Of a DNA stretch of 40,988 bases, positions 1-40,988 are shown in pieces. Below the pieces are notes generated by a model. The model had not been told where the DNA came from. It searched no databases and was given only the letters and a program-made list of their open reading frames with translations. This stretch comes from an uncultured Bacilli bacterium (lineage in GTDB: Bacteria; Bacillota_I; Bacilli_A; RF39; UBA660). Every line of letters begins with the position of its first letter. Position 1 is the first letter of the stretch. The stretch lies in the NCBI GenBank assembly GCA_944363795.1, contig CALVVG010000006.1:1-40988 (forward strand), read 5' to 3'. The position numbers were made by a program, and so were the translations under genes.

Positions 1-58
1 ACATCATACTTTTTAGTATAAATACTGCTTATTCCTCTAGTAAATTTATAGGTATCAT

Positions 59-1318
59 TTAATAGACAGAAAGTTGTATTGGAGTTACACTGATTCCTTG
101 ACCAAAAGCAGTTGTAGCAAGCTCTACATTTCCCATATTATTAACATCAAATAATATCCCTGTACCTTCGCCATTTAAATCAATACCTGTTTTTTCTCCA
201 AAGCCAAAATTATTAATATACTGCATTAATGTGTCTTTTCCAAGTTTAAGACCTAGATTTACAAATCCTGGATTACAAGAATTTTCTACTACTTCTAAAT
301 ATGATTGATCACCATGACCACCATGTTTCCAACAATGAAGTGTTGCACCATCCACAGTAATAGAACCAGTATCAGTATATCTGTCTTCAAACAAGTTAAT
401 TAAACCTTCTTCTAATGATGAAGCTAGTGTAATTATCTTAAATGTTGACCCAGGTTCAAAAGTCATCCAAATTGGCAAATTACGATTTATAACTTCTGTA
501 CTATAATTTTGATAATCATTGGAGTTAAAATTAGGTCGACTTGACATAGCCAGTATTTCTCCAGTATCTGGATCCATAGCAATAGCTATAGCACTGTCGG
601 CATCATATTTACTCATTGCATTATCTAATTCATTTTCCACTGCTTGTTGAAGTTCAATATCGATCGTCAATTGTAATGTAATTCCGCTAGTTGGTGCTTC
701 ATAAATCTCAGCTAATTCTAATTTGTGTCCTTTACCATCAGAAAAATATTTTATAGAACCATCTTCACCAGTTAAATAATCATCATAATATAATTCTAAA
801 CCTGATAAACCTTGATTATCAATTCCAACATAACCTAAAACATGACTAAGTAAATCATCATATGGATAATAACGTTTCGATTCTTTAACTAAATAAACCC
901 CATCTATTTTTAAAGAATCTATCTTTTCTGCCGTTTCATAATCTAATTGTCTTCCTTCTGGATGAACTCTTTCAATGGAAGTTTTTTTGGACAAATGTTT
1001 CAGCATATCCTCATAATCACAATTTAATATTTCGCTCAGTTTTTGAGCAGCATCTTTTTTATCTACAATTTGATTTGGTATAACTACTAATGACGTAGTA
1101 GTTATATTTGTAGCTAAAACTTCGCCATTTCGATCAACTATTTCTCCTCGATCAGCAGATATTGGAAGTTCTCTACTCCATAAAGATTCAGCTAAAGTAT
1201 TTAGCTTTTCATAAGCAAATACTTGAATATAAAAAACTTTAATAATAGCTATCAATAAAATAATAGCCACAATTAAAAAAACATATCTTATTCTTGTGTG
1301 TATTTCATTAAAAAACAA
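59..1318 (-). CDS. Truncated class B penicillin-binding protein (transpeptidase lacking KTG motif)
   Basis: Class B PBPs cross-link peptidoglycan at the outer face of the membrane. One N-terminal membrane helix (about residues 12-34) is followed by the dimerisation region (RGEIVDRNG, 57-65) and the transpeptidase domain, with active-site S291-TFK and the SCN motif at 347-349. Translation stops 10 residues after GQGIS (407-411), so the third essential motif (KTG) and about 150 residues are missing; the other PBP in this window (14538-16658) continues normally past the same point. No other frame in the first 58 bases resumes a PBP-like sequence, so this is truncation by rearrangement rather than a simple frameshift. 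The only start is TTG at 1316-1318 with a GAGGGG ribosome site. Start and ribosome site both lie inside a terminator-like hairpin at 1313-1356. Probably a pseudogene. The gene could alternatively have a switchable 3' end outside the window. Confidence 0.85.
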   Translation of the reverse strand: MFFNEIHTRIRYVFLIVAIILLIAIIKVFYIQVFAYEKLNTLAESLWSRELPISADRGEIVDRNGEVLATNITTTSLVVIPNQIVDKKDAAQKLSEILNCDYEDMLKHLSKKTSIERVHPEGRQLDYETAEKIDSLKIDGVYLVKESKRYYPYDDLLSHVLGYVGIDNQGLSGLELYYDDYLTGEDGSIKYFSDGKGHKLELAEIYEAPTSGITLQLTIDIELQQAVENELDNAMSKYDADSAIAIAMDPDTGEILAMSSRPNFNSNDYQNYSTEVINRNLPIWMTFEPGSTFKIITLASSLEEGLINLFEDRYTDTGSITVDGATLHCWKHGGHGDQSYLEVVENSCNPGFVNLGLKLGKDTLMQYINNFGFGEKTGIDLNGEGTGILFDVNNMGNVELATTAFGQGISVTPIQLSVY

Positions 1319-1356
1319 TATTATCCCCTCTTATAAAGAATATGATAATATTGTTT
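1313..1356 (-). terminator. 13-bp hairpin after the PH gene that contains the PBP ribosome site and start codon
   Basis: Perfect 13-base arms (1313-1325 and 1344-1356) enclose an 18-base loop. Read on the minus strand, the second arm runs into six T residues, so it has the form of an intrinsic terminator for the PH-domain gene ending at 1375. The ribosome site (GAGGGG) spans the loop and the base of the stem, and the TTG start of the truncated PBP lies in the descending arm. It is either a terminator that would prevent PBP expression or a translational/attenuation switch. Confidence 0.7.
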
Positions 1357-1374
1357 AATATATTTTTATTTTAT

Positions 1375-1767
1375 TTATATTTTAGTTTTCATCATAGTTT
1401 TATAAACACTTTTTATTGTTTCTTTTTTATCATGGTTCATATCTATAAAATTTAGATGTAATTGGTATCCACTATCTAAACTAAATAATATTTCTACTTT
1501 ACCAGGTTTAAAATTAATCGCACTTGTTGATATAGAACAATAAGGAATAATATGAATTTTCTTATAATATACAGCCAAAGTATCTCTATCAAAAAGAATC
1601 ATTTTTTTATCAGTAAAAACAACATAATCTTTTAAATTTTTATATCCAATTAATATTTGTTCATTAGTTTCTACATATTCTTTAGTATAATCTGGCAAAT
1701 TTTCTTTACTTACTTCAGTTTTAAAATCAAAATATTTAGTTAGCTCTTTAAATTTAATATATGCCAC
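1375..1767 (-). CDS. Small bacterial PH-domain protein
   Basis: A protein of about 130 residues with no signal peptide or membrane helix. The middle shows the beta-rich pattern of bacterial PH-like domains (DYVVFTDKKMILFDRD, then KKIHIIPYCSIST), followed by a lysine-rich helical C-terminus. In bacteria these domains usually occur in small cytoplasmic or membrane-peripheral proteins of unknown role. Two GTG starts are possible, at 1776 and 1767. The ribosome site AGGAA abuts the first but lies at normal distance from the second, so the second is preferred. It sits between the adhesin terminator and the PBP hairpin and is probably its own transcript. Family call from pattern only. Confidence 0.7.
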   Translation of the reverse strand: MAYIKFKELTKYFDFKTEVSKENLPDYTKEYVETNEQILIGYKNLKDYVVFTDKKMILFDRDTLAVYYKKIHIIPYCSISTSAINFKPGKVEILFSLDSGYQLHLNFIDMNHDKKETIKSVYKTMMKTKI

Positions 1768-1781
1768 TTTAATCACTTCCT

Positions 1782-1797
1782 ATTATCAATTTTAGCA
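1782..1797 (-). promoter_or_regulatory. Possible extended -10 promoter for the PH-domain gene
   Basis: On the minus strand TGC-TAAAAT (-10 hexamer at 1789-1794, TG at 1796-1797) forms an extended -10 element immediately after the adhesin terminator. No good -35 box is visible. The predicted start of transcription is only a few bases before the ribosome site. Confidence 0.35.
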
Positions 1798-1803
1798 TAT
1801 AAC

Positions 1804-1830
1804 AAAAAAAAACGATAGTATCAAACTATC
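1804..1830 (-). terminator. Intrinsic terminator of the adhesin locus
   Basis: GATAGT (1814-1819) and ACTATC (1825-1830) form a 6-bp stem with a 5-base loop. On the minus strand the stem is followed by a run of nine T residues (1804-1812). It lies directly after the stop of the beta-helix reading frame. Confidence 0.75.
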
Positions 1831-1839
1831 ATTTCTTAA

Positions 1840-2778
1840 TTATTTTGTAACTGCAACATCAGCTATTGTATCCCAATTCATTTTTTGAATCAATGTATAA
1901 TAACTAATTTGAGGTTCAGAATAATTAACACTAATTTTATTTTTTTCCATTAAGTAATCTGCATCATTTTGATTTAAGTTATCACTATTTGTTAAAATCA
2001 ATATTCCTGCTAAAGGACTAACTCCATTATTATTATCTAATGTTATATTATTATTAATTATATTAGCTACATTTCCATTATATCCAAAAATATGTATAGC
2101 GCCTTTGGCGTTGATGTTTTGAATTGAAATGGTACCATTATACATTTCTTTTAAATTTGTATCGCCAATTTTAATGGTTCCTTCACCTTGCTTACCTGCA
2201 TCTAATGTAATATAACTACCACCTTTTATATCAATATTAGTAGCTGTTTCTTTTACATTAAGGGATGCTGCATTATCCGCTTTAATATTTACATCAATTA
2301 AAGTTATATTAGAATTAGTTAATGTTAATGTACCATTAATTTTGCTAGTTTCATTACCAATTATAGTTGTATTAGCTGGAACATTCAAATTTGCAGCATT
2401 TAATTCCACATTTTCCGGTAATATAATTTTTCCACCTGCATTTATTGCATTTTCAACAGCTGCAGCTGTTACATCTTTTCTTAAATTAATATTGTTAAAA
2501 AATGTTTTATTATCACTATTATCAACTACACAAACACTAACATTATCTATATCTTCAGTTATAACAAATGGTCCTTTAAATGGATTTGTGGTAGCTGTAA
2601 ATTCTTCATGTTCTCCATTCATTAATTCATCACAACTTTGATAGTTATGTTCATAATCATAGTAAATAATAAATTTTTCACTATTATCTACCATTTCAAA
2701 ATCAATACTTCCAAAATATGTAGTGTTGCTTGATACACCATTTACTATTGGACAGTTGTATCTTTTACTATTACCCAT
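1840..2778 (-). CDS. Beta-helix C-terminal part of the large surface adhesin, separated by a frameshift
   Basis: This frame overlaps the end of the Ig-repeat adhesin (stop at 2745) by 34 bases and has no ribosome site before its ATG at 2776-2778. Its residues 10-16 read PIVNGVS, and the upstream frame ends in VKDTTV. Restoring one base gives KDTTVPIVNGVS, the usual junction between Ig-like repeats in such proteins. After a short Ig-like segment (to about residue 100) the chain consists of short strands rich in N, I, G and T (LTLTNSNITLIDVNIK, IDIKGGSYITLDAGK), as in right-handed parallel beta-helix (pectin-lyase-like) domains. No LPXTG motif or C-terminal membrane helix is seen. Best read as the 3' part of one gene of about 1,890 codons, not as an independent gene. 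Confidence 0.75.
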   Translation of the reverse strand: MGNSKRYNCPIVNGVSSNTTYFGSIDFEMVDNSEKFIIYYDYEHNYQSCDELMNGEHEEFTATTNPFKGPFVITEDIDNVSVCVVDNSDNKTFFNNINLRKDVTAAAVENAINAGGKIILPENVELNAANLNVPANTTIIGNETSKINGTLTLTNSNITLIDVNIKADNAASLNVKETATNIDIKGGSYITLDAGKQGEGTIKIGDTNLKEMYNGTISIQNINAKGAIHIFGYNGNVANIINNNITLDNNNGVSPLAGILILTNSDNLNQNDADYLMEKNKISVNYSEPQISYYTLIQKMNWDTIADVAVTK

Positions 2779-5700
2779 CTAGTTTGTGTAAGAGAATGAC
2801 TACCATTAATTAAAGAACTATTTCCTGAAGCATCGGTATAATCATAATATAATAAATATCTACCTTCTCTATTAGTATCAACAATACCAGTATCTACATT
2901 TTCAATAAAAGTCATACCTAAAGTATAATATTTAATTGCAGAAGGTTTTAAATTATTAATAGTTGCATCAACATTATCAGTCATAGTTGCACCTAAATCA
3001 GTGTATTCTGATCCAAGTTCAACATTAACATCATGCGGTCCATTAATCGTAACATTAGGATTTGTTGTATCTGACATCATAACTAACATTACATCTTTAG
3101 TTGTATTACCAGCTTTATCTGTTACTTCATAATATACATTGTATCTTGAACCACTTGGTTTTCTAGTATCAAGACCATTACTAAAATCATAATCATAATC
3201 ATTGTCTTCTTGTTTTCCAGTATTATCATAAAATTCTACTTTATATGGTTTAACAGATACTTCTTCATCAAATGATGCATCAATAGCTTTAGCTGTAATG
3301 TCTTCTAATGTTTTTGGAGTTCCTGATTCAATACGTAAAACATTATCATATGTTTCTTCAATTCCTGCTAAAATTAATTCTGGATCAGTTGTATCAAATA
3401 TAACTTTGTCATAGCCAACATCATTTAAAATATCAGCATTTGTAAATGTTGCAGGATTTCCAAATTCATCTTCTACATCAATTGAAAACTCTAGTTCACC
3501 TTCCTTAGTTTCTTCAGGAAGTTTAGTAGTTGTAGCATAGAAATAACCTTTTGTTACTTCTTTTTGTTCTGTAAGCTTATATTGAACGCCATTAATTGTG
3601 AATACAGGATCTTTTGCTAATTTTTCATCTACTGTTAAATAAATACCTACACTATGAGTTTCATTGGCATATTGTTTATTTTCATTAGATGAATTAATTC
3701 TTAATTCTTTTACTTGTGGAGCAGTTCCATCAACTTCAAACATGACAACTGTATTATTTCCACCTTTGTCAATTAATTCAAGCTTATATACACCATCTGT
3801 AAAATCATAAGCAAAATCAGCATCATTGCCAAAATATACTATTTGATCATTTTTGCTTAATCTTACTGTACCACTTTCAGAAAATTTAATATTTTCAATT
3901 TTTTGATATTTATGAAGTGTTTTTATATCATAAGTATTATATTCATCTTTATCATTGATAAATATAGATCCGTATGTTCTATCAATTTCAAAATTAATTG
4001 ATACTTCATGATTTGCTTTATCAACAGCTTTTAATTCATACTTATCTGTATCACAAATTAGTTCACCATTTGTGTATTCTTGCCCATTAAGGGTAATACT
4101 TTTCATATTAGCATCAGTAGCTTCAGCAAAAACACAATAATTATGAACACTTGGTTCTATTACTTTATGATTTCCATCGCCAAACCAATAATATAATGTT
4201 ATTTCAGGGTCAGTCTTATCTATATTATAAGCTCCCTTTGAGCTATAAGCTGTTGTTTCGTTTCCTGCAACATCAATTGCTCTAATATGTAAACGATTTC
4301 TACCTTCAATAGTTGGAATATTAATTGTATAAGTTCCATCTTCATTATTGATTATATTTTCAGAATCTATTTTGGTTGTAGCATTTACATATTTATTAGT
4401 ATTACTCCAAGTATAATATACTTCTTTTAAATTAGCATCTTTAATTGTTATTGCTAATTTATCAAGATCATAATATTTATTATAATTATGAGTACTAGCG
4501 AATACTACTTCTGGATTAATAGTATCCACAAGCATTTCGTTTTGTTCATTATTTGTAATGTCTTCATTTGTTAAAGTAACACCAACATTTCCTACAACAT
4601 CAGCATACTCTGATACTTCAATTTGCATTAAACCATTTTTAGTATTTTCATTTACTTTATAGTCATAAGTATATGATTTCATTTGAGAATCATATTTCAT
4701 TTGTCCTACTTCTTCACCATTAATAGTTAATGTTGGTTCTGTTGCAGGATTTTCTACAAATGATACAATTATTCTTACTATATCACCAATAGTTGCTACC
4801 TGTAACCATTTACCATTTTCGTCTTTTCTGCTAACATTTGTTAATCTTAATGTTTCATACTTTGGAGCAATTGTATCCATAAATATTTTATTACTATTAG
4901 TTACATCAATAGTAGCTTCTTTCGTTTTATTATCTAAAGTAGTATTACCTGCTTTATCAATAACATTGGTAATTGCTAATTTTACTTCTACATCTTGTAA
5001 ATTAGCAAATTCTTCTTCATTTACAACATATTTAACTCTATATAAATATTTGTATTCTTCTTTATCTTCTATAGTTAATTCAACATCATCACCACTTAAA
5101 GTAATTTTTTTATCACCATAAGTAAATGTAAATGTTGGATTTTCTTTTAATTCTTCATTAGTTCTAATATATGCTACTAATGTATCACCAAAAGTTGCAT
5201 AATAATTAGTATCGTTTTGATATCCACCATTAACATAGAAGTTAACTGCATTATAATTTGCTGCAGTATTATCTATTGTAAATTCAATAGTTTCTGATTT
5301 ATTGCCAGCAACATCAGTAATATAAAAGCTATAATTTCCTTCTTCTGTTAATTCCGTTCCTAATTCATAGTTATTATATTTTTCTCCATCTTTTTTTAGA
5401 TGCATACTACCAAGTTTTGAATCATCTTCGACAGTTATTTTAACTGATTGATAATAACCACCATTTTCAATTCCTTTTATAACTGGTTTATTATTGTCAA
5501 TAGTAAACTTAATAGTACTTTCATTTCCTGCTCTATCAATGGCTTTTATTTCATATGTGCCATTATCCTTAAATTCCTTTGTAAATTCTAATTTGATACT
5601 AGAATTATAATTATTATCAAAAGTTTTTAAAACTTCATTATCATTATTTACTAATATAACTTGTTTTAAGCTACCATCAGCAATATTTAAAGATACACTC

Positions 5701-7502
5701 TTATAAGTACCATTATCAACTAATTCTACATCTTTACTACCAACTTTTGCTGATCCTGTAATTACTGGATTCATATTATCTTGATATAAATTAAATTTTT
5801 TAGTGGCATTTCCTGCTTTATCGTATCCGATTATATCATATCTTACATTATCAGCTTCAGTATCTTTACTAAAGATTAATTCATTTTCAAAAATTTTACT
5901 AGTTTCTTTTGTTACATGATTATATACTTCCATATAATCAAAATATTTATCAGTAAATATTAAAGTTCCTTCTTTAATTATATTACCATTTGTGTAATTA
6001 CTAGTTGGAATAGTTTTATCTACTACTATATTGTAGGTATTAGTATTTCCAGCTTTATCTGTTAGTATCACTTTATATCCAGATTCACCAGTAGCTGTCC
6101 ATCCTTTTGCTATAGCATATTCAGTTCTATCATGGCCATTTACTTCAAATAATTTGAAATTATCATCCTTAACAGTCATTGTCACATCAACATTATAGTA
6201 CAATGTTTCATCAGTTGCTTTAATTTCTTTACCATTAATTACAAGCAATGGTCTAACTGTATCGATTGTAATTTCTTTTGAAACAATATTACCCACTTTA
6301 TCTTTAGCAGTAATTTTATAAACACCATCTTCAGTTAATGTAAAAGTAAATGTTCTATTTTCACCGCTTTTTTTGTCAAAATCACCATCAGTTAATGTAT
6401 ATTTTTCATCTCCATTTGGTCCTTCAACTAAAACTTCAGTTAAGAATTTATCAAATACTGTCAATGTCACATTTTGATTAGAAATATCTTCAATTACGTT
6501 ACCTTCACTGTCAGTAAATGTTATAGAAGCATCAGTTGTATCAACTGCTAACCAATAAATAGTTTCATTACCAGCTTTATCATAAGCATATATTTTATAA
6601 GTTCCTTCTTCATTTAATATGACTTCTAATGTTTCATCTTGAGCATTATAAGTTATTGAATCTTTTGTATCTTGATTTTCTACAATAACTTTATCAAGAG
6701 ATAAATCAGTAATTTCGATAACAGCATCATTTTTATTATTGAAATGAGTTGTATTAGGAACGTTCATAATAGTTTTCGTAGCATCAGTTTCATTTCTATC
6801 TATTGTAAATGTAACAATTGTTGGTTCATTAAAAGAACTATCACTTACAGTAAGAACATATGTTCCTTCTTTATTTAAATTTTCTAAATCTGCATCTTTT
6901 ATTTCTTTACCATCAATAGTTAATACATAAGATACTTTTGTATCATCTTCAATTTCTACTTTGACAGTTTTAGCGTTAGTAAACTTACCGTTTAAATCTT
7001 CCGGTGTTACAATTGGTGATGAATTATCACTAAGTATTGCTAAAATATCTTCAAATGTTTCATTAGCTTTTTCATCATTTAGATTAGCTATATTTTCTTT
7101 AGTAATATCATTATCAACTCTAAATTTTTCTGCAGCTTTTAAATCATCCTTATTTGTTGCAGAATTAACTTTTTCTGATAATTGAGCAAGCAATGCCGCA
7201 TAATCAACAGTTTGAATTGCTGGACTATCTATTTCATCATTATTATCAGTTACTTGATTTCCACCATTATTAACCGAATTATTTACTAAACGATTATTAC
7301 CTCCTTCCTCTTCAGATTCTCCATCAGTTTGTTCTTGTGGAGTTGTTTGACCATTATCATTTGTACCATCATTTTTAGATGGTTCTCTTGTACCATTTCC
7401 TTGGTCAAATGATTCATCTTCATCTTGAGCAAATACAAAAGTGCCAAGACCAATGATTAGGAAAAGTACAATAGCTAAAATTAGACCTTTTCTCTTATCC
7501 AT
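2745..7502 (-). CDS. Giant secreted Ig-like repeat adhesin
   Basis: A protein of 1,585 residues, probably a surface stalk or adhesin. It begins with a signal peptide (basic MDKRK, hydrophobic core about 6-24, then FAQDED), followed by an acidic Asn/Gly/Gln-rich linker (about 25-95) and a short helical region (about 100-160). At least 13-14 Ig-like modules follow, each ending in a D-x-A-G-N type turn followed by a (V/I)D-x-T-x-P hinge, for example DKAGNETIYW, DRAGNESTIKF and DVAGNETTAY. The last module (ELGSEYTDLGATMTDN) is of the DUF5011 type. Start at ATG 7500-7502 because GGGAGG lies just upstream; an earlier in-frame start at 7538 falls inside the promoter. The frame closes at 2745, where a one-base slip separates it from the beta-helix part. 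Ligand unknown; no cell-wall sorting motif visible. Confidence 0.88.
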   Translation of the reverse strand: MDKRKGLILAIVLFLIIGLGTFVFAQDEDESFDQGNGTREPSKNDGTNDNGQTTPQEQTDGESEEEGGNNRLVNNSVNNGGNQVTDNNDEIDSPAIQTVDYAALLAQLSEKVNSATNKDDLKAAEKFRVDNDITKENIANLNDEKANETFEDILAILSDNSSPIVTPEDLNGKFTNAKTVKVEIEDDTKVSYVLTIDGKEIKDADLENLNKEGTYVLTVSDSSFNEPTIVTFTIDRNETDATKTIMNVPNTTHFNNKNDAVIEITDLSLDKVIVENQDTKDSITYNAQDETLEVILNEEGTYKIYAYDKAGNETIYWLAVDTTDASITFTDSEGNVIEDISNQNVTLTVFDKFLTEVLVEGPNGDEKYTLTDGDFDKKSGENRTFTFTLTEDGVYKITAKDKVGNIVSKEITIDTVRPLLVINGKEIKATDETLYYNVDVTMTVKDDNFKLFEVNGHDRTEYAIAKGWTATGESGYKVILTDKAGNTNTYNIVVDKTIPTSNYTNGNIIKEGTLIFTDKYFDYMEVYNHVTKETSKIFENELIFSKDTEADNVRYDIIGYDKAGNATKKFNLYQDNMNPVITGSAKVGSKDVELVDNGTYKSVSLNIADGSLKQVILVNNDNEVLKTFDNNYNSSIKLEFTKEFKDNGTYEIKAIDRAGNESTIKFTIDNNKPVIKGIENGGYYQSVKITVEDDSKLGSMHLKKDGEKYNNYELGTELTEEGNYSFYITDVAGNKSETIEFTIDNTAANYNAVNFYVNGGYQNDTNYYATFGDTLVAYIRTNEELKENPTFTFTYGDKKITLSGDDVELTIEDKEEYKYLYRVKYVVNEEEFANLQDVEVKLAITNVIDKAGNTTLDNKTKEATIDVTNSNKIFMDTIAPKYETLRLTNVSRKDENGKWLQVATIGDIVRIIVSFVENPATEPTLTINGEEVGQMKYDSQMKSYTYDYKVNENTKNGLMQIEVSEYADVVGNVGVTLTNEDITNNEQNEMLVDTINPEVVFASTHNYNKYYDLDKLAITIKDANLKEVYYTWSNTNKYVNATTKIDSENIINNEDGTYTINIPTIEGRNRLHIRAIDVAGNETTAYSSKGAYNIDKTDPEITLYYWFGDGNHKVIEPSVHNYCVFAEATDANMKSITLNGQEYTNGELICDTDKYELKAVDKANHEVSINFEIDRTYGSIFINDKDEYNTYDIKTLHKYQKIENIKFSESGTVRLSKNDQIVYFGNDADFAYDFTDGVYKLELIDKGGNNTVVMFEVDGTAPQVKELRINSSNENKQYANETHSVGIYLTVDEKLAKDPVFTINGVQYKLTEQKEVTKGYFYATTTKLPEETKEGELEFSIDVEDEFGNPATFTNADILNDVGYDKVIFDTTDPELILAGIEETYDNVLRIESGTPKTLEDITAKAIDASFDEEVSVKPYKVEFYDNTGKQEDNDYDYDFSNGLDTRKPSGSRYNVYYEVTDKAGNTTKDVMLVMMSDTTNPNVTINGPHDVNVELGSEYTDLGATMTDNVDATINNLKPSAIKYYTLGMTFIENVDTGIVDTNREGRYLLYYDYTDASGNSSLINGSHSLTQTRWVIVKDTTVQ

Positions 7503-7528
7503 AATATCCTCCCTTTCTAGCTGGCTAT

Positions 7529-7557
7529 AATATACCACATTTTTCCTTTATTTTCAA
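7529..7557 (-). promoter_or_regulatory. Promoter of the adhesin gene
   Basis: Minus-strand TTGAAA (7552-7557), a 17-base spacer and TATATT (7529-7534), about 27 bases before the ATG at 7502. Close to the vegetative sigma-A consensus. Confidence 0.75.
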
Positions 7558-7566
7558 CAGAATTCA

Positions 7567-7613
7567 AAAAAAAACTAACCTCCCATATATACTTTATGAT
7601 AAGTTAGTTTTTT
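7567..7613 (-). terminator. Terminator after lepB
   Basis: AAAACTAAC (7569-7577) and its complement GTTAGTTTT about 22 bases away form a stem with a large loop, with a T run following on the minus strand just beyond the lepB stop. It separates lepB from the adhesin promoter. A T run on the other side as well would let it act in both directions. Confidence 0.65.
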
Positions 7614-7618
7614 ATTTT

Positions 7619-8146
7619 CTAAAAAACACTAATTTTGTTTATTGGCCATATTCTTAAAGCAATTTTTCCATTTATATTTTTTTTAGAAATTAAACCAATT
7701 TCTCGACTATCTACTGAATTTTCACGATTATCTCCCAAAACTAAATACATATTTTCAGGAATTGTAGAATAACCTAATTCATTAAGTGAAAAATCAGGAT
7801 ATTCTACATTATCTTTTAAATATTCTTCTTCATATAAATTATTATTAATATATAGTTGATTATTTTTTATTTCCACGGTTTCCCCTGGTAAACCAATAAC
7901 TCTTTTAATTAAATATTTGGTATCTGCATAATCTAAAGATATTATATCTCCTCTTTCAACATCAAAAATACGATAATTAAATTTATTTAAAATTAGAACT
8001 TCACCATCACTTAATGTTGGATTCATTGAGCTACCAACTACTTGCGTAACAGATACAACATAAATCATTAAAAATAATATTACAAATACTATTAGAACTA
8101 ATTTTAGTGAATCTTTTATTAATTCGCGAATACTTAACCAGTCCAT
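7619..8146 (-). CDS. lepB: Signal peptidase I
   Basis: Serine-lysine type I signal peptidase that cleaves signal peptides from exported proteins at the outer membrane face. The 175 residues, typical of Gram-positive SipS-type enzymes, show one N-terminal membrane helix (about 14-36), the catalytic serine in VVGSSMNPTL (S40), the catalytic lysine in YLIKRVIGLPGE (K81) and the conserved LGDNRENSVDSREIG box near 137-151. Because the lysine is present it is not of the SipW/ER type that pairs with TasA-like proteins. ATG start with AAGGGTG six bases upstream. Transcribed alone: promoter at 8173-8202 and terminator at 7567-7613. It lies directly upstream of the giant adhesin and may serve it, which is inference from position. 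Confidence 0.95.
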   Translation of the reverse strand: MDWLSIRELIKDSLKLVLIVFVILFLMIYVVSVTQVVGSSMNPTLSDGEVLILNKFNYRIFDVERGDIISLDYADTKYLIKRVIGLPGETVEIKNNQLYINNNLYEEEYLKDNVEYPDFSLNELGYSTIPENMYLVLGDNRENSVDSREIGLISKKNINGKIALRIWPINKISVF

Positions 8147-8172
8147 TTAATCACCCTTTATCTACAATAAAA

Positions 8173-8202
8173 ATTATATAATAGATATTTTTTTAAAGTC
8201 AA
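8173..8202 (-). promoter_or_regulatory. Promoter of lepB
   Basis: Minus-strand TTGACT (8197-8202), an 18-base spacer and TATAAT (8173-8178), upstream of the lepB ATG at 8146. Confidence 0.75.
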
Positions 8203-8431
8203 TGTTTTCAACTATTTTTTATATTTTTTATACTTAATATTTACAATAATATATTAGAATTTAAAATATTTATTTATGCGCTTAATATATATGGAACACT
8301 AATGCAATTATTACCTAAAAAACATATGTTGCATTTAATGACCTATTTTTAAATATTTATCTGTTTAATTTTTTTATAAATTTATTATTTCTTTCATTAT
8401 TTATCATCTATTATTTTTCTTTTAAAGTTAT
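8203..8431. other. Non-coding gap with no recognised element
   Basis: Between the lepB promoter and the terminator of the Ca-repeat protein gene there is very AT-rich sequence with no convincing reading frame or RNA. A 7-bp inverted repeat (AATGCAA and TTGCATT, near 8301-8336) is the only structure noticed. It is too short to interpret. Confidence 0.5.
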
Positions 8432-8458
8432 AAAAAAAGTCGAGAATATTATCTCAAC
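8432..8458 (-). terminator. Terminator of the McrBC-like operon
   Basis: GTCGAGA (8439-8445) and TCTCAAC (8452-8458) pair with one G-T wobble around a 6-base loop. A seven-T run follows on the minus strand (8432-8438). It closes the four-gene operon about 16 bases after the stop at 8474. Confidence 0.85.
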
Positions 8459-8473
8459 TTTCTTAAAATATTT

Positions 8474-9739
8474 TTATTCTTCTAACAATTTAACTTGCAC
8501 TTTGGCATTAAATATTTTTCCTTGATCATAATTTTGTTCTTCTCCAGTACCATGAAGAGTAAATGATATTGTATATTTTTGAGTATTATTTGGTTCTATT
8601 GCAATGCGTGTTGCAAAAGTTTCATTATTCCATGGAGTTGTATCCCAATCTTGTTTATAACCATTATTATCACTAGTTACACGATACCAAAAATTGTTAC
8701 TTTCAAAAGTATTTTGATTAACAATCCAATTTAAATCATAATATAAAACTTTATTTGTTGTATTTGTAACTTCGAATGTTAAATCTGGAATAGAAGTATT
8801 TACACCTTGACCAACTTGATCATCAGGGTAAATATTTTCAGCATTTATAACATCTTGATTATCATAAATTACTACTAAATCAGCAGTAGTAAAATCAATT
8901 CCACCATTTCCATCTTCACTAGTTCCCCCACCATTGTCATTTATATTAATATTTGTACAATTTTTGTCACAAACATTATCTTTATCCTCATCGCAATTTA
9001 TATCACAAATGCCATCACCGTTTACATCTAAATCCAGATCCTTAATACCATCACCATCAATATCTCGATCTAAATCAATTTCTCCATCACCATCATAATC
9101 AATGTTCATATCTGGCCATCCGTCATTATTTGTATCACAATTTATATCACAAACGCCATCACCATCAATATCTTGATTAATTTTATTAAATATTGTTCCA
9201 TCCTCCATTACAACATTAAAAATTGGTTTTCTATTATTATGATAATCTATATTACGATCAGGTTTTTGATCTTTATCTATATCACAATTTATATCGCATA
9301 TACCATCATCATCTAAATCAATATTCAAATCAGGTATTCCATCCCCATCTAAATCTTGATTCATTTGCATACGTCCTAAATATTGAACTCCGGAATAAGT
9401 GGCAAAACCTCCTAAGAAAAGGAAAGCTAAAGCAAAAAGAATTATTAAACCTAAATTACCATTCTTCTTAAATTGAAAAACTAATTTACTACCATTTTTA
9501 GCAACTTTTAAGCTACCTGGCAAATAAATTTCATTATCTTTAGTATCAAAGCAAATATTTAAAACTTTTTCTATGTGTTTTTTTTCTATTTTATATTTGC
9601 CTTCATACATCGATTCTAATTTTTCTTTTATTTTCTCATCTTGTTTTTCGGCATTTAAAAGCATAAACTCTTTTAAATCAATAAGTTCTCTTTTATTATT
9701 TGTTTCTACTTTCAAATCTTTTTCATTTCTTTTTGCCAT
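8474..9739 (-). CDS. Single-pass membrane protein with calcium-binding DxDxDG repeats and TasA-like head
   Basis: A 421-residue protein in three parts. The cytoplasmic N-terminus (1-92) is charged. One hydrophobic helix (about 96-117, NLGLIILFALAFLFLGG) crosses the membrane. The outer part starts with about 135 residues of aspartate-rich repeats (129-262) of thrombospondin type 3 style, D-x-D-x-D-G-x-x-D, including three near-identical DGICDINCD/DGVCDINCD units whose paired cysteines could form disulfides. After a Gly/Ser linker, residues 285-421 form a beta-rich domain resembling TasA/camelysin-type surface domains (GVNTSIPDLTFEVTN, then QNYDQGKIFNAKVQV). ATG start with GAGGGTAG upstream, 12 bases after the preceding gene. 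Last gene of the operon, so probably the outward-facing partner of the inner AAA+ protein. Function unknown. Confidence 0.8.
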   Translation of the reverse strand: MAKRNEKDLKVETNNKRELIDLKEFMLLNAEKQDEKIKEKLESMYEGKYKIEKKHIEKVLNICFDTKDNEIYLPGSLKVAKNGSKLVFQFKKNGNLGLIILFALAFLFLGGFATYSGVQYLGRMQMNQDLDGDGIPDLNIDLDDDGICDINCDIDKDQKPDRNIDYHNNRKPIFNVVMEDGTIFNKINQDIDGDGVCDINCDTNNDGWPDMNIDYDGDGEIDLDRDIDGDGIKDLDLDVNGDGICDINCDEDKDNVCDKNCTNININDNGGGTSEDGNGGIDFTTADLVVIYDNQDVINAENIYPDDQVGQGVNTSIPDLTFEVTNTTNKVLYYDLNWIVNQNTFESNNFWYRVTSDNNGYKQDWDTTPWNNETFATRIAIEPNNTQKYTISFTLHGTGEEQNYDQGKIFNAKVQVKLLEE

Positions 9740-9751
9740 AATCTACCCTCA

Positions 9752-10840
9752 CTATTTTAATATTGCATTAGCCTTTTTAGAATTTTTTTCGAAATCATCA
9801 AAAAAATCTTGAAAACATTTTCTAATATTATTATAAATTCTTTCTTTTCTTTTATTAGCTTCCCTAAATTCTTTAGTTATAATTTTTTTAAATTCACTTT
9901 CTTTAATTTGAGCGGAAAATACAAAATCATTAATTAATTTACTTATAATGGCTTCATTATAAACGGCTTTTTCAACACTTTCCTTATCTTTTAGTGCATC
10001 ATCATTTATAAAAAATGCTAAATCATATTTTTCTTTAATTAATGGATCTTTTATTTCCTTATTTTCTTTAACTATTGATGTAACTGGTTTTATATTATTT
10101 TTTTCTAAATATTCCCATAACTCCAAAGCTTTTATAAAATTTGGTTCTTTTAAAATTACGTTAGTTTTTCTTATTGGACTTCTTACGGGACTGCTTTCTT
10201 TTAAGCCTTTAATAAAAGTACTATTTTTAAAAGCTCCTATAACATCTCGTATATATTCAATACGTTCATCTAAAGTATGACCATCTTTTGAAGCATTAAC
10301 CTCATCGTGATAACTGCTTTCCAAATTTAACGTTATTTTTACTTGAGCATTTTTTATTTTTTGTATTCCTTCATAACTAACATTATTAGTTATTTTAGCA
10401 AATGACTTTTGATCAGATTCGCTTAATTTATTTTGAACAAACATATATAAATTATCAACTAATGATTTAATAAATCTGTTTTCATATAAATCAATTGTTT
10501 CTTCTCGGTAAACATTTAATAATTTTAAAGGAATAACAGTTCCATCATCATGAACTTCTTGAATTAAATTAGTATTTTGAGCTAAATGTCTAATAGATTC
10601 TTCAGTCACAACTTTGGCTTTTTCTATTGGAACTATATTTTCTTCTTGAACAATAAATCGTCTGGGATTTCGAATAATATTGTCTAGATATGGTATTGAT
10701 TCTTCTACCATATCTATCCAAGTTGTATCACTTACTTGTTTTTCAATGTTTCTTTTTATAGAAATATTAGAACTAGTTGATTCAATAAATTTTGTAATTT
10801 TATCTTTATTTAAATTATTTAAATAATCTACTATATTCAT
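9752..10840 (-). CDS. DUF2357/McrC-like protein without a visible nuclease motif
   Basis: A soluble 362-residue protein with no membrane helix. The segment IPLKLLNVYREETIDLYENRFIKSLVDNL (about 103-131) matches the hallmark of DUF2357 proteins (a YENRF-type motif), which are N-terminal to or related to McrC, the partner of the McrB motor. In McrC this region is followed by a PD-(D/E)xK nuclease. Here the C-terminal 150 residues are helical and lysine/glutamate-rich, and no D...E-x-K triad stands out, so endonuclease activity is doubtful. It is 7 bases downstream of the McrB-like ATPase gene and 12 bases upstream of the Ca-repeat protein gene, which supports a shared complex. ATG start with AGGTG upstream. 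Family assignment is from motif memory and should be tested by profile search. Confidence 0.65.
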   Translation of the reverse strand: MNIVDYLNNLNKDKITKFIESTSSNISIKRNIEKQVSDTTWIDMVEESIPYLDNIIRNPRRFIVQEENIVPIEKAKVVTEESIRHLAQNTNLIQEVHDDGTVIPLKLLNVYREETIDLYENRFIKSLVDNLYMFVQNKLSESDQKSFAKITNNVSYEGIQKIKNAQVKITLNLESSYHDEVNASKDGHTLDERIEYIRDVIGAFKNSTFIKGLKESSPVRSPIRKTNVILKEPNFIKALELWEYLEKNNIKPVTSIVKENKEIKDPLIKEKYDLAFFINDDALKDKESVEKAVYNEAIISKLINDFVFSAQIKESEFKKIITKEFREANKRKERIYNNIRKCFQDFFDDFEKNSKKANAILK

Positions 10841-10847
10841 ATTTCAC

Positions 10848-12353
10848 CTATATTGTTTTCTTAAGTCGAAGTAAATATGCTTTACATTCTGGAGTTTTAC
10901 CAGTTCCAAATAATTTTTCAAGATAATTTATCAAGCCATCAATTTCATCTTTAATATATGCTAAATTTAATTGTTCAAACTTTCTTAGTATTTTATGAGC
11001 AATCAAATAATCTATACCAGCTACTTCGTCACCACCACAAGCCACAAATGCTGGAACAAATTCTCTTAATTGTTTAACTATACGATTACCAAAAGCTAAA
11101 CGGAAATGATCTATAACATATCTATCTAATTGAGCAATTTTTTCCAATGTTTCATCTGTAACGGGATTTTTTTGAGCTGCTTCTATAAATAAATTTTGAA
11201 AATATTTATAACTTACTTTAACAGCTTCGGTATCAGGTGCTGTAAATGGTTCACATTTATCATCTATTGCAATAGGCATAGCTCTATCATAAACTTTATC
11301 AGTTATCATAAATGTAGAGTCATCATTATTGATTGTACCAACATACCACATATTTTCTGGAATTTTCAATTTTCCTTCATCCAATTTTTGAGGATCATTT
11401 GGCCAAACATTAGGAACTAATTCTACAACCCAATCTTTTTTATTTGGAAGTTCTAGAATTGATAACATTTCTGCAAAATAATATTCAACACGGGAAATAT
11501 TCATTTCATCAAGTAATGTTATATAAACTTCATCAGTATATTGGGCTTCATACATTTTTTCAAGTATTTCAGTTTCATTAAATTTTTTAGTAAATTCATT
11601 AAAATATCCAAATATTTCAGTTGAATCTCTCCATGATGGTTGAACACTAGCAACAGTTGTTTCATTTTCAACAAAAGAACCAAATGCATAAGCAAGTGAT
11701 GTTTTACCAGTACCAGAGATACCTTCCAATATAATTAATTTATTTGAAGCAAATGAAGCAACAAATAAACGAATTAAATTAATATCATAATATAAATGTA
11801 ACTTTGATGCTGAATAATTACGAAACATATCGCATAATTGTTCTAATGAAAAATCGTTATTAATTACAGCTGGTGTATAATCACTAAACTTTTGATCAAC
11901 AGAACTTAATTTAAAGAATCTACTTTCACCATCTTTTAATTCATTTTTAATATTTCCTTCTTCATCATATTCAATATTGCCTTCACTATCTGTAAGCTCA
12001 GCAATTTTGGAATTTTGTTTTTTTAATTTTAATATTTCATTATTTAATACTTCTATTTCATCAATTAATTGGTCTTCTTTTTTGACATTTCTTCTATATC
12101 TCATATATGTCCTAACTGCTCGATAAATTAAAAAGATAATAATTGCAAAAATTGCTATTAAAAATATAATAGATAATATTAATATTACCATTCCTAATCC
12201 AGTTAAATCGCTTTTATAATCTTGAACTACAGTAACATAATTAACTATATTAAATATTTGACCTAAACCTTCACCAATTCCTTTAATAATTGCTAAAAAA
12301 CCTTCAAATAGCGGTTCCATAAACTTTGTAAAAAATTCTCCATACACATTCAT
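10848..12353 (-). CDS. Membrane-anchored McrB-like AAA+ ATPase/GTPase
   Basis: 501 residues. A hydrophobic, glycine-rich N-terminus (about 5-42) and a strong membrane helix (53-79) are followed by a basic stop-transfer stretch and a coiled coil (about 92-120). The AAA+ domain shows Walker A GISGTGKT (211-218), PSWRDSTEIFGYFN (239-252, the W-R-D...GY pattern typical of McrB), Walker B ITLLDE (278-283) and YVGTINNDDST (337-347) in place of the McrB signature GTMNxxDRS, with an arginine in VYDRA (358). McrB-type motors hydrolyse GTP or ATP and drive a McrC partner; the next gene is such a partner. Ordinary McrB is soluble with an N-terminal DNA-reading domain. Here that domain is replaced by membrane anchors. 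ATG start with AAGGAGG ten bases upstream. Confidence 0.82.
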   Translation of the reverse strand: MNVYGEFFTKFMEPLFEGFLAIIKGIGEGLGQIFNIVNYVTVVQDYKSDLTGLGMVILILSIIFLIAIFAIIIFLIYRAVRTYMRYRRNVKKEDQLIDEIEVLNNEILKLKKQNSKIAELTDSEGNIEYDEEGNIKNELKDGESRFFKLSSVDQKFSDYTPAVINNDFSLEQLCDMFRNYSASKLHLYYDINLIRLFVASFASNKLIILEGISGTGKTSLAYAFGSFVENETTVASVQPSWRDSTEIFGYFNEFTKKFNETEILEKMYEAQYTDEVYITLLDEMNISRVEYYFAEMLSILELPNKKDWVVELVPNVWPNDPQKLDEGKLKIPENMWYVGTINNDDSTFMITDKVYDRAMPIAIDDKCEPFTAPDTEAVKVSYKYFQNLFIEAAQKNPVTDETLEKIAQLDRYVIDHFRLAFGNRIVKQLREFVPAFVACGGDEVAGIDYLIAHKILRKFEQLNLAYIKDEIDGLINYLEKLFGTGKTPECKAYLLRLKKTI

Positions 12354-12358
12354 TTCAA

Positions 12359-13432
12359 CTAATCCTCCTTATTCTTAATTACAAACTTTATATTATTTTT
12401 TTCCCAAGTATATTCATTTTCTTTATTATTTTCTATAAATTCTTTATTGACGATAACTTCCATATCATATGTAAATTTATTTTCATTTACATTTTCATTG
12501 TTTAAATATTCATAAATTAAATTAAAGCCCATTTCTTTTATAGTATTTAAACTATCAATATATTTACTTTCATCATCAACGTTAACTAATATTTTAATAT
12601 ATTTTTTTAAATATTGATTATCAAACTCTTTAAGGATATTTGGCCTTTTATTTAAAAAATCATTCATTTTGATTAGATATGTACCAATTTCTTTATTGCT
12701 AATTAATTCCATTAATATTTTAATTTTTAATAATTCGTAAGACATTTCCAAAAACTTTGTTGTAAATTCTTTTTTTATTTCTGCAATCAGATCCTTATCA
12801 TATTCATCTAACCCCTTTATATTATAATTAAAATTAAAAGTATAATATAATGGCTCTATTGTATAAATACGATATTCATTGCTATAATCCTTCGATTTAT
12901 AAAGTTCAAAAAATTTATTATCATCCTTATTGTTTTTCTTAATTGCATCAAATAAATCATTTATTCTAATTCTATCATTAGCATAAACTTTTAATAATTT
13001 AGTCTTTTTTAGATAATTTAATAAATATTTAAATTTACTTTTAGTATCTATAAAATTACCATCAATTACATTCGTTGAAATATCTACATAACAAGCAGTA
13101 CAAACTATTACAGACAATAAAAAAGTTTCATTTTTCTTTTGCCTAAGCATTCCTTCCTGTGCTGTTTTTTTACAATATTTAATTATTGATTGGAGCACTA
13201 AATTAATATTATCATTTGAATATTCAATGGGATTATCCCGATGTATATTATTATCAAAATAGTAACTATTAGCATATATATCTATTACATCTTTACATAT
13301 ACTATTAAATTCGTTTTTAGTTTTCCACATTTTATTTTCTTCTAAAGTAATTAACGATTCTAGTATCTTAGCATATTCCAATAAATCCTTTTTCTTTTTT
13401 TCTACGTATTTATCGATAACACTTAAACTCAC
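12359..13432 (-). CDS. Helical protein of unknown function, first gene of the McrBC-like operon
   Basis: 357 residues, mostly charged helices with many K, N, D, Y and I residues. No signal peptide or clear membrane helix, though one short hydrophobic stretch with two cysteines (LLSVIVCTACYVD) occurs near residue 106. I do not recognise the family. Start is GTG at 13430-13432, chosen because AGGTGA lies eight bases upstream; no earlier start fits. The stop is 5 bases before the McrB-like gene, whose ribosome site overlaps the end of this frame, so the two are translationally linked. It may be a substrate-recognition or structural subunit of the operon's complex, which is inference from context only. 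Confidence 0.7.
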   Translation of the reverse strand: MSLSVIDKYVEKKKKDLLEYAKILESLITLEENKMWKTKNEFNSICKDVIDIYANSYYFDNNIHRDNPIEYSNDNINLVLQSIIKYCKKTAQEGMLRQKKNETFLLSVIVCTACYVDISTNVIDGNFIDTKSKFKYLLNYLKKTKLLKVYANDRIRINDLFDAIKKNNKDDNKFFELYKSKDYSNEYRIYTIEPLYYTFNFNYNIKGLDEYDKDLIAEIKKEFTTKFLEMSYELLKIKILMELISNKEIGTYLIKMNDFLNKRPNILKEFDNQYLKKYIKILVNVDDESKYIDSLNTIKEMGFNLIYEYLNNENVNENKFTYDMEVIVNKEFIENNKENEYTWEKNNIKFVIKNKED

Positions 13433-13462
13433 TATCTATGTCACCTAACCTATTCTTTATAA

Positions 13463-13498
13463 ATTATATCAAACTAAAAATTATAATGCAATATTGCA
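13463..13498 (-). promoter_or_regulatory. Promoter of the McrBC-like operon with a palindrome over its -35 box
   Basis: Minus-strand TTGCAT (13486-13491), a 17-base spacer and TATAAT (13463-13468). A perfect 12-bp palindrome, TGCAATATTGCA (13487-13498), overlaps the -35 hexamer and is positioned like an operator. Confidence 0.7.
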
Positions 13499-13542
13499 AT
13501 TATCATTTTACTAAAAATCCAAAATTTTATTTTCGTAAATCC

Positions 13543-13585
13543 AGTGTAAAATACACTTGAATACATAAATAATATAAGATAAAAT
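13543..13585 (+). promoter_or_regulatory. Promoter of the 13608 gene pair with inverted repeat at its -35 box
   Basis: Plus-strand TTGAAT (13557-13562), a 17-base spacer and TAAAAT (13580-13585). The inverted repeat AGTGTAAAATACACT (13543-13557; arms 6 bases, spacer 3) abuts and shares one base with the -35 hexamer and may bind a regulator. Confidence 0.65.
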
Positions 13586-13607
13586 TAAAATAGAAAGAAG
13601 GTTTAAC

Positions 13608-14279
13608 ATGACAATATATGACGATTATGAATCAAAAAAAATGCTCGAAAGTATAAACAGAAGTAATTTTCAAAAAAAATACATGCAAAATTTTAATTTA
13701 GAAAAAAATAAAGAAGTGTTATATGAAAAATCCCGAGGTAACGTTAAAATTGAAAAAAGGAAAAAGAAGAAACTTCCTTGTGTTATTATAATATTAATGG
13801 TTGCTGGTATTACTGCTACAGTCAGTTCCCATATAATAAATTTAAAAAATGATATTGGAGCTAGTATTTATGCCATTAGCAATGATACTACTGTTGACGA
13901 TCATACATTTAAAACTAATGATGGCTTCGATTATGACAACAAAAGTATTGCTGCAAGTGTCTTAGCATCAGATAATCAAGAAAATTTAGATATAAAACTA
14001 TATAATTTATATTTAGATTATAATTATCAAGTCATAGAGCAAATGAACGAAGTATTTGCTCATATGCATACAATAATAAGCAACAATCCAGATGCTTTTA
14101 CAACAGAACAAAAGAAAGTATGCTTTTATCCAGATTTTCAAAGCTATTTATCAGCTCGTGGATTTAGTGATTTAGAAGATTATAAAAAAAAGATGAACGA
14201 AATTATAAATATCTATAATAATTATCAAAATATTGATGAAAAATTAACAGAAGAATTTAATAATATAGGAGGAAGATAG
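13608..14279 (+). CDS. Single-pass membrane protein of unknown function
   Basis: 223 residues. A charged cytoplasmic N-terminus ends in a very basic block (KIEKRKKKKL, 47-56) and is followed by one membrane helix (about 57-75). The outer part (about 80-223) has a low-complexity linker and then a helical domain (LYNLYLDYNYQVIEQMNEVFAHMH ...). The family is not recognised. The outer domain resembles the helical, coiled-coil style of extracytoplasmic domains in small Bacillota membrane proteins, nothing more specific. ATG start with AGAAGG six bases upstream. It is separated by one base from the next gene, which it probably works with. The unit is transcribed divergently from the McrBC-like operon. 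Confidence 0.75.
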   Translation: MTIYDDYESKKMLESINRSNFQKKYMQNFNLEKNKEVLYEKSRGNVKIEKRKKKKLPCVIIILMVAGITATVSSHIINLKNDIGASIYAISNDTTVDDHTFKTNDGFDYDNKSIAASVLASDNQENLDIKLYNLYLDYNYQVIEQMNEVFAHMHTIISNNPDAFTTEQKKVCFYPDFQSYLSARGFSDLEDYKKKMNEIINIYNNYQNIDEKLTEEFNNIGGR

Positions 14280-14280
14280 A

Positions 14281-14532
14281 ATGGATAATTTTACAGAAAT
14301 TGATACTTTAACTTTAAATAATGGAAAAAGTTATATTGTAACAGATCAAATAGTTATTGAAAATGATACATATTTATTTTTAAATAATGAAAATGATTAT
14401 AGCGATTTTTGTATAAAAAAATTAATACCTAATAATAATGAAGAATTGCAAGGCATTGAAACAAAAGAAGAATTTAATAGAGTATTAAATGCTTTTTTAG
14501 AAAAAAATAAAGATTTATTAAAAGAAGAATAG
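14281..14532 (+). CDS. Small acidic protein of unknown function
   Basis: 83 residues, acidic, soluble, with four or five predicted beta strands (TLTLNNGKSYIVTDQIVIENDTYLFLNN) followed by a C-terminal helix. The size and strand pattern recall DUF1292-like small proteins, but I see no signature motif. ATG start with AGGAGG (14268-14273) lying inside the end of the preceding gene and one base between the two frames, so translation is coupled. Its last codons and stop lie inside the shared terminator at 14521-14550. Confidence 0.7.
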   Translation: MDNFTEIDTLTLNNGKSYIVTDQIVIENDTYLFLNNENDYSDFCIKKLIPNNNEELQGIETKEEFNRVLNAFLEKNKDLLKEE

Positions 14533-14550
14533 CTGTGCTATTCTTCTTTT
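14521..14550. terminator. Bidirectional terminator whose arms encode both convergent C-termini
   Basis: Perfect 13-bp arms (14521-14533 and 14537-14549) with a 3-base loop, T-rich at both exits. It contains the stop codon of the plus-strand gene (14530-14532) and that of pbpB on the minus strand (14538-14540). Both proteins end in the same KEE tripeptide encoded by the arms. Confidence 0.9.
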
Positions 14551-16658
14551 AATTCAATATTCAAAATCATATTATTTACATCTATTACAGTATCAACGCT
14601 AATGCTTTGCGAAACAACATAGCCATATCCATTGCTTTCAAAATTTAAACCTATTAAGCCACAATATGTTTTAACTTCACTTAAACTCCATCCTGTCATA
14701 TCAGGCATTTTAATTTCTAACCCATTAGTTACCAAAAATAGTTTTCCTCCTTCTAAAAGGGTGCTATTTTTTAAAGGATATTGATTAATAATATATTTAC
14801 CATTACCAATATTAGTTATTTTTATTTTTTTATTTTCCAGTAAAGCATTAACAGTATTAATATCTTTACTTAAATAATTATCTATATTTATAATTTTACT
14901 TAAATCATTTTCTGTTGTATCTTCTGTTAATTTAGCATATTTACCAATTTCTTCAATAGCTTTTGTAGTCACATCTGCAAATCTTAAACTATTTCCTTCA
15001 AAACGCCGAGCAGCTGCGTAAACAATGTATTGAGGTTTATCTTCAGGAAAAATTCCCCCAAAAGATCTAATAGAATCATATTCACCAGTCAAATATCCAC
15101 CATTTGGTGACGCAATTTGAGCAGTTCCAGTTTTGCCCATTAAACTTAATCCTTCTGGTTGCCAAGCTGTTCCATTTAAGCCTTCGTATACTACTTTATG
15201 CATAAGCTCATGCATTTTTTCAACAGTCGAACTGCTAAAAACATTATTAACTACAGTCCTCATACCTTCATAAGTTACATCACCATTACTATCAACAATT
15301 TTATCTACTATGTATGGTTTTATCATATTTCCATCATTAGTCATCGTCGATAACGCTTGAAGCATTTGTATTGGTGTAACACTTATCCCTTGTCCAAATG
15401 CTGAGTTGGCCAATTCAGATTTATAAACTACATCTACATCACCAGTAACTTCATTAGCAAGTTCGATTCCTGTTTTTTTCCCAAAACCAAGTAAATCATA
15501 ATAATCTAATAAGTTTTTGTCTCCAGAATCAGCTAAACGAAAAGCTAGCATTGTTGCTGCAACATTTGAAGAATAAGCAAATCCTGTATCAAAATTTATT
15601 TCACCCCATGTTTTATCAACATCACTAATAATAGTTTGAGAATCAACTTGAATTGATCCAGACTTATAAACTTCATTACCATCATATAAACCTTCTTCGA
15701 TAGCTGATGCAAAAGAAAATATTTTCATAACCGAACCAGGTTCATATTGATAACTAACTAATGGATTCATATAGCTAGAAATTGTATTCATATTATTTGG
15801 ATTAAAATTAGGGCTGGTAGCACTTGCCACAATTGCTCCAGTATTTGCGTCCATCACTGTAAATATAGCCCACTCTGTATTATATTCATCTTGGAATGAT
15901 TTAACAGCATTTTCAGCTATAAGCTGAATACTACGATCAATAGTCAAATAAATATCTGAGCCATCTACTGCTTCTACAGTTTCTTCTGGAGTATTAGGAA
16001 TTTTGTAATTACTGGATGTATATTTTAAATAAGTTGTATAACCATCTGTACCTGACAAAATATCATTGTAATATCCTTCAATACCTAATTCTCCAACTAA
16101 TTTTCCTTCTTCATTTTTTTTGGCATAGCCAATAATGTATGAAGCGAATGTAGAATTACTATAATACCTTTTTTTTGAATTAGTAATAAAATCTATACCT
16201 GGCAAATCTAATTTTTCAATAGCGTGTTTTAAAACTTCGGTTATTTCATAACCTCCAGGTCTTAATTCTACTTGATAAGCATCTCGATTTAAAAGCTCTA
16301 ATATTTTTTCTTCACTCATTTGCAGAAGTGGCGATAATGCTTGAGCAGTAGCTTCTTTATCTACAACATGCCTTGGCTTATTTTCATCAGTTGTTCTTGA
16401 TTCATCCAAATAGGCAATTACCGTATAAGAATTAACCGATGTAGCAAGTTCTTCGCCATTAACATCAAAAATACTTCCACGACTAGCATATAATTTTTTG
16501 GTAAAAGTTGTAATAGATGCCGATTTTTCCTGCAAATTAATACCATCTACTTTATCACTTAAAACAACATAGGATAACTTAATAATGGCACAAACAAATA
16601 AAATAGCAACAATTAAAATAATAACTTTTGATATTTTAACAGTTGCTATTTTTTTCAT
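14538..16658 (-). CDS. pbpB: Septal penicillin-binding protein 2B/2X-like transpeptidase with two PASTA domains
   Basis: Division transpeptidase (FtsI family) that cross-links septal peptidoglycan. 706 residues: membrane helix 11-33, dimerisation domain starting near RGSIFDVNG (60-68), transpeptidase domain with S309-VMK, SSN at 363-365 and KTGTAQ at 509-514, then two C-terminal PASTA repeats (about 585-646 and 647-704). All three catalytic motifs are intact, unlike the PBP at 59-1318. PASTA domains bind peptidoglycan or muropeptides. ATG start with GAGGGGAG upstream and 15 bases after ftsL. Last gene of the mraZ-rsmH-ftsL-pbpB operon, where this protein is expected. In Bacillus the cluster continues to mraY-murD; here it stops at a strong terminator. 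Confidence 0.95.
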   Translation of the reverse strand: MKKIATVKISKVIILIVAILFVCAIIKLSYVVLSDKVDGINLQEKSASITTFTKKLYASRGSIFDVNGEELATSVNSYTVIAYLDESRTTDENKPRHVVDKEATAQALSPLLQMSEEKILELLNRDAYQVELRPGGYEITEVLKHAIEKLDLPGIDFITNSKKRYYSNSTFASYIIGYAKKNEEGKLVGELGIEGYYNDILSGTDGYTTYLKYTSSNYKIPNTPEETVEAVDGSDIYLTIDRSIQLIAENAVKSFQDEYNTEWAIFTVMDANTGAIVASATSPNFNPNNMNTISSYMNPLVSYQYEPGSVMKIFSFASAIEEGLYDGNEVYKSGSIQVDSQTIISDVDKTWGEINFDTGFAYSSNVAATMLAFRLADSGDKNLLDYYDLLGFGKKTGIELANEVTGDVDVVYKSELANSAFGQGISVTPIQMLQALSTMTNDGNMIKPYIVDKIVDSNGDVTYEGMRTVVNNVFSSSTVEKMHELMHKVVYEGLNGTAWQPEGLSLMGKTGTAQIASPNGGYLTGEYDSIRSFGGIFPEDKPQYIVYAAARRFEGNSLRFADVTTKAIEEIGKYAKLTEDTTENDLSKIINIDNYLSKDINTVNALLENKKIKITNIGNGKYIINQYPLKNSTLLEGGKLFLVTNGLEIKMPDMTGWSLSEVKTYCGLIGLNFESNGYGYVVSQSISVDTVIDVNNMILNIELKEE

Positions 16659-16673
16659 TTTTTAATTCTCCCC

Positions 16674-16973
16674 TCATTCAGCTGAAATAATTTTGATATT
16701 ACCATTTATATAAGAAAGTCCATATTCTTCTGCTACTTTTTGAATATTTTCCAAACTTGCTAATTCATCTACTTGCATAGCTAAACTTTGATTTACAAGT
16801 TCTTGGCTTTCAATATTATCTCGTAACTTTTCCACTTCATTGTTTGTTTTACTTAACAATGAACTTGTATAAACATTAAACATTGGTATAGCTAGTAATA
16901 AACAAATTACTAAACCATACATAAATTTTTCTCCTTTAAGTAATTTTACTTTTTTAGTTTTCTTACTAGCCAC
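16674..16973 (-). CDS. ftsL: Cell division protein FtsL-like
   Basis: A 99-residue bitopic protein: a basic cytoplasmic tail (KKTKKVKLLKGEK), one membrane helix (about 18-38) and an extracellular coiled coil (about 40-76, NNEVEKLRDNIESQELVNQSL) ending in a short conserved-style tail (IQKVAEEYGLSYING). This is the size and architecture of FtsL, which binds DivIC and recruits or activates the septal transpeptidase. FtsL diverges strongly in sequence, so position between rsmH and pbpB carries much of the weight. GTG start (16971-16973); the AAGGA ribosome site lies within the last codons of rsmH, four bases separate the frames. Confidence 0.88.
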   Translation of the reverse strand: MASKKTKKVKLLKGEKFMYGLVICLLLAIPMFNVYTSSLLSKTNNEVEKLRDNIESQELVNQSLAMQVDELASLENIQKVAEEYGLSYINGNIKIISAE

Positions 16974-16977
16974 ACTC

Positions 16978-17892
16978 TCATATCCTTTCTATCACTCGCA
17001 ATTTGGCACTAGCACTTCGAGAATTTTCGCTTAATTCCTTTTCACTAGCAACAATTGGTTTTTTATTTACTAATTTTATTAAAGGTTTGTATTCTTCTGG
17101 AATATCAATCATTCCTTTAACAATTTCATTTACTTCACTATATTCTTTAAATATATTTTTAACAATTCGATCTTCTAAAGAATGAAATGTTATTACTCCT
17201 ATTCTACCACCTTTTTTGAGCATCTTTATTGCTTTAGGCAAAATTTCTTTTAATACATCTAATTCACTATTAACCTCAATTCTTAATGCTTGAAATATTT
17301 TTCTTTCTGGATGATTTTTATAAAAGTAATTAGCTCCAACAGCTTTTTTTATTACTTCTACTAATTCCATTGTGGAATTTATATTTTCTTTGTTTTGATT
17401 AATTTTTTTAGCAATTGCCCGGCTTAACTTTTCTTCACCATATAAATAAAATATTTCACTTAATTGTTTTTCAGAATAAGTATTTATAATATCTTTGGCA
17501 CTTTTACCTTTACTACTCATTCGCATATCTAAAGGTCCATCTTGCATAAATGAAAAACCACGATTTTTATCATCAATTTGTGGTGAAGAAAAACCTAAAT
17601 CGAATATTATGCCATCTACCAAAAAAACATTTTCTTTTTCAAGTATTTCTTTCATATAAACAAAATTATAGTTAAAAATTTTAAAATTGTCAGCAATATT
17701 TTTTAATACTTCTTCCGAATAATTTACAGCATTACTATCTTGATCGAAAGCGAATAGGTAGCCTCTTTTTATTCTTTTTAATATTTCTTGTGCATCTCCA
17801 GCATAACCTAAAGTTGCATCTACATACACCCCGTCTTCTTTAATATTTAGCATTTCAATTAATTCATTTTTTAAAACACTATAATGTTTCAT
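16978..17892 (-). CDS. rsmH: 16S rRNA (cytosine-1402-N4) methyltransferase
   Basis: RsmH (MraW) uses S-adenosylmethionine to methylate N4 of C1402 in the 16S rRNA decoding centre. 304 residues, near the usual 310. Visible motifs: an AdoMet-binding loop VDATLGYAGDA (family usual GTLGxGGHS, so slightly divergent), FDQDSNA, DGIIFDLGFSSPQIDD, RGFSFMQDGPLDMRM, ALRIEVNSEL and ITFHSLEDRIVK. Start is ATG 17890-17892 with GAGG six bases upstream. This gives the family N-terminus MKHYSVLKNEL and a 14-base overlap with mraZ; an in-frame start 36 bases earlier would add an untypical extension. Confidence 0.96.
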   Translation of the reverse strand: MKHYSVLKNELIEMLNIKEDGVYVDATLGYAGDAQEILKRIKRGYLFAFDQDSNAVNYSEEVLKNIADNFKIFNYNFVYMKEILEKENVFLVDGIIFDLGFSSPQIDDKNRGFSFMQDGPLDMRMSSKGKSAKDIINTYSEKQLSEIFYLYGEEKLSRAIAKKINQNKENINSTMELVEVIKKAVGANYFYKNHPERKIFQALRIEVNSELDVLKEILPKAIKMLKKGGRIGVITFHSLEDRIVKNIFKEYSEVNEIVKGMIDIPEEYKPLIKLVNKKPIVASEKELSENSRSASAKLRVIERI

Positions 17893-18319
17893 GATTATCC
17901 TCAAATAAATGTTCAGCAATCTCTTCAAGATCTTGCGAATTTTCTTCCATAAATTGATTAAATGCTATTTCACTCCATATTTCTAATCGGTCATTCACGC
18001 CGATGATAACACACTCTTTATCCAAACCGGCGTAACTAACCAACGGGGAGGCAATATTGATTCGACCACTTTTGTCGAAATCACAAACAGTAGCACCTGC
18101 AAATAGGGATCTTGTAAATGTTCGGGCTGCTTTTTTAGTGAAAGGTAGAGTATTTAATTTGGTCACTAATTTATCCCATTCTTTTTGTGAATAAACATAT
18201 AGGCATTTTTCAATACCCCGAGTAATAACAAAATTATCTCCAAGTTCTTCACGATATTTTGTAGGAATTACTAGTCGACCTTTATCATCTATATTGTGAT
18301 GATATTCGCCCAGTAACAT
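17879..18319 (-). CDS. mraZ: Transcriptional regulator MraZ
   Basis: MraZ is an AbrB-like DNA-binding protein, usually a ring-shaped oligomer, that represses its own division-cluster operon. 146 residues (family about 143) with two swapped-hairpin repeats whose conserved DxKGR and DKSGR motifs appear as NIDDKGRLVIP and DFDKSGRINIA. ATG start at 18317-18319, because GGGGGAT lies just upstream and this start gives the family N-terminus MLLGEYHH; an earlier start 42 bases upstream would run through the operator boxes. The last 14 bases overlap rsmH. Four regularly spaced TGG boxes upstream (18326-18360) are its likely binding sites. Confidence 0.96.
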   Translation of the reverse strand: MLLGEYHHNIDDKGRLVIPTKYREELGDNFVITRGIEKCLYVYSQKEWDKLVTKLNTLPFTKKAARTFTRSLFAGATVCDFDKSGRINIASPLVSYAGLDKECVIIGVNDRLEIWSEIAFNQFMEENSQDLEEIAEHLFEDNHETL

Positions 18320-18325
18320 AATATC

Positions 18326-18360
18326 CCCCACTTTCTCCCACAGTTTACCACTGTCTACCA
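18326..18360 (-). promoter_or_regulatory. Four MraZ-type TGG boxes in exact 10-bp register
   Basis: On the minus strand TGGTA, TGGTA, TGGGA and TGGGG begin at 18360, 18350, 18340 and 18330, each exactly 10 bases from the next. MraZ proteins are known to bind direct TGG-containing repeats of one helical turn spacing in their own promoters. The last box merges with the mraZ ribosome site. Confidence 0.85.
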
Positions 18361-18362
18361 TA

Positions 18363-18391
18363 ATAGTACCAAAACAACAAAAAAAAGTAAA
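18363..18391 (-). promoter_or_regulatory. Probable mraZ promoter
   Basis: Minus-strand TTTACT (18386-18391), a 17-base spacer and TACTAT (18363-18368), each matching the consensus at four of six positions. The predicted transcription start falls at the first MraZ box. The -35 hexamer lies in the 3' arm of the preceding gene's terminator. Confidence 0.5.
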
Positions 18392-18410
18392 TAACTAGAA
18401 TTTACTTTTT
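18379..18410 (-). terminator. Terminator after the TasA-like/FN3 surface protein gene
   Basis: An 11-bp perfect inverted repeat (18382-18392 and 18400-18410) with a 7-base loop, followed on the minus strand by eight T residues (18379-18386, some within the arm). Located about 50 bases after the stop at 18461. Confidence 0.8.
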
Positions 18411-18460
18411 ATAAATTTGACACAAGTTTACGTTTGATAACCAGCTCACCTCGTACCGCC

Positions 18461-20956
18461 CTAAGCTATTTTGTAAGGATCACTCGAATTTCCTGTTCCT
18501 CCAGTTAGTACTACACTAGACTCTAGATAAAAGGACGGACTCACCACACGCGTATCAGTCACACGGCCGTTGAAGACATTCCCTGGTTTTATCACATGGA
18601 AGGCATTACGCTCATTTTCTGCCCTGCGGGAAATTGTCCATCCAGAACCTAAACTTAGCCAGTTTGTACTTTTTGCATTGTCATAATCATTTAATGCTGT
18701 TGTCCAATTACTTGGTGCTGCTGCATATCCATAATCACTTACATACATTAAGCCTATTTTCATGTTATCGGTTGTACTACCTGAGCTACTTCCTATTTCT
18801 GTATTGTAATATTCTTTTGCTGTTGCTGCATCATCTCGAGCCATTCCACCAACTTTCCATGTATGTATTGCTATCTTTTCTTGCCATGGGGAATCTATTG
18901 TTTCTAAAAATGTACTATTTAATGTGTTTCTTATACCTGGTTTTGTGCTTGAATTCCATGTATTATCTTTTTCACTATTCCATGCATACTCTCCAATACT
19001 TGTATTTTTTATTAATTTAATATTGTATGTTCCATCTTTATCATCATCAAATAAGCCTATGATTCGATATAAATTGTCTTTTGGGCATGTTGACCTATTA
19101 CTACCAAAGCACACATAATTATTGGGATTAGCTCCACTATATCTATATGAGTTATCTCCAGCTTCTTCTGAAGCATTTGTATATGTCCCTACCCCATCAT
19201 GATAGTATAGGTCATTTACTCCATCAGATGTGTAAACTGTATTTATTATATAATCTGCTGCAAAAGAACTTTCTGTTTCCTCACTCGTTACATATTCACT
19301 TGATACTCTGCCATTACTATCTTCGACATATACTTTTATATAAAATGTTGTATCACTTGTTAAATTATTAAATGTATAACTATTACTTGTACTTTCTTCA
19401 TAGTTACTTCCATTATCTTTACTATAGTAATACTTAACTATTTCTCCATCTCCATTTGTTCCATTTACATTGATTGTTATACTATCACTTGTACTACTTG
19501 TTTCTACGTTGATACTTGGTAATATGTATTCATCTGTTCTTACTTGCATTTCATACACATTTGATTCTCTATTTGAACTATCTATTGCTTTTACTTTTAT
19601 CGTGTATTCTTTATTATCACTTAAATTATTAAATACATTACTTTCTTGATATGCTCCATCATCTATTGAATACATATATTTACTTATTTCATTGGTTCCA
19701 TTTGCTCCGGTTGGTGTTAATGTGATACTATTCCATGTCGTTGTTGCATCTACTCTGGTTACTGTTGGATTTATATATATTTCTGTTGTTATTGCTTCAT
19801 AATATTCGGTTGATTCTTTATTTTCACTATCTACTACTTTTACTTTTATTTTATATTCTGTTGTATCTGTTAAGTTATTAAATGTATAGGTATTATTACT
19901 ACTTGATTCCCAAGTTAAGCCATTATCTTTACTATACATATATTTGGTTATTTCATTACTTCCTTTTGTTGCATTTACTGTTAAACTAATACTTGTTAAT
20001 GTTACACTATGGCTTACACTATTTATTACTGGGACATCGTATTCTTCTGTTGTTATATTTGTTGTATATATATTTGATTTTACTTTATTTTTATCTACTA
20101 CATAACTATATATCGTATATTCTTGATTTTCTTCTAAATTGGTAAATGTATATTCTGCTACATCACTTTCTATATATTCTACATCACTTGCACTTCTTGT
20201 ATTTGTATTTTCTTCTATTCCATAATAATATTTTTCTACTTCACTTGTTCCATTACTTAACTCTAAACTTACTTTAGCACTATTATATGTTGCCTCACTT
20301 TCTACATTATTTATTTCTATTGGAACATACGAACTCATTTTATTTTGAGTCATATATATTTTCCCTGTTAATGTTTTTCCTTGATTCTTATTTTGATCAC
20401 TATCTAAATTCTTAAATGTTATCTTTACTTCCCAATCTTGTTCAGCCATTCCTGTTGTTGTTGCTATTTCATAATCCGATATTATTAAATATCCTCCCGT
20501 TCTTGTTGTTATATCAAATCCTTCTTCATAATGTACTAACCCTGTTATATTTTCTATTTTTTTACCATTAGGATCTGTTACTTCTAATAATAGTTCTGGA
20601 GTTGCTCCACTTGTTGTATATTCAAAATCATTTGCTTCTATTATTAGATAGATATTATATGTTGCTGTTGCAGTGTTATTTGTATTATTGGCTTTTAGAG
20701 TTGCTGTTGCTGTTGTACTACTTGCTATATCTCCCGCATTAGGAGCAAAGTTTTCTTGATTAGCATTAATATTTATATCATTTGCGATATTAAATGTTAG
20801 CATATCTGTTGTATCTGTTATGACATTCATATTTTCTGTTTTATTTCCACTACTTTGGGCTACAAAATATGCTACTGTTGCTCCACTTACTACTAGTATT
20901 AATGTTATTACTCCGATCAATGTTATTATTATTTCTTTTTTATTTTTTCTTTGCAT
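18461..20956 (-). CDS. TasA-like/FN3-repeat surface protein with GC-rich, possibly hypervariable C-terminus
   Basis: 831 residues. The N-terminus is a long signal segment (basic, then IIITLIGVITLILVVSGATVAYFVA) of the TasA/camelysin style, followed by a beta-sandwich-like domain (about 35-205). Four fibronectin-III-like repeats of about 85-95 residues follow (about 212-575), each with a KYYYS/KYMYS strand and a YTFNNL...YxIKV strand. The C-terminal domain (about 580-831) is shared with the protein at 30863-32137 (YYHDG...DNSYRYSGANPNNYVCFG...DNLYRIIGLF ... PSFYL). The last ~100 coding bases are about 53% G+C, far above their surroundings. Start ATG 20954-20956 (AAAGG nine bases upstream) is preferred to the ATG nine bases earlier, which abuts the ribosome site. 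Role unknown; cell-surface adhesion or matrix is inference. Confidence 0.85.
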   Translation of the reverse strand: MQRKNKKEIIITLIGVITLILVVSGATVAYFVAQSSGNKTENMNVITDTTDMLTFNIANDININANQENFAPNAGDIASSTTATATLKANNTNNTATATYNIYLIIEANDFEYTTSGATPELLLEVTDPNGKKIENITGLVHYEEGFDITTRTGGYLIISDYEIATTTGMAEQDWEVKITFKNLDSDQNKNQGKTLTGKIYMTQNKMSSYVPIEINNVESEATYNSAKVSLELSNGTSEVEKYYYGIEENTNTRSASDVEYIESDVAEYTFTNLEENQEYTIYSYVVDKNKVKSNIYTTNITTEEYDVPVINSVSHSVTLTSISLTVNATKGSNEITKYMYSKDNGLTWESSSNNTYTFNNLTDTTEYKIKVKVVDSENKESTEYYEAITTEIYINPTVTRVDATTTWNSITLTPTGANGTNEISKYMYSIDDGAYQESNVFNNLSDNKEYTIKVKAIDSSNRESNVYEMQVRTDEYILPSINVETSSTSDSITINVNGTNGDGEIVKYYYSKDNGSNYEESTSNSYTFNNLTSDTTFYIKVYVEDSNGRVSSEYVTSEETESSFAADYIINTVYTSDGVNDLYYHDGVGTYTNASEEAGDNSYRYSGANPNNYVCFGSNRSTCPKDNLYRIIGLFDDDKDGTYNIKLIKNTSIGEYAWNSEKDNTWNSSTKPGIRNTLNSTFLETIDSPWQEKIAIHTWKVGGMARDDAATAKEYYNTEIGSSSGSTTDNMKIGLMYVSDYGYAAAPSNWTTALNDYDNAKSTNWLSLGSGWTISRRAENERNAFHVIKPGNVFNGRVTDTRVVSPSFYLESSVVLTGGTGNSSDPYKIA

Positions 20957-21033
20957 ATCAATCATCCTTTCTTTTTATAATAACAAATGACTTTTAAATA
21001 TCTTGTCGTATTTTATTATTTATCTATAATAAA

Positions 21034-21062
21034 ATTATATCTAAAATATACAAGTAATACAA
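21034..21062 (-). promoter_or_regulatory. Promoter of the TasA-like/FN3 surface protein gene
   Basis: Minus-strand TTGTAT (21057-21062), a 17-base spacer and TATAAT (21034-21039). The surrounding CTTGTATTACT is identical to the -35 region of the surface gene at 30863-32137. The 5' leader is about 75 bases. Confidence 0.75.
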
Positions 21063-21110
21063 GCATCTTATTTCATTTGTTTTTCTTACCTCTATTTTTC
21101 TCCATTATAC

Positions 21111-21282
<172 letters not shown>

Positions 21283-21306
21283 AGTAGTTAAAGAAAATTT
21301 AGCAAC

Positions 21307-21330
21307 AAAAAAGATGAATTTGACTTCATC
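21307..21330 (-). terminator. Terminator of the fmt-to-rpe operon
   Basis: On the minus strand GATGAA, a 6-base loop, TTCATC and then TTTTTT; it includes the rpe stop codon at 21326-21328. It ends the nine-gene operon. Confidence 0.8.
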
Positions 21331-21955
21331 TTGACAGTTTTAATAAAGATATTTGTTCATCAAAATCTTTACTTTGGCAAACAAATGAACCAGAAACTAC
21401 ACCATTAGCAGTATCTACAAATTTAATAGTTTCATTATTAATACCACCATCAACATATATTTGAAAGTTGTATTTTTCTTGATATTTTTTTAAATCTTCT
21501 AATTTTTCTTTTGTACTTTCTATAAATTGTTGTCCACCTTTACCAGGCACAACACTCATAAGCAATACTCTATTAACATATTTTAAATAATCAACAATTT
21601 CTGTAACATTTTGATCAGGATTTAAACAAATACCACAGTTACAATGCTCTTTTATTGTTTTTATAACAGCAACTGGATCTTTTTCAGTTTCTATATGTAT
21701 ATAAATACATTCTGGCATTAATTGGTACAATAAATTTAAATATTGAGATGGATTTAAAACCATTAAATGAATATCTAGGGGCTTAGAAATACCTTTAAAT
21801 AATTCTGGTAATAAGGATATGTCAAAATTTTTATTAGATACATATAAGCCATCCATCAAATCAACATGTATACCATCAGCTAAAGATTCATCAATTTTTT
21901 TAATCGTTTTTCTTATATCATAAATACTATTTATATAACTTACTACTACTTTCAT
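21326..21955 (-). CDS. rpe: Ribulose-phosphate 3-epimerase
   Basis: Interconverts ribulose 5-phosphate and xylulose 5-phosphate in the pentose phosphate pathway; cytoplasmic TIM barrel with a divalent metal. 209 residues, slightly short for the family (about 215-220). Motifs seen: HVDLMDG (31-37), LDIHLMV (about 60-66), MSVVPGKGGQQF (about 133-144) and VDGGINNET near 170, which carry the metal ligands and phosphate-binding loops. ATG start with AAAGGAG upstream; it overlaps the end of rsgA by 29 bases, so the two are translationally coupled. The rsgA-rpe order is conserved in Bacillota. Confidence 0.95.
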   Translation of the reverse strand: MKVVVSYINSIYDIRKTIKKIDESLADGIHVDLMDGLYVSNKNFDISLLPELFKGISKPLDIHLMVLNPSQYLNLLYQLMPECIYIHIETEKDPVAVIKTIKEHCNCGICLNPDQNVTEIVDYLKYVNRVLLMSVVPGKGGQQFIESTKEKLEDLKKYQEKYNFQIYVDGGINNETIKFVDTANGVVSGSFVCQSKDFDEQISLLKLSR

Positions 21956-22781
21956 TTATCTCCTTTAAAAATCTTATATAATTAATATACCTTGAAGGTA
22001 TTATTTTACCTTTACTTAAAGCATCTTTTATGCCACAACCTTTTTCATTATTGTGAGTGCAATCTTTAAATGCACAATGTAATTGTTGAAATTCCCCAAA
22101 TGTTTTTTGTAGTTGCGAAATAGATATATTTTTTAAATCAATTGCACTAAATCCTGGAGTATCAACCAAATATAATTTGCCAATTTTATAAATTTCAGTG
22201 TGTCTAGTTGTATGTACTCCACGATTTAATGCTTCACTTATTGGATTAGTTTCTAATTTTAAAGTTTTATCTAATTTATTAACAAAAGTAGATTTACCAG
22301 CTCCCGTTTGGCCAGTTAACACTACTAATTTATTTTTTAAAATTCTTTTTATTTTACGAATTTTAGAATTAGGTATAACCTTTATACCTAATTTTTCATA
22401 ATATTTTAAAGTTGGTTTTAATTCTGCTAATTCTTTTTTATTAAGCAAATCCATTTTAGTAAGTAAAATTATAGGTTCAATATTATTAGCTATAACTATT
22501 GTTAATAATTTATCTAGTAGTGTTAATGATAAGTCAGGCTTTTTAACACTAGTTACAATTAATGCACTATCAACATTAGCTACAATTGGCCTATCTAATT
22601 TATTTTTTCGCGGAAGTATATTTTCAATAATTAAATTATTTGGATTAATTTCTACTATATCACCAACAACAGGGGAAAGTCCTAAATTGCGGAACTTTCC
22701 CCTAGCATTACACACATATTTTATATTATTGACATCAACAGTATATTGATTACTTATTTGTTTAACTATTCTTCCTTGCAT
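21927..22781 (-). CDS. rsgA: Ribosome small subunit GTPase RsgA
   Basis: RsgA checks the decoding centre of maturing 30S subunits and helps release assembly factors on GTP hydrolysis. 284 residues: OB-fold N-terminus (about 1-65), then a circularly permuted GTPase with G4 TKMD (about 107-110), G1 GQTGAGKST (about 160-168) and G3 DTPGFS (about 206-211), and a C-terminal zinc-finger region (CAFKDCTHNNEKGC, with a further H) followed by helices. This motif order is diagnostic. The ATG directly follows the prkC stop (TAA-ATG), with GGAG just upstream inside prkC. Confidence 0.96.
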   Translation of the reverse strand: MQGRIVKQISNQYTVDVNNIKYVCNARGKFRNLGLSPVVGDIVEINPNNLIIENILPRKNKLDRPIVANVDSALIVTSVKKPDLSLTLLDKLLTIVIANNIEPIILLTKMDLLNKKELAELKPTLKYYEKLGIKVIPNSKIRKIKRILKNKLVVLTGQTGAGKSTFVNKLDKTLKLETNPISEALNRGVHTTRHTEIYKIGKLYLVDTPGFSAIDLKNISISQLQKTFGEFQQLHCAFKDCTHNNEKGCGIKDALSKGKIIPSRYINYIRFLKEINESSSKLYK

Positions 22782-24542
22782 TTACTCCAATCCCCCGTCA
22801 TCTGGATTATCCTCAGTTTCTTGTGGCTCTCTAGCTACGGTTACTGTAAGTCTAGCTCCATTAATAACATTTGACCCAGCAGGTCTACTTTGATTAATAA
22901 TAGTTCCCGGTTCATATTCTGTTGTATCTTGATAAACTATATTTAAATTAATATTATAATCTTCAGCAAATTCTTCAACTTCTGTTAAAGTATATTGATC
23001 AGCAACAAAATCTGGATACTTATTATCAAGTTTTGGAACATATAAAGTAATAGAATCACCTTCAGATAATTTTTCACCAGCTTTTACTGATTGATTAACA
23101 ATAATTCCTTCTTCATAATCATTTGGATCTTCATCATCAGCTAAATTATAATAATCCATATATACAACTAAATTTAAAGCTTCTAATCTTCCTTTAACTT
23201 CATTAAAGTTTTCTCCAGTATAATCCTCAATTTCTACTGTTACATCACCAAGTGAAATATACAAAATTATTTCTGTCCCTTCTTTTCTTAACGAACCAGC
23301 AGCTGGAGATGTTTTAGTTACTTTTCCTTCTTCGATATTTTCACTTACTTCTTTACGTTGTTCATCAGCCACTACAAAACCTGCATCCTGCAAAATTTCT
23401 ATAGCTTCATTTACTGAATAATTTGATACATCAGGTACCTTTGTTTGTTTAGATGATGTAATTAAAGGAATTACTAAAAATAATGCTGTAATAACTACTA
23501 CTAATCCTACAAATATACTAGCTAATATTATTATTAATTTATTTTGGGAAATTCCTTCTTTTTGAGTAACTTTTTTTGCTATGGTATCATCACTATCCTT
23601 TATTTCTTTTTTAACCTTTTTATCAGTTTTTTCAGCTTGTTTAACTGTTTTTAAAAGTTTCGTATCATCATAATCATGTTCCGGATATTTAAATGTTATT
23701 TTTAATTCATTAGCTCTAGATTCATCTAAACAAGTTTTTAAATCTTCATGCATTTCGCGCGCATCTGCGTAACGATTCTTAGGATTTTTAGCTGTTGCTT
23801 TTAAAATAATATTTTCAACACTTTGTGGTATATCAGGAATTTCTTCTCTAATACTTGGCATTGGTTCTTTTAAATGTTTAAGAGCTATTTCAACTGCATT
23901 ATCTCCCTTAAAAGGAAGTTTACCAGTAAGTAATTCATACATTAAAATACCAATGGAATAAATATCACTTTGTAAAGTAGCTCCCTTACCACTAGCTTGT
24001 TCTGGTGGTAAATAATGAACACTACCCATTACGGAATTAGTTTGTGTTAACTGTGTTGCATTCATTGCAACGGCAATTCCAAAATCAGTGATTTTAATCA
24101 TTCCATTATCTAGTATGAGTATATTTTGGGGTTTTATGTCTCTATGTATAATATATGAATCATGAGCTACACTTAAACCATTAGTTATTTGTAATACTAT
24201 ATCAATAACTTCTGGTACTGTTAATTTGCCACGTTTTTTGAGAAGATTTTTTAAATGTTTACCTTCAACATATTCCATAACGATATAATATTCTCCGTTA
24301 TCTTCACCAACATCATAAACCTCTACAATATTTGGATTAGATAAAGAACTAGCTGATAAAGCTTCTCTTTGAAATCGTCTAACAAATTTTTCATCAGTGG
24401 CTAAATCTCCACGTAAAACTTTAACAGCAACATTACGATCTAAAATTGTATCATAAGCCAAATAAACATTAGCCATACCACCTTCACCAATAGATTTAAT
24501 TATCTGGTATCTATCGCTAATTTTTTGTCCTTTCATGATCAT
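22782..24542 (-). CDS. prkC: PASTA-domain serine/threonine protein kinase
   Basis: Membrane Ser/Thr kinase of the PrkC/Stk1 type, sensing muropeptides or lipid II outside and phosphorylating cytoplasmic targets. 586 residues: kinase domain (glycine loop GEGGMANVY about 19-27, lysine in VAVKVL about 41, IIHRDIKPQN about 131-140, DFG about 153-155, PPEQ about 179-182), charged linker, membrane helix (about 336-360) and three extracellular PASTA repeats (about 368-433, 434-504, 505-572). Three starts are possible within 18 bases; ATG 24540-24542 is chosen because it follows the prpC stop and sits ten bases from AAAGG, while the ATG at 24551 abuts the ribosome site. Its phosphatase PrpC is encoded immediately upstream. 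Confidence 0.95.
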   Translation of the reverse strand: MIMKGQKISDRYQIIKSIGEGGMANVYLAYDTILDRNVAVKVLRGDLATDEKFVRRFQREALSASSLSNPNIVEVYDVGEDNGEYYIVMEYVEGKHLKNLLKKRGKLTVPEVIDIVLQITNGLSVAHDSYIIHRDIKPQNILILDNGMIKITDFGIAVAMNATQLTQTNSVMGSVHYLPPEQASGKGATLQSDIYSIGILMYELLTGKLPFKGDNAVEIALKHLKEPMPSIREEIPDIPQSVENIILKATAKNPKNRYADAREMHEDLKTCLDESRANELKITFKYPEHDYDDTKLLKTVKQAEKTDKKVKKEIKDSDDTIAKKVTQKEGISQNKLIIILASIFVGLVVVITALFLVIPLITSSKQTKVPDVSNYSVNEAIEILQDAGFVVADEQRKEVSENIEEGKVTKTSPAAGSLRKEGTEIILYISLGDVTVEIEDYTGENFNEVKGRLEALNLVVYMDYYNLADDEDPNDYEEGIIVNQSVKAGEKLSEGDSITLYVPKLDNKYPDFVADQYTLTEVEEFAEDYNINLNIVYQDTTEYEPGTIINQSRPAGSNVINGARLTVTVAREPQETEDNPDDGGLE

Positions 24543-24543
24543 A

Positions 24544-25299
24544 CTAGTCATCCCTTTCCCTAATTAAATAAGCAATTGAAATATTATCATTTCCCCCTCT
24601 AGCATTACATTTTTTAATCAATTTTATGACCTTTTCTTCTATACCTAAATTATCATCTAATAATACTTTTTCAATTTGATCATCAGATAACATTGAAGTT
24701 ACTCCATCGCTACATAAAAAAACAGCTTCACTTTCATTATCTACATCAAATATATCAGGTTCTGCTTTTTCTGCTGCTCCTAAAGCTTTCATTAAAACAT
24801 TTTTCTTTGGATGATTTTTTGCCTCTTCTTCGGTTAAATCTCCTGCATCCACTAATAAATTTACTAAAGTATGAGGTTTTGTTACCCGATGTAATTTACC
24901 ACTTTTTAAAACATAGCCAGATGAATCTCCAATATTAGCAAATATTAAAAAATCTTTTGTTACTATAGCTACTACAACCGTTGTTCCTAAACCTTTAGAA
25001 TTTTCATTTTTTTCACCATAATCGAGGATTTCACGATTAATTTCACTAATATTATCGCTTAACCAATTGACCGCATCAGTTTTAGTTCCAACGGAAGCAC
25101 TCTCAGTAAATCTTTTTCCTAAATGAGTTACTGTTAAAGCACTAGCAACTTCCCCTTTTCGATGTCCTCCCATTCCATCAGCAACAACTAGCAAATATTC
25201 ATCATTTAAATTTTTTAAAATTGTGACACTATCTTCGTTATGTTCTCTAACACGACCTGTATCAGTTAAATAAAAAGTTTTCGTCTTAATCACTCTCAC
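24544..25299 (-). CDS. prpC: PP2C-family protein serine/threonine phosphatase
   Basis: Metal-dependent phosphatase that reverses PrkC phosphorylation. 251 residues with the PP2C motifs DTGRVREHNEDS (13-24), VVADGMGGHRKGE (38-50), FANIGDSSGYVL (about 124-135), FLCSDGVTSML (about 202-212) and GGNDNISIAYL (about 235-245); the aspartates are the Mg/Mn ligands. Start is GTG (25297-25299), which overlaps rlmN by 14 bases; a second in-frame GTG two codons later is equally possible because no strong ribosome site separates them. It ends one base before the preferred prkC start, consistent with tight co-expression of the antagonistic pair. Confidence 0.94.
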   Translation of the reverse strand: MRVIKTKTFYLTDTGRVREHNEDSVTILKNLNDEYLLVVADGMGGHRKGEVASALTVTHLGKRFTESASVGTKTDAVNWLSDNISEINREILDYGEKNENSKGLGTTVVVAIVTKDFLIFANIGDSSGYVLKSGKLHRVTKPHTLVNLLVDAGDLTEEEAKNHPKKNVLMKALGAAEKAEPDIFDVDNESEAVFLCSDGVTSMLSDDQIEKVLLDDNLGIEEKVIKLIKKCNARGGNDNISIAYLIRERDD

Positions 25300-26305
25300 T
25301 TCTTAATTGCCCACATGCAGCTTTTATATTACCACCAAATTCCCTTCTAATTGTAACATTTATTCCTTTATTTTTAAGTATACCATAAAATTTATCAATT
25401 CTATTTTTACTACTTTTTTTAAATTCAATATTATTTGTTTCATTATAAGGGATTAAATTCACATAGACATTCATTCCTTTTAACAATTTAGCTAATGCTA
25501 AAGCATCAACCTCACAATCATTAACCATATTAAGCATAACATATTCTATAGTAACTCGTCTATTAGTTTTGGCAATATATTCCTTAATTGAGTCAATTAC
25601 CATGTCAACATTATACACTTTATTTACAGGCATTATCTTATTTCTAACTTCGTCAGTAGCCCCATGTAACGACAATGCTAAATTTACTTGCAAATTTAAA
25701 TTACTAAATTCTTTAATTTTAGGAACTAACCCACAAGTAGAGACAGTAATATGTCGAGAACCGATAGCCAATCCTTTAGCATCATTAATAATTTTTATAA
25801 AATTAATAATATTATCATAATTATCAAATGGTTCTCCAATACCCATAACAACTACACTATCAATTTTTTTATTAATATACTTTTCAATCAATAATATTTG
25901 CTCAACAATTTCATAAGTTTCTAAATTACGTACTTTTTTAAGTCTCCCACTTTCGCAAAAACGGCACCCCATATTACAGCCAACTTGACTTGAAACACAA
26001 ACCGATAAACCATAATCATGGTTCATTAATACTGCTTCAATTTTCTCATTATCCCTAAGTCTAAATAAAAATTTTTTAACATCCAAACCTTCTAAAACTT
26101 TTTCAATTTCAATAAATTCATTGCTAAAATCATTGGCTAATTGTAATATAATTTCTTTTTTAATATTACTGAATTTATTAAAATCATATTCTTTATGACA
26201 ATAAAGCCATTCAAAAATTTGAGTAGCTTTATACTCTTTTTCTCCTATATTTAAAAAATAATTTTTTAATTCTTCTTTTGTTATACCTAATATATTATTT
26301 TTCAT
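25286..26305 (-). CDS. rlmN: Dual-specificity RNA methyltransferase RlmN
   Basis: Radical-SAM enzyme making 2-methyladenosine at A2503 of 23S rRNA and A37 of some tRNAs. 339 residues. The iron-sulfur motif is C110-NMG-C114-RF-C117; other landmarks are MGIGEPFDNYDN (about 154-165), STCGLVPKI, ALSLHGATDE and the C-terminal catalytic cysteine in KAACGQLRSESD (C331). The other catalytic cysteine is in the segment before the cluster (VCVSSQVGC). ATG start; the upstream ribosome site is weak (A-rich) and the frame overlaps pgsA by 11 bases, suggesting re-initiation. Its position before prpC-prkC matches the Bacillus order. Confidence 0.95.
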   Translation of the reverse strand: MKNNILGITKEELKNYFLNIGEKEYKATQIFEWLYCHKEYDFNKFSNIKKEIILQLANDFSNEFIEIEKVLEGLDVKKFLFRLRDNEKIEAVLMNHDYGLSVCVSSQVGCNMGCRFCESGRLKKVRNLETYEIVEQILLIEKYINKKIDSVVVMGIGEPFDNYDNIINFIKIINDAKGLAIGSRHITVSTCGLVPKIKEFSNLNLQVNLALSLHGATDEVRNKIMPVNKVYNVDMVIDSIKEYIAKTNRRVTIEYVMLNMVNDCEVDALALAKLLKGMNVYVNLIPYNETNNIEFKKSSKNRIDKFYGILKNKGINVTIRREFGGNIKAACGQLRSESD

Positions 26306-26996
26306 ATTTTTTCTTTGTTGCTAGACTTTTAACTAACTTTAAATTCCCTTCATTTTTATATTTTGCATAAATATTTGGTTCAAACATCAATTTTTTCCAA
26401 CCAATATTGCCAATTTCTTTAGATAATTTTTGTTCATGTTTTTTTCTTTTTTCTACTTCTTTCATACTTATTTTGGACTTATTTATGAAATATTCCCAAA
26501 TATAGCTCAATAAAGTTAATATTTCAATTATAATTAAAGGCAATATTACTAAATTATATGTATTGGAACTTAGATTTTGATCAACTAAAAAATATGTAAT
26601 TGTAATAATTATACCAGCAAACCACATTTTTAATTTTCCAATAATATTAGCATGAACATTGAAATTATGATAATACTTTAAAAATTGTACTAAAGCAATA
26701 CATAATTCTAAAACAATAATGGCAATAGCTAACTTAGTAACGCTAATAAGCATTACTAAATTAACTACTAAAAATAGTTTATCACTAACACTATCAAATA
26801 AACTACCAAAAAATGTTGAAGATTGTAATTTTCTGGCTAAATAACCATCTATAAAATCCGAAAAAAAACATATTGCACATAAAATAGCAGTAATTTTACC
26901 CCCATAAATGTAAAAAAACGGTAGCATTAAAAATATGCCAATAACTCTAATCATCGTAAATGCATTAGTTATAAAAATTTTTGTAAATTTATTCAT
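26295..26996 (-). CDS. pgsA: CDP-alcohol phosphatidyltransferase (PgsA-like)
   Basis: Membrane enzyme that transfers a phosphatidyl group from CDP-diacylglycerol, probably to glycerol 3-phosphate (phosphatidylglycerol pathway); the exact alcohol acceptor is not fixed by motif. 233 residues with about six membrane helices. The family signature D-G-x2-A-R-x8-G-x3-D-x3-D is complete: D47, D50, G51, A54, R55, G64, D68 and D72 in SDFIDGYLARKLQSS and the following residues. A basic tail of about 50 residues (from about 180) extends beyond the usual length. ATG start with GAGTAGGGG upstream. In Bacillus pgsA is elsewhere; here it lies in the fmt-rlmN cluster where rsmB would be. Confidence 0.88.
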   Translation of the reverse strand: MNKFTKIFITNAFTMIRVIGIFLMLPFFYIYGGKITAILCAICFFSDFIDGYLARKLQSSTFFGSLFDSVSDKLFLVVNLVMLISVTKLAIAIIVLELCIALVQFLKYYHNFNVHANIIGKLKMWFAGIIITITYFLVDQNLSSNTYNLVILPLIIIEILTLLSYIWEYFINKSKISMKEVEKRKKHEQKLSKEIGNIGWKKLMFEPNIYAKYKNEGNLKLVKSLATKKKYEK

Positions 26997-27017
26997 TTTT
27001 CCCCTACTCTACTTTTC

Positions 27018-27656
27018 TTAAATTTCTATTTTAGAACACTCACCTATTTTAGTGAAATTCCATTCATAAGTGGTATCATCTACTACCATATATATACTTT
27101 TTATATTTTCTAAGTCTGTTATTACTTGAGCTATTTCTATATCATTTTGTTTATATATAATTGTTCTAGTATCAAAATTTTCTTCTATTTCATATAAATA
27201 AGAATTTAATTTTGAAAAAATTTGTTCTATATTCAAGTAATTACTATCTATATCCAAATACAAATCACTAATTAATTTTTTATTATCTAAATTTATTTGC
27301 CAAATTCCTTCACTATTAATATAATATTTAATTATTTTATCCGAGGTTTCTCGGTAACCAATATCTTCTCCAAATGCTTTTATTCCTGAAAAAATTATTT
27401 TAATATTTTGTTTACTTATAACATATTTATATTCATAATTACCGGCTAATAAATCGTTAATCATTAAAGAATATTCTTTATAATCTTCTTTTTTTACTTC
27501 ATTTACATTATTATTGTCATTTGTATTACTTTCTGTATTTTTTTTATTATTAAAGGATGTAAAAACTATTAATAATAATATAAATATTCCCCAGCAAATT
27601 AATTTAATAATAGATTTTCCCTTTTCAGTGTGCCAAAATTCATTATGTTCTTTCAT
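27018..27656 (-). CDS. Membrane-anchored extracytoplasmic protein of unknown function
   Basis: 212 residues: a short cytoplasmic N-terminus (MKEHNEFWHTEKGKSI), one membrane helix (about 17-34), an Asn-rich linker (about 38-52) and an outer domain with alternating strands (YEYKYVISKQNIKIIFSG ... GIWQINLDNKK ... TTYEWNFTKIG). No family recognised. It looks like a small beta-rich lipoprotein-type or wall-facing domain but has no lipobox cysteine. The ATG overlaps the fmt stop by one base (TAATG), so expression follows fmt. Neighbouring pgsA suggests, weakly, an envelope-related role. Confidence 0.78.
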   Translation of the reverse strand: MKEHNEFWHTEKGKSIIKLICWGIFILLLIVFTSFNNKKNTESNTNDNNNVNEVKKEDYKEYSLMINDLLAGNYEYKYVISKQNIKIIFSGIKAFGEDIGYRETSDKIIKYYINSEGIWQINLDNKKLISDLYLDIDSNYLNIEQIFSKLNSYLYEIEENFDTRTIIYKQNDIEIAQVITDLENIKSIYMVVDDTTYEWNFTKIGECSKIEI

Positions 27657-28585
27657 TAATTTACCGCCTTATTTAAATAAGTTTCTTTATTTAATCCATT
27701 TAAATAACTTTTAATATCCATAACATTTTTTCCATAAGGTTTTATTTTTTTTAAATATATAACCCCATCTTGACAACTAATCCCTAATTTATCACTTGAA
27801 ATTTCAATAACTTTACTTACACTTTTTACTTTACTAGGTTTAAATTCAGCATCAATTACTTTTATTTCTTTTGAATCTATAACAATATTGGCTAAAGGCC
27901 AAGGATTAAAGGCTCTAATTTTATTTATGATATTTACTCCCATATCGTTAAAATTAATTTTTTCATCTTCTCTTTTAATCATAGGAGCTAAACTATAATT
28001 ATTGCCTTGTTTAATTCTTTTGCACTTATTATTTAATATATCAGGTAATACCTCTAACAATGTATCTTTTCCAAGTACAGACAATTTATCATGCAAAGTG
28101 CCCACATTATCTTCTGCAGATATTAATATCTCTTTTGATTTAATAATGTCTCCAGTATCCATGCCTTCATCCATATACATTATTGTTATTCCAGTTTTAG
28201 TATCGCCGTTTAAAATAGCCCATTGAATTGGAGCAGAACCACGATATTTCGGTAAAAGTGAAGCATGAACATTTATGCAACCATACTTAGGCAAATCTAA
28301 AACTTCTTTAGGAATAATTTGTCCATAAGCACAAGTAACAATCAAATCTATTTCTAAATCACTTAATTTACTAAAATCTTTTCTAATTTTTTCTGGTTGA
28401 AAAATTGGTATATTATTTTCAATCGCAATTTGTTTTACTGGACTATATTGTATTAGTTTTTTTCTTCCAACTTCTTTATCCGGTTGAGTAACCACCATAA
28501 TTACATTAGTTTTGGCAATTAACATTTTTAATACTGGAACTGCAAAATCTGGGGTCCCCATAAAAACGATTTTTTTATCTTTCAT
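27656..28585 (-). CDS. fmt: Methionyl-tRNA formyltransferase
   Basis: Formylates Met-tRNA(fMet) with 10-formyltetrahydrofolate, producing the initiator tRNA. 309 residues, family about 310-315. Seen: VFMGTPDFAVPVLK (N-terminus), VTCAYGQIIPKEVL, INVHASLLPKYRGSAPIQWAILNGDTKTG (the N-x-H-x-SLLPxxRG active-site region), MDEGMDTGDI and RAFNPWPLA in the C-terminal domain. Start at ATG 28583-28585, with GAGG upstream; an earlier in-frame ATG 30 bases upstream would add a non-conserved extension containing the ribosome site. Second gene of the operon, after an unknown gene; def and priA, usual partners in Bacillus, are not here. Confidence 0.96.
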   Translation of the reverse strand: MKDKKIVFMGTPDFAVPVLKMLIAKTNVIMVVTQPDKEVGRKKLIQYSPVKQIAIENNIPIFQPEKIRKDFSKLSDLEIDLIVTCAYGQIIPKEVLDLPKYGCINVHASLLPKYRGSAPIQWAILNGDTKTGITIMYMDEGMDTGDIIKSKEILISAEDNVGTLHDKLSVLGKDTLLEVLPDILNNKCKRIKQGNNYSLAPMIKREDEKINFNDMGVNIINKIRAFNPWPLANIVIDSKEIKVIDAEFKPSKVKSVSKVIEISSDKLGISCQDGVIYLKKIKPYGKNVMDIKSYLNGLNKETYLNKAVN

Positions 28586-28622
28586 TATAACCTCACCACT
28601 ATAAAGATTATACATTAAAAAT

Positions 28623-29618
28623 TTATTTTTTTAAACTAAAAACAGCAAAATCTTTTCTATCTATATCTAAATCTTCAAAGGCAATTTTAATTAAATAAGC
28701 ACCCAAATGATCATTTTTTAAATTATCACCTTCTATGTAATATTTTATTTGTAATTTATATAATGCTAATGTTTCTGCATCAAGCATTAATAATGTTGCC
28801 TTTAACATAAACACTCGCAAAATAACAGATACTACTTTTTCAGTATTATTAAATTTTGAACTTTTTAACTTTAATAATTGGTTAATATGATAAGTAGCAA
28901 TTGTTTTAGCATAAGAAGAAACTTGATGTTCATAATCACTTTGATAAAAATTTTCCATTTCAGATAATAATTTGGAATTTAAAAACTTACAATATGGCAT
29001 TTGAAATTTATTGCCAATAAATTCTTTTTCAAAATTTTTATGTAAAAAAGATACATTATATTTAGTTTTTACAAGATAATCCTCAAATTTTTTATTTGTA
29101 CTATCATAAAAATCTTGAACAAAAGTCAAAAATATTTTTACAATATCTTTTTCAATTTCTATAAGCAAGTTATTTTTTGATACTTGAATATAAAAATCAT
29201 CTTCTGGTTCTCCTTCAAGTTCTAATGCACTTGTATTTTCATTTTCACAATATAAAAAATTAATTATTTTAACATCACAAAATGAATTAAATAATAAATA
29301 CTTTATAATTCTTCTAAAAATTAATTTATTATCATCAAATGTTATAACATTATCTAAAGTTAAACCAACATTATGTATTTGGTAATATTCCAATAAATAA
29401 TAAATTATTTTTTGAGCACTTTTTTTGTCAATTTCTCGATATTTCCTATTTTCTACTTCAATTGCAATATTCAAATATTCTAACATTTCTTTATATTCTT
29501 CTGTATCAAAGTTTCCATTTATTTCTAAATTATATAATTTTTGATATAAAGCATAAATTGAATTAGTTATTTTTGTTAAATCTTGAATCTCTACTATTTC
29601 TTTTCCTGATAATTTCAA
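28623..29618 (-). CDS. Helical protein of unknown function, first gene of the fmt operon
   Basis: 331 residues, almost entirely helical by composition (rich in K, I, L, E, N and Y), with no signal peptide, membrane helix or recognisable catalytic motif. I do not recognise the family. The start must be TTG (29616-29618): GGTGAT lies at suitable distance upstream and the next in-frame ATG is more than 40 codons inside. It is 37 bases from fmt, so it shares the operon of translation and phospho-signalling genes. A TATAAT box and the palindrome TATGGTACCATA (29656-29667) lie upstream. Confidence 0.75.
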   Translation of the reverse strand: MKLSGKEIVEIQDLTKITNSIYALYQKLYNLEINGNFDTEEYKEMLEYLNIAIEVENRKYREIDKKSAQKIIYYLLEYYQIHNVGLTLDNVITFDDNKLIFRRIIKYLLFNSFCDVKIINFLYCENENTSALELEGEPEDDFYIQVSKNNLLIEIEKDIVKIFLTFVQDFYDSTNKKFEDYLVKTKYNVSFLHKNFEKEFIGNKFQMPYCKFLNSKLLSEMENFYQSDYEHQVSSYAKTIATYHINQLLKLKSSKFNNTEKVVSVILRVFMLKATLLMLDAETLALYKLQIKYYIEGDNLKNDHLGAYLIKIAFEDLDIDRKDFAVFSLKK

Positions 29619-29649
29619 TTTTAATCACCACTTACTTCATATAAATTGT

Positions 29650-29667
29650 GAATTATATGGTACCATA
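29650..29667 (-). promoter_or_regulatory. Possible operator/promoter of the fmt operon
   Basis: A perfect 12-bp palindrome TATGGTACCATA (29656-29667) overlaps a minus-strand TATAAT (about 29652-29657). No good -35 box is placed at the right distance, so this may be an activator- or repressor-dependent promoter. Confidence 0.4.
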
Positions 29668-29799
29668 AAACATAAAAATAAACAATACTTAGATTAGTTT
29701 AATTTCAATTTGTTAGATTTAATTTTTATCTAAAAAATGTAATAAACAATAAAACTTTCCAGTTTGCAAATAACCACTATTAAAATTTTGAAATATTAT

Positions 29800-29835
29800 A
29801 AAAAAAGAATACTATAAAATAATTTTATAATACTC
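29800..29835 (-). terminator. Terminator after the broken zinc-ribbon gene
   Basis: Arms 29807-29820 and 29822-29835 pair over 14 positions (two G-T wobbles) with a single-base gap, so the real loop is a few bases larger. A T run follows on the minus strand (29800-29806). It lies about 70 bases beyond the stop at 29905. Confidence 0.75.
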
Positions 29836-29904
29836 TTTTAAAATATTTTGTTTATTATTAAGATTACCATACTAGAAATTAATGTGAATATAAGAAATAT
29901 AAGC

Positions 29905-30366
29905 TCATTGATTATCTTTAGATGTTTCATTATAATCTTTTATTTCTGGTATTAAAACAACTAATTGTTCATAAGCAGTATTAAGATCATCACTATATTG
30001 ATTATATTTAGAAACATAATCTCTATATGTACCACTTGGTGATGTTGCTTGATCTACTAAATTATTAAATGCTCCATACAATTCTATCATTTTATCATAG
30101 GCTTCTTTGTATTTTTGATTAGGTTTATTTTGTAATTTTAGCACTTCTTCTTTTATTTCTTCTTGTTGTTCTTTTAATTTATTCATTTTATCTTGGTTTG
30201 TAGTTAAGTATTTTACTATAGATGTGTTAAAATCACTAGACTTATATTGATAATAATCGTCGCGATAACTAAAATCATCAAAAATAGCTTTATACCAAAC
30301 TTGTCCGATATCATAACAATATAAACTAGAAACTAAACCGTTTACATAAATCTTACTACTTGTCAC
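29905..30366 (-). pseudogene. C-terminal half of zinc-ribbon membrane protein, downstream of an in-frame stop
   Basis: 153 codons in the same frame as the gene at 30373-30594, from which only a TAA codon (30373-30375) and two sense codons separate it. It encodes a helical extracytoplasmic domain (VWYKAIFDDFSYRDDYYQYKSSDFNTSIVKYL ... coiled coil EEIKEEVLKLQNKPNQKYKEAYDKMIELYGAFNNLV). From memory, a zinc ribbon, a membrane helix and a helical domain of this kind form one protein in related gut Bacillota. A GTG at 30364-30366 could serve as a start but no ribosome site precedes it. Most likely a nonsense-mutated gene of about 230 codons; stop readthrough or a sequencing error are alternatives. 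Confidence 0.7.
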
Positions 30367-30372
30367 AACAAT

Positions 30373-30594
30373 TTAGTCGTGATATTCTTTATCAATTTTT
30401 TCTTGATTCTTTTTACTAATATTAACCCCTATCACTGAACCAATAATAAGAAAAATAGTTAATATTCCTCCAACAATAGCAATTTTTTTAATTTTTTTCT
30501 TATCCATCTGTTTCAATTTGTAACCACAATTATTACATTTCTTTAATTGACTTGAAACTTCTTTCCCACATTCAGGGCACTTCACTAACGCCAT
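30373..30594 (-). CDS. N-terminal zinc-ribbon and membrane segment (first half of interrupted gene)
   Basis: 73 residues: a zinc ribbon with two paired cysteine knuckles (CPECG at about 6-10 and CNNCG at about 22-26), a basic stretch (KQMDKKKIKKIA) and a membrane helix (about 37-58), ending abruptly in KEYHD before an in-frame TAA. The ribbon is cytoplasmic. Start ATG 30592-30594: GGAGG lies 12 bases upstream, whereas an ATG 21 bases earlier would place that ribosome site inside the coding sequence. Promoter at 30618-30647. See 29905-30366 for the remaining half. Confidence 0.75.
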   Translation of the reverse strand: MALVKCPECGKEVSSQLKKCNNCGYKLKQMDKKKIKKIAIVGGILTIFLIIGSVIGVNISKKNQEKIDKEYHD

Positions 30595-30617
30595 ACTTCT
30601 ATAATTCCTCCACATTA

Positions 30618-30647
30618 ATTATAGCATAATAATAAATAAAGTGTCTA
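30618..30647 (-). promoter_or_regulatory. Promoter of the zinc-ribbon gene
   Basis: Minus-strand TAGACA (30642-30647), an 18-base spacer and TATAAT (30618-30623) preceded by TG (extended -10). Confidence 0.7.
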
Positions 30648-30782
30648 CATATAAAAATGAGCAAAATCTCTATTAAATAATAAGGATAATAGATAACAAT
30701 TATATAATATTTTTGTATTAAAATACATAAATATGTATAAGAAAATACACAATTCTAAACAAAATTTTTGCCTTATTTTTGC

Positions 30783-30829
30783 AAAAAATAAATACCAGTT
30801 ATTTGTATGTAATAAAATACACTGGCATT
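30783..30829 (-). terminator. Probable terminator of the 30863 surface protein gene
   Basis: AATACCAGT (30791-30799) and ACTGGCATT (30821-30829) form a 9-bp stem with one G-T wobble and a 21-base loop. A T-rich tract follows on the minus strand (30783-30788). Confidence 0.55.
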
Positions 30830-30862
30830 TAACTTTTTTATTATTTAAATCTACTTTAAAAA

Positions 30863-32137
30863 TTAAAATAGTACAACTCTATAAGGATTAACTTTTGTGC
30901 CATCACCACTAGTTATTTGAATATTTGTTTTAAGGTAAAATACTGGTCTAATAGCATAAGCAGTGTTAACTAAATTATCAGCAGTATTACCTGCATCATT
31001 AACAGTATAGGCCCGATACCACCAATCTGAGCAGCGAGTAATTGTAGATTCATAAAGCCCCATAAACAACCAATTGGCATTTCGATTTTGATCACTATTA
31101 TAATTAGACAGTTTAGTAGTCCAATTTTCAGGACTGGCGGCATATCCATAATCGCTTAAATACATTAATCCAATTTCATCTGAATATGTAGTAGATTCTG
31201 CAGGACTTATTATTTCATTTTGATAAGCATTTTTAACTGTTGAACTTATTGTCTTACTAGCAGTATTACCACCAACTTTCCATGTTGTAGTTGTTATCAA
31301 ATTTTGCCATTCACTACTTAACGTTCCCCAATAGTTTGTATTTAAATTTATTGTATTTAAATTACTTTCACTCCATGTATTTATTCCCGTATTATTATTC
31401 CAATAATAAGTATTTATTGTTGTTAAACTACCTTTATAATAGCTGGAACTGGTATTGTTATAAGTATTACTATTATAATCGCCATTCGTACCTAGCAAAT
31501 TAATATTAGCATAATCCGCTTTAATTAATTTTATTTGTTCATTAAACAACCCTATTATTCGATACAAATTATCTTCAGGGCATGTTTCAGCATCAGTTCC
31601 AAAGCACACATAATTATTTGGATTAGCTCCGGCATATCGATAGGAATTATCACCCGCTTCTTGATCAGCATTAGTATATGTACCTTGACCATCATGATAG
31701 TATAAACCATTGTCTCCATCATTTATATAAACATTTTCTTTTATACAATTTGCCATATTTTTTCCAGAACATATATCAGCTAATGAAGGTTCAACAAACC
31801 TGTCAAAATATATGTAACATTTATCTATGGAACTAGATTCCATTAATACTTTCTTGGCATCATTATCCCAAGAAAGTGTTCCACCATTTTCACATTTTGA
31901 CAATACTGCATTAAAAACATAGCCATCTGTTAACCAAGTACTAGCAGTTGTTTCTTCGTATATTCCAGTACCAGATTCTGTTTCCAACATCATTGTTAAC
32001 ATATTAGTATTTTTTATATTATCTTTAGTTTTTGCAATATTTATTTTTTCGTTTGCCGTATTATTAAAATTATTTAAAGCAATTCCCACTATAAATATTA
32101 TTATTAGTATAATACTCGTGTATATTAATTTTTTCAT
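30863..32137 (-). CDS. Surface protein sharing the C-terminal domain of the 18461 gene product
   Basis: 424 residues. A signal or anchor helix (about 4-23) is followed by a region with four cysteines (about 80-130: CENGG, CYIYF, CSGK, NCIKENV), then the C-terminal domain (about 137-424) closely related to the one at 18461-20956: GLYYHDGQGTYTNADQEAG, DNSYRYAGANPNNYVCFG, CPEDNLYRIIGLF, TTWKVGGN, IGLMYLSDYGYAASPENW and AIRPVFYLKTNIQITSGDG. The near-C-terminal stretch that varies between the two (around TITRCSDWWYRAYT) is locally about 50% G+C. ATG start with AAGGTGA six bases upstream. Transcribed from its own promoter just after polC. Role unknown; likely displayed on the cell surface. Confidence 0.82.
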   Translation of the reverse strand: MKKLIYTSIILIIIFIVGIALNNFNNTANEKINIAKTKDNIKNTNMLTMMLETESGTGIYEETTASTWLTDGYVFNAVLSKCENGGTLSWDNDAKKVLMESSSIDKCYIYFDRFVEPSLADICSGKNMANCIKENVYINDGDNGLYYHDGQGTYTNADQEAGDNSYRYAGANPNNYVCFGTDAETCPEDNLYRIIGLFNEQIKLIKADYANINLLGTNGDYNSNTYNNTSSSYYKGSLTTINTYYWNNNTGINTWSESNLNTINLNTNYWGTLSSEWQNLITTTTWKVGGNTASKTISSTVKNAYQNEIISPAESTTYSDEIGLMYLSDYGYAASPENWTTKLSNYNSDQNRNANWLFMGLYESTITRCSDWWYRAYTVNDAGNTADNLVNTAYAIRPVFYLKTNIQITSGDGTKVNPYRVVLF

Positions 32138-32211
32138 TTTATTTCACCTTTTTATAGTATAACAAATAAATTCTAAAATTTTTGTTGAAATATTTTCTAC
32201 CATACATAAAT

Positions 32212-32240
32212 ATTATACTATAAATTCATGAGTAATACAA
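32212..32240 (-). promoter_or_regulatory. Promoter of the 30863 surface protein gene
   Basis: Minus-strand TTGTAT (32235-32240), a 17-base spacer and TATAAT (32212-32217). The CTTGTATTACT around the -35 box is identical to that of the other C-terminal-domain surface gene (21053-21063). It lies 15 bases beyond the polC stop with no terminator seen between. Confidence 0.75.
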
Positions 32241-32254
32241 GTTTCTCAATTTAT

Positions 32255-35200
32255 TTAAAACAAACTCATTTGAGCAGATTCTGGCATGCCATTAAATACT
32301 CCTAATTCTCTTAAAGAATTCATAGTTGTTTGATTAACTTTACCTCTGGTTTGAAAATCTTCAATACAGTAAAATGGTTTTTTGTTTCTTTCTTCTATTA
32401 TTTTATTAGCAACCGATTCTCCAAGACCATCGACTGCCATAAATGGTAAATATAATGATTTATTTTCTTCATCGATATAAAATGTTTTAGCTAAAGATTT
32501 TTCGATATTAATGTTTTTAAATTGAAAACCTCGTGCTAACATTTCTAGTGCTACTGCTAAAGTATCAGCTACAGCATTTTCTTTAGCTGAGGCCCCAAAT
32601 TCTTTTTCCCTTATTTCTATTAATCGTCTTTTAATTCCGTCATATCCTTGAAGCATAGCTTTAACATCAAAATCACTTCTTCTTATACTAAAAAATGCAG
32701 AGTAATAATAAAGAGGATAATATACCTTAAACCAAGCAACTCTGTATGCCATCATTACATAAGCACAAGCGTGAGCTTTTGGAAACATATATTCAATTTT
32801 TCGGCAACATTCAATAAACCATTCAGGAACATCATGTTCTCGCATTGATGCCGCATGAAGCTGCCAAGTTTCTGGTTCTTTTTTAGCCTTGCCTTTACGA
32901 ACAAATTCACTAATTTTAAATGCCGAACTTGGCTCCATTCCATAATTAATTAAACTAACCATAATATCATCCCGACAACCAACAACCTCATTAAATGATG
33001 CAACATTATTAATAATTAAATCGCGAACATTTCCTTGCCATACGTTAGTCCCGTGTGATAAACCAGCAATTTTGACTAAATCAGCAAAATGAGTCGGTTT
33101 AATTTCTAAAAGCATTCGAATTGCAAAATTAGTACCAAATTCTGGAATACCTAACGTTCCTGTCTTACATAGTATTTGCTCTTCATTAACATTTAATACT
33201 TTAGGTGAAGTAAATAAACTAATTACATTAGTATCATCAAATGGAATATCTAAAATATTAACTTTGGTGGTATCCCCTAAATATCTTAACATCGTCGGAT
33301 CATCATGTCCTAATATATCCAATTTTAAAACATTATCATGAATAGCATGGAAATCAAAATGAGTAGTAAACCATGTGCTATCTGGTTCATCCGCTGGAAA
33401 TTGATATGGTGTAAAATCAAATACATCCATATATTGTGGAATAACAATAATTCCTCCAGGATGCTGACCAGTTGTTCTTTTTACACCAGTGCAGCCAATT
33501 GCCAATCTTTCTATTTCTATATCATTTAAAATTATATTATTGTCTTCACAATAGCCTCGAACATAACCAAAAGCTGTTTTTTCAGCAACGGTAGATATTG
33601 TTCCTGCACGATATGCATGATCTTCACCAAACAATACTTTAACATAATTGTGCGCATCTGCTTGATTATCTCCCGAAAAATTAAGATCTATATCTGGAAC
33701 CTTTTCGGCTTTAAAGCCTAAGAACGTAGCAAAAGGCATATCTTGTCCTTCTTTTCTTAATTTTTCGCCACATTCACAAATTCTATCAGGCATATCATAG
33801 CCACTGGAATAATTATTGGCAAGTGATTCACCTGATTCATCTTCAAAATATGAACTTTTACATTTAGGACATACATAGTGTGGTGGAAGACCATTAACTT
33901 CGGTTATTCCCATCATTGTTGCGACCAAAGAAGAACCCACCGATCCACGAGATCCAACAAAATAACCATCAGAATTACTTTTTTTAACCAACTTTTCAGC
34001 TATTAAATAAATAACATCAAATCCCCCACCAATAATACCTGCAAGTTCTGCTTCTAATCGTTCGGCTATATTTTGAGGTAAGGGATTACCATATATTTCA
34101 TGAGCTTTTTTATATACCATTTCTTTAGTAATTTCAGCCGAATTTTCTAAAACTGGCGTATATAATTTATCATGAATTATTTGTAATTCTTCTACTTCAT
34201 CAGCTATAATATTTGGATTAGTAATAACTATTTCTTTTCTTAAGTCTTCATCTAAAAATGCAAATTGGTCAAGCATTTCTTCGGTAGTCATAAAATACAT
34301 ATTTGGAACTTCTATATCTTTATGATTAAGGGGATGTAATTTGCCATTAGTTTTTTGACCAATAATTATTTTACGATAAATTAAATCATCTGGTCTTAAA
34401 TTATGAACATCACCAGTTGCAACAGGCAATTTACCAATTTTTTTGGCAGTTTTAACTAATCGAGAAATATAACCACCATATTCTAAAGTATTATGAAATT
34501 TTTTATCATTACCAATTATATGTGAACAAGCACTAGGGGGATTTACTTCTATGTAATCATAAAAATTCATTAAATCTATTAATTCATCGTCATTTAATCC
34601 ATAGCCTTTTTCAAATACTTCTCCATTAATACAACCACTACCAACAATTAATCCTTCCCGTAAATTCATCAGATCAGTGCGTGGTATTTTAGGTTCTTTA
34701 CCCTTATATAAATATTTAGTATTGGCTAAACTAATAATTTTAAATAAATTTTTCAAACCTACCCGATTTTTAGCAATGACAGTTGCATGAAATGGCCTAG
34801 CAAATTTAATTGCATTTTCTTGATCAGCTAATCCTGCTAATTGAATTGTTGTTTTAACATTTTGTTTTTTTAATTCATATAACATTCGATAAAAGCATTT
34901 GCTTGTTCCTTCGCAGTCATAATCTGCTCGATGATGTTTGTCTTCATCCCAATCAACTTCTAAATTTTTAACTAAAGTTGATAATTTATGATTGCGCCAT
35001 TCTGGATACATATTACGAGCCATTCCCATAGTATCAATAACAGTGTTATTAAATTCCTTTAAATTATATTTTTTAACAGCACTTTTTATAAAAGAAATAT
35101 CAAATTTAGCATTATGAGCAACTAATGGTAAATCACCAACAAATTCTAAAAATCTTTTCGTAACATTTTCTTCAGTATCTTTACCTTCTAACATTTCATC

Positions 35201-36559
35201 TGTAATATTGGTTAATTCAGTAATAATTTTAGGTAAAGGATTAGGACAAGCAATTAATTCATCAAATCGCTCAATTATTTCATCATTTTTAACTTTAACA
35301 GCCCCAATTTCAATCATTTGATCTTTGCCACTATTAAGACCAGTTGTTTCCGTATCATATACAACATATTCTTGATCAAACAAATTATATTCTTTATTAT
35401 TAAAAACTATATTCGCATCAATATCAACTATATTTATTTCTGCCCCATACAAAGCTTTAAAACGATTTAGCCCCTCTTTTCCTTTATTTATTTTGGCTAA
35501 AGCGTTAAAAACATCAGGATAAGCTTGCAAACAATTATGATCAGTAATAGCTACTGCTTTATGTCCTAACTTATAAGCAAATTTTATTAATGTAGAAGCA
35601 TCAATTACTCCATCCATTGCACTCATCATTGTATGAGCATGCAATTCAACTCTTTTTTCCGAAGCATTATCAATTACATTTTCATCTTTAGAAGTAATGC
35701 TTTCAATATTTTTGGCATTAAAAACCATCTTTTTTAAATATTGGTCCATTTCCATGTTACCATGTACTCTATACCAATTACCTACATTTAATCTCTTATT
35801 AATATAATTAAATTCTTCTTCATCAAACTTAATTAATTTCATCATATAGCTATCAGTTTTATCACTAACTTTCATATTAAGAATAAAAATTGGGCCTTTT
35901 TTGCCTTGCCTTTCCACAGCTTCCTTTTGAAATATATACACTTCTACAATTAAATTTTTCGTTTCTCCTAAAATATTATTAAGTTTGGTAACTTCACCAT
36001 CTTTATGATTTCCCATAATAATAGGAGATTCTTTTTTTGGTAAAATATTATCCTTATCTTTTTCTATTTCCTCTTTTACTTGATTGCGAAGATTTTCGCT
36101 AACAATTATTTCTATTTCATAATTGCCTAAACCATATCTATTTAATTGCTTAATAATTTCTGAACTTTCAAATAATAAATCACTTTTTTCTATTTCATTT
36201 AATACATAAAAATATATAGTATTATTTTTTACTTCTAAATCACTATTTTTTATTCCTATTAAAGATGGTCTTTTAATAATAAGTTCATCAATAAAATAAT
36301 CTAAATATCTTTTTATATCTTCTTCTAAAATATTATCATAAACAAAATTTACATCACAAACTATATTTCCATTTATACCATTACTAGCACACAAAAAAAG
36401 CTGATTTACAATATTTAAACTTAAAACATCTTGATTATGAATGTAGACAATAACTTTGTTTTCTTTTTCTTTTACTACTACTTTTAATATACTAGCTTCA
36501 TCTAATCCTTCTTGATTAAAATTAATGCTTTCTAAAAAACGTTTTAATTCTTCATTCAT
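32255..36559 (-). CDS. polC: DNA polymerase III PolC-type alpha subunit with proofreading exonuclease
   Basis: Main replicative polymerase of low-GC Gram-positives. 1,434 residues: N-terminal domains, OB fold (about 200-295), PHP domain (VELHAHTMMS about 304-313, ITDHN about 338-342) interrupted by a DEDD exonuclease (DTETTGLNSG about 402-411, HNAKFD about 482-487, HRADYD about 543-548), a zinc-binding segment (CPKCKSS ... CECGE), and the C-family polymerase palm with VPDIDLNFSGDNQ and LKLDILGHDDPT carrying the catalytic aspartates, then the duplicated helix-hairpin-helix region (GRGFQFKNINIEKS to the end). All active-site motifs are present. Start ATG 36557-36559 with GGGTGG upstream; it overlaps dnaE by 8 bases. 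Confidence 0.97.
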   Translation of the reverse strand: MNEELKRFLESINFNQEGLDEASILKVVVKEKENKVIVYIHNQDVLSLNIVNQLFLCASNGINGNIVCDVNFVYDNILEEDIKRYLDYFIDELIIKRPSLIGIKNSDLEVKNNTIYFYVLNEIEKSDLLFESSEIIKQLNRYGLGNYEIEIIVSENLRNQVKEEIEKDKDNILPKKESPIIMGNHKDGEVTKLNNILGETKNLIVEVYIFQKEAVERQGKKGPIFILNMKVSDKTDSYMMKLIKFDEEEFNYINKRLNVGNWYRVHGNMEMDQYLKKMVFNAKNIESITSKDENVIDNASEKRVELHAHTMMSAMDGVIDASTLIKFAYKLGHKAVAITDHNCLQAYPDVFNALAKINKGKEGLNRFKALYGAEINIVDIDANIVFNNKEYNLFDQEYVVYDTETTGLNSGKDQMIEIGAVKVKNDEIIERFDELIACPNPLPKIITELTNITDEMLEGKDTEENVTKRFLEFVGDLPLVAHNAKFDISFIKSAVKKYNLKEFNNTVIDTMGMARNMYPEWRNHKLSTLVKNLEVDWDEDKHHRADYDCEGTSKCFYRMLYELKKQNVKTTIQLAGLADQENAIKFARPFHATVIAKNRVGLKNLFKIISLANTKYLYKGKEPKIPRTDLMNLREGLIVGSGCINGEVFEKGYGLNDDELIDLMNFYDYIEVNPPSACSHIIGNDKKFHNTLEYGGYISRLVKTAKKIGKLPVATGDVHNLRPDDLIYRKIIIGQKTNGKLHPLNHKDIEVPNMYFMTTEEMLDQFAFLDEDLRKEIVITNPNIIADEVEELQIIHDKLYTPVLENSAEITKEMVYKKAHEIYGNPLPQNIAERLEAELAGIIGGGFDVIYLIAEKLVKKSNSDGYFVGSRGSVGSSLVATMMGITEVNGLPPHYVCPKCKSSYFEDESGESLANNYSSGYDMPDRICECGEKLRKEGQDMPFATFLGFKAEKVPDIDLNFSGDNQADAHNYVKVLFGEDHAYRAGTISTVAEKTAFGYVRGYCEDNNIILNDIEIERLAIGCTGVKRTTGQHPGGIIVIPQYMDVFDFTPYQFPADEPDSTWFTTHFDFHAIHDNVLKLDILGHDDPTMLRYLGDTTKVNILDIPFDDTNVISLFTSPKVLNVNEEQILCKTGTLGIPEFGTNFAIRMLLEIKPTHFADLVKIAGLSHGTNVWQGNVRDLIINNVASFNEVVGCRDDIMVSLINYGMEPSSAFKISEFVRKGKAKKEPETWQLHAASMREHDVPEWFIECCRKIEYMFPKAHACAYVMMAYRVAWFKVYYPLYYYSAFFSIRRSDFDVKAMLQGYDGIKRRLIEIREKEFGASAKENAVADTLAVALEMLARGFQFKNINIEKSLAKTFYIDEENKSLYLPFMAVDGLGESVANKIIEERNKKPFYCIEDFQTRGKVNQTTMNSLRELGVFNGMPESAQMSLF

Positions 36560-39419
36560 GTAAACCACCCATCTTTCTTATATTATTTACTATTATCTGA
36601 TATTTGTCAAATCTCTTTTCTATACTTCCCCATACCATTATAATATCATTTTCTTTAATATCAACAAACAAATTATATATTCCCGGAAATATAGTAAAAT
36701 CCGCTACTCCAGTATCATCTGAAGCTCTAAAAAATGCCATTTTTTCATTTTTTTTCGTTGTAATTATTGTAATTTTATCTACTAATACAACACATTTAAT
36801 TTTTTTAAATAAATTGTTAGTTAAATGCATCAATTTAAAATATTCATTGCTACTATAAATACTTGTTGGGTGATTATTAATAAAATAGCCATAACTACTT
36901 AACTCTTCTTCTTTGAGTAAACTACTACTATATTCTGGATATTCTACTATTAAAGGCTTTTCTATAATACCATCTTCATCTTGCAATTGACCATAATTTA
37001 TAGCGCTTTCAATATTATTTAATAATGTATTATGATTTAAAGAAAAGCAATCTAAAGCACCAGCTTTAATTAATATTTCTAACAAAGCTGCATTGATAAA
37101 ATTTTTAGTTTTATACGTAAAATCAAAAATATCAGTAAATTTACCATTTTGAGCCAAGACAATTTTACTAGCTATGTCTTTATTAATATTTTTTATTATC
37201 CATAAAGGCATATATAATTTATTATCTTTAACTAAATAATCATTATAAGGATTATTAATACTAGGTTTATAAAATTTAATATTTTTACTTTTTAAATACG
37301 CTAAATAATAACTATTTTTAGTATCACTAGCTGAATTATTTAACATTTCAACAATAAAATATGCCGAATAAAAAGTTTTTAAATAAGCCATTTGATAAGC
37401 AATTAAAGCATATGCAACTGAATGCGATTTATTAAAACCATAGCTAGCAAATTTTGCAATTAATTCATATATTTGCAAAGCAATATTTTTTTCATAACCA
37501 TTAGCTATAGCTCTTTTAATAAATTTTATTTGCTCTTGCTTAATTACTTCTTCTTTTTTCTTAGAAATTGCTCTTCTTATTAAATCTGCTTCTTGATATG
37601 TATATCCGGCTATTTTGACTAATATTGCTATTATTTGCTCTTGATAAATCAAAATACCATAAGTTTCTTTTAATATATTTTCTAAATCTTTATGAAGATA
37701 AGTTATTTTTTCCAAACCATTTTTTCTTCGAATAAAAGAAAGAGCATGTTCTTTTGGACCTGGTCTACCCAAAGCAATACCAGCAATCAAATCATTAAAA
37801 GAATTAGGTTTTAATTTTAAAACTAAAGAATGCATTGTTGGTGTTTCAAATTGAAATATTCCTTCAGTATCTCCTTTTTGAAAAAGCTTATATACTTCTG
37901 GGTTATTTAAATCAATATTTTTTAATATATCATGACTAACATTTTTTAATATATTGGCAATAATTGTCAAATTTTTAAGACCTAAAAAATCCATTTTTAA
38001 AAGGCCAATATTCTCTAAATATTCCATTGCAACCCCAGTAATAATTTCTCCATTACTAATATGAATCGGTATTACAGAATCTAACTCTACACTCGATATT
38101 ACTACACCTGCAGCATGTGTAGAAACATTTTTTTTAAGTCCTTCCAATTTTAATGATATATCATAAACTTTTTTTAACTCTTGATAATTATTTAAATATT
38201 TTTTTATAACTGAATTTTGTAAATTCGTTTTAAGATCAACATTTGCTATAATATTTTTAACAAACTTATCGATTAAATTATCATTTACTTTTAATAATTT
38301 ACCAATTTCTCGAATCACTAATTTACTTTTTAATGTGTTAAATGTAAGACCTAAAGCAACCTTGTCATGACCATACCTTTCTTTTACATAATTGATAACT
38401 TGTTCCCTTTTATTAGCATCAAAATCAATATCAATATCTGGCATAGTTATTCGAGAAGGATTTAAAAATCTTTCAAATAACAAATTATATTTTAAAGGAT
38501 CAATATCAGTTATTCCAATTGCAAAACTTACTAATGATCCCGCAGCAGAACCTCTTCCTGGGCCAACTAAAATATTGTTTCTTTTAGCATATAGGACGTA
38601 ATCATAAACAATTAAAAAATAATCAACAAATCCCATAGTTTTTATAGTATTTAATTCATAATCTAAACGTTTTAAATATATATTGTTTACATTATTATTT
38701 AACCTTTTACGAAGTCCCTTATAAGCTAAATTTTTTAAAAATAAAAATGAATCGACATTAGATTTATAAATAGGAATATATCTTTTATCGTAAGGAATTT
38801 CTATATTAATAAAAGAAACTATTTCTTCAATTTTTTTAGTATCAACAGAAAAATCCTTTTTATAATAATTATTAGAATAATCTTCTCTATTTTCTTTTCT
38901 TAAATCATCTAAATAATTAAGATATTTTACATCATCTATTTTTAAAGCCCGCAAATCATTTACATAAACAATATTTTCACTCAACATATAAGCATTAGTT
39001 TTTTCATATTCATTAGTATAACCAATATAAGCTTTTTCAAAAAAGCTAATTAATTTATATAAATTTATACTTTTATAAGGAACAATTACTAATATATTTT
39101 GATGATACTTTTCTAAATCAATGATGGAAATATCTCTCGTTTCTTTAATAGTATGAATCTTTAATAAATTCTTATAACCTTCATAATTGATTGCATATAA
39201 ATATAAATCTAAGTTATTTAGTTTTATATTTAAACCAATAATTGGTTTAATTTTATTTTCTTTACATGAATTATAAAAATCTAATACACCATATAAATTA
39301 TCATCACATATTGCACAGCTAGAAATATTTTCTTGTATTAAAAAACTAATTAAATCTTTCACTTTAATTAAACTTTTTAATAAAGAATAATCAGTTGTTA
39401 CTTTAAGTGGTGTATACAT
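36552..39419 (-). CDS. dnaE: DNA polymerase III DnaE-type alpha subunit
   Basis: C-family polymerase that in Gram-positives extends RNA primers before handing over to PolC. 955 residues, shorter than E. coli DnaE (1,160). Order: PHP domain (1-200), palm with GPGRGSAAGSLVSF (287-300), PDIDIDFD (327-334) and LKMDFLGLKN, fingers (RPGPKEHALSFIRRKNG, GILIYQEQII, FNKSHSVAYALIAYQMAYLK), helix-hairpin-helix, and a C-terminal OB fold (about 870-945, FFRASDDTGVADFTIFPG). The PHP metal site is degraded: the usual HxHS near the N-terminus reads TTDYS (8-12) and the TDH motif reads CDD, so it is probably catalytically dead. ATG start with GAGGT six bases upstream; TTGGCA/TATAAT promoter ahead. The linkage to polC is unusual. 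Confidence 0.96.
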   Translation of the reverse strand: MYTPLKVTTDYSLLKSLIKVKDLISFLIQENISSCAICDDNLYGVLDFYNSCKENKIKPIIGLNIKLNNLDLYLYAINYEGYKNLLKIHTIKETRDISIIDLEKYHQNILVIVPYKSINLYKLISFFEKAYIGYTNEYEKTNAYMLSENIVYVNDLRALKIDDVKYLNYLDDLRKENREDYSNNYYKKDFSVDTKKIEEIVSFINIEIPYDKRYIPIYKSNVDSFLFLKNLAYKGLRKRLNNNVNNIYLKRLDYELNTIKTMGFVDYFLIVYDYVLYAKRNNILVGPGRGSAAGSLVSFAIGITDIDPLKYNLLFERFLNPSRITMPDIDIDFDANKREQVINYVKERYGHDKVALGLTFNTLKSKLVIREIGKLLKVNDNLIDKFVKNIIANVDLKTNLQNSVIKKYLNNYQELKKVYDISLKLEGLKKNVSTHAAGVVISSVELDSVIPIHISNGEIITGVAMEYLENIGLLKMDFLGLKNLTIIANILKNVSHDILKNIDLNNPEVYKLFQKGDTEGIFQFETPTMHSLVLKLKPNSFNDLIAGIALGRPGPKEHALSFIRRKNGLEKITYLHKDLENILKETYGILIYQEQIIAILVKIAGYTYQEADLIRRAISKKKEEVIKQEQIKFIKRAIANGYEKNIALQIYELIAKFASYGFNKSHSVAYALIAYQMAYLKTFYSAYFIVEMLNNSASDTKNSYYLAYLKSKNIKFYKPSINNPYNDYLVKDNKLYMPLWIIKNINKDIASKIVLAQNGKFTDIFDFTYKTKNFINAALLEILIKAGALDCFSLNHNTLLNNIESAINYGQLQDEDGIIEKPLIVEYPEYSSSLLKEEELSSYGYFINNHPTSIYSSNEYFKLMHLTNNLFKKIKCVVLVDKITIITTKKNEKMAFFRASDDTGVADFTIFPGIYNLFVDIKENDIIMVWGSIEKRFDKYQIIVNNIRKMGGLHE

Positions 39420-39436
39420 ATCAATACCTCTTAAAT

Positions 39437-39465
39437 ATTATATAGCACATTTAAATAGTTGCCAA
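39437..39465 (-). promoter_or_regulatory. Promoter of the dnaE-polC operon
   Basis: Minus-strand TTGGCA (39460-39465), a 17-base spacer and TATAAT (39437-39442), 18 bases before the dnaE ATG. Confidence 0.8.
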
Positions 39466-39481
39466 GATATTGTTTTAGAAT

Positions 39482-39506
39482 AAAAAAAGAAACTAATAAT
39501 TAGTTT
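39482..39506 (-). terminator. Terminator of the metallophosphoesterase gene
   Basis: AAACTAA (39490-39496) and TTAGTTT (39500-39506) with a 3-base loop, followed on the minus strand by seven T residues (39482-39488). The stop codon (39500-39502) is inside the stem. Confidence 0.75.
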
Positions 39507-40807
39507 TCAGTTTTATTGCCATATTTTTTATAAAATTTTTCTACTTGTGACAAACGAGGCTTTTCTCTGGTTAATTGCATTGATTCTGTATTTTTAGTTT
39601 CAATATTTTTTATGCAGCCGAGATTTTCCTTATTATTAGGTAATTCATAAGCTACTTCACTAACTATTATATCTGATTTAGTTAATTGTAAATGTTTAAT
39701 TAAGACAGATTCTATATAACCTATTTTATTAAAATGTAAAGTAACTTCTAAAGCACTAGGTTTGGCATTAGTCAAATCAGATAATGTAGGAATTGCAACG
39801 TTTAATCTATTATTATTCATAAATGTCATATAGTTGTGAGTATGGCCATGAAAAACTATTGAAGCTGATGTAGTAGCTAAATTTCCAGAATTTATATAAT
39901 GATATAAATGAATTTGATCATTTTTTAAATATACTAAAGCGTTGTTATATCCTCCAATAATAATATCATGTCTATAATTAGAACAAGCTGTCATTAAATT
40001 AATATTACCTTTTTTAAGAGCGCTTAAGTCATGATCACCAGCAACACCGAATGTCAATATACTTTTATCATGTGGATAAATTTTCAAAAAATGTTCTAGT
40101 TGTTTATGTACATCAGATATCTTTTGATGACCTTTTGTAAATGTTCCATCGATAATGTCACCGCCTAAAAAAATAATGTGAATATCATTTTTATTGCAAT
40201 AATTAAAAACACGATCAATTAAATCTATTCTTTCTAATTCATTACCCAAATGTAAGTCAGATATAGCTACTAATTTTACTTCATTTTCACAAGCATCCGT
40301 TATTAAAGTTTCTGTTTGATTAAAAAAATTACTTTTCCATTTTTTTATATCACCTATGTTAGATAAATTCTTATAAACTATTGAACCATTAGAATAATAT
40401 TTGCGAGAATAATCCATTCCCATATTTTTTAAACATAATAATTGATTATATAATTGATAATAATTAATATTCAATGTTTTACAAATATCAGCTGCAGTCT
40501 TACCACTATTAAGCAATGTAACTAAATAATCATAATCAGAATAATTTAATTGCCATATCTTATTTTGTTCTAATACATCTAATTTATCATTTTTTTGATT
40601 TTGTGCCAAAATTCTTTTTAATTTAGGAATTATACTGTTATAAAATTTTTTGCTAAATGCCTTATTCCATTGTTCTTGAGCTTGAGGATTGGCTAAATCT
40701 TTGCCATATCTTAAAATTACTATTTTTTGCTCCTCAGGTGATAAATTACTAATAGCATTTATTTCTGATATTGAATAATCATCTAAATATTCATCAATAC
40801 TTTTCAT
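39500..40807 (-). CDS. Calcineurin-like metallophosphoesterase with DNA-binding-like N-terminus
   Basis: 435 residues. Residues 1-70 include NLSPEEQKIVILRYG, which resembles the region 4 helix-turn-helix of sigma factors, and 95-125 (SGKTAADICKTLNINYYQLYNQL) looks like a second helix-turn-helix. The phosphoesterase domain (about 176-375) has ISDLHLGN (182-189), LGGDIIDG (214-221), VAGDHD (255-260; the family usual is GNHE/D), a histidine near 303 and GHTHN (321-325), giving nearly all metal ligands. The asparagine of GNHD, normally a metal ligand, is replaced by aspartate. A charged tail follows. Substrate unknown: nucleic acid, cyclic nucleotide or phosphoprotein are all possible. ATG start with AGGGGGG upstream; own promoter and terminator. 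Confidence 0.85.
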   Translation of the reverse strand: MKSIDEYLDDYSISEINAISNLSPEEQKIVILRYGKDLANPQAQEQWNKAFSKKFYNSIIPKLKRILAQNQKNDKLDVLEQNKIWQLNYSDYDYLVTLLNSGKTAADICKTLNINYYQLYNQLLCLKNMGMDYSRKYYSNGSIVYKNLSNIGDIKKWKSNFFNQTETLITDACENEVKLVAISDLHLGNELERIDLIDRVFNYCNKNDIHIIFLGGDIIDGTFTKGHQKISDVHKQLEHFLKIYPHDKSILTFGVAGDHDLSALKKGNINLMTACSNYRHDIIIGGYNNALVYLKNDQIHLYHYINSGNLATTSASIVFHGHTHNYMTFMNNNRLNVAIPTLSDLTNAKPSALEVTLHFNKIGYIESVLIKHLQLTKSDIIVSEVAYELPNNKENLGCIKNIETKNTESMQLTREKPRLSQVEKFYKKYGNKTEN

Positions 40808-40836
40808 AGTCCCCCCTAAATCTTAATTTTGAGCTT

Positions 40837-40865
40837 AGAATATCAAAAAAATAGTATTTTGTCAA
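40837..40865 (-). promoter_or_regulatory. Promoter of the metallophosphoesterase gene
   Basis: Minus-strand TTGACA (40860-40865, perfect -35), a 17-base spacer and TATTCT (40837-40842), about 30 bases before the ATG. Confidence 0.8.
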
Positions 40866-40943
40866 ATCAAAGGAATCAAAACATCTTTTATTAAAGCATT
40901 TTAATAACTTGTTTGAGTTTCGGTGAAAAAAATAATTGACAAG

Positions 40944-40982
40944 AAAAAATCAGAAAATGTTGATAACTTTTTCTGATTTTTG
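40944..40982. terminator. Hairpin terminator at the right edge
   Basis: Perfect 13-bp arms (40945-40957 and 40969-40981) with an 11-base loop and A/T runs on both sides. It probably ends a minus-strand gene lying beyond the window and could work in both directions. Confidence 0.7.
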
Positions 40983-40988
40983 ATTGAA

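Follow-up and report, generated by a model that had tools for sequence, protein, structure and literature searches.

A nuclease-less, membrane-anchored McrBC-like operon matching the CoCoPALM class in an uncultured Bacilli bacterium, and its probable role with SipW/TasA-type surface fibres

In the McrBC systems of type IV restriction, McrC stimulates NTP hydrolysis by McrB, and relatives of this pair are routinely labelled as defence. As for surface appendages, FimX exemplifies the degenerate EAL domains that gate pili; we know of no dedicated motor in the TasA/SipW pathway of Bacillus subtilis, nor of an McrB-type motor in its TapA-SipW-TasA operon. The closest described relative of the locus analysed here is CoCoPALM, which was named in 2024 in a few sentences, with a later description promised and with no tested function (Bell et al., eLife 2024, PMC11090510). 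Its traits are an N-x-D McrB-type NTPase fused to an FtsB-like transmembrane (TM) segment and a coiled coil, a DUF2357 McrC homologue (usually coiled-coil) in the same operon, and an association with a signal peptidase family (PMC11090510). No later study of CoCoPALM was found in the literature searched.

We analysed a window of 40,988 nucleotides (the whole stretch of contig CALVVG010000006.1 considered in this work) from an uncultured Bacilli bacterium. It contains a four-gene operon that matches the CoCoPALM class and that, according to sequence or structure comparison, encodes a TM-anchored ATPase, a nuclease-less DUF2357 protein corresponding to the N-terminal part of McrC, a protein with an EAL-type fold (Hel) and a membrane protein with putative calcium repeats (CaR), the system being linked to SipW and TasA genes. 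In our reading, to which we assign a probability of about 0.64, the operon provides a CoCoPALM-type system for SipW/TasA-type surface fibres with its motor module at the membrane; most likely, it aids the building of such fibres rather than fighting viruses.

The four genes are co-directional on the minus strand, from position 13432 to position 8474 of the window, and are separated by spacers of 5, 7, and 12 bp. A strong Rho-independent terminator (8433..8464, minus strand), with a 13-bp stem, a 6-nt loop, and a U-run, lies just 3' of the last stop codon, and folding assigned to its hairpin a dG of -14.3 (z -4.94). The initial annotation had described four tightly spaced genes running from one promoter to one terminator; the open reading frames, their spacing, and the terminator were all confirmed, whereas the promoter scan retrieved nothing above chance, so that a single promoter is plausible.

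The second gene (10848..12353, minus strand) codes for a McrB-type AAA+ ATPase of 501 residues, whose AAA domain matched E. coli McrB in a profile search of the PDB (E 8.5e-8). The motifs are those already quoted in the initial annotation for an AAA+ protein with a membrane helix: a Walker A (GISGTGKT, residues 211-218), a Walker B (LLDEMN), and the NTPase motif NNDD (residues 342-345), which is invariant across 37 homologues. Since a gapless alignment with McrB fits N-x-x-D as well as N-x-D, a one-residue deletion in the ATPase is ambiguous. Hydropathy places the TM helix near residue 65, and in the homologues it is followed by a heptad-like stretch (about residues 86-125); Pfam revealed no DNA-binding specificity domain at the N-terminus, this region being occupied by the TM helix and the coiled stretch. 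A TM segment with a putative coiled coil at the N-terminus of a McrB-type NTPase with N-x-D(-D) recalls CoCoPALM; an FtsB-like character of this region is only hinted at by a match to FtsL below threshold (E 0.09), and the FtsB/DivIC models gave none.

The product of the third gene (9752..10840, minus strand; 362 residues) was assigned to DUF2357 (Pfam PF09823, E 3e-14), so that the earlier DUF2357-like call survived a profile search. In its AlphaFold (AF2) model, residues 33-254 (nt ~10079-10744) correspond to the N-terminal part of McrC with its beta-hairpin stalk, while a helical tail (residues 255-362), including a long C-terminal helix (314-361), replaces the PD-(D/E)xK nuclease. In VIA-align the model matched the four McrC structures best (Z 8.2-8.9; next 5.3), and the best Foldseek match was McrC 6hz4_M (probability 0.99); the structural match is confined to the pre-nuclease part and extends to about residue 190 of E. 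coli McrC. A hidden nuclease was also sought, and neither a PDB profile match nor such a fold in the model (Foldseek/VIA-align) was retrieved. The predicted structure thus supports the absence of a nuclease fold, as had been proposed from the lack of an obvious PD-(D/E)xK triad. The homologues from Clostridia possess long Lys/Glu-rich tails, and the helical or coiled extension of the McrC homologue is a further trait in common with CoCoPALM.

The operon shares with the McrBC systems of E. coli and T. gammatolerans the AAA+ McrB fold and the McrC N-terminal fold with the hairpin stalk; unlike them, it lacks the PD-(D/E)xK nuclease, no DNA-binding N-domain was found, and it has a membrane anchor and surface partners. 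This agrees with the earlier view that the locus is not a classic DNA restriction system but a membrane-tethered motor with an outward module. Similarly, CoCoNuT systems include a McrB/DUF2357 pair and coiled coils, and some CoCoNuT types have lost the nuclease (PMC11090510); unlike CoCoNuT, this operon has a membrane anchor, and no RNA-binding domain was found in it. Neither the operon nor its conserved neighbours harbor the HEPN or other nuclease partner expected in a nuclease-less CoCoNuT.

The first gene (12359..13432, minus strand; 357 residues, GTG start) codes for Hel, described at first as an unknown helical protein. The AF2 model (pLDDT 91.8) confirmed a helical bundle in the N-terminal half (residues 1-179); the description must be amended for the C-terminal half (residues 180-357, about nt 12362-12895), where structure comparison revealed a degenerate EAL-type TIM barrel. 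The best 46 rows of the VIA-align comparison were all EAL domains (Z 8.3-10.1; next fold 6.2), and the best Foldseek matches were Bd1971 and the EAL domain of FimX. The fold is visible from structure only: Hel did not match EAL profiles, the E-A-L signature is missing from the corresponding strand, which reads TFNFNYN, and no invariant column was found in the alignment of 34 homologues. Hel is also homologous to the c11 family of Clostridia (hhalign probability 97). Active c-di-GMP signalling in this genome, and with it a phosphodiesterase role of Hel, was dropped, since the Pfam EAL family (PF00563) had no match in Hel nor elsewhere in the window genome (82% complete), whose sole GGDEF protein carries the non-canonical motif TDGNEF. 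As in FimX and other degenerate EAL regulators of pili, a degenerate EAL fold would lie beside a surface-appendage machine; unlike FimX, Hel has no GGDEF partner domain and its sequence similarity to EAL domains is undetectable.

CaR, the product of the fourth gene (8474..9739, minus strand; 421 residues), consists of a conserved cytosolic domain (residues 1-95), a TM segment (~96-118, near residue 105 by hydropathy, with no cleavable N-terminal signal), a stalk (119-270, nt ~8930-9385), and a beta-rich, TasA-like head (~285-421, nt ~8477-8887). The stalk is made up of DxDxDG repeats with paired Cys, predicted from their motifs to bind calcium; it contains 9 D-x-[DN]-x-[DN]-G sites, whereas shuffled sequences have 0.6 (maximum 4), and its length varies among relatives in units of ~135 residues. 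These data bear out the single-pass protein with a repeat-bearing outer stalk and a beta-rich head that had been recognized earlier. Neither a PDB profile search nor the Pfam camelysin model gave a match in CaR. The head appears homologous, as judged from a family-level HMM match, to TasA-like subunits: the CaR-head HMM matched the SipW-signal TasA-like proteins of two related loci (L152 and L157, E 7e-10), and among 2,821 ORFs its non-fragment matches beyond CaR-like proteins were SipW-signal TasA-like proteins only.

The presence of fibre genes around the operon was then considered across Bacilli and Clostridia. In each of the 68 genome loci that made up the first set, and also in the loci retrieved from the family, the DUF2357 gene is next to the ATPase gene, and the genes around the pair encode signal peptidases of the SipW type and subunits resembling TasA/camelysin. 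In the loci without CaR, SipW-type peptidases (75 genes) occur within 6 kb in 35 out of 39, and TasA-like genes in 36 out of 39; the SipW identity of the linked peptidases was confirmed with NCBIfam (8e-32). The co-conservation of the four genes holds throughout the first set for the central pair, while the first and fourth vary by lineage, with recognizable counterparts. In L152, from the same family and with exactly the architecture of the window, the four genes are directly preceded by SipW and three TasA-like genes; L156-L158 encode a fusion of SipW with the Hel/c11 protein, immediately 5' of the ATPase gene. EAL-domain proteins accompany the Clostridial loci too (EAL, 1.7e-50). The signal peptidase link, as seen in these loci without CaR and in L152, is again a CoCoPALM trait.

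The operon of the window genus has no signal peptidase of this type beside it: SipW occurs within 6 kb of none of 29 CaR-type loci, the peptidase near the operon in the window being an ordinary signal peptidase I, so that for this genus the connection is drawn from relatives and from genome-wide occurrence. The window genome harbors one SipW, on another contig, and seven TasA-like loci. One of the latter lies inside the window, outside the operon (18461..20965, minus strand), and its translation is a surface protein of 834 residues with a SipW-type signal (...VSGATVAYFVAQSSGN...), a TasA-like N-domain, and Fn3 repeats, sharing 57% identity with the TasA-like query (E 3e-82). We infer that it is a candidate client, belonging to the wider system. 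Just 3 of 19 TasA-like members matched Pfam camelysin, and their alignment retrieved from the PDB chance-level beta proteins and archaeal pilins only, with no TasA structure. In the family, SipW was present in 41 out of 41 genomes possessing the ATPase and in 83 out of 104 lacking it (Fisher p 0.001, kinship ignored), with 3.4 and 1.5 copies per genome, respectively; as SipW is common in the family, this co-occurrence is weakly discriminating.

The wider system resembles TapA-SipW-TasA of B. subtilis and CalY of B. cereus in having SipW and beta-sandwich subunits with SipW signals, and differs from TapA-SipW-TasA in the extra CaR stalk and EAL-like gene. Compared with CoCoPALM as described, the operon adds an EAL-fold first gene and a fourth gene with DxDxDG repeats and a TasA head, and the partners in relatives are SipW and TasA/camelysin-like proteins. 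CoCoPALM would gain concrete partners (SipW, TasA-like subunits, and an adaptor with an EAL fold), as well as a version of only four genes that is convenient for testing.

On these grounds the following scenario can be depicted. The AAA+ protein would form a hexamer on the inner face of the membrane, into which the stalk of the DUF2357 protein would insert to stimulate NTP hydrolysis, in the manner of McrC with McrB. Instead of DNA, the target of the NTP cycle would be TasA-like fibre subunits, during their export, SipW processing, or assembly, or alternatively the cytosolic domain of CaR. Hel might gate the motor as FimX does for pili, its ligand being a nucleotide or only a protein; CaR may relay a force or a signal through the membrane, and the CaR stalk, stiffened by Ca2+, would put the TasA-like head outside as a fibre anchor, cap, or nucleator. 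The stronger claim, that the nuclease-less membrane McrBC NTPase is a dedicated SipW/TasA fibre motor, EAL-gated and CaR-coupled in this lineage, and represents a kind of sortase-independent Gram-positive appendage machine energised at the inner membrane, seems to us evenly poised. A linked NTPase in other Bacillota would make cytosolic powering of fibre export or assembly testable.

The same SipW/TasA neighbourhoods would also fit membrane quality control, with the motor working as an unfoldase or segregase for SipW substrates that are stalled or mis-inserted, which it would extract or degrade, and taking no part in fibre assembly. The AAA+ fold, the membrane tether, and the SipW-Hel fusion, which suggests an action at the processing step, are consistent with this possibility; we nevertheless consider it unlikely, since no protease partner was seen in the operons, CaR with its fibre-like head suggests assembly or anchoring, and McrB-type AAA+ proteins are not, to our knowledge, unfoldases.

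A different role could be envisaged from the position of the operon in the genus, since in many congeners it is flanked by a PBP gene on one side and the gene for signal peptidase I on the other. CaR might read the wall state or Ca2+ outside the cell and, by means of its cytosolic domain, inform the motor and the EAL-like adaptor, controlling wall synthesis, with the fibre genes as a recurrent regulon neighbour only. The conservation of the cytosolic domain and the stepwise variation of stalk length are in line with such a sensor; however, most Clostridial systems lack CaR and have SipW and TasA-like genes as local partners, and L038, L048, and L154 depart from the PBP synteny, which makes this explanation very improbable. 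The involvement of the motor architecture in envelope remodelling, also put forward in the initial annotation, is instead favoured in its fibre-building form, the homologues being embedded in SipW/TasA-type loci.

As to anti-phage defence, the less likely reading, a membrane McrBC-like sensor would respond to phage entry, sensed by the surface protein, with growth arrest or damage. The McrB/McrC ancestry of the two central proteins speaks for it, as do the match of the ATPase to the PADLOC candidate model PDC-M26A (E 7e-40) and the inclusion of nuclease-less McrC homologues among CoCoNuT defence candidates (PMC11090510). However, the ATPase gene is present in all 30 genomes of the genus, a core distribution that argues against defence and not against the complex; its chromosomal site is often conserved, and its neighbours are cell-wall or housekeeping genes; no effector domain was found, and the steady linkage is to SipW/TasA genes instead. 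PADLOC analysis of 70 neighbour proteins did not reveal a defence island: the matches listed, with at most two members per family, were cross-hits (UvrD as GajB, radical SAM as viperin, and a DRT helicase-type model). The phage-entry sensing or abortive response suggested at first is therefore disfavoured, and defence appears a rather doubtful explanation; if the envelope motor is true, such defence calls mislead in many gut Bacillota genomes. A mobile-element origin was likewise discarded, as no relative was found in viral contigs, and on plasmids or phages no match reached a coverage of 80% of the ATPase. Distant McrB relatives do occur on plasmids and on one phage; those of two plasmids (L159 and L160) adjoin helicase-type genes, not SipW.

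The four ORFs of the operon were all found on the minus strand, as described in the initial annotation: Hel, the first gene (12359-13432), the membrane-anchored McrB-type ATPase (10848-12353), the DUF2357 protein, a homologue of the N-terminal part of McrC (9752-10840), and CaR, a single-pass protein with a presumed calcium stalk and a TasA-like head (8474-9739). The intergenic gaps are, in order, 5, 7, and 12 bp. The proposed transcription from one promoter to one terminator was confirmed for the terminator, a 13-bp hairpin and U-run directly 3' of the last operon stop (dG -14.3, z -4.9), but not for the promoter, since promoter-like sites in a scan were no more than expected by chance.

From Pfam, the ATPase retrieved only AAA_5 matches, all sub-threshold; a profile of 37 homologues, however, matched E. 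coli McrB in the PDB (8.5e-8), in agreement with the McrB-like AAA+ domain previously claimed, and PADLOC assigned the protein to a candidate family, PDC-M26A (7e-40). A TM helix around residue 65 is followed by basic residues, a heptad-like stretch, and the AAA domain; none of the homologues deviates in Walker A, Walker B, or NNDD. The DUF2357 assignment also held (Pfam, 3e-14). In the structural alignment of its model (built with 60 homologues; pLDDT 82), the sole matches at Z >= 8 were four McrC entries (8.2-8.9), covering residues 33-254 and ending approximately at the start of the McrC nuclease, while residues 255-362 are modelled mostly as helices. In clostridial homologues this helical part is lengthened into long Lys/Glu-rich tails. 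No nuclease fold was seen in the predicted structure, as had been anticipated for this product; the extent of the McrC match and the helices that follow it thus show, at the level of the model, that the McrB-activating part of McrC was retained and the nuclease lost. Invariant positions among the homologues include E120-N121-R122 (YENRF motif) and the N227/K231/W242 set.

Hel had been regarded as an unknown helical protein, which no longer applies to residues 180-357: in the structural alignment of its model (pLDDT 91.8), the best 46 matches to this region are all EAL domains (Z 8.3-10.1; next fold, 6.2). According to the model, the C-terminal half is a degenerate EAL fold, and Hel probably has no enzyme activity, because the EAL likeness is undetected by sequence profiles and the alignment of 34 Hel homologues has no invariant column. 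Along its length, Hel is homologous to the c11 family (hhalign probability 97), which precedes the ATPase in other lineages, and in still other loci the product of the gene upstream of the ATPase is readily identified as an EAL protein, at 1.7e-50 (together with an HD domain) or 1.3e-20. In the window genome, a single GGDEF protein was found (L149:345-2366); it carries a non-canonical motif, TDGNEF, and a long N-terminal part resembling, by eye, solute-binding domains.

In CaR, a conserved cytosolic domain is joined through a TM helix near residue 105 to a stalk of repeats that contains paired Cys, and the head is rich in beta structure. The DxDxDG stalk is real, with 9 D-x-[DN]-x-[DN]-G sites versus 0.6 expected from shuffles, and congener proteins of 421, 557, 693, and 831 residues, up to a frame of 1,029, differ by stalk steps of about 135 residues.

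Scanning a single genome for each species yielded 68 loci. In every one of these, the ATPase gene adjoins the DUF2357 gene, as it does in the fetched family loci; the co-conservation proposed for four genes holds for the pair, while Hel and CaR vary by lineage. In the more divergent loci of the phylum, the DUF2357 gene was recognised by its own HMM in 14 out of 20. Within the genus the order is Hel-ATPase-DUF2357-CaR. Elsewhere, clostridial loci included, the pair lies amid small two-TM proteins, which are SipW-type signal peptidases (NF046067, 8e-32; TIGR02228, 3e-28), and TasA-like proteins with N-terminal signals ending, e.g., in TYAWFT or ATYAYFTAQ, and with beta-rich domains after the signal; Pfam camelysin matches 3 of 19 of the latter (best 9e-8), and a few match TapA weakly. 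Within 6 kb, 35 of 39 loci without CaR harbor SipW genes (75 genes) and 36 harbor TasA-like genes. A SipW-type gene is also found directly upstream of distant 600-aa ATPase versions with four TM helices.

Three bridges tie the window operon to these loci. In a relative of the same family (L152), the operon has exactly the window order and is immediately preceded by a SipW gene (3e-25) and three TasA-like genes. Probing 2,821 ORFs with the CaR-head HMM retrieved, outside CaR-like proteins and fragments aside, only TasA-like proteins with SipW signals (best 7e-10). Lastly, the protein encoded immediately ahead of the ATPase at L156:5797-7827, L157:9317-11446, and L158:5503-7938 is a fusion of a SipW peptidase with Hel/c11 (TIGR02228 down to 5e-23; c11 HMM down to 6e-41), longer than the two domains together. 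In raw genome counts, with kinship ignored, SipW occurs in 41/41 ATPase-positive versus 83/104 ATPase-negative family genomes, with 3.4 and 1.5 copies, respectively. In one relative, the region upstream of the operon (L154:3714-6488) codes for an ATPase of the secretion type plus two membrane proteins, judged by eye to be Tad/type II-like.

The phage-defence role initially suggested is not favoured. Patchiness and mobility are typical of defence systems, whereas the ATPase gene is present in 30/30 genus genomes, with one close orthologue each (and a second, divergent copy in one), frequently with a PBP gene and signal peptidase I close by. Cell-wall, RNA, and housekeeping genes surround the operon; PADLOC matches among 70 neighbour proteins were scattered and of the cross-hit type. 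No ATPase relatives were retrieved from viral contigs, and plasmid and phage matches were partial and distant. These data argue against defence in this genus, an argument that does not extend to all of CoCoPALM, a McrB-derived class.

The name CoCoPALM was given to a clade of McrB NTPases of the NxD type that carry a fused FtsB-like TM/coiled-coil domain and are associated with signal peptidase family proteins, its description being left for a later paper (Bell et al. 2024, PMC11090510); apart from this article, only the same authors' preprint carries the name in the literature searched. On most tested features the window operon fits this kind, differing in the additional CaR gene and in its unlinked signal peptidase. 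Its NNDD motif may reflect the NxD deletion, although a gapless alignment to McrB also fits N-x-x-D; the TM and heptad-like region may be FtsB-like, with a sub-threshold FtsL match (E 0.09) and no FtsB/DivIC model hit. The comparisons show the folds, the membrane anchors, the missing nuclease, and the linkage and fusion of genes. By analogy with McrBC, the ATPase would form a hexamer that hydrolyses NTPs and is activated by the DUF2357 protein. The neighbouring genes point to SipW-processed fibre subunits as probable clients, on which the motor might act in export, processing, polymerisation, or disassembly; from their architecture, CaR would be an anchor or cap and Hel a gate. The main rival explanation would be a role in membrane quality control.

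Other ATPase arrangements were also observed. Tandem ATPase-DUF2357-ATPase loci (L129:7306-12484, L133:7375-11596, L134:6964-11598, and L148:7086-11334), flanked by proteins of about 1,000-1,700 residues and with no SipW detected there, are another variant, possibly a hetero-hexameric motor. McrB-type ATPases of about 900 residues with at least six predicted TM helices (L132:7749-10460, L135:7898-10567, L136:5285-8026, and L147:6097-8772) adjoin DUF2357 or similar-sized genes. A human faecal phage record (MT835511.1:40028-41104) encodes a McrB-type ATPase with 32% identity across the AAA domain.

The window genome harbors one SipW gene and seven TasA-like loci, one of which lies in the window (18461-20965), just upstream of a cell-division/wall cluster adjoining the operon (14538-18361, minus strand: PBP, MraW/RsmH, and a 160-aa ORF in the MraZ position). 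Two tandem TasA-like surface proteins of this genome (L110:4784-6379 and 6450-7934) have near-identical N-terminal parts and divergent C-terminal heads, a sequence pattern that suggests duplication with head variation. Adjacent to the operon and divergent from it, two plus-strand genes (13608-14279 and 14281-14532) code for a 223-aa single-TM and an 83-aa protein with no family match; the pair (clusters c17 and c14) is kept at the same position in about a dozen congeners. Moreover, a surface protein of 1,597 aa containing repeated bacterial Ig-like domains (2745-7538, minus strand), beside signal peptidase I (7619-8146), shows synteny with the operon across several congeners.
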